DNA of 64,000 bases, taken from assembly GCA_021292105.1 (NCBI GenBank), contig CM037873.1, forward strand, positions 9,897,489 to 9,961,488, in the 5' to 3' direction. This document shows, piece after piece, positions 1 to 64,000 of the stretch; position 1 is the first letter of the stretch, and each line of letters starts with the position of its first letter. The position numbers and the translations under genes are program-made. The notes under the pieces are model-generated. The model saw only the letters and a list, made by a program, of their open reading frames with translations. It made no database searches and was not told where the DNA came from. The stretch comes from Anadara kagoshimensis (taxonomy: Eukaryota > Mollusca > Bivalvia > Arcoida > Arcidae).

Positions 1-468
1 GATCCTACGCAAATTTTAAGACAGTCTTTACGTAATATTCATAGGTAAAGAGCATATGTATTTGATATTTGAAATTGTTGTTTTACACATTTAAAAAAAT
101 CAGATTAGACATAATGCGATAAAAAAAACGAATCAAATAATAAATATGAAAAACCAAAATTAGAATTAACGTTCGATTTACGAAAGTAGAAATCAAATAA
201 TGAATAAATTAAAATTAAATTAATGTATCAAACAATAAAACAAAACAAAAAATAAACATAATAAAATAAAATATTGTATGAAATATTAATGACCACAGTT
301 AACGAAATCATGGTATGGATTATATGCGGCAATATATATAATGTATGTCAAACGTACAATTTAATATTTAATTAGTAAAACTGACTCTAACTATATAAGA
401 ATTTTAGATTGTTTGAACAAATTATTCCCAAAAATATAGGCGCAAAGTGTTTGTCTTAACTGTAATGC

Positions 469-586
469 CAATAACAAACACACCAGTCCATGCCCAATAA
501 AAAATAAAAGTGAAAAGTGGCAAATTAGGTTTAACGCGTGGACTTCCACCATGGAAGTGAGGTTCGTTGCTTGTGTATCTCCTTAT
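469..586 (-). mobile_element. Penelope-like tail fragment
   Basis: Diverged copy with acttccaccatggaagtgagg and a 'gtccatgccc' end. Antisense to RT. Confidence 0.6.
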
Positions 587-666
587 TTTTTCCTATAACA
601 ACTACTGTACATGCCATACATTGTAACATGTTAAGGTAAAAACTCCTCATACATGGTCACCAATAC

Positions 667-733
667 GGTAGCTCGGCTAGTAGAATGTTCGCTTTGTATG
701 TGAGAGGCCATGGGTTAGAATCCAGGTCGGGTC
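667..733 (+). repeat. tRNA-derived SINE head
   Basis: Reads ggtagctcggctagtaga then gggttagaatcc and ggtcgggtc, the A-box/B-box layout of tRNA-derived SINEs. The B box (GGTTAGAATCC) has the tRNA C changed, so it is a SINE head rather than a tRNA gene. Confidence 0.55.
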
Positions 734-738
734 TGACA

Positions 739-2180
739 AGATTTGAAAATAGGCATTGATTGATCTTTCGCCAACCATATATACTATTTCAAAATTTTAA
801 TTCTTGCTCCAGCTGTTTCATAAGGCTATGCACTTGACATTTAGACAGGGAAGTCACAATCTATCGGAAAAATACTTTAAAACCCGAAACCCCGTGACAC
901 GAAAGGCCTGGCACGTTATAGAACCCTCCCTGCACATTCACCTGAACGCATTGCAAAGGTAAAAATTTCTGCTTCTTTACCTATAGCTGTTGACGTTTCG
1001 ATGTAAGTGAAATATTTTCTTGACTTCAACGTAAATTGAATCAATCAATCTCTACGCACGGTTTTGCAGTTATTAGTATTGCCTTGGATGTACATGTCTT
1101 TAATCAACAGCTATAAATCAAATTTTAAAACAACTATAAAAACTTCTGTTTTCAGCCATTTTATTTGATTACAAATCCTATTTGTATATTTAAGCGAATT
1201 AAAACCTAGTTTAAATGTCTTTTATACTTTATAAACCCTATATAGCGTTGTTCTACCAGAAGAGTAATTAAGCTGAAGAAGAGTTATATAAAATGACACA
1301 ACTGGGATGATAACTATATCAAATGCCAATATATGTTGAATTTAACACTTGCTTACTTCATAATGGGTTGTAAATTGTCATATAAATACATGTAGTATCA
1401 ATTGCTGCAGTTTTTTATGTGTGGTTACCTTGTCAGTACTGTTACTGTAAGTATGATGAGAGCAGTGTTGTCAGTAACATTAAAATTTAAATCCCTATAA
1501 AAGTCTTATTCCGTATGACATGTTTGAAATGGTTAAGATTGTTTATGTATATATTTACGGGGTTCAAACAATGATGATTGCATAATGGTGTATACAGTAT
1601 TTTTTAAATCAATTCATTCCAGAGTTGCGTGTTCCCAATTAACTCCGTAATATCTCAGTAAAGAAAGTTTTTAAGAAAAAAGGTTAATGTTTCCAATGTC
1701 TTTATGAACTTGCAAAGTATATTTGGCTGTCTCAAATTGCATAAAAGGCGAAGCATTTTTTGGAAAAAGTTGAGACAGCTCATACAATATTGGTACACCT
1801 TCTCATAAAAGTATGTCAGTTCTCTGTTTGTCCACGAGAGCATTTGACATCTGACGACATCATGTTAGCGCATAGAGCAATGTCTCTATGAAGCTGCAAA
1901 GTATATAGTCGATGTCAAATACTTTATTGAGGAGGAGATATTGCAATTGCAAATATAATCAAACCAAGAATACCAAAAAAACGAGTACATTTCAAATAAC
2001 AGGTATTAGAGCCTTTGTTAAAAAAAACCTCCTTAATGCAAATATTGAATTTTTGATTGATTGATCATAATGTATGGACTCGGGGCATTGGGCAAGGTAC
2101 GCTTTTTTGCGTGCCCCTATATCCTTAACGACACGGTATGTCGGTCTTCCGACAGACCTGTGAATGCCAATTCTAAATTG
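739..2180. other. No recognised gene
   Basis: AT-rich sequence with short chance ORFs only; no splice-flanked conserved exon or tRNA seen. Confidence 0.55.
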
Positions 2181-3751
2181 CCGAGTGTTTGACCGTCTAA
2201 TTATAAGAACAGTCACAGGTAAGAAGTTACGAGTGTTTGACCGTCTAAGAACAGTCAAAGGTAAGAAGTTACGAGTGTTTGACCGTCTAAGAACAGTCAC
2301 AGGTAAGAAGTTACGAGTGTTTGACCGTCTGAGAACAGTCACAGGTAAGAAGTTACGAGTGTTTGACCGTCCAAGAACAGTCACAGGTAAGAAGTTACGA
2401 GTGTTTGACCGTCCAAGAACAGTCACAGGTAAGAAGTTACGAGTGTTTGACCGTCCAAGAACAGTCACAGGTAAGAAGTTACGAGTGTTTGACCGTCTAA
2501 GAACAGTCACAGGTAAGAAGTTACGAGTATTTGACCGTCCAAGAACAGTCACAGGTAAGAAGTTACGAGTGTTTGACCGTCTAAGAACAGTCACAGGTGA
2601 GAAGTTACGAGTGTTTGACCGTCCAAGAACAGTCACAGGTGAGAAGTTACGAGTGTTTTACCGTCCAAGAACAGTCACAGGTAAGAAGTTACGAGTGTTT
2701 GACCGTCTAAGAACAGTCACAGGTAAGAAGTTACGAGTGTTTGACCGTCCAAGAACAGTCACAGGTAAGAAGTTACGAGTGTTTGACCGTCCAAGAACAG
2801 TCACAGGTAAGAAGTTACGAGTGTTTGACCGTCTAAAAACAGTCACAGGTAAGAAGTTACGAGTGTTTGACCGTCTAAGAACAGTCACAGGTAAGAAGTT
2901 ACGAGTGTTTGACCGTCCAAGAACAGTCACAGGTAAGAAGTTACGAGTGTTTGACCGTCTAAGAACAGTCACAGGTAAGAAGTTACGAGTGTTTGACCGT
3001 CCAAGAACAGTCACAGGTAAGAAGTTACGAGTGTTTGACCGTCCAAGAACAGTCACAGGTAAGAAGTTACGAGTGTTTGACCGTCTAAAAACAGTCACAG
3101 GTAAGAAGTTACGAGTGTTTGACCGTCTAAGAACAGTCAAAGGTAAGAAGTTACGAGTGTTTGACCGTCTAAGAACAGTCACAGGTAAGAAGTTACGAGT
3201 GTTTGACCGTCTGAGAACAGTCACAGGTAAGAAGTTACGAGTGTTTGACCGTCCAAGAACAGTCACAGGTAAGAAGTTACGAGTGTTTGACCGTCCAAGA
3301 ACAGTCACAGGTAAGAAGTTACGAGTGTTTGACCGTCTAAGAACAGTCACAGGTAAGAAGTTACGAGTGTTTGACCGTCTAAGAACAGTCACAGGTAAGA
3401 AGTTACGAGTGTTTGACCGTCCAAGAACAGTCACAGGTAAGAAGTTACGAGTGTTTGACCGTCCAAGAACAGTCACAGGTAAGAAGTTACGAGTGTTTGA
3501 CCGTCTAAGAACAGTCACAGGTAAGAAGTTACGAGTGTTTGACCGTCCAAGAACAGTCACAGGTAAGAAGTTACGAGTGTTTGACCGTCTAAGAACAGTC
3601 ACAGGTGAGAAGTTACGAGTGTTTGACCGTCTAAGAACAGTCACAGGTGAGAAGTTACGAGTGTTTGACCGTCTAAGAACAGTCACAGGTAAGAAGTTAC
3701 GAGTGTTTGACCGTCTAAGAACAGTGACAGGTAAGAAGTTACGAGTGTTCA
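2181..3751. repeat. 42-bp minisatellite, about 37 units
   Basis: Unit gtaagaagttacgagtgttt gaccgtctaagaacagtcacag. Units differ mainly at a T/C (cTaag/cCaag), with rarer changes (gtGag, acagtcaAag, ctGag). The order of variants repeats (units 2-6 resemble 23-27), showing block duplication. Because 42 is divisible by 3, both strands stay open (+ 2164-3840; - 2658-3812). The first unit has a 6-base insert. Confidence 0.97.
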
Positions 3752-5160
3752 AACCCATCCTTCTATGTACGAAGCGAGACTTCACAAATAAACAGTTACA
3801 TTTAAGTGGCAATACACATTACATATACCAAAGTAACTGACATAGGACAATTCTTGTTTTGATGATTACAATTGCCTTTGAAGTCGTTGAATTGTTGGTG
3901 CCATTAGCTGAAGAATATAATATTATGCTAACGGTCCATGACGGATTATGGATAACGTATAAATATTGCTGCCTTTTTCTTAATGAAATGCAGCTCATTA
4001 AGTTAATATATCACCACTTTATACTTTGTTATCAGAAGGCCTGTCGATATTGCCATTTCACAGGGAGTTCAGTTAAGTTGTATACATTAAATTTAATCAA
4101 TTTTATTTTGCTACAACAGTTTCAAAGTCAAATATTGAGTTTTTAACTCTTAAATCTATAACACAACAAATAAAAACATAAACGTTAGATGCATCGCATG
4201 AAAATGAAGGTTTAAAATTTGAGTTATAGAATTTTAAGTAATGCTTTATTTCGATAACAAATCTTATCATTTAAGACAAGGTTTCGGATTGAATTCAATT
4301 AGTGAAGTGTAAATTAAGAACACATCACTTATCACAGTTAATACCATTTTACTAATTATTGAAAATAGAAAAAAATATGTGTCAGAATTTTGAAAAAGAA
4401 CTATTTTGACACGTTTTATCCTTATATCGTTATCTCTTTAGGGAACGTTACGTTTGCAATTTTGTAAGCACGTTTCACTAATGTTTTCCGAACATTTTTC
4501 TAATGCTTGCAGTAATTGAATTGATATTCAATATGCTAGTCCGTCATCGTAAGTTCAAGATCAAGTTCGTGTTTCGATTTGACTCAGTAAAGGTCCTTGG
4601 TCTTAGGAAATCTCGTTTTTATTTTTATTTCCATGTGAAACACAAAGAACAGCAGTAAATTCCAAAATTTTTCGAGATAAATGTATTGTAGTGAAAATAC
4701 GAATTCATTTTACCCTAGAGAAAATAATCTCACAACTATGCAACCATCGTACTGGTAGCATTAATAACGTTCTAAAGATTTTAATTTAGCATTATTGTCA
4801 TTCTATGTCATCATTAACAGACAGAGAGGCCATAGAGTGAGTCTCAGTGGAACGTACAATAGTGTAGTATGTTGTGACTTTGGATTTATATTCTAATGTT
4901 AAAACAAAGGTAACAATCATATTATTTAAGTTGCTCTCATAAGCAATATTCCTATTCCCGAGTACCTACCAGCTTGTTACAGTTCTCAACAACTAATGTT
5001 CGTCATATAATTTCTGAAGTACCTGATATATTAGTTTCGTTTCTTTCTTCGTATTGCGAACTGTTCTATTGACACCAGTTCTGAAAAATAATGAAAATTG
5101 TGTTAACAATGAATGCGAAACCCAATCTGTTAAATAAGTTTGCTGTTTATATTAAAAAAC
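3752..5160. other. No recognised gene
   Basis: AT-rich. A 95-residue ORF (3859-4146, +) follows the minisatellite but has no motif I recognise. Confidence 0.5.
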
Positions 5161-5275
5161 ATGCTTATCCATTTTCGAATCACAATCCAGATTTAAAACT
5201 GAAAAGCTAGGTTCAACAAGTGAACTTTCACCAGGGAAGCTAGGTCGAGTGCTTCAAAAGGGTAAGTACCTCCGG
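5161..5275 (-). mobile_element. Penelope-like tail fragment
   Basis: Contains gaactttcaccagggaagct and gggtaagtacctcc, the two hairpin segments of the tail. Confidence 0.6.
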
Positions 5276-5340
5276 AATCTAATCTGTGAAACAAGTTTGA
5301 TGTTTATATACTAGCCTTTAAATATAATTAAAAGGGTTCA

Positions 5341-5835
5341 TTCCCACTTAGCCAATATTTTGTGTACTATAGGTAAGATTTTAAATGTTGGCTAAGTGGG
5401 AATTGGTGTTCGTTATAGGATTAGCAAAGAAAATAGGTATTAATTACAGGTGAGTGTAAAGTCTGTTTCAGAAAATCAATAACACAAGTTCAAAATCTGA
5501 ATAAAAATATTTTTGTAAATTAGTTGTGGAATTATTTTACAAAAAAGAGTTACAAACTATATCAATTAAATTACTTGTTAGAAATTCACACATATTAAGG
5601 GTTTGTTTTTTTTTTAATTCAAACTTGATTTTGTGTACAAGTAGATGATATAAATTTACCATTTTTTCACCATAATGTGGCAAAAGAAAGTCTTAATAAA
5701 TTTTTTTGTTGCATTGTATGATATTTCAAAAGTACATTAGAGGATTTGATCATGTCTATGGGGTTTCATGTTTGAGATCTTTAAAAGTGGAAAAGTGGAT
5801 TATCAAATAATTCATCGAACCATATTAGACTTCAA

Positions 5836-5883
<48 letters not shown>

Positions 5884-6645
5884 AAGAAGTTATGAAGCTT
5901 TAGGTACATGAATTCAAGTTTTTAGACAAAAATATTCACAACAAAGCTATAATAATATTTAAATAAGAAAAATAATAAAAAGATTTATAATTTGAATCGT
6001 TTTTGAGAAATGCCTCAATTGTATTACTTTTTAATTGTTATCGTATTTAAACTGGCAAACGTGCATATTTCAATTAATGGGAAAAATTATTTTAAAATGT
6101 TGCTTTAAAAATGGTAATATTTACATTTAAATGAATTAAAGGTTTAATACATACATGTATAATATTTTTATCCATGGATATGTTTGTAAGTTTATTTATT
6201 CATTGTTTATAATATTTTGTCCAGTGTTCAGTAAAGAAAGATATTGTTAAAGATTTTTTAAACAAAGCGAAAAAAAATATTGCAAATCTTAAAATATAAA
6301 TGTCTAAATTGACCAAACCTTTACAGACACATATATTTACTAAAAATATTCAGCACCACAAACATTTATTTATTTATTTTAAATATTTATTTATTTCAAA
6401 TATTTATTTTTTACTGATTTATTTCAAATATTTATTTATTTGCATTGTTAACATTAACTTTATAATAAAATATCTAATTTTGAACTAATTCTAGAATGAT
6501 ATTTTACTTAAAATATTCAGCACCACAAAACAATTTTAGTGAAAAAGACTATAGCAAAATCTTTCCAGGTGAAATCTTAAATGTTTATTTAACCATGTTG
6601 GTCGAGTGGGAATAGGAAACTTTAAAATGTTGGCTAAGTGGGAAG
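5341..6645. mobile_element. Possible inverted-repeat element
   Basis: TTCCCACTTAGCCAA near 5343-5357 is the reverse complement of TTGGCTAAGTGGGAA, which occurs near 5389-5403 and again near 6628-6643. The interior has a CT microsatellite, a direct pair 'attcagcaccacaaa' (near 6348 and 6510) and no transposase. Flanks share 'acaatgaatgcgaaa...tgctgtttat' (5108-5150 and 6669-6712). The exact boundaries are uncertain. Confidence 0.4.
5838..5880. repeat. (CT)n microsatellite
   Basis: About 21 CT/TC dinucleotides without interruption. Confidence 0.98.
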
Positions 6646-6715
6646 ACACCAATTAAAAGAATGTGGACAATGAATGCGAAATCAAATCTGTGAAAGAAGA
6701 ATGCTGTTTATACTT

Positions 6716-8875
6716 ACAGATATATGAAACGTCTGGGAACAATTTTAGAACATTAACAAACGCAACTGGGAAATTAATGTTATAAATTGCCGTTAGTTTC
6801 TGGTAATTAGAGACAGTGTCTTGGTTAATTCTGACGTTTTACATTCCCCACAGGAATAAAATGTTGTAGCTTTGTGTCTTGGTGAATTTAAACTATTTCA
6901 CTATTTCTTACTGAGCAGTAATTTTATCTTAAGGTACAATGTCAAAGGTTGAATACATGGAATGTCGGTATCGCATAATCCATAAACTGAATTATAAAGT
7001 GGCATAGGTTATGGTGACATTTAAAAACAGGACAATGCTTTAGGGATAATTAAAAACAAACACATAGGCGAATAGAAAAATTATAGCTGTTCTTTTTTTC
7101 CATTACGTTTGAACTCTAAATGTCATGTTTTGAAATGATTATGCATGTTTATGATGCAACCTGGACGTTTACATGAAAAAGTCGAGACTAAAATACTATT
7201 ACAAGTGCCCACTTGTATTGAAAAATTCAAATAACTCTTACCGAAGCTGCTCATTTTGTACCTTTAAATATTACTTCGTTCCCGAATCGTTTCAATTCGT
7301 ATCATGCATAACAGACATTTATTATCACGATATTCACTTTTCACGATTTTGTGCCATATAAAATTATAATTTATTTCGCATTTATATTTCAGGAGTCAAG
7401 ACCATGTCATATTTTTGCTAACTAAGCATTATAAGGTAACATGGTTATTGGTTACAATGATGCTGTTTAACTTGCTATAAACATTTCATTTGTATCTATT
7501 GTTCATTTCAATAATGGGTTTCTTTTGTTTATTCGAGAACATGTTCAAATAATAAGCGATTCCAGAATTTTGCAATGTAAAATATAAATTAAAACATTAA
7601 TTCCTAAATATAGCTATGTTAATAGTTTTTCTCTTTAAAGATATATCTCTACATAACTTTGCCTTTGTTTTACTGTAACAGATCTTGTAACAGTCAAATG
7701 TTCAGTTCAGAAATGAAACAGAAAATCTGAAAAAAGAAAAATATCTCTGATATATTGAACTTGACATTGATTTGTAAGAAAAAACATTTAAGACTTGTCA
7801 GAGATTTCTGTCATTTTACACGGGGGACCTTGGCATCAATAATGTGTAAAATTCTGCACCTTTTACAAGTCTTGTTCCATAATTTGTATCATCACGGTAT
7901 GAATACTAACTGGTGGTGTAGTCAGGAATGATTATTTTCTAGCTGATGGGTTGAACGAACTTAGTATTTAAGGCCCATATTTTGAGTTAGTTCGTAGATA
8001 ATCTACCCATGTGCATACAATTTTGAACGTTTTTATTTATTGTGCAGTGGGTTCTTTCCTTTTGCTACGAGAAAGGGTACCATACTTAAATATAAAGCAA
8101 TATTTCTTTCGGGCAATTTTGATTTCGGACACTATGAATTTTGGTTTCCTTTCCATTCTATAAACCCCTTGACGAATCTTGAACAATTGCTTTAGGGGTG
8201 GGGAGCATAGTGCAATAAAAAATGTTAAGCGAGTTCATAAAAACACAAAATAATAATTGTTTCGTTTCTAAATGTTAGATTTTAAATTCAGAAGTACATA
8301 TGTTACATTAAGGATAAAATATATTACTTGTTATAACTGTGTCTGCTTGAGCAATATTAACTTTATAATACAATGTCTCCTGATCCGATGTTTTGTGTAA
8401 ATCATACCCGTGATTTGCATCAGTCTCATTCCCATTAGGTACCTACCTTCACTATCTTGCTGATTTACGTATTGCGACAATTTCACATATGTGAGCGAAT
8501 AAATTATGATAGATTAAAGGCCGGATAAGGAATTATCCTTAGCTAATTAAACAAAGTAGCCGTCGAGAATGGCTAGAACTCCGCAGTTTGAAAAAAAACC
8601 ATGATTTATATGTAACACGCTGAACTAACAAATAAGATTAGACGATACAAGATTGATCGTTTTAAACTAATTTTTGAATGTAATCAGGTACATGTAAAAC
8701 ATGTGTTAAATTGTTACGAAAAGGTAAGAAATAAAATTATCATGTAATCAATGTGGTAGGAGGACGTATGTAGTACAACAGCTTTACGGTACAAAATGCC
8801 AACATAAAAAATGTCAGATTATCTATCAAACACACTTATACGAGTACATGTCTTCATCACAAACTAAATTGCAAT
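6716..8875. other. No recognised gene
   Basis: AT-rich sequence with no recognised exon, RNA gene or mobile element. Confidence 0.5.
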
Positions 8876-8970
8876 GTAAAAAGCTGGCAAATCAAATTAA
8901 AATACGCGAACTTCCGCCAGGGGAGTGAGGCCGGTGCTCTGGGAGGGTAGGTAAGCAGCTCCTGTGTAGG
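8876..8970 (-). mobile_element. Penelope-like tail fragment
   Basis: Contains gaacttccgccaggggagtg and ggtaagcagctcctgt; diverged at the hairpin loops. Confidence 0.6.
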
Positions 8971-9867
8971 CTTGCAATGTCTCCAAGTCAAAAGTTTTTT
9001 TTTGTGAGCAGCTTGCAGGACGGCATTGTAAAACTGAAAATGAAAAAAAAATCTAAGCTTTATACTAAATTTCAACAGACACTTCTGAAGCATGATTTTA
9101 ATTTTGGCATTGGATTTTTATAATGAAATTATAATTATTCACAGCCATTTTGAATAATGACCAAGCTTCAAAAATGTTTTTACTGTTAAGGATCTTAAAA
9201 CATTCTTCCAAACTGATGTTTTCAAAATGACATTTTCGACTGTTCTATAATCAAGGTGACATACTGTACCGTTCTATATTTCCAACAAGGCGTTATATCG
9301 GCAATTTAAATCAAACTTATTTGACATCCATGAAATTAATAGCAATATGCTTTTGATGGCTTTCACATGAATTGTATTTTACCCAAGACATTGATGGGTT
9401 CTTTTAATTAAATCTTGCAATTGAATAAAACAAGCAATTTAGACTTTCTTTTAATGCAGAAATAATATTCTTGCGTTCTACAATGAGAAATCTGTCAAAA
9501 ACATACAAGAACTGATCGAGCGTTCTGGGGTCACCAGCAGTTGTATTGGACTTATCAATAGTTAATTATAGTTCTGTCAATTTTTAATTTCCCCAAACAT
9601 TTATAGCTATAACTAGATTTTTATTAAATAGACAAATTGAAAGAAGTTCAAGATGTCGTCAGCATATGCTTTAACACACCCGAATGTAAATGGCTGAACA
9701 TTAATGCAAAAAAAAATCCATTTCCTATATTCAGTATACCTGGTCTTAAGCGTCACACACATGCGTCTCCTCATCATGGGTTAATCTTTGTTGTATGTGT
9801 TGTATGGACATTAGTCTAGCAGTTATTATTGGTCCCCAACGATTATCCTTCAGAATACACGTAACTG

Positions 9868-9955
9868 GTGCAGCTAGCTAGATAGGAGGACTGGTGCTTA
9901 CCCTTCCGAAACACATGATCTCAAATCCTGCTGAAACTTCACCAGTTTTACTTTT
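9868..9955 (+). mobile_element. Penelope-like tail fragment
   Basis: RT-sense copy: gcagctagctagataggagg, tggtgcttacccttcc and cttcaccag. Confidence 0.55.
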
Positions 9956-12900
9956 TTGTATGTTTATTTAAGTTTTTCCTATGCTTTTGGATTGTTATTA
10001 GGGCATAGACCGATAGGTGTGTTATTGTTATAAAAAAGAGTCTATTACTGGTACCTGATTTTTCTAAATCGAAATTATCAAAGAAAATTAAGTGAATGTT
10101 TGGGACATTGAGTACAGGTTTTATTATTGAACTGTTTACGAACCAATCAGGAACATTTATACACAAAATATTTCATTACATCACCCCACTATGATTATAT
10201 TCTTTTTATTATTAAAGGTCATTACAAATAACATAAAATTTGTAAAGTCTTGAATATTTAGTCCTTGTATGACTGTAAGATGTATGATAATTAAGTGTCA
10301 GTCTTTGTAACAAAACTATAAAAGCTAATGGTTTTCCTGTGAATATTTAAATTGAAATGAATATAAACGGGCATGACGGATCATCTTTTAACAAAGTATA
10401 AGACCGGTTACCAGATGATGGATTCCTGAAGACTATTAATAAGGGATTATGTTGACGATTATTCCGATCATTCATTGTTTCTTGAGTAGCCATAATGACA
10501 CATGTGGACGACTATCAATTTAGGGGTGTCAATCCGACAGTAATTCCTATGCAAGCCTTATATTGGTAATAAAAACATCAACAACACCAGTCTGAAACCA
10601 TTATGTAAATTTTTATCGATTTTGAAATTCTCGATTATAAAATGGATATGAAGAAGTTAATAGATTTCCATTCGTCTTGTCCCTGTAGTACTGAAATATG
10701 TTAGCAAATGCTTTTTGAGGCAAGAGCAATTATGCAGGTGCTTTCTAGTTATTAAATGAGACTTTTCAATTAAAATCTAATTACTATAATTTCCTGGTTT
10801 TCCGTGAGAACGAACGATTCATTCGTTTTCCAAAAACTTCAACATTTATAGCTGAATATTACACGAAAAATGTTATGGCGTGCACAAGTTGTCAATTTTT
10901 CATAGATATCAAACAGCCCTTAAAATGAATTGAGCAATTTGTTGTGAAAGATAGGGCCATTCAAAAGTACTTAAATCACATCATTTGATACAATTTTGCT
11001 ATTATAACAGGTGCCCATAAAACAATTCAATGCATATTCATCTCATTTAGCTTTTTATTTGTTTTATTCTAGTGAAGTACGCGTGATAAAGCTGCATATT
11101 TCTATATTTCATATTCATTACATTGTAACTTTTCTGTGAAATCATTACAATAAAACATAAAAACAATAAAACAGCTTTATGAATACTACATTTCTAAATA
11201 AAAAGTTATCGCACGAAATCGTAATGGTGAATTAAAGAGACATACTATTCATTCTCACACAAAATTGTCGTATATAAAATCCTCGTGACTGCTTAGTACA
11301 TGCAGTTACTCCGTGTTTGAGGCATAATCATTTAAGTCCAGTAAGTGGACTGGCGCTAATTTCCATGTTGTTATTCTGTCTAAACAAAGTAGACTTTTAT
11401 ATGTTTTGTCATGTTTATTGTTTGTGTTCGGATTTGTTCTGAGTAATGTTGCTCTTATCTGCATTATTAATACAGAAATATCGTACAAAGAATTATTTTA
11501 TGTATGTCTGAAATAAACAAAAAAAAGCAATCATAATGGTTTTGTTGTGACATGGTGTCTAAATTGTTAAAGTTATTCATGACTTCATTCGTATTTTGTT
11601 CAATACTCCATATTAACAACAATTATATTGCAGACTCAGGCGGCATATAACACAGTTCCACTCATTGTTATGTTTGTAATGAAGCATTAGGTTAAAACCC
11701 CAAACCAAAATAAAACAGTTACTTCAATACAAGATGTACAAACGAAACAATTTTCAAACAATAATGTCGCATATAAATCTTTGTGTCTCATCATGTAACC
11801 ATTTTCTCCATGCTTTAAACATTGATGCAGTTGTTAATGTCGTTTTCAATAAAAGTGGCGACCATTGTATTTTGTTCAGAAAACCGTAAAACTCTTGACG
11901 CTAATTCCCACACAGTTATGTAGATAGAGTAGACGTTTGGATAGTTAAAATATAGCGTGTAGTGTTTTTAATATGGGATTTAAATGTTTCCAGTAATGTA
12001 AACGTCATAGTCATATAAACAGTTCATAAACTGTGTTATTGAATATAAATACATATTCTCAATGTGTAAATAAAACCCTGGCATAAAGACTATTAATGAA
12101 CAGGCAATTATTTTTGGTTTATTTCAAGTACTTAATTGATTAATTTGACGTGGTGACACGTTATTTATTTATTTATTCATTGCATTGTTTTTTATCTATC
12201 ATTTTGTTGTTCCTTATTTGGTACTAAAGTTGTTTGGGTTTATCTGCTTTGCCACCGAATCCATATCTCCCAGTACGTTGAATTCAGAGGTTTTTAAATT
12301 GGAATATTGTTCTTCTTTACAATTTAAAGATAAATTGCCAGATTTCTTGAACGTTTGCCTTTATGTCAATTTAAAAAAAGAACATCTGGCTATTAACTTA
12401 AGTAGTCAAAGACTGCAAAGAGACAGGTTTTACCCTATCAGTACTATTTTATTTCCAATTTCAAATATTTATGTCCCTTTTTACAATTATTTTTTTCTGT
12501 AAGAATTCATCAAATAAACTTCGACATGTTTCGAAAAATTACAAAAGAACCACCAAGATCATAAAAACAGCTCTCACTTGCATAAAGATACCCCTTTCGT
12601 CTTAAATCATGTGTGTCGTATTAACAAGTTGGTTAATTGAGTCTTTATGAGATACATTAGTTTTTCAGACTTGAAACTTTTGTGTTTTGACCGTTACAGA
12701 TGAGAGAATTCCCTCGATTAATTGCTATTAAGAAAGCATCAAATATTCTTCTAATCATTGATCCACTGGAGAGACAACGGTAACTTAACCTTGCTTCTTG
12801 AAGAGTTGATAGCCTATACAACATGACAAGAGACACAATAAGTCAGTATACAGTAACAATTCCCGCGAGGTTTGACTATTACTTCTTTAATGAATGCCAT

Positions 12901-13894
12901 CATCTTACCGCTGAAGAATACTGAAAACACGTTTGATCTTCTATAGAACGTATTCCCTATGGGAGTTTGTAAGCTAGTCCGTATTTTTACAAAGTTTTAG
13001 TATACGGTATAATTTGATGTTATATATTGGACGTGTCTTTTCTGATTGCAATCGGTAGACTTGAGTATCTCGAAGAAAGTACATAAGTAATATAAGTCAA
13101 TAATCCATTCTAATAAAGGCTGTACGTATTGTGATATGGCCAGTGCAAATGTGTCATTTTCCAGTAGTAGACTGCTCGTTATATCAAACCAACCGCAACT
13201 GCCCCTATTCCTGGGAAAGGGCGTCATGTCGTTTATGCAATGTAATAAAAAGAGTTACAGATAGTACAAGGGGGGAGGAGGTATAAAATGTGTCAATGTA
13301 TACAGTTTGTTTATTTATAGAACCAACTAAAATATAACTTAATTATAGCATTAAAATGTATTTAACTAGAAATCACAAAGAAAATGAAATAACACGCATA
13401 GGTACTTTTAATGTTGTCATGCTTAAAATATATATTCTGACTGGTTTGTTTTTTAATCTTATTTCAAACGAAGGTCTAATAATGGTTATTCGTTCGCAAC
13501 TTAAGTATATACGCGACCTTTGTCATCATGATCATCACAATGTGGGTTTTGGTTTACGGATACATCTTCGTCCATGCGTACTGAATCGCGATCTGATGAC
13601 AGGACATTACACAAAAGAACCTTTTATGATAATTAAATTAATAAAAAAAAAATAATGGTAGCACGCTTGCTTATGATTCCTTCGTTTATTACTAAACTTG
13701 TCATTGTGTTTTGTTGTCATAGAATGTATTTAGCAAAGTTGAAGACACAGTCTCGTAATTCTTGTCAAGAGTGTTGTTCTGCAGACAAACGTACATCCCA
13801 GTATATCAATCAAACAAGAGGAGTGTAACCTTAGTTCATGTAAGTTCTTACAATGGATTCTAATATAGCTATCAACAAATTAACAATAAATAAC
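9956..13894. other. No recognised gene
   Basis: A 105-residue ORF (12185-12502, +) and a 76-residue one (12997-13227, -) show no family motif. Nothing else supported. Confidence 0.5.
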
Positions 13895-14130
13895 TAGAAC
13901 CGTCTTTTGAAAGCCAAATACCTCCCACCCCCAACATTTAATGTTTTCCGTGACATTGACCTTTCCGATGACCTGTGTTCAAGGTCATGTAACACCTTTG
14001 GACCAAGTGAAGTTTTATGACATGCGTCAAAAGCAACTATGATATATGTCCCAGGAATGATTGTACGCGAACGGACAGACACACAGACATAGTGATTCAT
14101 ATATAACCCCCTCAAACTAAAACTAGTTTA
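13895..14130. repeat. Dispersed bivalve-type repeat, copy
   Basis: Starts ctagaaccgtcttttgaaag, ends atataaccccctcaaac. Contains tcaaggtca (13979-13987) and acggacagacacacagaca. Same family as 46655-47540, without the tandem middle. Confidence 0.65.
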
Positions 14131-15266
14131 CGTAGGGGTAAACTAATTTAATTATCATTAAATAAGAGACGATTTTAAATACATTTGTACACATTCGACC
14201 AAAGTATGTTTTTACTATCTTGAATGGTTGTCATACTATTTTTTATGGTTTGTACTCAAAGCAAATCTTTGGTGCATTACATAATGCAAAAATGTGACGG
14301 TGAAATCTCACATTGAATACTGCATTGGAAATATTTAATTCCATTTACAATATCAACAGTGAAAATTAAATTTCGTTCCAATTTTCCTATATAATCATAT
14401 CAAAATCAAATACGCAAAAAGCAAGAACGCATGCTAGGTACTATTCAAGGAATGTCTTCTTTCTTTGACATTAAAATCATTAACACATAGTTTTCTGAAC
14501 ATATTATCATGTACCAATATATTGAGTTGCAAAGATGGAAAAGCAAGAACGCATACATGTTATTGTTAGAGAAAAGATTCTTAAATTATTAAGACCATTG
14601 TTCACATAGTTTTCATAAAAAAATACCATGTATAAATAGCCAAAAAAATGAAATTCAAATTAAAGTTTAAGTCTTGAAATTTTATCAAAAGCGTGAGGTC
14701 TGTTAAGCATTGTTCCGCAAAAGGATCTAGCCATGTTTCCTTTCATTCTTCCTAACAAAATAATGCATAGTTTGAACAAAAATAAACATCTTACAAATAA
14801 GCATCATTAAAGAAAAGTTTTCATAACCTTTCGATTCTTACTGGATAAATAGGTTATATGTGTGTGTCTGATGGTAATAGCTGTTGATTATATCATAAAC
14901 TTTGCTATATCGACCGCCGATGTAGCTCCCTAAAATTGCCGCCTGCCATATTTAATTAAAGATTTCTCCTCTATTTACAACTCTTTTTGAGATAATTCAA
15001 AGTGCTTTACAAGTTTAAAATTTCTTTCTTAGTCTGTAAATCAATAACTTAAATTGGTTTTGACTTCGTCGACAAATGAAACATAATTCAACTGAAAATA
15101 CAAAAAACGTGCTTAAAGATATCTGTACCAAGTGTGAAAATGAAAGTTCGCTAGATGTATATTAAAAGTTTTAAACACATTAATATTAATTTAAAGATAC
15201 AGTCAACTAACTGTATTTCCTATTAGTTTATTAAATGCACCATTATTAAAAGACATACTTACTGGT

Positions 15267-15382
15267 CCATGTTCAAATCATAATTCAAAAAATAAAAAAC
15301 TTTGAATATTGGAATATTTATTTAGACACGTGAACTTCCGACACTTCAGAAGTGATGCCGGGTTATCCGGAAGGTAAGCATA
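15267..15382 (-). mobile_element. Penelope-like tail fragment
   Basis: Contains gacacgtgaacttcc and ccggaaggtaagcat, then an AT dinucleotide run. The GGAAGT hairpin partner is changed. Confidence 0.6.
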
Positions 15383-15599
15383 TATATATATATATGTTGG
15401 TCTCTTGCAATTCTTAGACAAAAATGAACATAAAACAGAATTAATAACACGAGACGATACTAATAACAATCCTCTTTTCGAAAATTGTATCAAATCATAT
15501 TTCTTTGATAAAAAATTATTTCTTTTAAACTCCGTACATTAATCTTTTAAAACATTGACCAATATTATTGGTACATTCTCTCTATTCTTACATTTGATA

Positions 15600-15890
15600 A
15601 ACTAGAACTGCTTCTTGAGAGCCAAATACTCCCCGTTTCCAAAATAAACAAGGGTTTAATGTCTTCCCACGACCTTGACCTTTCCTATATGACCTTGTTT
15701 AAAGGTCATAACTCGCCTTTGAACCATGAAGATTATACCATGAAGATTATTCATGTGAAGTTTTATGACAGTCGTCCAAAGCAATTATGAGATTTTACAT
15801 GATTTAACAAGGACAGCTAGACGGACAGACAGATATGATGGTTGCTATATACCCCTCTTAAACGAGTTTTCGGGGATAAAACTAGTTTGG
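15600..15890. repeat. Dispersed bivalve-type repeat, copy
   Basis: Starts ctagaactgcttcttgagag; shares ccttgacctttcc, aagttttatgaca, cggacagacaga and tatacccctc with 13895-14130. Confidence 0.65.
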
Positions 15891-16425
15891 AAGGAGTTAT
15901 AAAAATATACTTTAAACAGCAATATTGAAGCCTACTTTATTCGGTTATTTTAAGTTAGTAAGTCAAAATTAAAATTTGACCCGTGGGTACAGTTTAATCG
16001 ATTTTCCCATGTTTATCTGAAGTCGATTGTTATTTTGTATATTCTTTAGCAGAATTCTGTTATGATTTAATTAAAAACAAGACATGAAAATATTGTAGCC
16101 ATGGATTTTGAAGAAACAGACGATAAAGATTCACCTTATATGAAATTAAGCCATAAATCATTGCTTAAAGTGTGTCTGGCTCCAGGAATTATCGGCGATT
16201 TTTAAACTCAGATTAATAGATTTTCTGGTGCAACGTTTTTATATGGATCATATTTTTTCTCGGTCCAATGATTTTGGTATTCAGCAGTTAAGAAACATAA
16301 TTTCTATACATGCATAATTTTAAAACAGTCCCCTGAAATATTTGTCATGAGGTATTATCTGTCAGTTGCGTCTGTGTTACTACTTAATTACAATGGACTT
16401 TGACAGCAGTTTTATTTTCCTGAGT

Positions 16426-16430
<5 letters not shown>

Positions 16431-16482
<52 letters not shown>

Positions 16483-16506
16483 AGAGGGTGGGGGGGGGGG
16501 GGGGGG
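16431..16506. repeat. (GA)n followed by G-run
   Basis: 22 GA units (16431-16474), then a nearly pure G tract with a few A/T. Strong strand asymmetry; the G tract could form G-quadruplex DNA. Confidence 0.97.
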
Positions 16507-16743
16507 TAAGTGAACACATTGACAGGACCACCCTTAGCGTGTTTTATTCACACACAGTAAGTTGCTTGCAACATTTGTTGACCACAGATTATATATATAT
16601 CATTAGTCTTCTAGAAAAAATCTGGAAATCCTCAAAAACTAAATTAATTCCCCCGTACAAAGTATTCCCTAAGCAAAATTTGGATTAATATATTTTGACC
16701 CTTTTCAACCCCTTGAAGAAACTGGTTTCACAATGTTGGTCTA

Positions 16744-16789
16744 AGTACTACGGATAAGGAATTGTATTCCGTAACGGTTGTTTAGTGCT
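16744..16789 (+). ncRNA. Hammerhead-like relic
   Basis: Stem I halves AGTACTA/TAGTGCT and stem II GGAAT/ATTCC survive. The core reads CGGATAAG instead of CTGATGAG and GTAAC instead of GAAAC, so it should be inactive. The shared upstream text 'cttttcaacc...ttggtc' links it to the other two. Confidence 0.4.
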
Positions 16790-18452
16790 GTTAACCTCGT
16801 CATCTATATTTGTTATTGTTATCGCCATGGCAATATTTCAAAGTGACATAAAAATTCAAATCAAAAAATTGAAAAATAGTTTCTGGTCTCAATCCATGAC
16901 TAAATCTCTATAAAGCCTGACGAATCTGATATAACTATCATATTAAAGCTATTGATATTAAATTTACAAGACAAATCACTTTTGCTAAAAACGGGATCGA
17001 TAGAATGGCAATTTATCAATTGGGATCTTGAAATCTTGTGAGAAATTATTTTTGGTAATATTTATTTCAGTTTTCAAGAGTGTGCTATAAAAAGGTTTTG
17101 AAAATTAAACCTTTAGAACACTTTTCTTTCGTATTGTGCTTCAAAACAGCTTAAAATAGCGGATCTGTCAAATTTCTGTTAACGGTATTAAAATCTGTTT
17201 TTATGTTTCTGCAAAACCGTAAAAACTTTCAGCAAATAAAACAAATCCTCTTTTAAAACATAAAAACGCATTATCACAAAATTATATTAATTATATTTTA
17301 ATGACATTGACTAAAGGCTAATTGTCAATGCATTATATAAAATCATTATAAAACAAGTAATTATTTTATGTCATTATTTAATTCAAATGGTACTGCATTT
17401 CTATGGAAACATAATGCATTGGATTAGGAAATAACGATGATAGAAATAAACAGGGCGTAAAACTTCTGGAAATCTTTATCAAACGAGGTGGAAGCATTGC
17501 AAGACTCGCACGAAATCCACATTACTTCCAAACATTAAACTAGAGGCAAGGGCTAAATATTGATATCTTAGAAGTGATTCCGTGAGTCTTACAGCCTAAT
17601 GATGTAAAATCATTTTAAGGCTTAATGGAGAATAATTGGATATTAGGATATAATTTTAGTAAATGGGAAGTTTTACAGATATAATGCATTTTGTCAATCT
17701 TCATGATAAAGCATAAAATTGATGGTTGATATTCACTTAATCGTATTATAAAATCCCTCATAAAGTCGTTTTATGTTTCTAGGATATTTTTATCTAAGAT
17801 GCACTAAACATTGTAATTAATGGGAAAATGCAGAATCTTACAATTTTCTTACTTGAAATTGCTGTTGTATCTGCTTTCAATTCTGCTTGTAGAATGTTAT
17901 TCGTTTCTACTTAACATATCATTTTTAAATGTATTAAATTATATATTTAAAAAAAATATCGATTGAGGTGTATCTTTAATCAAAACTTCTTAATGATTAA
18001 AGTAATGTCAGTCACATTATTCCAATTTTATAATACCTACTAGATTGCCAAAAGAACCAATTAAGCAGTATCGCTAGAATACCTAGTTACATGTGTTAAT
18101 ATGTTCAGCATCAAAGATTCCGATTTGACACTGTCTCAGGTTTTACTTCAGAATGGTCTGCAATTATGTTAAAGTATGCAGTACAATACGTTTATATTTA
18201 TTTGTTCATCAGTATTGTGAGAAAATCGAATTCTAAACTCCAGCAGTCTCTTGACAGACAAATGCATCTGCCCTCACTGGCTAGGCGGACGGACACTTTT
18301 TGATATGTAACACATTGTCTCATTTTGGTAAACGTTTATGTCAAATTTGATCAAAATCAATCAAAAGACATAGACGGTATGGAGAGGCTATTTAAAAAAT
18401 TATATCATTTACTGTATGTTGAAAATATTTTTATTTATTTATTATGTTTCAG
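16790..18452. other. Sequence upstream of the first visible receptor exon
   Basis: Most likely an intron of the receptor, because exon 18453 starts in mid-codon. Contains T-rich and AT-rich sequence and a degenerate 'ggcggacggacac' repeat piece near 18240-18390. No coding exon recognised. Confidence 0.5.
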
Positions 18453-18698
18453 TTTGTAAACACTTACAGAATGGAGTATTCATGTTGTTTGGGTCAAAGG
18501 TGTTTCAGTCAAGGGAGATAATTCAGTCTTTTACACAGCGGTTACACATGCCATACCTGACAACAAAGATAGCAGAAACTGCCTTAAAGAATGGACCTTA
18601 TGAAATCCACCTGAGACCATCAGTCACAGAGGCTTTAAGTGATGTTATAAAACATTTTAAATGGAAACAAATACATTATGTTTACGACTCTGACGCAG
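18453..18698 (+). CDS. GRIA-like: Glutamate receptor, visible exon 1 (ATD)
   Basis: Begins after a tttcag acceptor with two bases of a split codon, so at least one coding exon precedes it. It encodes [13 protein letters not shown] and [17 protein letters not shown], matching the AMPA ATD 'CSQFSRGVFAIFG' and 'RPDLKGALLSLI' region, and ends in YDSDAG at a gtaaat donor (phase 1). The Cys near its start is the first partner of the conserved ATD disulfide. Confidence 0.9.
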
Positions 18699-21621
18699 GT
18701 AAATATGCATTAGTTATATAGAAGGGTTTCAAATAATTAAAAGGTCAATAACTCCCATATTGAGTAATCTGATCGACCCTTTTGTGGATATGGAATTGTC
18801 TTCGGCTTTTTTTTTTTTTTTTTTTTTTTAAAAATTCGACTTCCGATCTGGTATATTCAATCATTTCTAAATGGAATGTCATGGCAAGAACCGTGTGCAC
18901 CTATTATTCTAATAATGGTAAGTTGGCAAAAAAAGTTCCATTCAGATGTTAAGTATTGGTTGAAATGTAAGTGCAGTCGGCATTTATTTACGAATATGCT
19001 AGCATTTGGAAATTCTTACGATGAAAAAACTTATTTATGGTTATCATAATATATGATAATTTATACACAATATAAGAACCCGACTCAAACGCATGCTTTT
19101 TATGTCCTTCATTTTATCTGATGCGTTACATTTGGTGGCACTTCATATAATAACATATCAAATGATCAAATGATCAGCTTTTTGAACAGCATAAGACTAT
19201 CATATAACAAAGCCAACGTCGTTAATAAGATAAAACAGATTGACTTATGGCTATAAAATTGTTTCAATATTAATGCATAATGTTATTCGGTTATTTTATA
19301 TTATTTATATTGATGTTATTAGCAAATAAATTGTTTTCTTTCACAGAAAAGAATATATCAACTACAAATATTTTATATAAGATATATTAAACTATTGTTT
19401 TGTGTGTGATAAAGAATTTATATGTGTTTGAAATAATGTGCTAATAGGAATGTAATTGGAATTATTACCACCCTGTTGTTCCAACATAGATCACATATGA
19501 CATTGCCTGACCACATTAACAATTGTTGACATTTGGAATATTTTAAAAATCGTTCCAAAAATGTTATGTACATACGGTTCGAATGTAGCCTAAATCTAAA
19601 TCATTATAATGATTATTTTAATAAAACCACAATAAATATTACAAGCATCTAGATAATTGGATGGTTTGTTGACAGATGTCAAACATCCGAAAATGTCAAC
19701 ATGCGCTGTACATTGTAGTTACACTATTGCAACAATCAGCACACTAACATAATATTAATATTCCTCAAAAGCTTAAGTTTAAACTGAAATTTCGAGAGAT
19801 GACAATATTGACTGACTTCCTTTTAGAAATGCAATATGACAAAACATAACCTATACAATTGAAATACAAATCAAACCTATTGAAAGCTTGCAACAACCAT
19901 TTAACTGAAAGAAATCTGGAATTCATTGTATATAGATTTCCAAGAAAAATATGAATCGTAAGGAAATGAAAAAAAAACCTGACGAGTATTTCTTAAGAAA
20001 ATTAAAATTGCAATACAGAGTTGTCTTAGTACTTGTACAAACCGATGAGTTATTCAAACAAACTTCAGTTTAGATTATTCAATTTCCTTTTTCTAAATTG
20101 ATCATTATAAATCAACAAGTTTTAATACTTTATTCACTTCAAGAATGTCATTTCCGTGAAACGAAGACACGCTTTAAAAATGTGCGAGGGTAATCGAATG
20201 TTATGAATTATAAATGTAAGGAAGAAGCAAGTATATGTGGAACTGGCTTCATGGTTTGTTCTTTATCATCAAAACAAGCCCTAACAAAGAAAGTGCATTT
20301 AAAGTATAACAATTTCATTATTAATCAAATATCTCCTTATGATGCTGATGGAGAATTCGATTCCTTTGATTCAATTATGCATCTTGACTGATGTATGTAT
20401 AAAGTGAACAATATCCTTTTAGCCTAGGTCGGGTTAATTTATTTAATTAATAACATAGCCAGCTTAAATATAGATGGATATTACCTTTCCGCGATTTTAG
20501 ACGCCCCTAGTTGTGAAACAAGCCCACCATAATTCCGTTATCTACACTACTGATCATCATTTTGTCAATATATCGAGGGTTTTATAATCAGTGATGGTTT
20601 AACATTGGCATACTATAAAGACCAATTTAAACAATTGGAACATGTGTTGGTTAACGCCAGCTAAACGGGAGGTTCTTGCTCTTCCAGAGCACCTAACCTG
20701 ACTTCCCAAATGAATATTCACGTGTTTGACCAAATTTACCAGTGTTTAATTTGTATTTGTGGATTCTGATTTGACTGGCATACTTTGGTTTTTTTCAATT
20801 ATTATTATTATTATATATGCTATTGTATGTTTTAAAAATGAAACAGATTCTGAAGAATAAAATTCCTTTACCACAACTATCCTAATGACATTTATAAATA
20901 AATTTAATGTCATCTTCGGATTTCAGAGAATCTTACGTCACAGGGTGATATTACCTAGGGTGACATTACGAAAAATGCCACATGCACAGAAAAAGTGCGT
21001 ATGAGGTTCGAACGCATTTCTCTTCTAAATCAATAAATCGTTTCTCTAAAGTAATGTTTAATATGATTAATGTCACAAACGTCTCACAAGTTGCTTACAG
21101 ACGACAGCTGACTGTCATGACTTTATGACTCGGCTTCGCCTCGGTTAACAATCAAATTTCTCGGGGAGGGGGGGGGCAAAATGGACTGTCATCCAATCAA
21201 ATATTTAATATGTATAGATATCCTGAATTACAGCGTTTATGACGTCAACTTATGCCAGTAATCACAGATAATAATGTTACAAGTATATGTTATGAATTGG
21301 AATATAGGTTGGGGTCATTTACCTTCTTCCGTCAAACCGTAGTTGAAAATTCATCTTGATAACCACGGAAATCCTGTTGAAAGATTTATGGTTACACTAT
21401 GGGGATTTCAAATATTAAAATGTGGAACGATACCCCTGTAGGATTTTCATGTCGTATACGCCAAGAGATTTGTCGTTTACTTTGTTTAGCATCATGTAAA
21501 TCCACTAAAGGTAAATGTGTTCTTCTCTACAGCAACCATTTATGATAATTGGAAATGCGCTTATCGAGTACGAGTAACCAACTATATGTAACCAACAGCT
21601 GGCCAAAGGACTCACCGGCTT

Positions 21622-21669
<48 letters not shown>

Positions 21670-24600
21670 GTTTAACTATTAAAAAGCAGCACTATTGAGA
21701 TTTTGGTATCCAAAATGGAATATCTAGCGACAGTCGACTTCTATTACTTTCAATTTAGGGGGAGTATGCTGTGAATTTCACACATTTTAGACGCTTCGAG
21801 ATACACACTGTCAGATAGAAGGCCATATGTGGAGAGAGAAAGAGAGAGAGAGACTCGTACAGATCATATATTTACAGGATACACATGGTTCAAAATAAAA
21901 TTTGACTGATTAACTATTGTAGTAATAGATGGTTTATATTAGGCTGAAGTTTGATTAAATCCCTCTTTGGTTTAAAGTGTAAGTTAAACGATTTTCGATA
22001 ATTTGAGTATAAATAGTAAATGCCGTAATTAAAACAATGTCGAAAACCCCGTGATCGTACATGGTCTCCTTTTCGAGATATACGTGGTGAAACCTCCAAT
22101 TTTGCACCTGGAAAAATTTGTAATCAAGCCTGTACAGGCAACTTCCGGTTTTCGACGATCACACTTGTGACGTCATCAATAAGTACATGTAGCGCGAAAG
22201 TGCGCGTGATGCACTAACAACTGTCTGGGTTACAACGACTGAAAGGTGCGCTTCAGCTCTCCAATCAACGGCGGAATTTACGTGAATACGAAATACTGAC
22301 AGACTTCAAGGTGTAAACATGACAGAACATTCAGTAAATTTTACGAGCCATACGAAATTGTGAGGTGGAAAATGTATCAGATTCATCAGAAGAAACTGTC
22401 TGACAGGGTTAATGCAGTACATGGTAGTGTATATTGTAATTTTTACGAACTATTTTCTCTTTTTTTTTTTTTTTACAGCACATCTACAGTGTATTGTCAT
22501 TTTTTTTATTTCCTTGCGTTTGAGGGTCAATGTTTAATGAAAGTAGGTGTCTATGTGTCACAACCACGCCACATGCACGTTTTAGTACAGGCTACCGGTT
22601 CCACATACCACAATCACGACAATGACCAGCTGACAATCCTATTATTTTGCCTTATACAGGTACAAATTCCAATGCATTCTGTGGTTTTAGGTTTACATTT
22701 GCATAGGTTGTTATAACCATTATCTTGGCACTGCTTGTTAAAAATATAATATAGTGCGATATGAAGTTACTGGTTGGCTACTTGCCTTAGGTTTGAACCC
22801 CATAATCCTTACTTTCACAACTTGAGCTGATCAGCTAGTGTCAGTTTCAACATGTCAAAAATCATTTCTTAATAATAAAAAAATAATAATAATATAAATC
22901 TGTTAAAGTCTAGTTTTAAAACATCACCACTCAGGATTATATTTATTGTAAATTGAAAAAAATGTATTTGATTATTCTTTTCTGTTACATGGGTATCAAA
23001 GGAAGACATTCAACATATCCATCAGCAATCAGTTTGTGCTGTTTAATAGGTATACAGTGGGGAGGATGTACAATTTTGTATCAGGCAGATGAATTGAAAT
23101 ATCCATAATCTGTGAATACCCAACCTCATGTGTGTATGCAAATCACTTGTTTTAATCCTGACTGGATAATAGCTGTTATCCAATTTGTGGTCAAGACAGT
23201 CTAATGACCATCTTGTTCTCTGGTAAATATGACATTGTCCAACTTTCTTTCCAGAAAAACTTATTACACATGTATATGGTTAATCTGCTGTTGTGTCTAT
23301 CTGTTTTACCCTACCATACACTCTTGATAGCATGTCCTACCCCAGGTACCAATTATGTGTCTAATTATGTTAGGTTAGATTTAAATGTAAAAAAAAATGT
23401 TTTCAAACAATCAAAATTCATTGCACTTTAAATAACTTGGTATACATAATTATGATATAGCAGTAATTAATGGTTAATTATTTCATTGTTTTCAATGAAG
23501 CCTCTTTTAATACTTAAAATATTTCTCTTTTCAGATAAAACAAATTGCATGTAAAAAGATAATGAAGGCTTAACAAATACAGTATAGCAGTCACATGATG
23601 GAATTTACATTGATCTGTCATGATAACAGTGGGGTTCAAAATTGACAAGATTTTGACAGTCCTTGTAATTAATGTTATTGTTTATTTAACTACTTCAGTA
23701 GATTTGGGACATATCCTCAGGTGAGTGTTAATTTATATAAATAAGGGGTTCAAAATTTCAAAACATATTTTTTTAATTGAAGGTCCAGGACCTTTTGCCT
23801 TTTTTCATGGGTTCAACATAATTTTTTGAAAGACAAATATCACTGAAAGTTCCATGTGCAATTAACATTTGAAAATATGTAATCATTTAAAAAAAAGTAG
23901 TATTTTCTTGTTAAGAGAAAAATTTTGGGTCCATCAGACTTTTCAAGTTTTAACTTTTCAAGGGTCCCAACACCCAATATATCCCAGACCAAGACAATTT
24001 TGAACCTCTGTATATTCATAGGTCTCACAGGCCAAATATGGCCAAGTTCTATTTTTCATTATATTGAATAATTCAGAGTTGTATATTTATACTCAGTGCA
24101 AACAAAGTTGGGGCCCACTGGGGTATATGGGAATCACCCTGTCCATCTGTCCAAATATAATGTTCACTCCATATCTTCTATGTCTATGGATCAATTTTAA
24201 TGAAACTTGCAACAAATGAAAACAACATGAGACAATGTGTTGCATACCAAATTAAGGTGAATATAACAAGGAATAAATCTTACAAATGACAGCTAGCAAG
24301 ATGGGGGGGGGGCTGTCTAAAGAGCTGCTCTAGTTATGTGAAGTAAACTTAATATATTGTGTGATTATTATCTTACATTCATGACAAATTCTTGTTTACT
24401 TTTGCTATTGTGTGATTTGTATGATCAAATTCAATAGAAAATACAGTGTATTCATTTATATTTTGATAGGTACACATTCATTGCAATACAGATTCAACCT
24501 GATATTGATAGAGAATTCAAAATTCAGAGAGGAAGTGAAATATCCGAGACAAGTTTAAAGGAAAAGAAACTATGTATAATATTTCATTTTGTACTAGTCA

Positions 24601-27270
24601 GCATGCATTTAATTATTTAAATTTTTTGTAGTGGTTTAATTACTTCAATATACATAGCTTAGCATTTAAAGATGACATACTGGACATGAGACAGCTGAAC
24701 ATCAAGTGCAAGGTCTAGATTCTCAACTACAGTTTTGCAACCACTTGACCAGATTGTTCAATAACTTTACCAAAATGCAAAAGAAATAAATTATATGTTA
24801 GCACAAATTTGTCTAATTGAAGAGTAGCAAGGTATTTTCATTACATGAATTTGTTAATGTATCATACATGTATTAAAATTACTGTTGAGAAATAGTTTGT
24901 TTTTACTACCAGTACTCAGAGTTTTTCAAAGATCTTACTCAAAAACTATCTGATTGAAATTAATTTGGAATGGGGGGGGGGTTAATCAGATTTTATGGCA
25001 CAGGTTCACTGCCATAAGTACATGTAACAGGTACCCACAATATTGGTACTGGCTAACTTCATCTACACAGCTATCCATAAATAACTATACAATTTTATAG
25101 TCAAATTCCATCCATATTACCAATATATCAGAGGTTTTGCAGTATTTTGAAAAGCAAGTATGGTTGACCGAACCCGGTAGTTACGACGTAGTATATCCCG
25201 CTAGTATTGTTGGGAAGGTCTTGGGTTCGAGTCTCGGTTTGGTCGCTGTATTTTTCTTTCCCTATTGCATTTTGAGGCTCGCCCAACCCTGGTCTTGGAA
25301 GTGACCGACAAACAGATAGCTATATCGCAAAATACACGTTATACTGCAACGATTGTTTTGTTAGAAAAGGATTTAAGGATTATTAGGTCAGTCGTGATTA
25401 AATTCCGCTATGAACTCAACATCAACAACAGGGAGGAGGGGTCATGTACATGTGTTATGGAACGGTTGTGGCTGTTTACAGGCTAATTTAACCACCAAAC
25501 CTCATCATAATGCATTAACAGATCACTTGCGATTTATTCGTCTTCTTCTTACTAAACCTATGTAAAGTTGTCCTCAGTGGAGATCCTTTAATGCGGTTTG
25601 ACTGAACATTTTTAAGTTTCGGCGGTCGCCATACTTGTTTATGTTGTAAACAAGTGGGTGCTTATGCGCATGTCTGCAAACATTGGCTGTCACACTTGTG
25701 ACGTCACGAGTCATCGGAGAGAAATTCAAGTTTCCATTCAGGTGTGCAAAAGGGGTTATTTCAAAATTTCTCCGTAATTAGTGATTCGATTTTTGAAAGA
25801 AATACGGCGTTCGTCTCAGGGAAAGGAGTTTATTAAAATATGTTGATATCGTTTTTCATTGTACTTACACTTTAATTTGGAAAGACGCATACTGTTTTAC
25901 TCAACGAATTATCTAACTGTTTTATGAAACAAATCTTTGAATCTTTGATGATTTATATGTTTAATCAAGGCCAAAAACCATGTCTTCCACGTAGGAAATC
26001 TCTTCAATTATAACTAAAACCATGTGACAATATTATAATTCAAATCAGATCCATGTATTTTTTTTTTATTCATTATTCAAGATAATGAGAAATAATGTTG
26101 TTTAAAATTGAAATCTCAGCGACAGATTCCCATTGTTCTCATAAACCACGAAGATAGCTTTTGTTTAAATAATTGATGATAAATGCTTAAAATCAAGTAA
26201 AGGACAGATTACGGTATTACAGACCATCATGTTCAATTATAGATGTTGAGAAAATTTCTAGGTTTTTGACATATAACGAGGCAAGATATCATTACAGACG
26301 CCTTAATATAGAGATTATAATGAAAGGTTTACAAAATACTTTCTACAAGGTAGTAATTATCCATCAAAATATATCTCCTTGTCTGGAGAGCTGACCTTTA
26401 AGCTTCTGCTATATTTTATTTAGATGAGATGTATTTCGACATTAAAACGTTATAAAATATCAATCATGGTTGTAAAGCCCAAACTTGATGGAAAAAATAG
26501 GCATAAGGTCTTTTAAAATCCGGTAATTTGACTATGTATTACTTTGGTTTCCTGGAATGTTATCTCTTATATCGTGATTTTAAAACCATAAAAAGGCTGC
26601 ATCCACATCCATTTGTAAAAAGTACGGTTTCATTTTACATCTTGGATCAATACAATATCATAGTGTCATATACCATTTTTTGAATTTAATCATAAAATAC
26701 ATTCAAAAAATGGTATATGACAATATATTGTCATATACCATTTTTTGAATGTATTTTATGATTAAATTCAAAAAATGGTATATGACAATAGCAAGTACGT
26801 TTGACTAAACAGAGCGTGCTCTTGGTCCGTGTATTTCTGTGCTGCAAAGTTAGGGTTTTTTAAAACTTTTTTACTATTCCACATTTCATGGTGGTGTAAA
26901 TGTTAATATTGTTGGTATATCAGGCGTTTGAAAATAAATGATATTATATGTTTACCCTAAACATGCACTGGTCATGATTTGTTTATCTTAATAAATCTAA
27001 CCAGCGAAGCAATTTCCAGTTTTTAATCCTTAGCATCTTCTGTTTTTAAGAGATGACTATTTAGTCTGTAATAAGCATGATGTCATTAACTTATAATTTA
27101 ATTGAGCAACTTGCTACATAGTAACGTACATGTCAGCAAACTGATGATGTAAAAACTCTTTAAAGATAACGAAACGCCCACTATAACACCTATATAATAG
27201 AAAGTGAACTACAAAAGGACGGTCTGAGTATACGGGAACTTAACACAAATTCACATTCATCATGAAACGT

Positions 27271-27321
<51 letters not shown>

Positions 27322-30300
27322 TTTTATTGAATATATGTCAGACATCACAGGAGATGTCATAAACTGGTATTAATAATATTATAATGCATGTATATATATA
27401 TTTATTTTCACTGAAAGTGTTACAACTTATGAGTGTATATACAATATAATACAATATTTGGCAATGTCCATTGAAATAGTACATTAAATTAAATGTTAAT
27501 ATTAATATTAATTACTCCTTATCGTTAAATAACAATAGTTAATTTACTTTGTTTTGTGAAATGTATCAGAATACAGACATTTTAGAATATTGCTTAACCA
27601 AGATATCAACACGTTTGGTTAATTTATTATCTTCATTGCGTTATGAGAACTGATCGACAGTTTCATTGAAGAATGGTCAGCTCACACTTCACATTCGTGT
27701 CTTTGTAGAAATATTTAAATCAACATTGACATTTACTAATTTAATCATGGGTAAGATGACATTGTATCCATTATCTCCTTTATACAGACTACAATCTTCA
27801 CTAGCCGATGGTGGTAAGATATTAACTTGGACAACGCACGAACAGTGTCTTGACACTACGGAAGCGCTGAAGGGACTTTTGAATTTTCAGTTTCAACTTG
27901 TGACTTTTGAATTTTGACTTATAACTTATGACTCGTTACATTTGCCTTTCGATATTTATTGAAGAAACCGTTACCATTACTTTAACAAAGCAGTACTGTC
28001 CCTATTCAAATTTAACAACTGATTTTGTTTCATAAGCTAATATTAACGACCATGCACAACAAGAAACTCCACTCAACTTGAAACTTTCAGGCAATTTTAA
28101 AAATAGGATGCAGATGTTTCCATGTTCAATGTAAACATCAGCATGTATTCCAATGTAATTATTTAAGTACATGCCATTACATAAAAGAACGATATTTAGA
28201 TTTTACAATATGTTTTCCAACGTACATATTTATTTATATTAAGTGCAGTTAACAAACTAAAATTATTCAAGTTCATGTAAAGAACAATTTTATAGCCGGA
28301 AATATTTCAATTGTTTTTTAAACTTAAATAATTGTTATAACACTCGTACTCGCAGTATATGCTAGAAGTTTTGGAAAATTTACAAGGAGAATAAAACAAA
28401 ACACCATGAAAAAAATAAAGACGCCGCTATAGACCAAACAGTTCACTATGTACATGTGTACATGCTTCCATTGGTTGAAAACAACATAAGACTATAAAAC
28501 TTGTCCTAGAAAGTCAGGTCATAATGTTCAATTATTGTCTTTTGAAAACTTCTGTCTGGAATTAAGATTATCGACCACTTCTATAAACGAATTCAGTACG
28601 AAATATGTCTTCAAATCCTCAGTGCTCTCCAGAGATAATGATTTGCCATACAGAGTCTTGTATTTAGAATCTAAATTCAATTGGGTATACGTGTTTTAAT
28701 GATCGTAAGAGTTTTAAAAACAGAATCGGTGTCTGTGGGGTTTCGTTTAATAACAACTCTGTATTTGAAATAAAAAGCCAGACATTTCTTTATGTTGTAT
28801 AGAAGTATAGACCTGCAAAGTGTAACCAGTCCTCGAAATAAATGCTATTTGTAAAAAGTGGTATTTTGTGAATTTAAATTTAAAGGCTGAAGCAGAATCA
28901 TTTATGTGTAAACGTTATGATTTCAAGAAATACAGCAAGATCTGACAAAATTGAACAAAAAGTAATTAACAGTACCTCCTAATATGAACAGTTGTGAACG
29001 ATGAACAAATGGTTACTAGTACTGCTACCTTATTGGCCCATCATTTTCACCGGAAATCTTTATGAATCAGCTTTGATAGTAAAAGGCAATAAATATATTG
29101 TTATATATTTTCAAATGTTAATGATATCATATTGTAATTGTAATTGTAATTGTAATTGTATTATACTGGTCATCTGGATACACTGTTTCTTCTGTACTAC
29201 GCTTAAAGTTGTATATTGGTGTGTACATTAGTAGTAGCTAGTTTTAAAAACAAAACATTCTAATTACGATAGAAAGGTCAGAAAATTGTTGTATTGACCA
29301 GAGCCACAGCTAAAACATTCCCGGTTTGATCAGGAATGTTCTTCATGATCGTGGCTATGGAATCAACAGTAAAATTGCGCAGTATAGTTAGCGTAATATA
29401 CAACATGCATATCTGTCTTGAAGCCTTTTGAAAACCTCTATATAATATAGGCAGGCAAGTTAGAAACGCTTCACCAAGACGAAGTCTCTTTTACGTTGTT
29501 TGTTAAAATGTAAAACCCGTTGAGGCGAATGAATTTCAAAATGCGGGCTTCATACTTTGAAATAAAAAAGTAAGTTTCTCTATCGCGTTCAACAACCGAT
29601 CAACATAAGTTTGAACAATAATATCTAGAAATAATTAAATACTTTTTAACGAGCCACGAGTTACCTGCTCCATGCTTTATATAATAAGTGTTTATTATTT
29701 ATCCCACTGGAATCCTTGGATGTATATTGAAATTGAATGGTGAATTATGTGCGATAAATCACTTGTATTGACAAAAAGACGATGCGAGACGGCATTTGTC
29801 AACATGCAAGATGGATTAGATCAGATAGACTCGTTGTTTTGGATTCTACGCTATATATGTATTACGTATTAGTCAATCATTGTCGTTATGTTGTGTGGAA
29901 GAATGTTTCAGACTATATACTACTTATTTAATTTTAATTCTATATACAATAGAGTTGTTACAAAGATAGAACATACATAGGCTAACCATTAATCAATTGC
30001 AAACATACCGACCCTTGTTCATGTTCAAGTTAAACACGTTCTCTTTCTACCAGGGAAGTAGGACCGGGTGTTCCGGAAGGGTTAGCCACCCCTGTATTAC
30101 TAGCTACACCTAAATAAAACGCGTTGCTAAAATTCATTAATATAAATTGCCATTCACAATATTTACACTCTGATACTCATCAGATTTTTTTTTTTTTGGC
30201 ATTTCATGTTCTTTCCCAAATCCGGGACTGGATATTCTTAAAGAACTAAACAGATATGTTAGCACCTCCTGTCGATCTAGCTACATTTGTAGTTATACAA

Positions 30301-33300
30301 CCACAACGTGTGAAATAAACATAGCTCATTTTCTAAAATTTTGCCGATTTGAATCATTGAATTGCCTAATGCCTATCACGATATTTGATATTTACGTTTT
30401 TTTACGCATCAGTTATACGACATTATATTTCTTTCTTTCTTGATTTCAGGACTGGTAAGACTCCAAGAACTAATCAAATATTTAAAAGACAATGACCCGC
30501 CTATATTAATCAAGAAAATGAGGCGACTTCGTGATGTAACAAATGCCCATGAAGAACTGAGATATCTGGACAAGAGTACTGGTGACGAAGAAACAAAAAA
30601 TATACTACTAGATCTAGATTCCGAGTCCTCTTATTATACCATATTACGGCAGGTATGTGTCATAAAGTATGTTTGGATTAGTATTAATTCTCTATAAAAT
30701 GATATTTTAGCCATATTCCTAATCTTCTCGAGAGCTATTTTCAATAAGTACATCTACGTACACCGACTATTTACAAAATACCGAAAAATTGACGTCACAA
30801 CAGTGCTATGTTGATGTGTTAAGTATTTGTGCATTTTATGAATAAAATTTGTGTTTAATTTCTGCTTTATAAATTTTTCCGCGATAGAAAAATAAAATGG
30901 CATTATCCATTATGTAAAATTCTTCCTGTGAGATACAACATTGTGCACCAAGGTCCTCGAGCAGCGTGTACATATGTTAATTTTTTCTTCATCTAGTTCG
31001 ATTGCGTTCACAGATCAACAATCATCACCCGACTTGTGTATGCGAGCACGAGTTAAGTTTGTGGTGCACAAAGTGCGTTAATATTTTATCCACATAGATT
31101 GGTTAAAATGTCAAAATTCATTGAAATTAATCATATACTTGTACACGGTGTTATATTTCAATATAAGTTAAGTAGCATATAATTATCTGAACAAGTACTG
31201 TAGATCAGTTTTGTTTAAGAAGTGATTGCTTATGTTCAAACAACATATGACATCTATCTACTCGCTACTGATTATTTTCATCTTATGTTATATATAAAGA
31301 CAGCATACATAAAGTGATCTTAATTTGCTCTGAAGGAATACATCAAGGAAATAAAAGAATTTGCGCTAGCTGAGATTTGTATGTGATTTTTTGGTTAAAG
31401 TGATTAAATTTCCCATGGTGAGAACAATTTAACACTAAATATGGCACTTTGTACCGGGAAATCAGATTGTTCTTCTAGGAATTATTTATCATGCCAATTA
31501 TACGCGTAATCGGCTGGTAATTAATAGCTGTTTACACATGTGTTCCTATATCTCGAGATAAAATCGATATGGATGCGATATTTATCATTCACAAATAAGA
31601 CAAGACCAATCCTCTACAACAAGACTTCTACGTTATCGTTACAGCTCTACCAGGAATACACACAAATGTTGTGTAATTGGCGAGTGATTTACCGATTATG
31701 TAACCGTAATTTGATTTACTCTTGTTTCAAAGTTATTTATCATGATTTGTAAATTTGGTAAATGCTGTTTTCATTTCTTAATATTAATTCATTTTTTTTC
31801 AGATTCGTGAAGTCGGAATGAACAAGTATGGATACAAGTATCTTTTAGCAACTCTGGTTAGTTTGTACATTAAACAGATATTGAGAATATTTGGCATTAA
31901 CTGCACGTCTAATAATGTAATCTATAATGCACGTGTTTGTTATTGTCTGTCTCTTGGAGATGTTTATCCAATGTATAATGAAGAATTATAGTCAACAATT
32001 CGTTCTATAAGAAAACTTCTAGATGCACATAACCTTTCCATTGAAACGGAATTATCTGGACAAAATAAAAAATAATGTACACAATGTATCTGAGTGATGT
32101 ATCATTGTCCAGACGTTCAATGACGTTTCTCCAATACAAAAACTAAATACCAATAATCCTGATATACAAGCTACAAGTAAACTTTATATACTAGTAATTC
32201 AATTAAAAATGAATACTGCCTATTATTAACCATTTTTAACCATCAAGTTGTCAATTGATTATTTTTATTCAGTCCTGGTTGTGTTGGGTATTGTCAAGTG
32301 TATGTTTCTCAGTTCTTAAAATTGTGTCTGTTTTTTTACACCCTTAGCAGCGACATACACTTATACCTAAGTGATTCTTGTATATAACATTATTGACACA
32401 GCTTTAATATTGCTGGCATGCAGAACAGAACCGGTTCATTCATGCTATATAATTTGTGTGTATTCAAATTTTAGGATTTTATTAATTTGGACCTGGAAAA
32501 GTTTAAACATGGCGGCGTTAATATAACTGGTTTTCAAGTATTGGACAATGATTCAAAAATGGTCAAAACCTTTAAAACAGGATGGGAAAGTTTGTTGTCT
32601 AAAATCTGGTATGGAGCGGGATCGGACAGACTGCAGGTTTGTATGTCTATAAAATTAAGCATAATGATTAGTTTGTTCATGAGAAACACTATGATTTTAA
32701 GTGTCTCATCAATAGTTTAACTATATGCACCTATTTGAATTAACGACTTGATAAAATTAAAAGTAAGATTTATAAAAGGTATATGAAAGTATGATATATC
32801 GGAGAACAGAGTGTAATGTTGTAACATTGATACAGTAAAACCTGCTTAATTGTCTCTAAATAGAGACAAATAGAGACACATCAGTTAAACAGGACCAGCG
32901 TTTAAGAACAACTTGCTTCAATGGCTCAAATTAGAACCAAACAATACACATAATAAAGACTTGGAAAATCTTAGTTCTACTGTTCGGTCTTCATATACAG
33001 GTTTGCAATTAAAAGGGTAGCTATACTTTTTAAACATATACATTTAAAAGTATGCCATTTATTGCTTACGCTTCTTGTGGAATTGAAAGCTAAAATGTAA
33101 GGCTACTTTTCAAATTTTACTAGATTTGGTCTGTAATTGCTGTCTCATTATTTTTTTATTATTTACTTTCCATAAAATTTTCAGAATTTATACATATCTC
33201 AATTTTCCATTATTAAGGTTGACGCAGCACTTGCTTCTGATGCAGTTGATGTAATAGTGAATGCTATAGATCAGATGTTAGCAAATAATACATCCATATT

Positions 33301-36300
33301 AAAAACTACATTCCGTAGAGGCGACGTGTATAACTACAACCGCACCCGAGGTATTCCGTGTTCAGAGAATATACCGTGGATGCATGGTCAAGAACTGATC
33401 AAACAAATAAAGCAAGTATGTTAAAATAAAAACTGTGGTATACTTTATTGCGGTATTAAGATACACGTATACAAAAGCAAAAAATGCATGTACTCTAGAT
33501 CTATTTCTTTTCCGTCCCCGAAAATCAATCTACATCATGTTTCAATTTGTAAAAAATAAATACCTTTGGTTTTGTTTCTTATTGGGACATTTTGGATTAA
33601 TTGACCTTAAAAATGTGTATCGGTATGTTTGTTCACATTTTGTAGAAAAAGTAATTAGTTAAAAGAGTTATTAATCACAATAATGTAAATGCTCACAACT
33701 TTCCATTTATTAAGAGTGATTTCTCATGTGCGTAATAGGATTAATGTCGCTGCCAATATGTTAATCAAATTGTCATCAGCTATATGTAATCAAAAACAAA
33801 CTAATCCATGTCCAATTCATAATCCTGAAGCAAAGTAAAAACTTTGGAGCTGACAAGTTACGTTAGACACGTGAACTTCCACCAGGGAAGTGAGGCCGGG
33901 TGCTCCGGAAGGGTAAGCACCTCCTGTTTAGCTAGCTACACCCGCCACGTGTGTAATCAAAATTATGTGAAAGGAACATGGAACTATGAGACGTCAAATA
34001 TGTAAATAAGATAATGAGTAACTAGCTTCTTTTAAGGCCCAATCTGACTGGTTTATAAAAGTTAAAATATAATAAAGTTGTAAATAAATCAAAAACTAAG
34101 ATCAAAAGTTTCAAATTACGACCATCTAGTGGTGTAAAATTAATAACAGATTTAGTAATAATTACAATCACTAGAGGTGGTATCCCTGCTAGTGGTCTAA
34201 GCGTACCCAAGAATACACGTACCACTAACCCTGGTCGCAATACATAGTATTGCCAGGTAAACATTGTTTATAAAAAATATCTGTTTCTTTTAAATTTCCT
34301 AAAAATAGCTGTGGTTAATCGTTCCAAATATTGACCTGGTTGACCTGGTTAGTTAAAATACACTTCGGTCCTTCTTTTTTCTCATTTCAACTTTTTTAAA
34401 AATTCGGATTTCCACAAATTTGGTCCGAGCACTACTACTGATGAGGAATATTATACCGAAGCGACCGTCTAGTGCTGCTCAATTAAAACATGTTTAGTAA
34501 TAGTTACAATATATTATTATATATTATTTTTCTGTTTTCAGTCAGAACTAGATGGATTGACAGGAAAGTTAATATTTAATCAAACCGGGTTCCGAACGAA
34601 CTACACATTAGAAGTTTTAAGTGTTGGACTAAACTACGGCCCTTTTAAGGTAAAGATATTCTTAAGCTATTCATAAGATATTCATTTACAATGTGTTCCG
34701 TGTGATATAAATGTCTATACAATAGCATTTTTTAAGAATTATGTAGGTCAACTGTTATTGGCTACGTTTGAGCAATTTTTTTTATGTTGTCCATCTCCTC
34801 GCCACCGCCCGCCAGAATAGTTATGAGAGTGTTTTGGCAGATCCTGGTGAAACACTTGAACTTTACCGTTAACTGTGAGTCAAGTTTGGCCTTTGGCCGT
34901 TTGACCTTTTAATTTTAATATTCAAGCAGACACATCCATTGTGTAATTTGTGGGCTATGTAAAGTTATTTGTAAGAACAGATGATAGTAATAGTTAGTAC
35001 CAGGTCCCGGTTTCAAAATCATTCCATAGCCAAGATTTAAATTTAGCAAATTTTGGTAATCTCTTTTTGGAACTAAAGATGAAATTTTTTGTTTGTTAAA
35101 ACTAAATGCAAATCTTTTAATCGAGAAATTAAGACACTCTAACTTCCTGAATATCTTGAAAATTAACAAAATACTGAAGGTTTGAAATTTTGAAAGATTT
35201 AAGTTAAAGATCATCAAAAAAATGTTGGAGTGTTTGATAGATAACATATTTGTTGTGTTTGGTAATATAGTTTTTCAGCAAACAATCGGTATACCAATGG
35301 GTACAAACTGTGCACCATTGCTTGCTGATTTGTTTCTTTATTCCTATGAAGCAGAATTTATGCAGAACCTTGTTAAATCTGAAGAGAAGACTGTCGCCAA
35401 ATCATTCAACTCAACATACAGATATATAGATGACGTTCTATCTCTTAACAATCCTAAATTTGGAGACTATGTAAATGCCATCTATCGAAGTGAGCTTGAA
35501 ATAAAAGACACGACTGATTCCTCAAGTTCTGCTTCATATTTAGACTTATACCTGAATTATGACGCACGAGAAAGGCTACATTTGAAACTTTATGACAAAC
35601 GTGATGACTTCAATTTTTCTATTGTCAACTTTCCTTTTTATGCAGCAATATACCTGCTTCTCCTGCTTATGGTGTATTTGTTTCCCAATTGATACGCTAT
35701 GGTAGAGCTTGTTCCCACAACGGGCCTTTGTACAACGAAGTAGCTGCTTGCAAATAAATTGTTGACTCAGGGATATTGCAAGCCTAGGCTTATCAAGGCC
35801 CTCACAAATTATTATGGCCGTCATCACAGTATTGTTGATAAGTTTGATGTCTCTGTGTCCAGGGTAGCCCTGGATATTTTTGACGTCTCATAGTCCCTTT
35901 TACACAATTTATAAACCAGTCAGATTGGGCTTTAAAAGAAGCTAGTTACTCATTATCTTATTTACATATTTGACGTGTCATAGTTCCATGTTCCTTTCAC
36001 ATAGTTTTGATTACAACGTGGCGGGTGTAGCTAGCTAAACAGTAGGTGATTACCCTTCCAGAGCATCCAACCTCACTTCACTGGTAGAAGTTCACGTGTC
36101 TAACCTAATTTGTCAGCTCCAAAGTTTTTACGTTGCTTCTGGATTGTGATTCAGACATGGATTAATATGTTTGTTTTTGACTAAGGAATGATTGTGAAAC
36201 CGGTCCCATGTGGCTATGGTAATCAAACATGTGGTTTTAACTTAATGACACAGTCTATTGGACTGATCTAATATTCAAGTCAAAGATCAAGCAGCCAGGT

Positions 36301-39300
36301 CAAAATTGACGCACTATATACACATTGCTGTATATGTTATTGTGTTCATGTTGCAACAATAGACCAACACGTGCTGGGACCACTGTCAGGTTACACTTCC
36401 AAGGACTATGGTACTATAGGCAAACCCTTTACAAGACAAATGATCTATAAATACACACATATTTTACAAATAATGAATCACGAACGCTTGAATCTTGAAA
36501 ATTTCATCATGACTGACTAGATTAGCATAACCAAACAAACCAAAGATTTTAAGATAGATATATTTGGTGTTTTTAAGCTCATGTTTCAGAACCCTTTCTT
36601 CCTCTTATATTTTAAACTTGGAACATAATTTCCATTTTTAAAATTATATTTATCGCAAGGAAGAATTGTAAATGCATACATTGAGAGTATAAAATATATA
36701 AAATCATTATTTATTACAGTGACCGTTGAACCTTTGAAATCCTTCAACTCTAACCAGTTTCTTTAAACCACTTGTCTTTATCTGCAGATGATTTTCAGTG
36801 TAATCTAATACAATTTACTCTTTCTCTTGTTCAAGCTTGGGCAATGGGCCCCTTGGAAGGGATTCAATATCTCTGGTGACGGTGGAAATGTTGTAGAGAC
36901 GAAGATTACCACGAAGAAAATAATAGTTACAAGCATACTGGTAAATATGTTTATCTAACATTAGACTTGTTTTTCTATCCGATTTTACGAAATACAAGTT
37001 TTGTCGAACGTGTATGATACAGAATCTTATATCATCACATTGTGGTGATACAGCATTGGCGGTAGAGTACACGTGCACTTTTAGTCGGATTTCTCATTGT
37101 GACGTCATTGGTGAATCTCTCATTTGTCAAATGGAAATAATGACGTCATTACTACAGAACATAATGTCATAACATAGTACAGTGGTTTGCTGTGGTAAAA
37201 TGTATTTTTTCACATAAAGTATTGTTTTTTATTATTTCAAATAACCTAATTGGAAATGTTGGTTGAAAATATCATATACACAGTGTGTATGTACAACCTT
37301 TTGTATCAGGTCTCGTCCTTCGTAGCTGTATCACTACTCGTCGCGCAAGCGCAACTCGTGGTGATACGGCTGCGAAAAAAGGACTCGACCTGATACTGAG
37401 GGTTGTACATACACACTGTGTATATAATATGTATGTATTACTTACAATAGTATTATAACATTGTGTAATTAAGTGTACAGTAAAACATCTGTATAACCCG
37501 AATAAATCTTTATGCAGCAAACCAAAGAAAGCAACATAAAGTTAGGTTTACAAACATCACTATTTTTATCTAATACATATTTTATAGTTTATTATGGTAA
37601 CAATGTCCAAGTCATTATATATCCCATTTAATTTCAACTCTACTTTTTAGAACTACAGTAGCTTTCATTAACATGTCTTTTGTTATTACATGTCAAAGTC
37701 ATCTGCAAAAGTGCATGTGATTGCCGCCATCCAAAGTATATCACAAGTGGATGTCTCAAAAAATCTTAATATGCTTTATTATGTTTTAGGAAGAACCCTT
37801 TCTTTTTGACAGAAATAAGGGTGGAGTGGCAAATTATGAGGGAAATGACAGATATGAGGGTAAGTTGTTAAAATAGAAAGATAAGACACCATGCTACTGC
37901 GTTAACTACACAAAATGATAACTGCAAATGAACTTAAGCATTGGGTACCATTAATAACTGCGTGCAACTTCGTCTGGATTTTAAACAAAATACCATGTTT
38001 TGTATGCTGTGTGTTGCCTCGAAGCATGGTCCTGGCTAGTACATTTTACTCAGCTTTAAGTTCCATATGAACGATTAATATGAAGAATAATGTGCAATGA
38101 GGCAATTATGTATAGTCACTATATTTTTGTATCTAAATATGGTATGAATCTCTAATGTCAAGTGCTTGGTTTCAGTTATGTTGTTTACTGAACAACTCAC
38201 ACAACACCTTATATAAGGCGACTAGAGTCATCAATACATTTGCCTGTGGTGATGCTTTAATGAGCGCACTTTGTAGAACCTATTAACCAATAATTTTTAA
38301 TAAACACAATAGACCCAAAGAAAAGAGAATCCATAAAAATGCAACTTCGGCTTCAATGCTTATTCTGCCATGTAGTATTCATTTATCAGTAATATTGACA
38401 ATACACGATGAACATGCTCATTAAAACCATTATTAATCCGTTCAAATGCATCAACTGGCATTGTGTTGTATATTTAAAGGGTTTTGTGCAGATTTGATAA
38501 AATTGGTAGCGGCAAAATGTGGTTTTGATTATACGATAGTTCCGAATAAGAAAAGTGTATACGGTACAAAAATCAGTAACAACACATGGAATGGTATGAT
38601 TGGTGAACTTCTAGAAGGGGTTTGTATCTTATAATATTAATATCTAAGTATTTTAATAACGTCACTAGAGTTGCAATTAAAATCACTGTCGTCAAAATTT
38701 GTTAGATGTTTAATTAATCGTCTAGATACGAGTTATCTTGTTTTTTGTTGATGTTGTGCTACAGATTTGATGTTGGTTGTAGCGGAACTATGTAAAAGAA
38801 GTACACTTATTATCAAATGTACTATAACAACATGTGCTCAAAGCTTTAAATCAAATGAAAATAAAAACAAAATTCCTAGTTTTCTAGCTTTTATCTTGTC
38901 TCAGATGACACATTGGTAATTCGTGTAACATTTAGTCGCTACTTTCAGTTTTAGTCTTTAACTAAATCAATTTTGTTTATATTAGTTTTTCTTACCGAAT
39001 AAATGAATTTCCGATAAATCGGTGATTTTTAAATGATTTGTTGTCTTTATCTGATAGAGTTCACAATTTGCACATCTTTTTACATTAGATTTCATCTGAT
39101 CGTAACTTTTATTTCGAAGTTATATTTTAATGATACACGTGGAGGGTAACGTTAGCTAAACAGACTGTGCTTACCTTTTTGGATCACCGGGTTTAACTTT
39201 CTTGTTGGAATTGTTGGAAGTTTATGTGTTTAACCAAATTGTTAGCTTCAAAATTTTAACATTGCTTTGGGATTGTGGTTTGGACATGAATTTGTATGTT

Positions 39301-42300
39301 TGTGATGTCACTATATATGGTTTGCTGTATTTATAGTTTTTTGTATTTATAATAACGATAATAAGTATCTTATCTCTTCTATTTACATTTATTTTCCTTC
39401 AGAATGCAACCATAGCTGTGGCGCCATTAACAATAACAAAAGACAGAGAAGAAGTAGTAGACTTTTCAAAACCATTTATGATGAGTGGAGTAAGCATTAT
39501 AATAAAGAAGCCTGATAAACAAAAACCTGGCGTCTTCTCCTTTATGAAGCCTTTTTCATTAACATTATGGATGTGTATTGTGATTGGTTATATAGTTGTT
39601 AGTATTGGAATGTTTTTGGTCAGTCGATTCAGTCCTGCAGAATGGAAGAAAGTAAAAATTGACGAAGAAACTGAATTTTCAAATAAATTTTCCTTAGCCA
39701 GTTCATTGTGGTTTGCAATGGGATCATTAATGCTACAAGGAAGCGATACATGTCCAAGGCAAGTATGTTATTTTGAACACATCTAACTATATTATCAAAC
39801 AAAACGCAAACTTAATTTTTTTGAAATATTGACATGATTTAGGGTATTATTTCTTAATTCTTGTTTGCGTTTTTCAAATCGAGCAAGTGGAAATCACCAG
39901 TTACGCCCAAATAGTTTCGTTGATTAAAAAACTATTACCATTAAGTTATAAAATAATATCAAAATTTCGTGTTTTACCCATTTGAATATTTAAGCAATAT
40001 ATAATATTTACATTATATACCCGTATTTCTTAGGTACATAAAATAACAGAAAGGTTTAACGTTTGTAACAACAAATTTATCTATATAAATACTACTGCTG
40101 ATTGAATGATAGTGAAAAAAATATGAAGCAAAAATAGTTCAAATATTTTTCTTAAACAGTATAATTGCAATATTTTACGTTACTTCAGTATAACGTTACT
40201 CCAATTAAAACTACATGGTATAGAAAACACAGTTATTTTATGTCATTACATATTACATTTATAGATTTTTGTCAATAAACATTGCAAAGTTGCATATTGC
40301 GACCTTAAACATTTATTTCAATAACGTGTTATTAAAAATATTTTCAGATCAGCAGCTGGGCGTATTATTGGTGGTACGTGGTGGTTTGCTGTTCTCATTG
40401 TCATATCATCATATACAGCTAATTTAGCTGCCTTTTTAACGATTGAAAAAATGGTTACAGCAATAGAGTCAGCGGACGATTTAGCAAAACAAACTGAAAT
40501 CAGTTATGGCACATTAGACTCTGGTTCAACACAGGACTTCTTTAAGGTATGAGCATTTATTTTTATTCAACGAGTTAAAAATTTTAGACGAAACAGTAAG
40601 ACATAATACGTTTTTTTTGCAATTGTCTTCTTTAATATAGAAGACAGAATTATGTAACTTAAATATGTATTGGCAAGAATGAACAAAATAAAAAACCACG
40701 AGATCACACAATTTAATTGAAAAATTAGAAAAAGACAAACATATATCGAGAACACTGATTTTAACATTTTCCGATTGGACATCATTATTACATTATTAAT
40801 ATTATCAATACAGATTCTGTTGTGTGAAATATAATTGTTTATAAACCATACGGCGTCTATTGCGATTTGAAAGTGGGGCCAGACATACAAAGGCATTGTC
40901 TTTTTGATGTAATCTCTATTAATAACTTATTTTGATTATTAGATATTGGCCAGTTTTACACGCTTTTTTCATTAAGGACAACATAATATAACAAGTATGT
41001 GTAGACATATATAATTGCATGTGTTCGTTTGAAGCGATTTACCCACTCATAACGTCATGTATTCATATAAAAATGCCAATTTACCACAATGAGTATTTTA
41101 TTTTTCCTTTTTTTATTTGAATTAGCATTCAAATGTGCCAACATATCAAACAATGTGGAATTTTATGTCTACAGCACATCCAGGAGTTTTTGCTAAAAGT
41201 GTTGAAGAAGGGGTCGCGCGAGTGAGGAGCGCAAAAGGAAAATATGCTTTTTTCTTAGAATCCGTTTATAATGAATATATAAATAATCAAGATCCTTGTG
41301 ATACAATGCAAGTTGGAGCTCCACTGAATTTAAAAGGATATGGTATAGCCAGTCCCAAAAACTCCGAATGGAGGTAACTATTTTTGAATGATAAGTATCG
41401 TGTGCATCGTGTAAAGGACACAATCAATCTTAATTGTAAAATCAAAAAATATGCTAACACAGTCTGCCTTTGTCTTTGTATGCTACATAGACAGGTCCAA
41501 ACGTGGTAAAACAATAAAAAACAATATTACCTATCCATGTCCTAATCACAATCCAGAAGCAAAGTAAAAACTTTGTAACTGACAAGTCAGGTTAGACACG
41601 TGAACTTCCACGATGGAAGTGATGCCGGGTGCTCCGTAAGGATAAGCACCGCCTGTTTCGCTAGCTACACCCGCCACGTGTGTAATCAAAACTGTATGAA
41701 AGGAACATGTAACTATGAAAAGTCAATTTTTATCCAGGACAATCCTGGACACTGAGACATCAAACGTATCAACAATATTCGACGATATTCCAATATTTGT
41801 GCAGATTTACGAGTTATTTCTAGTGACGGCATCTTAACAATGACTGTCGCGAACAATAGTGCGATGATTCTTTCAATCATAAAGTTATTTATTTCAATAG
41901 AGTTATTATCAGCATTTGAGTTTTTCAATATACCAACGTATTTACTTCAAAAGAGGAAGTCCGTAATGTCCAAATATCAAATACTACTAAAATGCTTAAA
42001 GAGATGGGCATTATAAAGTTAACGCAAAACTTATTAATTTATACTGTTTGAATAACCCATATTTAGCATCCACACGAATTTTAAAAGTCGATAGGTACAT
42101 GCAAAGCAGTTGAACTTTTGAAGTTTTGCTTATGCCTCTACATTAACTGTATATCTGTTGAAACTTACGGATTTCCATTTGTTTTATTTTGAACAGGGAT
42201 GAAATATCAATTGCAGTTTTACAATTAATAGAAGATGGTTCTTTAATAAAATTAAAAAAGACATGGTGGGTTGATAAGGGGGAATGTGGTGTACCAGGTT

Positions 42301-44608
42301 CTCATGGGGTAAGTGTCGTTAGGTTTAATGTAATTTTTTCGCTGGTGAAAGTATATGCATGACACTAATTAAAACATATCCTTCATATGATGGAGAATAA
42401 TCTAGTTTGTATGTGCACCATCAGAAGAGCTTCCATTGCTTTGCTAACGCATACATGTTTAATGCTTGCATTTAATAGTTTAAGCGTGACATACCAGTTT
42501 TAATAAGTAATTTTGAGATTATGTTATCGTTCATTACAAGAGACCTTAAAGACTATCCAGCTCATATCACAGATACGTAAATAAAAATTAAAATGTGTAA
42601 GAGGTCATGCGTAAATCTTCTGAAAGAACATGGCTTGTCAGCGTCTTACAATTTTCATAGGTTTAATATTAAAAGTTCAAAAAGGCCAGCCTTGTTAATA
42701 TGTGTATTTCTATCTATATAACTACTTTCTGTATCCGCATGCATAGCCAGTTGTAGATGACATAACACTTTTTATATTTTAATGTTGTCAACATTTTAAA
42801 AGTTCATTTCAACCTCAAATTGAAATTCTTGTATATACAGTGCATGACTGAGACATGCTCTTTGGACGCTCTGAAGTTCAAGCGTTTTTATACAATTGTA
42901 TATTTGTTTTCAGGGTTCTAAAAAGAAATCTTTATCTTTAAGTAACGTCGCAGGAGTATTTTTTATTTTAATTGGTGGATTAGTGCTGGCAATAATAGTT
43001 GGGGTGTCAGATTTTTTAAGATCAAAGTCTCGGAGTAAACTTGGGGTAAGCATTTCTTTGCTACCTATACAGGTATAATATACACAATTTCTATTAATGG
43101 ATAATTGATGTGTGTATTTATAAGGAAGCGATACACGATCATCTCTTGGGCAAATTATCTAAACTGCCTTGTTAGTATCATAAAAATAATTATTTTAATT
43201 ATAGCGATATACATGGAGAAAAATTGTAAGCTACCAAGTCAAGATTCTTTCACTTATATCAAGACAGTACATGCAATGGTCTATTGATTCCATGTTTGCA
43301 AAAATAAATTTTTAAAGCAAATTTAAATATTTTGCAATAAATCGGACAGTTAGAGGCTCTCGAATGGGACTATAACCACATCGTTGACATTTTCATTACC
43401 CGGTCAAATAAGAAATTCTATAACCAGTGTTTGGTAATTAATTGTGTTTTAGTTATTGTATCGGGTATTGAATAGTACATGTTTTAGTTCATTTAAAATA
43501 TTCGTTCTATTATGGAATTTAACTATTGTAGGGATTTGCCTTAATTGGAACGAATTCAGCTATACCAATAATGGCAGATCAATCTGACCACAGTTCTGTA
43601 AATGGACCGAAGCGAGAAAATGATTTTAATGAAGTAAAGGTTAGTTCAATTTTTTCTTATTTATCTGCAATTATTCGATACACTCTTTTTTCAAATTCAT
43701 TGCATTTTTAATGTTTAAACGTTCCTCGACAAAAAGTCAGAAAATGAATTATTGTATAAACGTTTAAGATTTATATCGAATCAGTGTTTTTAATCTGGGT
43801 ATGGATTATCACAGTATTAAAATAAAATCCTTATGAATGTTATCATGGTTGTATCAGTTGAGGAGTTATGAATATATCGGTAACTTTTAAACCTAACCTT
43901 AATTTTAATTGCAAAATTCATGAAATATTGTTATTTCAACAGCTATTTCCCCATGCTAGGTACGCCAACCAAACTCAAACGGAATTAAAGAATGTTTTTT
44001 TTCACTTACATTGCTAAACTTTTTATAAATTTTCATTTCTGGAGGCTTCTGATCTACCTATTTCACATGAATTGATAAATATTTTCGAATTAGGATCTGC
44101 CTGAGTGGAACTCGAAAAAAGAATATGAGAAACGCTATGACCCGTAGTTATACTCGTCTGATCAATTGGTCTCGAAGGTCACCGGACGTCAAATAGAAAC
44201 ATGAGAGTTAAACATAAAATCCCGGCATTGTTGATATAATACATTGTCAGTAGCATTATTTTACTTTTGAACTGTATTCAAATATGTTTCGTGTTTGTGA
44301 GAGCATATTAATAACTATCCAAGATGCAAAAAACAACAGCTTGCAAATGTTGACTGAAATTCAATTGAGCGTTCGAGACTGGGGCATTTCCGAATCTATA
44401 TTGTTTGGATAATGTTTTATTTTAAGTTGAAAATTGAAATAAAATATGCGCGGATAAAATATTCAAATATAGGTCCACACCCCTTATGAAGTTCTTATGG
44501 CTTGTGATATGTATTTGTAATTTTGTATTTTTTCAGTATTTTTCTTATCCGTTACCACCACCAAAATACAGCAATGTTGTGGATCAAAATGGACACACAG
44601 ATGTTTGA
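18453..44608 (+). CDS. GRIA-like: AMPA-type ionotropic glutamate receptor subunit (16 visible exons, 5' end missing)
   Basis: Glutamate-gated cation channel subunit of fast excitatory synapses. Joined exons: 18453-18698, 30450-30652, 31803-31856, 32475-32636, 33218-33415, 34542-34649, 36836-36940, 37790-37859, 38480-38619, 39403-39758, 40348-40546, 41126-41373, 42197-42308, 42914-43045, 43532-43639, 44537-44608. All junctions keep frame. Order: ATD (exons 1-6), LBD S1 (7-10), M1, pore loop and M2 (10), M3 (11), S2 (11-13), M4 (14), cytoplasmic tail (15-16). Family hallmarks seen: APLTIT with the glutamate-binding Arg (DREEV), SYTANLAAF in M3, LDSGST, the Glu in FLES, and the ATD cysteine pair. 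AMPA rather than kainate type is inferred from the pore (RIIGGTWWF) and KPGVFSF. Odd points: Leu at the Q/R site, a GC-AG intron after exon 10, one flip/flop-position exon only. The signal peptide and about 70 N-terminal residues are not found. Confidence 0.95.
18807..18829. repeat. T-run
   Basis: 23 consecutive T, 110 bases after receptor exon 1. The text before and after it (tggaattgtc, aaaaattcgacttcc) resembles the hammerhead-bearing repeat, so it is probably a relic of that element. Confidence 0.7.
20648..20775 (+). mobile_element. Penelope-like tail fragment
   Basis: RT-sense copy: agctaaacgggaggttctt, ccagagcacctaacctgact and cacgtgtttgacc. Confidence 0.6.
21624..21666. repeat. (CA)n microsatellite
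   Basis: About 21 AC dinucleotides without interruption. Confidence 0.98.
21955..22175 (-). repeat. Left member of a diverged inverted pair
   Basis: Read on the - strand: TGACGTCACAAGTGTGATCG, caggtgcaaaattggaggtt and tatcgaaaatcg...acttacactttaa. Similar text on the + strand at 25691-25890. They share the 16-mer cacacttgtgacgtca, which contains the CRE palindrome TGACGTCA (22168-22175). Confidence 0.45.
24085..24340. repeat. Probable dispersed repeat fragment
   Basis: 'ggggtatatgggaatcaccctgtccatctgtcc' resembles the ends of common bivalve repeats. Followed by a T-poor, ORF-free stretch with a G-run at 24303. Confidence 0.35.
25166..25244 (+). repeat. tRNA-like sequence, probably a SINE head
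   Basis: Ends GACCGAA and TTTGGTC pair as an acceptor stem. B box GGTTCGAGTC (25224-25233) is perfect and an A-box-like tagttacgacg is present. The anticodon arm has a 10-base loop, so a functional tRNA is unlikely. A T-rich run follows. Confidence 0.5.
25691..25890 (+). repeat. Right member of a diverged inverted pair
   Basis: Reads cacttgtgacgtcacgagtc, caggtgtgcaaaaggggtta and gatatcg...acttacactttaa. CRE palindrome at 25699-25706. Interval to the left member is 3.5 kb, with no transposase recognised. Confidence 0.45.
26664..26787. mobile_element. 124-bp double-palindrome element, copy 1
   Basis: Two perfect 57-bp inverted arms (26665-26721 and 26730-26786) around 8 bases, aatatatt. Each arm is nearly self-complementary (gtcatatacc...ggtatatgac). 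Ends TGTCATATACC/GGTATATGACA, flanked by ATAG on both sides (26660-26663, 26788-26791), a likely 4-bp target duplication. No coding capacity. Confidence 0.85.
27270..27325. repeat. (TTTA)n microsatellite
   Basis: About 13 TTTA tetranucleotides, perfect until the last unit. Confidence 0.97.
29131..29160. repeat. (TAATTG)n short repeat
   Basis: Five units of attgta. Confidence 0.9.
30005..30115 (-). mobile_element. Penelope-like tail fragment
   Basis: Contains taccagggaagtaggaccgg and ttccggaagggttag, ending in ctagctacacc. It lies 335 bp before receptor exon 2. Confidence 0.65.
30450..30652 (+). CDS. GRIA-like: Glutamate receptor, visible exon 2 (ATD)
   Basis: Tttcag acceptor, cag|gtatgt donor. 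It completes the Gly codon split from the previous exon and encodes [18 protein letters not shown] to SSYYTILRQ. This is the poorly conserved ATD lobe stretch, placed by phase, length and the leading GL..LQ.L motif. It follows an 11.75-kb intron, the longest seen in the gene. Confidence 0.88.
31803..31856 (+). CDS. GRIA-like: Glutamate receptor, visible exon 3 (ATD, 18 codons)
   Basis: A 54-bp exon in phase 0 at both ends, encoding [18 protein letters not shown]. It aligns with the AMPA segment 'IGKHVKGYHYIIANLGF', a short exon also in other AMPA genes. Acceptor ttttttcag, donor ctg|gttagt. Confidence 0.88.
32475..32636 (+). CDS. GRIA-like: Glutamate receptor, visible exon 4 (ATD)
   Basis: Encodes [20 protein letters not shown] then [13 protein letters not shown], matching the family 'GGANVSGFQIVD.D...V..F'. 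It contains an N-glycosylation sequon (NIT). Phase 0 to phase 0; donor cag|gtttgt. Confidence 0.92.
33218..33415 (+). CDS. GRIA-like: Glutamate receptor, visible exon 5 (ATD, second disulfide Cys)
   Basis: Encodes [20 protein letters not shown] and then [17 protein letters not shown]. The second part matches '[22 protein letters not shown]', and its Cys pairs with the Cys of visible exon 1 in the family. Sequons NNT and NRT are present. Acceptor ttaag, donor caa|gtatgt. Confidence 0.93.
33790..34065 (-). mobile_element. Penelope-like tail copy, inverted relative to 35886-36183
   Basis: About 275 bp, roughly 92% identical by eye to the reverse complement of 35905-36183, including the additional 58-base segment. 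In the receptor intron before exon 6. Confidence 0.8.
34428..34476 (+). ncRNA. Hammerhead ribozyme-like motif
   Basis: Stem I halves AGCACTA (34428-34434) and TAGTGCT (34470-34476) pair over 7 bases. Core CTGATGA is at 34438-34444, with stem II GGAAT/ATACC, GAA at 34458-34460 and the cleavage triplet GTC at 34467-34469. Degenerate points: three extra bases between stem I and the core, GAAG instead of GAAA, and a very short stem III. Penelope-like elements are known to carry such motifs. Probably a relic, 65 bp before receptor exon 6. Confidence 0.5.
34542..34649 (+). CDS. GRIA-like: Glutamate receptor, visible exon 6 (end of ATD)
   Basis: 36 codons: [20 protein letters not shown], then YTLEVLSVG, matching '[26 protein letters not shown]'. 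Sequons NQT and NYT are present. The exon lies between two inverted Penelope-tail copies (33790-34065 and 35886-36183), which could pair in the pre-mRNA. Phase 0 at both ends, so skipping it would keep frame. Confidence 0.93.
35200..35885 (+). pseudogene. 5'-truncated, frameshifted Penelope-like reverse transcriptase
   Basis: The open part (35222-35692) has [20 protein letters not shown] (RT motif B), [12 protein letters not shown] (catalytic Y-I-D-D), [20 protein letters not shown] and [17 protein letters not shown]. Homology continues out of frame as [15 protein letters not shown] near 35670-35715 and [18 protein letters not shown] near 35805-35865, so at least two frame breaks are present. 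Nothing upstream of motif A is recognised: a 5'-truncated dead copy. The assignment to Penelope-like elements rests on recalled similarity to bivalve RT proteins; no GIY-YIG domain is visible. It lies in the intron between receptor exons 6 and 7 and runs straight into the tail repeat at 35886-36183. Confidence 0.8.
35886..36183 (+). mobile_element. Penelope-like element 3' tail joined to RT
   Basis: Downstream continuation of the RT fragment, from tgacgtctcatag to ggacatgg...gtttgtttttga. It is the reference for the dispersed tail family in this window and reads in the RT sense. Two small hairpins are visible: ACTTCC/GGAAGT and GGTGCT/AGCACC. It shares an extra segment of about 58 bases (gtaactagcttc...) with the inverted copy at 33790-34065. 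Confidence 0.75.
36836..36940 (+). CDS. GRIA-like: Glutamate receptor, visible exon 7 (ATD-LBD linker, start of S1)
   Basis: Encodes [20 protein letters not shown] and then KKIIVTSIL. The first part matches the family 'IGYWSEVDKMV' and the second is the first LBD beta strand ('TVVVTTILE'). Acceptor ttcaag, donor ctg|gtaaat; phase 0. Confidence 0.92.
37275..37424. mobile_element. 150-bp foldback element, probable MITE
   Basis: Perfect 24-base ends (37275-37298 and 37401-37424) continue as an imperfect stem through gtatcaggtc/gacctgatac and tgtatcac/gtgatacg to a loop cgcgcaagcgc. Flanked by TA-rich sequence, consistent with TA target duplication of Tc1/mariner type, which is inference. In the receptor intron between exons 7 and 8. 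Confidence 0.75.
37790..37859 (+). CDS. GRIA-like: Glutamate receptor, visible exon 8 (LBD S1)
   Basis: Encodes EEPFLFDRN and then YEGNDRYEG, matching 'ESPYVMMKKN...LEGNERYEGYCVDL'. It carries the Tyr of RYEG that lines the glutamate pocket in AMPA receptors. Ends in phase 1 at gagg|gtaagt. Confidence 0.93.
38480..38619 (+). CDS. GRIA-like: Glutamate receptor, visible exon 9 (LBD S1)
   Basis: Encodes [20 protein letters not shown] and ends [13 protein letters not shown]. This matches '[22 protein letters not shown]' and 'WNGMVGELVYG'. Donor ggg|gtttgt, phase 0. Confidence 0.95.
39133..39305 (+). mobile_element. Penelope-like tail fragment
   Basis: RT-sense copy ending ggattgtggtttggacatga and ttgtatgtttgtgatg, about 100 bp before receptor exon 10. 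Confidence 0.65.
39403..39758 (+). CDS. GRIA-like: Glutamate receptor, visible exon 10 (S1, M1, pore loop; GC donor)
   Basis: The largest exon, 356 bp. In order: [20 protein letters not shown] (binding Pro, Thr and Arg conserved), [14 protein letters not shown]1 around [20 protein letters not shown], and the pore segment [19 protein letters not shown]. At the Q/R position AMPA receptors have Gln (edited to Arg in GluA2); here it is Leu, codon CTA. The exon ends ccaag|gcaagt: only this GC donor joins in frame to the next exon. The GT four bases downstream would shift frame. Confidence 0.95.
40348..40546 (+). CDS. GRIA-like: Glutamate receptor, visible exon 11 (M2 end, M3, S2 start)
   Basis: Completes the split Arg codon and encodes [20 protein letters not shown], then [15 protein letters not shown], the near-invariant M3 gate. 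It continues with [20 protein letters not shown] and STQDFFK, with the Ser-Thr pair that contacts glutamate. Acceptor ttttcag, donor aag|gtatga. Confidence 0.96.
41126..41373 (+). CDS. GRIA-like: Glutamate receptor, visible exon 12 (S2)
   Basis: Encodes [44 protein letters not shown] and [15 protein letters not shown]. It carries the pocket Glu (FLES) and the first Cys (PCDTM) of the conserved LBD disulfide. Ends in phase 2 at tggag|gtaact. Confidence 0.96.
41516..41790 (-). mobile_element. Penelope-like tail copy
   Basis: Long copy: gacacgtgaacttccacg, gctagctacacccgccacg, then the RT-proximal part atccaggacaatcctggaca. In the receptor intron between exons 12 and 13. Confidence 0.75.
42197..42308 (+). 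CDS. GRIA-like: Glutamate receptor, visible exon 13 (flip/flop position)
   Basis: Encodes [20 protein letters not shown] and then [11 protein letters not shown]. The 112-bp exon has the same boundaries as the vertebrate flip/flop cassette, but I see no second copy in the neighbouring introns. It carries the second disulfide Cys (KGECG). Acceptor gaacag, donor ggg|gtaagt. Confidence 0.96.
42914..43045 (+). CDS. GRIA-like: Glutamate receptor, visible exon 14 (M4)
   Basis: Encodes [20 protein letters not shown] then [17 protein letters not shown]. This matches AMPA '[29 protein letters not shown]'. It is the fourth membrane segment followed by basic juxtamembrane residues. Phase 0 at both ends. 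Confidence 0.96.
43532..43639 (+). CDS. GRIA-like: Glutamate receptor, visible exon 15 (cytoplasmic tail)
   Basis: 36 codons: [20 protein letters not shown] then [16 protein letters not shown]. It is not conserved with vertebrate tails, and is accepted on the ttgtag acceptor, aag|gttagt donor, phase 0 continuity and position between M4 and the last exon. Confidence 0.8.
44537..44608 (+). CDS. GRIA-like: Glutamate receptor, visible exon 16 (C terminus and stop)
   Basis: Acceptor ttttttcag; encodes [20 protein letters not shown] and ends TDV then TGA. The final T-D-V fits a class I PDZ ligand (Ser/Thr-x-hydrophobic), and PPKY fits a PPxY WW-domain ligand. Both are inferred from pattern. A poly(A) signal follows 324 bases after the stop. 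Confidence 0.88.
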   Translation, partial: YFSYPLPPPKYSNVVDQNGHTDV

Positions 44609-44960
44609 TTTAACAGTAAATTAACCATACATACGGAAAGAATAAGTCCAGCTATGGAGGTTTCAAGTACAAAATACCGACATTTATACCAACAAGTCTA
44701 TGAACTCACTTGGAGTAAATGAAAATCTTATTTTTTTATTTAACACCGAAGACGTTTTGAAGTACAAACACTTTTGGCTGACGCGGGAATTATTTGATAT
44801 TTAAAATGCACTTCTGTTCACACAATCACAAATGATAATCTGTTCAGCACACTTTGTAATCAAAATTAAATTTGTGGTTTTTATTATTTGAAAACCATTG
44901 TTATATATGTTTATTTATAAATACTCTCTAAAATAAATGTTTATACAAATAATTAACGTA
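44609..44960 (+). promoter_or_regulatory. Glutamate receptor 3' UTR with poly(A) signal
   Basis: A non-coding AT-rich stretch after the stop, with AATAAA at 44932-44937. The cleavage site would fall at about 44950-44960. No other strong poly(A) signal occurs before it. Confidence 0.65.
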
Positions 44961-46395
44961 TTCTTTTTACTCTTTGGTGTACATTTTGGGTTGTCATATC
45001 AAGTTGTGAAAATATCAGATTATTGCAGTCGAATTATATACATTTGGTCATAGAACCAATAGCACTCATGCAAGTTGCAAGTTTTTTGGCACTTAAAAAA
45101 CGTTATTGTATCCGGTGGACGAATTCAACAACTTACTTTATCCTGTCTATAACTGCTTCTATAATAATGGATTCCAAATACTAAAGCTGGCTTGAATATT
45201 TAAAAAAAGTAAAAAATTAATCCTCAGAGTCTCTTGGTGTATCTGAAATTTGGTAATTGTGTGTAAATTGTTAAAAATGTGCAAGCTAGCATGCAATATT
45301 AGCAAGAATACATATTAAAGCTTTGAAATATCGGTAAGACGCAATTTGTTCGTTACCACGAATTAAATACGCATGCATGCAACCAAGATATATCAGAACA
45401 ATGTACATCTCATTATCATAGTTCAGATTAAACCAGACACTGTATGTATTTATTTCAAATATTCTACCAAATTTATATCTTAAATCATTGAAAAATGTCT
45501 AGCTAGATGAGATGCTTAGCATTACCGAGGACCCGGTCCTCGCTACGTTTTCGAATTAAATGCCATCTCCAGGGCCAAGAATCTTAAAAGATTGAAATAT
45601 AATCTAGCTAGCTGAACAAAATCCGCTTACCCTTCCAGAGCAACTGGTCTCATTTGCCAGGTAAGACATCACGTGCAAAGCTTCCTTAGTCAGTTGTTTG
45701 GTTTATACTTTGCTTTTTGGGATTGTGATTAAGATATGGATAGGTATTTTTGAAATTGATTGATAAATGACATCTACTGGTTATATAAATGTATGGTTGA
45801 GATTAGTGCAAGATTAAAAAACACCGTTATTGTGGCATATGTGTTTGGTGTGTGTCGATTGATTAAAGGTGACATTAGTGGACAAATGCGTTGCCTGCTC
45901 CAATTATACATTGAATCTACTTTTGAATTTGCGTAAATAAATAATTAATATTAAGAAAAAGTACGACGTGATTTATAAACACTTTGATAAAACAATTATA
46001 TACAGTATTTTAATTACTCGGTAAGAAATTATTGCCTAACAAGTTAGATACGTTTTCTTAAAGAACGATTTTCTTTAGACAGAATACAAATTCTATCACA
46101 TCTGGTAAAAAGAAAATACGAGATAACTGAATCATACTATGTTCACATATTCATATGGTAAAACAAATGCTAAATTTTTCTTGTAATATTTGGTATCGCA
46201 TCATATATTAAAGTGGGAACTGCGAAAATTACTGAATACAAGCTTTATTTGCAGAAAACAGAAGGGATCCGTTTAAGGATTAAGTTCTACATGATTGCTA
46301 GTATGTCGTAAAGTAGAACATACTGAGAACTAGTTATATGTTACACCAATACAAAACCTAAACAAAACATTCATCTTATACCTGTCCATAGTATT
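44961..46395. other. Tail-to-tail intergenic gap
   Basis: Lies between the 3' ends of the two convergent genes. Contains one Penelope-tail fragment (45600-45755) and otherwise AT-rich sequence with no recognised gene. Confidence 0.6.
45600..45755 (+). mobile_element. Penelope-like tail fragment
   Basis: RT-sense copy in the intergenic gap: tagctagctgaac, cttacccttccagagca and gggattgtgattaagatatg. Confidence 0.65.
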
Positions 46396-46401
46396 TTTAT
46401 T
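46396..46401 (-). promoter_or_regulatory. Probable TEP poly(A) signal
   Basis: AATAAA on the - strand, 35 bases downstream of the proposed stop. Such a 3' UTR would be very short. Confidence 0.45.
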
Positions 46402-46435
46402 GAAACAATATTACGTTTAATTGAAACATTTTCCT

Positions 46436-46491
46436 TCACATAAACAACCAACCGATAAGTTTGGATACATACGTTGTTGTTGCTCTGTGAC
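46436..46491 (-). CDS. TEP: TEP gene, probable last exon
   Basis: Completes the split Arg codon after DYYEP and encodes HRATTTYVSKLIGWLFM then TGA. Support: attttcaag acceptor, correct phase, a short basic tail like other TEPs, and AATAAA 35 bases past the stop. It sits 2.9 kb from the previous exon and the family tail is variable, so another last exon is possible. No long GPI-type hydrophobic tail is seen. Confidence 0.55.
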
Positions 46492-49400
46492 CTTGAAAAT
46501 ATATAAAATATAATTACTATTTTTCTGTGAACTGGTTGTTAATTTTTGTATTGATACTGTTCAATAACTGTTATGTTATTCGTTTCAATAACACCAATAA
46601 TAAGTTTAAACGACATTATATTGTCATCATTTGAAATAATGTAATATGAAACTAGAACTGTCTCTGAAAGAGGCTAATACCCCCCGCTCCCAACTTTTGA
46701 TCTGGGGACAAATTGTATGTATGGCCAAATTGTAATGTGAAAAATTCTGTGTATGGAAATGTTAATAATTCGGCAAAATACATGTGATGAAACCGATAAT
46801 GGCAGGTGCACATGTTCTTATGATGCTAAATATCTATGCATAGTTTTTAAAAAATGGATCATATATAATTAAGTAACTATATAATCTAGCCAAAAAAGGA
46901 GGTGCACATGTTCAATGTATATAGAAACATCCTGTAAAGTTTCAGACTTGTTTGTTAAAAGCTGTAAGAGGAGTTGATTACACAAAATAGTTACCCCTCA
47001 TATATGGAATATTGTTGAAAAATGACTAAGTTAAACTGCCCATAAAATATGAACAAAATAATATAATCAAACCAAAATAGGAGGTGCACATGTTCAATGT
47101 ATATGGAAACATCCTGTAAAGTTTCAGACTTCTTGGTTAAAAGCTGTAAGAGAAGTTGATTACACAAAATGGGTACCCCTCATCATAGAGGTCAAATGTC
47201 AGTCAAGGTCACAGTGACCTAAATTTGGTACACGACACATCGCCTTCCCATGATGCATCCACATACCAAGTTTGATAATCCTAGGTGCTAAGGTACAAAA
47301 GTTCTGTTTCGGACACGAAGATGCACAAGGTTTTACTATCCTAGAGGTCAAAGGTCAAAGTCAAGGTCACAGTGACTTAAATTTGGTACATGACACATAA
47401 ACCTTCCCATGCATCCACATACTAAGTTTGATAATCCTAGGTGCTACGGTACATAAGTTCTGTTCCGGACACGAAGCGGGACAGATGGACAATGTGATTC
47501 CTATATACCCCCCAACTTCGTTTGCGGAGGGTATAAAAAATCTTGCATGTACAAAAACTAAATTTTACAAAAGTGTGAGTAGCAAAGATATGACTTAAAT
47601 ACCACAAGAATAAATGCTCTTCTTTAAAATAAGGTGATGTTTCCATGACAATATAATGGTTACTATAGATATACATTGGATACAAAAATAAAATGTAGCT
47701 ATACGTCAATGTTGTATCTAAGTCTATCAATTCTACAATTGCATATTATACCAGGTTTAATTTTATAGCCTTTAAACGTCCGTTTCGGAATACAATTCCT
47801 CATCAGTAGTGTTTGGACCAAAATTATAAAACCAAAACTTTTTTCAAGATGTTGAAAAGAAACCCAAAAGGACCAAAATTAATTATATGAAATTTAGCTA
47901 AGGAAATTCTTCGCATGAGGGTGTATATCATAGTTTTTGAGGAACTTCAAATCTTAACAAGCAGCAAATTTAGAAGTAATAATATTTACAACAGAATTAC
48001 AACAATGATACAAAAACAGTTAAAAGGACAATAAGGTCTATACACTGCAATAACAACTTGTTTTAGACTTCTTAGTCATGTCAAGTTTGAAGCCATTCAA
48101 ATTTTAATTATAACACAAGATTTGGTTTAGCACCATTAAAGACTGAGGTTAAATTACAAAATAGCAATGTTATAGAGCAGACTTTTGTTTTATGGCCCTT
48201 GACTATACTATAATAATATGTATATTTGACGTCTCATAGTTCCATGTTCCTTTCACACAATTTAATTGCACACTTGGTTGATGTAGCTAGCTAAACAGGA
48301 GGTGCTTACCCTTCCATGGCACCTGGTCTCACTTCCCTGGTGGAAGTTCAGGTGTCTAACCTAACTTTTCAGTTTCAAAGTTTTTACTTACTTCTGGATT
48401 GTGATGCGGACATAGATTAGTAGATTGTTTTTGATATATACCATATATGATGATTAGGATACAAACTATATACAGCCATACATATGGCTCATCAGATACA
48501 AAATATATTTATAAAAATGTATAATATAACGTACAGGCCTGTCAAAAGTTTTTTTTTAATAATGCTACATAGACAGGTCATCTCTGTCCCCATCCTCTTA
48601 AGCTATAACGTGATATTTTTTTCAGCCACTGTCATTTATGTCTCTGCATCTTTCCATAAATTAGCTATTAATATTTCGGCTGCCAAGCTTCAACTTTTTT
48701 CTTTAGATCAATGTTTAGACTTATGACAGGTCTGTATATAACAAAATAAAATAAAAAGTAAAAGTATTTTGAGAAGTCCCCACGCAATAGTAATTCAATG
48801 ACATGCAATGATATTTGCCACTAAAAAGTATTGTGTTCAACGCAAAAATATTGCATTCGCACGCAATGATAATACGTTCCCACGCAATAGTAGTTCGTTC
48901 CCACGGAAAAGTATTGCGTTCCCACGCAATAGTTATTTAATTACACGCAATGATATTTCGTTCTCACAAATGTATTGCATTCGCACGCAATGATATTTCG
49001 TTCCCATGCAATAGTATTTCGTTTCCACGCAAAAGTAAACTAATTCGTTCCCACAAAAATTTCGAGGTATAATTTTGTAATACTATGCATAGGTAATGTC
49101 ACTACCAAGTATGGTTTCCCCAAGTGCCTTGAAAAACATTGGCCTAAACAATCAATGTAAGCATATACCATTATAGATTATATTTCCTATAGACGGAAAG
49201 TGAAGTGTCTGAGCAAAGTGAAGCCTTCATTGTGCTGAAAATTTCGAATTATCATTTATCATTTTGTAACGCTATGCATAGGCAATGTCACTACCAAGTA
49301 ATGTTACGCCCACCATAACATGTAGACCGTGTGTTAAAATCGGTCCATAATGCACAATACATAAGCATTGAATCATATACAAAACACAAAATATCGTTAC

Positions 49401-52400
49401 GTTTTACTTATCACTTACGTGGTTCATAATAATCCAGTATAACTATTGTGGAAGGTTGCGCATGAGCAATTACATCCACTCTTCTCATTTGTACATCCAT
49501 ACACATCAAAGTGTTATTTGCCTGAAAAGCATGGAAAACATATAACATATAATAAAAGTGCAACTAAATCAGTAAGATTGTAATTAAGTCGCAAAATGTT
49601 TGTATTAAGAACTTTCTTTTTTCTTTTTTTTTCTTTTTTGTCTGTGGATTCAATCTGACATGTGTGGCAAATGCATTTTAAAAACTAAAAAATCGTGTCT
49701 GTTACTGATCAGTATGCGAATGTTTGAAAAATTGACAGACTTGGTTAAAACAATTTTACACAATGTCATATATAAAAGTAAAAATAAATATTATTCAGCA
49801 ACACATGAAATATACCAATATTACCTTGTCAATATAAATATTAAGTTTGTCGCCATTTTTCTCCAATTTTTTAAATGTTGGTATTAGAGTCATGTTTAAA
49901 GAGTGATGTATGTACTGCATTCCTGTCGGGATCTCTATTTCCAGCAAAGCCATACCGGTTTCACCTTGCTGTAAATACCTATGTTAAATCAACATTACAG
50001 TCAATGTATTAAGAATTTTAAGTGACTGTAGACATGCTTTAAATCATGGACGTTATTCTCAAATATTTTTTTAGCTTTTATGAGATCGTGATGGAAAATG
50101 TAGACCGAAGCTTAAAACATAATTATTCCACAATAAAATTCAAACTAAATCAAAACAATAATCACTCTTATTAAAACCAATAAGGACCGGTACAAAATAA
50201 CCAAAATATAAACTGTTTTACTACAAAGACCGAATTATTTGCATATACCCGTGATATCTATAATTAAAAATCGACCATTTTCAGAAATGTCATAATGTTA
50301 CAATGAGAAAATAATTGTTCGATTTCATATAAGATTTTGCATGTACTTCCATATCAATTACTATCTTTTTAACTTGTCAGTTCTAAAGTTTTAACTTTGC
50401 TTCTGACTGTGATATGGATAAAGATGTTTGTTTATGATTGTTTCGTGCTGCTGAAATAAACGTAATGTATGATCCATAGAAGACCTTGCATCTAATATCT
50501 ATGTAGTTACAAGATAGTTTGTTAGGGAGAAATTTTATTTCCGACTCATTTTAATGTGATATCTTAAACTTGAATTATACTAACCTAAAGCAAACGCCTA
50601 GCTTGAATCCTTGAATAGTTTCATCCAATACCGTTGCATTCAGATAAAATGATGGCCGACGAATATCTTCTCGAATATTAAAATTTAATACAACCTAATA
50701 TATTAATAATATATTTTTATTAATAGCTCTTCTAATACGACAAATTGATAGTCAATGTAAACCGTAAAAGCTTTTTTTCACGGTTCGAAGTTGTGTATAT
50801 ATTTTCTCTTGCCAGCAATAGAGTAATCGTTTACGATTTTCTAATAAAAGACAGTATTTTCTTTGATTGCGGTCATTATGACAAAGTCAATAGAGCTAAC
50901 CATAGACCAAATAACATCAAAATTATATTGTTTTGAAATTGTTTTGAAGGCCCTGGATCACATCTAATAAGCAAACCGTCTCCAGTTTGTTTGGAGATAT
51001 TAATCTTGTCATAAACAATGGAATCTTCAATAAACGCAAGTCAAAGTAATCATCTATACGACTCTGGTCCTGAAAGCTGACTGTATTGTTTGTGAAAATA
51101 AACATATTGAAAAATGTTTTAAAGCGGAATGTAATTATTGCATTAAACCTGTATTAAGTTATTAGTCGTTGCATTACAGTGATGACATATGATAATGTAC
51201 AATGTATATACATTTATTTAACGACGCAACATATTACAACAATACAAATAAAACACAAAATACCTCTACAAGTGCAATGCCTTGACCAGTTAGTGTAACA
51301 TTCAATCCTTGTACATGTTTAGGAACCTGTATGAATAATTGGAAAATATATTCGGTTAGAAAAGGAAACGAGTTTTTGGGCTTTTTAAAAAAAACATTAA
51401 TCAAAACAACAATGTTTTCAAAATACAAAATAAAATTACGCTGATACATCCTCTTTTTTGTATTATGTCCAGACATTTTCATTAACACCAACCTGCATTC
51501 GTTATTTTATCTAAAACATACCGTGTGATTGGAGTAGTCTATTTGGCTAAAGAGACCCAAAGACATAGAATTACTTAATGATACGATTTTTCGAAAGTAC
51601 AAAACTTTCCGTTGTCAATGAAAATTATCTATCAATGGTGCCATTTGTGTGAAATATGAAAAACATAATAATAATGACGGACGCAAGCAGACACAATGGA
51701 TGATTCTGTTTAATAAGCTCTACTATGAATATTGTATGAAACTTACATGTCATCATCAAAAACATACATACCAATCTGTACCAAATAACAATAGCAAAGC
51801 AAGCTAAAATACTAAAAAACAAGCTAAACACGTAAAGTTCCACCCAGGAAGCGAGGTCGGGTTTTCTGAAAGGTTGAGCATATCCTGTTTAGCTAGCTAC
51901 ACACACCAAGTTTTAAATCGAAATTGAATAAACCAGTGGGGTGTCAAATAAATCCAGGGTAATATTTGATGCGTCGACATCATACTGATGTATAAGGATA
52001 AGTAATATCATGAAACATTGGTTAAATGTTCGATCAGTTTATGACTTAGCATTGCTATATTTTTACGGTACATGTGTACTTACATCGATGCTTTGAGTAA
52101 GAAGAGCTGTCTGCATATTAAGATGAAAGGTGTGTTTAAACCGTTGGTCATGCGTGTCCGTAACTGTTGCAATAACATTGAAATTCGGAGAAAATATCTG
52201 TGTTGCCATTTCTGCATACCCTTGAACAGCAATTACAGTGTCCTAGAGAAAAAAATAATACAGCTGATCAGCTTATTTTGCATTACTAAATGTTTTTGAT
52301 ATTTGGTTCATGCATATGTATTTATTTAAATCATAAAATGATACAAAATCATTTTAAATAGAGCTATAAGAACAACTAAGTATATCGTACTGTACTCTTT

Positions 52401-55400
52401 GTCCTAATCCCAAAGATTATATTCTTAGTTACACAGACGGACGGAATGCTCAACGCATCAACAAAATTACACAAAATACATTTTCTTGTTCCCAAATATA
52501 TGTATAAATATGTATCAGACAAAGCGCACACTAATGGTACAAAATCAGCTTATATTGAGATATGTTAACTTTGAAATCTTCAACGTGCACACATATACAT
52601 TAAATTATAGACGTCACTTAAATAAAAATTATTTTTCCAAGCTGAACCACGAGGATAAAGCATTGGTTATTATCACGAACGAACCTTTAAATTAATTTTA
52701 CATTGTGTTTACCTGGGTAGATATGTATCCCCCGAATTCATTTCTTTGTGTGGCCAGCCATCTCATAACCTGTATACCATTTTCAGTGTCTCGTCTCAGT
52801 GCATATGATAAGAGAACATATGCGGTGGTTTCAATATCAAGCGCTCTAGCTCGTCCTCCTGTTGGTCTAAAACGTAACATTGGCATGATCTCTGCCACTA
52901 ATTCGTCGGGCAATCTCCAATATTTCATACCTCCTAATCGAATTGACAATAAAGATACAATTCAAAATACATTCATTTCGTAATATCGCAATTATAAATA
53001 TAATTAAAATTTCTGTTTCTTATTATACAGTAGTATGTTAGGATCTCCTTTGGAATAAGACTTCAAAGCACAAGAACAGAAAATCGAACAAGAAACAATA
53101 CAAATCTACATGCTTTGGTTATATTGTTGATTTGTTGTTGAAAAATTCTAACAATTGAATTATAAGAAATGAAATTAATTATTCTTTTTATTATGGGGGT
53201 ATAAAAGAATTGGACAATTAGCACACGTAAAATAATTCCTATGATAAAACTATTTTTACAAACGTATTTACATACCTCTGGCAATAGCCAATCTTTCCAC
53301 TGATTGAAGTAGAGTATCCGCTAGTGGGTCACGAACCTGGGATAATACATACAACAAGATAGCTTGTTCGTATATATTTAGGTCTTGCAGCTCACCCTTT
53401 TTGATAAAGCTAACAGCTTTTGTAATAGCTTGGTCCACCTCTACAGCTAACTGAAAAATACATTACATATTTTACTTCATCAAAAGTTGAATGAACAATT
53501 TAAGCACAAATAATCATAACACGTGCCTCCCATATCTAAGGGAGTTTCATAAGTTTTACTATTTTGACTGTTTCAAATTTTGAAGATGTGTTCCGTTGTT
53601 AGCGAATATTTACTTTTAAAACTCATATTTACCTCTCTGCTGTAACTATTTCTTTGTCTTGCTTCAATAAGAGATATCGCACAGTATGATGTAAGGGATT
53701 TGTCTCCATGTGATGAACCACCCTGTAAAAAGACAAAACACTGATATAGATAGATAGATAGATAACAAAGTTCCACGAGACCAATGTCTCGTTTTCATCT
53801 GTCAAATGTCTTCTGTAGCAAACAAGATGATATATTTGTCTGTTTTCAAATACACACACTGCATCTTTGTAGTTCTCTGTCAACTGTATACTAAATAGTT
53901 CCTGATTAGATAACCGTTTAATATTAGACTGGGTTCATGTTATGGGATAATTGATAGTGAAAATTGGATTTGGAAGGTCCAAATTAATTATGACAGAACA
54001 AGTTGCCCTGAAAGAATGAAAAAGACAAATATTTTATTTGTTTACACATTATTTTAAATCAGCGGTTATTGTTATATATTAACATATTTGCATGTGTTTT
54101 GTAATAAAAAATACACGACTGTATATTACCGTAATGAATGCTCTTCGAATGACGGTTCCCTTATCGATAAAAGAACCATCATTTTGTTGATGGTCCAGTA
54201 TAAATCGGACAGCTTCTGTTGTAACATTCATGTCCACACTGATAAAGTTAGTGGCCTGTGAAAACAGCTTCACCACATATGCCGTAAGCCTGTAGCAAAC
54301 AGAAAAGCATCTGTAACTGTATACTGAAAATGAAACCCTCACAATGCTGATTCTTAATGTTAAAACAAATTCAGTTTTTACTCGTGTAACCGCCACTACA
54401 TTCGGCTGCTGACATTACCGCCTGAAGCAAAATGCGACTGCTCCATGCAAGGGAATAGAAAAGTTTTGCTCACTATTTTACTTTCAGATAGCATTGGATT
54501 AAGATGCAACACATATGTTTGAACTGACAGAAAGCTTGAAATCGAGCGGGAATCTTTTTCTTGTGGTAAGAAATATTGACTTATTCTATGTCAAGTTAGG
54601 GAGTAAGTAGCCATAGTACAATAGTTCGACTGTTTGTTTGTAATGTTGAACGTGTTTGTACCTTATTGCAGTTTTGTTGCGTTTTAAACAATTTATGGTT
54701 ACAATCGAATGACTTTGCAAGAAATAGATACACATGTTGTTACAAAAAGGTAATTACGTCAATACATCTTATTGTAGATACGTATCAATCTGAGTTAAAA
54801 CATCTTTTTTTCAAAGTAGTTTCCCTATACACTATAATAATAGCATTCAACGTTATTACATCGACGCTCGATTATTCAATGCCAGCAACCAGTAACTCAA
54901 GTACAATATGTCAACAAATTAACTTATAAGTATAGCATTTGACCCGTGTGAGTTATTACATGTACTTGGGTAGAAAAATTAGAATTACCATGACATAAAG
55001 AATAAGGTCTGTTCTTGGGTTATTCTGCAAAGAGTCCCATAGAATATATCAATGTCATTACATTTGACATTATAAATACTAGTATTACAAACAAAAAATT
55101 AACCTTATAACACATTCGCACAGAACGTACATGTATTAAGTGAACATAAACGAACCAAAATCTTGATACTGCTTTAAAGGACCATTTTCAAATTCTAGAG
55201 AAATTTTCCAAATTAATACTACAGTTAGAGATATTGGTAATGTCATATACCATTTTTTTAATTTAATCATAAAATACATTCAAAAAATGGTTTATGACAA
55301 TATTGTCATATACCATTTTTTGAATGTATTTTATGATTAAATTCAAAAAATGGTATATGACAGTAACATCATGCTGACCTAATAAATGAATATCATACAG

Positions 55401-58400
55401 GAGATGAATAAGATTTAATTTGCTTGAATTGGTTAGTTAGACCCTTGTTACTTCATATAGTATCAATCAAATACAAACATACTAATCCATGTCCGAAACA
55501 CAATCCGTAACAAAGTATAAACTTTGGAACTGACAAGTTAGGTTAGACACTTGAACTTCCACCAGGGAAGTTAAGCCGGTTGCTCCGGAATGGTAAGCAC
55601 CTCCTGTTTAGCTAGCTACACCCGCCATGTGTGTGATCAAAATTTTGTGAAAGGAACATGGAACTATGAGACGTCAAATATATCCAGGACAATCCTGGGC
55701 ACAGAGACATCAAACTTATCAACAATACTATGATGACGGCCATAAAACTTTTTGAGGGCCTTGATAAGCCTAGGCTTGCAATATCACCAAGTTAAAATGT
55801 TAGTTTAACGTATGGATTTATGCTCTCAAAACTCTTCGATAAAGCTAGAAACTACAATGACATTTTTCTTTAAACATTTTGCATGTAATGTAAGATATAT
55901 ACCAAGTACTGCCAGCTTTATCATCGTTCCCGAAAGCACTAAAAGATCCATCGTCTCGTCTGTATACTAACTCCATTTGGTAACCTAAAGCAAAACGAGC
56001 ATATAATTCCCAACAACAATTAGGTACATTGTCATGTGGTGGTTTCAGTTGATATACAACGTATAACATGTGACAGTTATAATCTTGTATATTTATGTCT
56101 TCTCCAATCCTATTTGGAGTTTAAAGTTCCTGCAAAATCAAATGTTTCAACATACTGAAACTTAATTAGATAACTTCAGCTTTACCAAACCAAAATGACA
56201 CTCAATTTTATGAAACCAGCACTAAGTACGTCTTATTCAACCTCGTCACTGATGTCTTTTTAACGATTTATAAATTCAATCTTTACAGCAATGGCTTATA
56301 TCCAAACATTTAAATTCTTATCTTTTTAAACTCAGCGTCTTTTTCAGTGCCGTATATTTCTAATTTTATTTGAATTTTTTTCTCTGAAATAGGATGATAT
56401 TGCTAAAGGTAATAATTCCTGCAGTGAAGCACATTCTCATAAAACATGCAAATAGTGTAGTTCTCATACGAGAAAAATGACCTAGAAAAACGGCATTCGA
56501 CACTAGATACTGATGGCAAAGGCAAGCCAGGATAACCAAATCACACTGTCAAGTAAACGCATGAAGCACAACAACCAGAAATACACATAGGTAAAACCTG
56601 GATGAAATGAACATGATTGTTGCAAAATCGGGAGGTTTTGTTCCTTCATGCCACCGCATTATGTCGCCGTGGTGATGAAGAGGTTTAAGTAGTTTAAGTA
56701 GAAAGTCGTTGCTTGCGATTTAAACACGAAAGGGTCAGGAAGTCACTTCAGTAGCTTAAACCTTACACCAACAGATATAACTTATATCATATAGTGTCAC
56801 TGTATTATATAAAGGATCTTTCATGAGTGTTTATGTATTATTGAATATATTGAACTATTTAATACAACGAGCCTCGTTTTGCAACGTTTGTCGATATAAA
56901 AAGACTCATTTCCTCTATATAAGAACAGACCTGATTTATAGAATAACACATAAAACACGCAAATCAATACAAGCGCCCAAAAAAGTAAAACCACAATTTT
57001 TGTTAATACTTATATCAATATTATAGTTACTTTTTCCATAGAATAAATATAAGAAATAATTATTTTTTAACTATTTACCTTCTTTGTATGATGTTAAGAT
57101 ATCTATGGTGTTAAGATATCTTAATACTAAATACCTACGTATTCCAATGAACCAGTTGACGCCATAGCGCACACAATTCGAAATGTGTATGGTTATTAAT
57201 GTCGCGAAAACTGCATTACACATGTGAATTATGACATTAGATATTGGTTACGTGGTCTTTTAATAATGATTAAATAATATTATATATGATACATTATACC
57301 TGCAGTTATTTGTTCGACAGCCTGGGACTGTATAGGTGGTGACAACCGCATTGTTCTCTGTAAATATTGTGCGGCATACATAACTGTACCTAAACCAATA
57401 AGTATCTGTTCGCCACAACCAAATGGCATCTGGAGCATTCTCTCAATACCAGTAACCGTAGGGCCTAATAGGTCACCTGTAATAAGACACTAATCAGAAT
57501 AAATACAGGTACAAAACATAACAGAAAATGTAAGAATGTGTCCAAATGGACATTTCTAAACAGGAAATGAAACGCATTTAGAAAATTAATTGCTATTTAC
57601 TTGTGAATTCAAAAAAATCAATTTACAAATACGAAAGCAAAACTACATTTTTTCAAGTAGTACGAATCTCTAAATCAGCCGGTGTAGCAGCAGCGATTAA
57701 TTGATGATACTTGCCAACGGCATATATCTGTGCAAATGTAGATCCAGATACAGCATTAGGGGGAAATCTAATTGGCACGTTTGTTGTAAACCGTTCCCCT
57801 CGTTGTAAATCTCTTAAAACTGGTATGTTAAATCTTTGTTGCACTCCATCTGGCTAAACCAATAAATCAAAAAAAATTGTTCATAAAAACATTGTTTCGA
57901 AAATTCACAAAACGAATAAAATATTATTTTGCAGTGTCGGTATCACTCTTACCAAACAAGAAGAGATGTTTCATAAATGTAATATTTATAACAGTCTTTC
58001 ATATGACGCTTCTCTGTGTTTCAACAGACTTCCTTATGCATATTTCATGTGCAAATAAAACGTCTCAAAACACATCAACGTACGCTATCATATATTTTCT
58101 ATATATTAAAATCATAATGGAGAACATAAAATATAATTTGTATTGCATAGATATCTAATCGCTACCTGTCCTTATTTAATCATGCTATAATATCATTGTA
58201 CAAATGATGAACACCGTTGTGGTATACTTGTATGGAGACGCCATACTATAGGGAAATGGGGCATAGAGAATACGTATGAATGTATATACTAGTGTGTACT
58301 GACAACAAACCATATTATTTATATTTATCTGAAATACTTTAAGACCCACTTATATCGAGAATTATAAGGTCTATTTGAATTTACCTGAACCAGTATGGTT

Positions 58401-61400
58401 TTATGAACGGAGTCATAAACGTCTGATGACCGTCCGCTAACTCTTACATATACATTACCCATCTTCTGAGGGATTATGGGAAAATAAACTGAATCAGCAT
58501 CACCTTTCTTCAGAAATAGCTTCTGAAAAACGAAAGAAATTTCAAAATACATGTATTACAGAAAGATCTGGAAAAATGAAACAACCGACTTTTACATCAA
58601 ATGACCAGGATAAATATTTCCTCTGATACTTAAGGGTCAGGTTGTTCAAAGTTCCATTAACTTACTTTACTAAATGTTTAATGAAAATTTTAATTGGCAA
58701 TGTTATTAATACTAAAAATATTTAATATTAAAAACAATTTTGAATGTAACTGCTATTACTAGTATTTAATCAAAATTGTGTACATTAATTTTTGATCTGA
58801 AATTACAGAAATATTGCCAAAAACACATGATACAAAGTTAACCTAACAGACTGAATACGCTAACGGAACTTTGAACAACCGAGCCCAGATGAAAGTAAGT
58901 GTAATACCTTGCAGTTAATTATGATAAAGCTAATGCATATATTTTTACATCTCAATCTGTGTTAACTTTTTATACATCGCAGTCAACTCAATTAAAGTTC
59001 GAATTCTGATTCTACTGTGATATAAGGTCTTTGGTCCCAAAACATGCGTTAAGACCACACGGTACCTGAGGTCCCCGAGTGATTATAAAGTTCCGTGTTG
59101 TTTGGAAGGACACTGATTATAAGGATACAGCTGCTATTGCTCAGTTATTACGATTGCATTTCGTGATATCAAACCTTTGTGTATACTGTTGTATCAACTT
59201 TCTGTGTAAACGACTCTATAGCCACACTGTAGTCCTTTGATCTCTCCAATGTTATAACTGTCTACAAAATAGAACAAAAAATAAACATCCAAATAAATAA
59301 ATAAACCAACAAGTAATAAATCGCACCATATTTCGCAATTGGACACACTTGGTAAAATAACAAACAGACGTTCAGACACTATAACCTGAATATTCATATT
59401 GCCTGTATTCTGTTTCTTAGACTTCAAAAGACATTATTTGATTTTTACTTGATACAAAGTCTACATAATTTCTTATCGTTCGTTAAGGTCATAAATAATT
59501 AAGAGAGGCCGTAAACAAAGTAAAATCCAGGAAAAGTGTGGATCTACTAAACATCCCAGTGAATTTCTCAGTGAATCAATAACAAACATACTAATCAATG
59601 TCCAAATCACAACCCAGAAGCAAAGTAAACACTTTGGAACTGACAAGTTATGTTAGACACGTGAACTTCCACCAGAGAAAAGAGGTCGGGTGCTCCAGAA
59701 GGGTAAGCACCTCCTGTTTAGCTAGCTACACCCGCCATGTGTGTGATCAAAATTGCGTGAAAGAAACATGGAACTATGGGACGTCAAATATATCCAGGAC
59801 ATTCCTGGACACAGAGACATCAAACATATCAACAATACTGTGATGACGGCCATAAAACGTGAGGGTCTTGATAAGCCTATGCTTGCAATATTCCTGAGTA
59901 TGACATACAAGGTATCTGTATATTGTCAGGTTCTTAAATATTTTGTCACACGTTGGGGTGAAGCTAGCTAAACAGAAGATGCTTACCCTTTCAAAACACC
60001 CGCCATCACTTTCGTTATGGAAAGTCACGTTTTAAAATTAAATTGTCTGTCTTAAAGTGTTCCACTTTGTTTTTTTTTTTTTTTTTTTTTTGGGGGGGGG
60101 GGGTTGTGATTTGGACATGGGTTGGTATGTTTCTTTTTGATTTGATAAGTCATGATAAAATGTAGTAGGCTTAATAGATATCTTTTAGGCATTCGTCTAG
60201 TCAGACACCAGTACACTGTCGGTACATTTAAGTCAATGCGACGGAAAATGACCAGATTAGCAGTATTATAGGCAAATAAATAAATGTACTGTTAACGTAT
60301 TAGGAAATCATCAGGATTAATTACTTACCCATAAAACCATAAAAGAACAATTATACAGCTACGTAACAACATATTTATAGGTCGGTCTATTCCGATAGGG
60401 CTAAGTACATACATATTACAACCCATTAAACAGACTATTTTCGGAAGTCTGGGACTAAATATAAATACTATAAACTATGACTTACATTAATATCTTTGCC
60501 TAAATAATTATACGCGTCTACTTGAAGCATTAAAACTTCACCATAAATTGCTGTTGTTGGTAAAATTATTTTCAGGAAAAACTGCATGGAAACTGTAATC
60601 TATATTAAAAATGTAACGTTAAATTAGAATTGACGACAATTGTCTGTGGCTAACAGCATGTACTTTGATAAAGCCAATATACTCAAGGATAAAAAACAAT
60701 AAACTGACGACAAAGACAAACAAGACAGTACGATTAAAGATTTATGCAATAGTATCTCAATACAGAAAGAACAATGTTCCTATCATCCACTTCTTTATAT
60801 TTTAATTCAAGGAAAACAAATAGCTACTGACACCATATAAGGTAACATACTGAGACGTAGTTAACAAATGATGATAATTTTTTAAGTGAAGAACATTTAT
60901 CCATGTTGCAAATAAAGAGAATCAGAAAAAGGTGTAGCCGTATTTTAATCATATATTTTTTATCGTAGGAGCATAATTCAAAACTACAATATTTAGTTTT
61001 AGATCTGCAGAAGAAAAGACATAGATTAGTGTGTTTGTTTTTCATGTATATCAAAACCAATCCCCAAAATCCTCTGTAACTATACTTATAGTTGTTACGT
61101 AATTAAGATATGACTGATGAATTTTAACTTCTTTTTACTACATTACTTTCTTTAAGAATGGCTAGTTACTTGGAATCCAAACAAAATGTCTCTCCTAATC
61201 AATGATTAAAATTGATAAATGCATGTTACATAAGGATCCTCAAATTGAATCATCTTACGTAATGACTCTCATCGATCTTAAATCTTACATTAAGGTTAAA
61301 TTAAGGACACATAAATCAAGCTAATTGGAATGATAAAGTGGCCGCCTTATTGATTTTTCACCATCACAATTAACTTACTTCTATCATAAAATACACTAAC

Positions 61401-63248
61401 ATGTTTCTTTGAATAATGTATTACGATTTACAGGGAAGTAACTTTATAAAAATGAAGATATGTATGTTCTATCGAGCTTGTACTTTCTTGTACAAGTGTT
61501 GTTTATTGTTATAGAATACTATTTCTGACCACACATATATTACTTATTGCACATTAGTCGATTAATTTCAAATAACGATGACAGTGAAAACAACTTTCGA
61601 AACACATATGCTTTGCATCACACGGTTCCTAATAGTGTTTACAGTTAAAGCTTTTGGATTTTACATATGCGCGTAGTACTTTTGTTTCCGATCACGCAGT
61701 AATTATACACACCTCAGTCGGTCTAGCCACACAACCTAAACCAGTTCGTGGATGCATGGCAAAAGCTGTGGCCCTCCAAGTCGTGAGGGTATCCGGAACA
61801 AATTCCATTATGGTCGCCTTTCCATCTGCCCTGTAATATTGTACACATACCAAACACTTAATAATTTTATTTTTGGTGTGATTGAATATTTATTAGAATT
61901 TCCATTCAATTTGTCACGCAAATCATAAATATTGTTACATATGAATCAATAAGAAACCTGTGAAGTGTCTTTGACGTTCCATAGTTATTTGATCCTTTAT
62001 TTTCAATTTTTGATACCGGTACACAAGTGATTGGTTTAAACAAGGTTTCATTTCTCTGGTAAAGGTTCATGTATATAACATATTAACCAGTTCAAAAGTT
62101 TTTAACTTTGTCGCTGTTTGATATTTTAATTTGGACATAGAGCGGTATGTTTGTTTCTGGTTTGAAATTATTTTAAGTCAATTAAGGAACTATTTGTAAT
62201 AATGGAGATACATTTATTGTTATTGATTATGATAATAACTCTAGTGTTCTTTTCATTACGGACTTTCCACCTTACCAACAAATTAAAAACAACTATACAA
62301 ATATGTACATATTTCAATAAGTATACGCATTCTGTCTATCATACCTTCAACAAAACTGTAGTAAAAAAATTCAACACGTTGCACACGTTGTCTACTTTTT
62401 GAAAATTATAGAAAAACTTAATAATTTAATCGGAATTTAAAAATTAAAACATAATAATGTATATAATAAATCTTCTCCACAAATGCCTGTAGAAGTCACT
62501 TTTGTGGTGTCCCTTGTGTATCACTTCTAGACAAGTGTTTTAATATAAGTACATGGAGTATATACCCTGTAGTAACATTTTTCCAAATCCATGTCCTAGG
62601 AAAACGTGTTCGAGGTTCAGTGATAGTTGTTACTTTAGTTGTTTGTTTCTTCTGTTCCGGACTAACGTCAGCATTTGCTCTTGAAGCTGAAAAATAAAAA
62701 GTACGGATTAATACACTAATATCAGTCCAAATAAAATGCAATCAATATACAAATTGTATCTAATTAAAGTGTTTCAAGTTCTAGACAATTGAAAAGTTGT
62801 ACTAGTATAATGTAGTTTCAATTGCATATTCATGTTTTAAAAAAGTATGTTGCATGTAAAACTTAAAATAATGCAGGGGTCATCTGTACATTCTCAACTA
62901 AAGATAACAAACTATTTGGATTACATTATTGGCTAAGTAATAAAATTGATCACGTGCTAGTACTGCGGTCATACTGAGACTTATCAACTAATATTGGTGT
63001 TCATTAGACTATTCTTAGGGATACAGTTTTGTGATTGATTTCACCAAACATTTTTCAGAACACTCTCATAATTATCAAGTATTCCGGTGAAAATCAATTT
63101 TTCGGTTGTAATATTGTACCATTAAAACATGTGTATATATGTAAAATTGTTGACGTCTGATTTTAGTTTTTATAATAAAATACACACCTTCTGCCACTGC
63201 GTCATATAAGTATATGGAAGCATCAGTTAGTACTCTCATACCAGTTGC
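46436..63248 (-). CDS. TEP: Thioester-containing protein, A2M/CD109/TEP family (C-terminal half, 19 visible exons)
   Basis: Secreted or surface-bound protein that covalently tags targets or traps proteases. Exons in transcript order: 63248-63188, 62686-62566, 61830-61713, 60599-60486, 59261-59175, 58522-58385, 57853-57715, 57476-57300, 55984-55903, 54289-54130, 53722-53633, 53450-53276, 52933-52713, 52242-52084, 51326-51264, 50694-50585, 49978-49825, 49521-49419, 46491-46436. The 2328 bases keep one frame. Domain order: MG6 end, MG7, CUB first part, thioester domain with PFGCGEQ, CUB second part, receptor-binding domain ending DYYEP. There is no C-terminal netrin-like domain, so complement C3/C4/C5 is unlikely. 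The first visible exon starts in phase 0 and the N-terminal half lies beyond 64000. Odd points: GC-AG intron after the seventh visible exon, VIR instead of VIH at the catalytic-His position, and introns packed with repeats. Confidence 0.94.
47206..47220. promoter_or_regulatory. Perfect inverted nuclear-receptor site (ERE consensus) in repeat
   Basis: AGGTCACAGTGACCT matches AGGTCAnnnTGACCT at every position. A second copy at 47364-47378 has one change (TGACTT). Function is not shown; the site is part of a repeat. Confidence 0.35.
47345..47357 (+). promoter_or_regulatory. Perfect DR1 nuclear-receptor site in repeat
   Basis: AGGTCAAAGGTCA, two direct half-sites spaced by one base, the pattern used by RXR/HNF4-type receptors. 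Seven bases before the second ERE-like site. Confidence 0.3.
47776..47813 (-). ncRNA. Hammerhead ribozyme-like motif, best core
   Basis: On the - strand the core is intact: CTGATGAG (47806-47799), stem II GGAAT/ATTCC around TGT, then CGAAAC (47787-47782). The 5' stem I half AACACTA is at 47813-47807, but the 3' half is lost (GTTTAAAGG). Flank ttttggtccaaacact is shared with the 34428 copy. Confidence 0.5.
48222..48437 (+). mobile_element. Penelope-like tail copy
   Basis: Well preserved RT-sense copy from gacgtctcatagttccatg through tagctagctaaacaggagg to tctggattgtgatgcggaca. In the TEP last intron. Confidence 0.75.
48785..49040. repeat. Degenerate minisatellite of about 24 bp
   Basis: About ten units of the form tttcgttcccacgcaatagta, with variation in the last bases and a few indels. 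In the TEP last intron. Confidence 0.75.
49058..49300. repeat. Direct duplication of about 55 bp
   Basis: 'ctatgcataggtaatgtcac...' occurs near 49084-49112 and again (ctatgcataggcaatgtcac) near 49272-49299, with similar text in front (ttttgtaa). Confidence 0.6.
49419..49521 (-). CDS. TEP: TEP gene, visible exon 18 (receptor-binding domain end)
   Basis: Encodes ANNTLMCMDVQMRRVDVIAH then AQPSTIVILDYYEP. Matches 'C....A......  ..QPA.V.VYDYYEP', the usual end of the family's last domain. Acceptor cttttcag, donor ccac|gtaagt, phase 1. Confidence 0.95.
49825..49978 (-). CDS. TEP: TEP gene, visible exon 17 (receptor-binding domain)
   Basis: Encodes YLQQGETGMALLEIEIPTGM, then LIPTFKKLEKNGDKLNIYID and K. 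Matches 'GETGMA...I.L.TGF......L......  ..IYLD'. Acceptor aacatag, donor aag|gtaata. Confidence 0.96.
50372..50440 (+). mobile_element. Penelope-like tail, terminal 70 bp only
   Basis: Only the extreme end remains (aacttgtcagttctaaagtt to gtttgtttatgattg), as expected of strong 5' truncation. Confidence 0.5.
50585..50694 (-). CDS. TEP: TEP gene, visible exon 16 (receptor-binding domain)
   Basis: Encodes VVLNFNIREDIRRPSFYLNA and GFKLGVCFR. The 'L.VC.RY' segment is the conserved first part of the A2M receptor-binding domain. Acceptor tattag, donor tttag|gttagt, phase 2. Confidence 0.92.
51264..51326 (-). CDS. TEP: TEP gene, visible exon 15 (CUB end)
   Basis: 21 codons: VPKHVQGLNVTLTGQGIALV then E. 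Matches 'LP......V...G.G.ALVQ'. NVT is a sequon. Phase 0; donor gag|gtattt. Confidence 0.92.
51812..51965 (-). mobile_element. Penelope-like tail copy
   Basis: Contains gttccacccaggaagcgagg and tcctgtttagctagctacac. In a TEP intron. Confidence 0.65.
52084..52242 (-). CDS. TEP: TEP gene, visible exon 14 (thioester domain end, CUB second part)
   Basis: 53 codons beginning DTVIAVQGYAEMATQIF, matching 'DTVVALQALAEYA', then the CUB strands TVTDTHDQRFKHTFHLN. Phase 0; acceptor tctctag, donor gat|gtaagt. Confidence 0.95.
52713..52933 (-). CDS. TEP: TEP gene, visible exon 13 (thioester domain)
   Basis: Encodes MKYWRLPDELVAEIMP, then ALDIETTAYVLLSYALRRDT, GIQVMRWLATQRNEFGGYIS and TQ. Matches 'IE.TAYALL.......  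.PI..WL..QRN..GGF.STQD'. Acceptor cgattag, donor cag|gtaaac. Confidence 0.97.
53276..53450 (-). CDS. TEP: TEP gene, visible exon 12 (thioester domain)
   Basis: Encodes LAVEVDQAITKAVSFIKKGE, IYEQAILLYVLSQVRDPLAD and SVERLAIARG. Matches the helical thioester repeat 'V..A..YL......DPYALAL.AYAL'. Donor agag|gtatgt, phase 1. Confidence 0.94.
53633..53722 (-). CDS. TEP: TEP gene, visible exon 11 (thioester domain)
   Basis: 30 codons: GGSSHGDKSLTSYCAISLIE then ARQRNSYSRE. Matches 'GG......LTAFVLIALLEA'. A His occurs here, but nine residues past the expected catalytic position. Acceptor tttttacag, donor gag|gtaaat. Confidence 0.93.
53746..53764. repeat. (GATA)n short repeat
   Basis: Four GATA units close to TEP visible exon 11. 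Confidence 0.85.
54130..54289 (-). CDS. TEP: TEP gene, visible exon 10 (thioester domain)
   Basis: Encodes LTAYVVKLFSQATNFISVDM, HQQNDGSFIDKGTVIRRAF and IT. In thioester proteins with fast hydroxyl chemistry the VI is followed by the catalytic His (VIH); here it is Arg. Donor acg|gtaata, phase 0. Confidence 0.95.
55241..55362. mobile_element. 122-bp double-palindrome element, copy 2
   Basis: The same element as 26664-26787 with a few substitutions and a 6-base centre. Flanked by GTAA on both sides (55237-55240, 55363-55366), a different 4-bp duplication, so it is a separate insertion. In the TEP intron between visible exons 9 and 10. Confidence 0.85.
55465..55800 (-). mobile_element. Penelope-like tail copy with RT 3' coding end
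   Basis: Well preserved; beyond the tail it continues into ggccttgataagcctaggct, the reverse complement of the RT 3' end at about 35780-35800. This links the tail family to the RT element. In a TEP intron. Confidence 0.8.
55903..55984 (-). CDS. TEP: TEP gene, visible exon 9 (thioester domain)
   Basis: Encodes GYQMELVYRRDDGSFSAFGN and DDKAGSTW. Matches 'GYQ..L.Y...DGSFSAFG..D..GSTWLTAFV' almost throughout. The Trp codon is split by the intron (tg|g). Confidence 0.96.
57300..57476 (-). CDS. TEP: TEP gene, visible exon 8 (thioester site)
   Basis: Encodes GDLLGPTVTGIERMLQMPFG then CGEQ, giving the complete GCGEQ motif whose Cys and Gln form the internal thioester. It continues YAAQYLQRTMRLSPPIQ, the first thioester-domain helices. 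Acceptor attacag, donor gcag|gtataa. Confidence 0.97.
57715..57853 (-). CDS. TEP: TEP gene, visible exon 7 (CUB first part; GC donor)
   Basis: Encodes PDGVQQRFNIPVLRDLQRG and RFPPNAVSGSTFAQIYAVG. Matches 'PEGV......LVDL.......P..P...V.GS....V.V.G'. The exon ends gttg|gcaagt: only this GC donor joins in frame to the thioester exon. The nearby GT (57710-57709) would create a stop. Confidence 0.92.
58385..58522 (-). CDS. TEP: TEP gene, visible exon 6 (MG7 end)
   Basis: 46 codons including GDADSVYFPIIPQKMGNVYV and SSDVYDSVHKTILVQ. Matches 'V.F.I.P...G...V.V.A.S....D.V.K.LLV' before the CUB domain. Acceptor tttcag, donor cag|gtaaat. Confidence 0.9.
58634..58886. mobile_element. 253-bp MITE with 28-bp inverted ends
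   Basis: Left end GGGTCAGGTTGTTCAAAG..., right end the reverse complement of GGGCTCGGTTGTTCAAAG..., about 24 of 28 bases matching. AT-rich interior, no ORF. In a TEP intron. Confidence 0.65.
59175..59261 (-). CDS. TEP: TEP gene, visible exon 5 (MG7)
   Basis: 29 codons: TVITLERSKDYSVAIESFTQ, then KVDTTVYTK. Resembles 'V.VTL..S.DF' of MG7. Acceptor ttttgtag, donor aag|gtttga, phase 0. Confidence 0.82.
59583..59905 (-). mobile_element. Penelope-like tail copy with RT 3' coding end
   Basis: Well preserved tail, then catcaaacatatcaacaata and tcttgataagcctatgcttg, again matching the RT 3' end in antisense. In a TEP intron. Confidence 0.8.
59948..60145 (+). mobile_element. Penelope-like tail copy, RT sense
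   Basis: Lies 40 bp from the oppositely oriented copy at 59583-59905 and contains a T-run/G-run (60070-60103). Ends gatttggacatgggttggta. Confidence 0.65.
60486..60599 (-). CDS. TEP: TEP gene, visible exon 4 (MG7)
   Basis: Encodes ITVSMQFFLKIILPTTAIYG and EVLMLQVDAYNYLGKDIN. Matches 'PFFVSLNLPYSVVRGE...L.A.VFNYL', the start of MG7. Phase 0 at both ends; donor aat|gtaagt. Confidence 0.92.
61713..61830 (-). CDS. TEP: TEP gene, visible exon 3
   Basis: Encodes ADGKATIMEFVPDTLTTWRA, then TAFAMHPRTGLGCVARPTE. This matches the family pattern 'VPDTITSW..SAF..S...GLG'. Donor gag|gtgtgt; phase 2 in, phase 0 out. Confidence 0.94.
62010..62160 (+). mobile_element. Penelope-like tail fragment
   Basis: Diverged RT-sense copy ending tttggacatagagcggtat and gtttgtttctgg. 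Confidence 0.5.
62566..62686 (-). CDS. TEP: TEP gene, visible exon 2 (before MG7)
   Basis: Encodes SRANADVSPEQKKQTTKVTT, then RTRFPRTWIWKNVTTG. 'FP.TWIW' is the family hallmark following the bait region. NVT is a possible glycosylation site. Acceptor tttttcag, donor acagg|gtatat. Confidence 0.93.
63188..63248 (-). CDS. TEP: TEP gene, visible exon 1 (end of bait/MG6 region)
   Basis: Encodes ATGMRVLTDASIYLYDAVAE; acceptor atgaatag, donor gaag|gtgtg (phase 1). 'G..VLTDA' is the conserved segment just after the bait region in A2M/CD109 proteins. Being phase 0 at its start, it needs upstream exons outside the window. Confidence 0.8.
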
Positions 63249-64000
63249 CTATTCATATAAACACAATATATAACTTAATTCAGTAACCAGTACCACCGTC
63301 GTATTTTAACAACATAGCTGAGTCGCTTTTATCATCAGCAGTATTTCTCTGAGACTCTAGTTTCCATTTTAATTTTTATTCGAACGAATATAAAAATATA
63401 GGGATTTTCATGATTTTATGGGGCGATCTTGCATCAAAATTACGAAAGTACGAGTATTTATTCTATAATACATTGAAATACATGGAGTTAAAAACATTAA
63501 CGATTTGTTTTGAATTCAACTGGTGTAATGTGTATGAGAACAGTTAAAAATTCAACTTGATATGACAGAAAGCTGTAAGGGTAAAACAAATTATGTTACG
63601 AGGACTTGTAGAAGTGCTTTTGTCGGGTTTGATAGTACATAAGAGAAGAGAAATAATCTAGCTTATACATATCAGATGCAGTATGCAAAATTTAACATAT
63701 TTGAGCCATTCGTTAGGAAATATATGTATCATCAAAACCAAACATGCCACTCCATGCTCAAATCACAATACAAAACTAAGAAAAAACTGCCAAATTCAGT
63801 AAAACACCTGAACACATAGACATCTGAAACAAACGTTCTTGCAGTATAATACTACTACCTACATTTTATAGTACCGGTTTAGTTGTACTCAGTTTCGCAT
63901 TCAATTTTTTGTGCGATTTATCATTTGAAGCACATGACCTTGGTCTGAATCTTCACGCCTATATAATATCCTTTAACCATAATTATTTGATCACAATATA
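63249..64000. other. TEP intron reaching the window edge
   Basis: No upstream TEP exon recognised here; holds a Penelope-tail fragment (63730-63830). Confidence 0.5.
63730..63830 (-). mobile_element. Penelope-like tail fragment
   Basis: Starts ccaaacatgccactccatg and carries an altered body. Terminal part only. Confidence 0.45.

Follow-up and report, generated by a model that had tools for sequence, protein, structure and literature searches.

We found that an AMPA-type glutamate receptor gene in the window (the whole 64-kb stretch of DNA that was analysed, C17:9897489-9961488; positions are those of the window unless prefixed by C17) has leucine at the Q/R site, which is, to our knowledge, the best-known single-residue switch of glutamate-receptor ion permeation. 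Judged from its sequence, this gene (g6) encodes a real and preserved Leu-type subunit and has a Leu-type sister gene (g1). The Q/R codon reads CTA at 39733-39735 (+), within an 11-residue pore loop at 39715-39747 (+), and is followed by CAA (39736-39738, the +1 Gln), GGA, AGC and GAT (39745-39747, the +4 Asp). When the protein is aligned with solved GluA2, the pore loop is gap-free, the Leu falls on the Q/R position, and the +1 Gln, the +2 Gly and the +4 Asp are retained. The translation and this alignment bear out the preliminary description, which had claimed a Leu at the Q/R site of an AMPA-type receptor with the next Gln, the Gly, the Asp and M3 kept; its coordinates (39742-39758) need correction, as they start at a Ser codon about 7-9 bases past the Leu codon. 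The remark that CTA is one base from CAA is true of the codon in the window, but it does not describe a simple change, because the second copy of g6 (L014) and g1 have TTA, which is two changes off CAA. Under the genetic code, neither CTA nor TTA can become a Gln codon through A-to-I editing, as had been stated for the former.

An alternative exon could in principle supply the Gln. We found no second pore exon within the 64-kb window, either by a motif search in six frames or by a permissive tblastn search with three pore loops. Two further matches of the relaxed motif [LFM]M[QRN].G, at 7151 (+) and 25508 (-), have surroundings that do not resemble a pore loop, and the top tblastn pore-loop match in the window outside the known exon has an E value of 0.068.

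We placed 14 exons of g6, from 18453 to 43045 (+). Thirteen of them join in a single stop-free frame, with AG acceptors and with GT donors except for one GC donor, and the remaining one, which encodes part of the amino-terminal domain (ATD), is 108 bases long, a length that keeps the frame. Such a spliced open frame with its splice sites is therefore not due to chance. The ATD exons, identified by Pfam and splicing, lie at 18453-18698 (earlier 5' exons were not located), 30450-30652, 31803-31856, 32475-32636 and 33218-33415, followed by the 108-base exon at 34542-34649 (Pfam, its end read from the sequence). The linker and the start of S1 (36836-36940) and two further S1 exons (37790-37859 and 38480-38619) were placed by splicing. 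The sequence and the splicing then give the exon with the end of S1, M1 and the M2 pore loop (39403-39758, followed by the GC donor) and that with M3, its motif SYTANLAAF and the start of S2 (40348-40546). The next S2 exon carries the equivalents of Glu705 and Tyr732 (41126-41373, alignment and splicing), and the sequence and the splicing again give the end of S2 (42197-42308, which we take to be the flip/flop-equivalent position) and M4 (42914-43045); all are on the plus strand. The first ATD exons, the signal peptide and the C-terminal tail were not located in our search for g6 exons. Pfam matches to ANF_receptor (1.8e-31), Lig_chan-Glu_bd (4.6e-37) and Lig_chan (4.7e-46) on the spliced frame give the architecture of ATD, ligand-binding domain, M1, M2 loop, M3 and M4.

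The GC donor at 39759-39764 reads AAG/GCAAGT in the window and GAG/GCAAGT in L014, and g1 to g5 have GT at this position. A GT lies 4 bases past the GC donor of g6 (CAA/GTATGT), and its use would shift the frame before M3. Inside an intron of g6, at 35186-35692, there is a reverse-transcriptase-like stretch (RVT_1 at 19.7 bits, below the curated cut-off of 29.6), presumably Penelope-like. Elsewhere in the window, a minisatellite at 2204-3749 (42-base unit, 36.8 copies, 97% matches) lies within long open frames on both strands, and parts of a thioester-containing (A2M/complement-like) protein are found at 52698-57489 (-), with TED_complement in 3 of the 4 minus-strand stretches tested. Copies of a roughly 200-base dispersed repeat lie at 33804-34001, 55485-55713 and 59598-59823, and all three match a single stretch in L014 (85.7-86.4%).

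The assignment of g6 to the AMPA type is supported by protein matches and by the tree. The M1-S2 region matched 337 distinct PDB sequences at 1e-10 or better, and the best 60 of these 337 are all named Glutamate receptor 1, 2 or 4, GluA1, or plainly Glutamate receptor. In a phylogeny of 16 sequences (LG+G4, with one vertebrate AMPA and one vertebrate kainate receptor and without epsilon or Phi sequences), g6 does not belong to the kainate-type group (98.8/99), and support for the branching order among the AMPA-type lineages is weak (48/54).

The ligand pocket is largely, if not entirely, that of GluA2. The SYTANLAAF gate motif is present in M3 (PDB alignment and motif search), and the equivalents of Pro478, Thr480, Arg485, Gly653, Ser654, Thr655, Glu705 and Tyr732 are kept. 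At GluA2 positions 686 (Thr) and 708 (Met), which we assume to be important for the ligand pocket, g6 has Val and Tyr. The glutamate pocket had been described as intact; this stands for the core contacts that we examined and fails at positions 686 and 708. GluA2 positions are numbered with Q586 as reference, following eLife 35774, and the solved construct is without five loop residues, which shifts the S1 labels by 5. In g1 (L009/L015), Asp is found at 705 and Phe at 732, together with Gly653 and Thr655, a pocket that mixes features tied to glutamate binding and to glycine/D-serine binding in passages of PMC12226733. The substitutions in the pockets of g6 and g1, and the long branch of g6 in the tree, would fit a subunit that works only in heteromers, conducts weakly or is altered in its response to agonists, the pore change being then part of a wider change of role. 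We regard this as rather unlikely, since g6 keeps the core glutamate contacts and SYTANLAAF and its two copies show no amino-acid change.

The gene belongs to a cluster that is present twice. We searched the genome (1.115 Gb, 36 contigs) with the peptide of the M1-M2 exon of g6 and matched 41 places, of which the twelve best correspond to two sets of six AMPA-type genes each on C17, at 7.50-7.92 and 9.50-9.94 Mb. The two sets have identical gene order and orientation and are offset by about 2.0 Mb. The pore loops are the same in both sets: GALMLQGSDSCPR in g1, GALMQQGSDIFPR in g2 and g5, GAFMQQGCDISPR in g3 and GAFMQQGCDISPK in g4, and g6 likewise has a single peptide in the two. Two of the six genes in each set (g1 and g6) thus read MLQGSD and the other four (g2 to g5) read MQQG, i.e., the Gln that is usual for AMPA receptors at the genomic Q/R site, though not strictly defining, is absent in g6 and g1 and present in g2 to g5. 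These four sister genes resemble g6 in being AMPA-type, on the same contig and with a pore exon that ends at the same codon (the place of g2 and g5 in the tree is weakly supported), and they differ from it by the Gln at the Q/R site in all four. Some of the remaining matched places were read as well. Two kainate-like genes on C9 also have Gln at the site. Three divergent iGluR-like genes (L002, L004 and L006), which match M1-S2 within a single open stretch, were aligned by eye; close to the Q/R position they show His (GSLLHSGTD), Arg (GTLLRGNLT) and Met (GTLLMRGTD), respectively.

Between the sets, the six gene pairs have gap-free DNA identities of 94.2-98.0% (the value for g6 includes some dispersed-repeat matches). 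The stretch adjoining g6 at 57280-57900 has a 95% copy at C17:7944073, and the doubling therefore exceeds the receptor genes; the doubled blocks span C17:7.50-7.95 Mb and 9.50-9.96 Mb. Pairs of iGluR matches with nearly equal scores also occur on C5, C6, C9 and C17. In a DNA comparison of three of these pairs, two (L004/L005 and L025/L026) could be aligned, at 95-96%, and one (L022/L023) could not. The two sets on C17 are likely to be uncollapsed haplotypes; they could also be a segmental duplication. Both copies of g6 keep Leu whichever origin of the sets holds.

The comparison of the copies indicates that the Leu is maintained. The codon is CTA in the window and TTA in L014 with the same peptide, so a base-call error does not explain it and Leu has been retained across a synonymous change; g1 has TTA in both copies. 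The copies of g6 differ at 21 synonymous and at 0 amino-acid positions (448 codons in 8 exons, pS of 0.073). For all six gene pairs (1761 codons, four exons each), we counted 50 synonymous and 0 amino-acid differences, of which g6 contributes 16, contained in its 21. The compared stretches came from protein matching to g6, and exon edges are therefore trimmed. An all-synonymous outcome without selection has a probability of about 9e-15, a rough value in which differences are treated as independent. The lack of amino-acid differences thus points to strong purifying selection. Given the two Leu codons, the Leu in g1 and this lack of amino-acid differences, we rejected an assembly error, a pseudogene and a recent point mutation. 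The same observations make it very improbable that the Leu is a sequencing error, a rare allele or the mark of a dying gene, for which we found no support, the doubled block indicating no more than the possible presence of two haplotypes in the assembly.

The presence of Leu in both g1 and g6, which are 62.1% identical and sit at opposite ends of the cluster, could reflect one origin or two. The best tree unites them in a single clade with and without the pore loop; the split of g1 and g6 from the rest has SH-aLRT/UFBoot values of 98.5/92, which become 96.1/77 when the pore loop is removed. The two genes also have in common the TTA codon, a Ser or Thr at +5 and a Cys at +6, where g2 to g5 have Ile at +5 and Ser or Phe at +6. 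Both the clade and these shared residues weigh against Leu having arisen twice, or having spread by gene conversion, a scenario that we consider fairly doubtful. In its favour, some alternative placements are not rejected. For the four alternatives, AU p values are 0.014, 0.045, 0.133 and 0.007 with the pore loop and 0.034, 0.127, 0.304 and 0.028 without it; the AU test thus leaves one of four unrejected in the former case and two of four in the latter, and the SH test rejects two of four and none, respectively. One old origin of Leu is the best reading of these trees, favoured and not proved.

We think it likely, on balance, that g6 is a genuine AMPA-type subunit of a Leu-type subfamily in which the Leu lowers Ca2+ permeability and probably polyamine block. 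The subfamily (g1 and g6) would have replaced the Gln of the Q/R site most likely before the two genes diverged, a change set in the DNA that A-to-I editing could not undo. The g6 protein may assemble into channels by itself or together with subunits of the Gln type. With Leu side chains all or half the way round the pore, amide groups that help to coordinate Ca2+ and spermine would then be missing, and Ca2+ permeability, and probably also voltage-dependent polyamine block, would fall below those of the Gln-type sisters. The retained +1 Gln and +4 Asp would keep cation conduction and some of the block.

The expected consequences are not equally firm. By analogy, a lower Ca2+ permeation is the most likely effect, because the change of Gln to Ser in human GluA2 lowers it according to passages of PMC12226733, where the spermine Kd rises from 5.4 to 36.2 uM and mutation of the +4 Asp largely abolishes block. 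How polyamine block would be affected is less certain. Leu could leave it intact, because in GluR6 mutants (Panchenko 1999, cited in PMC12226733) Gly lowers block and Phe keeps it strong, and because rectification persists in a GluR6 chimera given the pore of a plant receptor (same paper). The Phe mutant and the chimera, together with the Phe or Tyr that most plant receptors carry at this position (same passages) and the +4 Asp kept in g6, are also what one would expect if Leu were real and constrained with hardly any change in permeation, the +4 Asp and the pore backbone being dominant and Leu tolerated. That permeation and block in GluA2 are sensitive to the Q/R residue speaks against such tolerance, which we see as possible, if improbable.

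In vertebrates, edited GluA2(R) acts as a dominant low-calcium, weakly rectifying partner. It is conceivable, if quite unlikely, that the Leu-type g1 and g6 mix with the Gln-type g2 to g5 in the same capacity, such that Ca2+ permeability is set by the genome. If this were true, gene choice rather than RNA editing would set the Ca2+ permeability of AMPA-type receptors in this lineage. The cluster, in which a preserved Leu-type pair is accompanied by Gln-type sisters, is a natural experiment on the role of the side chain, and also on the question if calcium entry is tuned in some animals through the choice of gene and not by editing.

Our literature search revealed no named Leu-type AMPA receptor; it covered text outside figures, supplements and closed journals, and Figure 1-figure supplement 4 of eLife 35774 could already depict residues of this kind. 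In the parts of the oyster (PMC10642201) and Aplysia (PMC5225553) papers that we consulted, and in those of PMC7191990, no passage on the Q/R site was found. A pattern scan of a prokaryotic contig collection gave 41 matching stretches, none of which is a relative. AMPA receptors are described as expanded in molluscs and annelids in parts of eLife 35774 (PMC6307864). The same parts report, for newly described groups, an acidic +4 residue in 84 of 122 iGluRs and Gln at 586 in only a third, including most AKDFs, which passages of PMC12226733 hold to be perhaps the least variable receptors at the Q/R site.

Compared with vertebrate GluA2 (62.4% identity over aligned columns), g6 has the same domain order, membrane segments, SYTANLAAF motif, +1 Gln, +4 Asp and core glutamate contacts, and differs by a genome-fixed Leu instead of Gln (or edited Arg) at the Q/R site, by Cys at +6, by Val at 686 and by Tyr at 708. 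A parallel in residue is found in the placozoan epsilon receptors GluE1, with Ser, Ala or Leu at the Q/R/N site, an acidic +4 residue being present in most placozoan subunits (passages of PMC12226733). Yet these belong to another iGluR class, and the characterised member carries Ser and takes glycine, not glutamate, as its agonist (PMC12226733, same passages). The residue of amphioxus GluE1 is disputed, being given as Phe in PMC12226733 and as Gln in eLife 35774, in the parts concerned. The Phi class of the AKDF subfamily, reported in parts of eLife 35774 (PMC6307864) only from cephalochordates, hemichordates and echinoderms, has Gln at 586 in no subunit; it resembles g6 in this respect and is a separate class, and the loss of Gln within AKDF therefore has a precedent, as far as these parts describe it. 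Residues other than Gln at the Q/R site are thus already known, including within AKDF, and the Leu-type AMPA pair is a variant of a known family.
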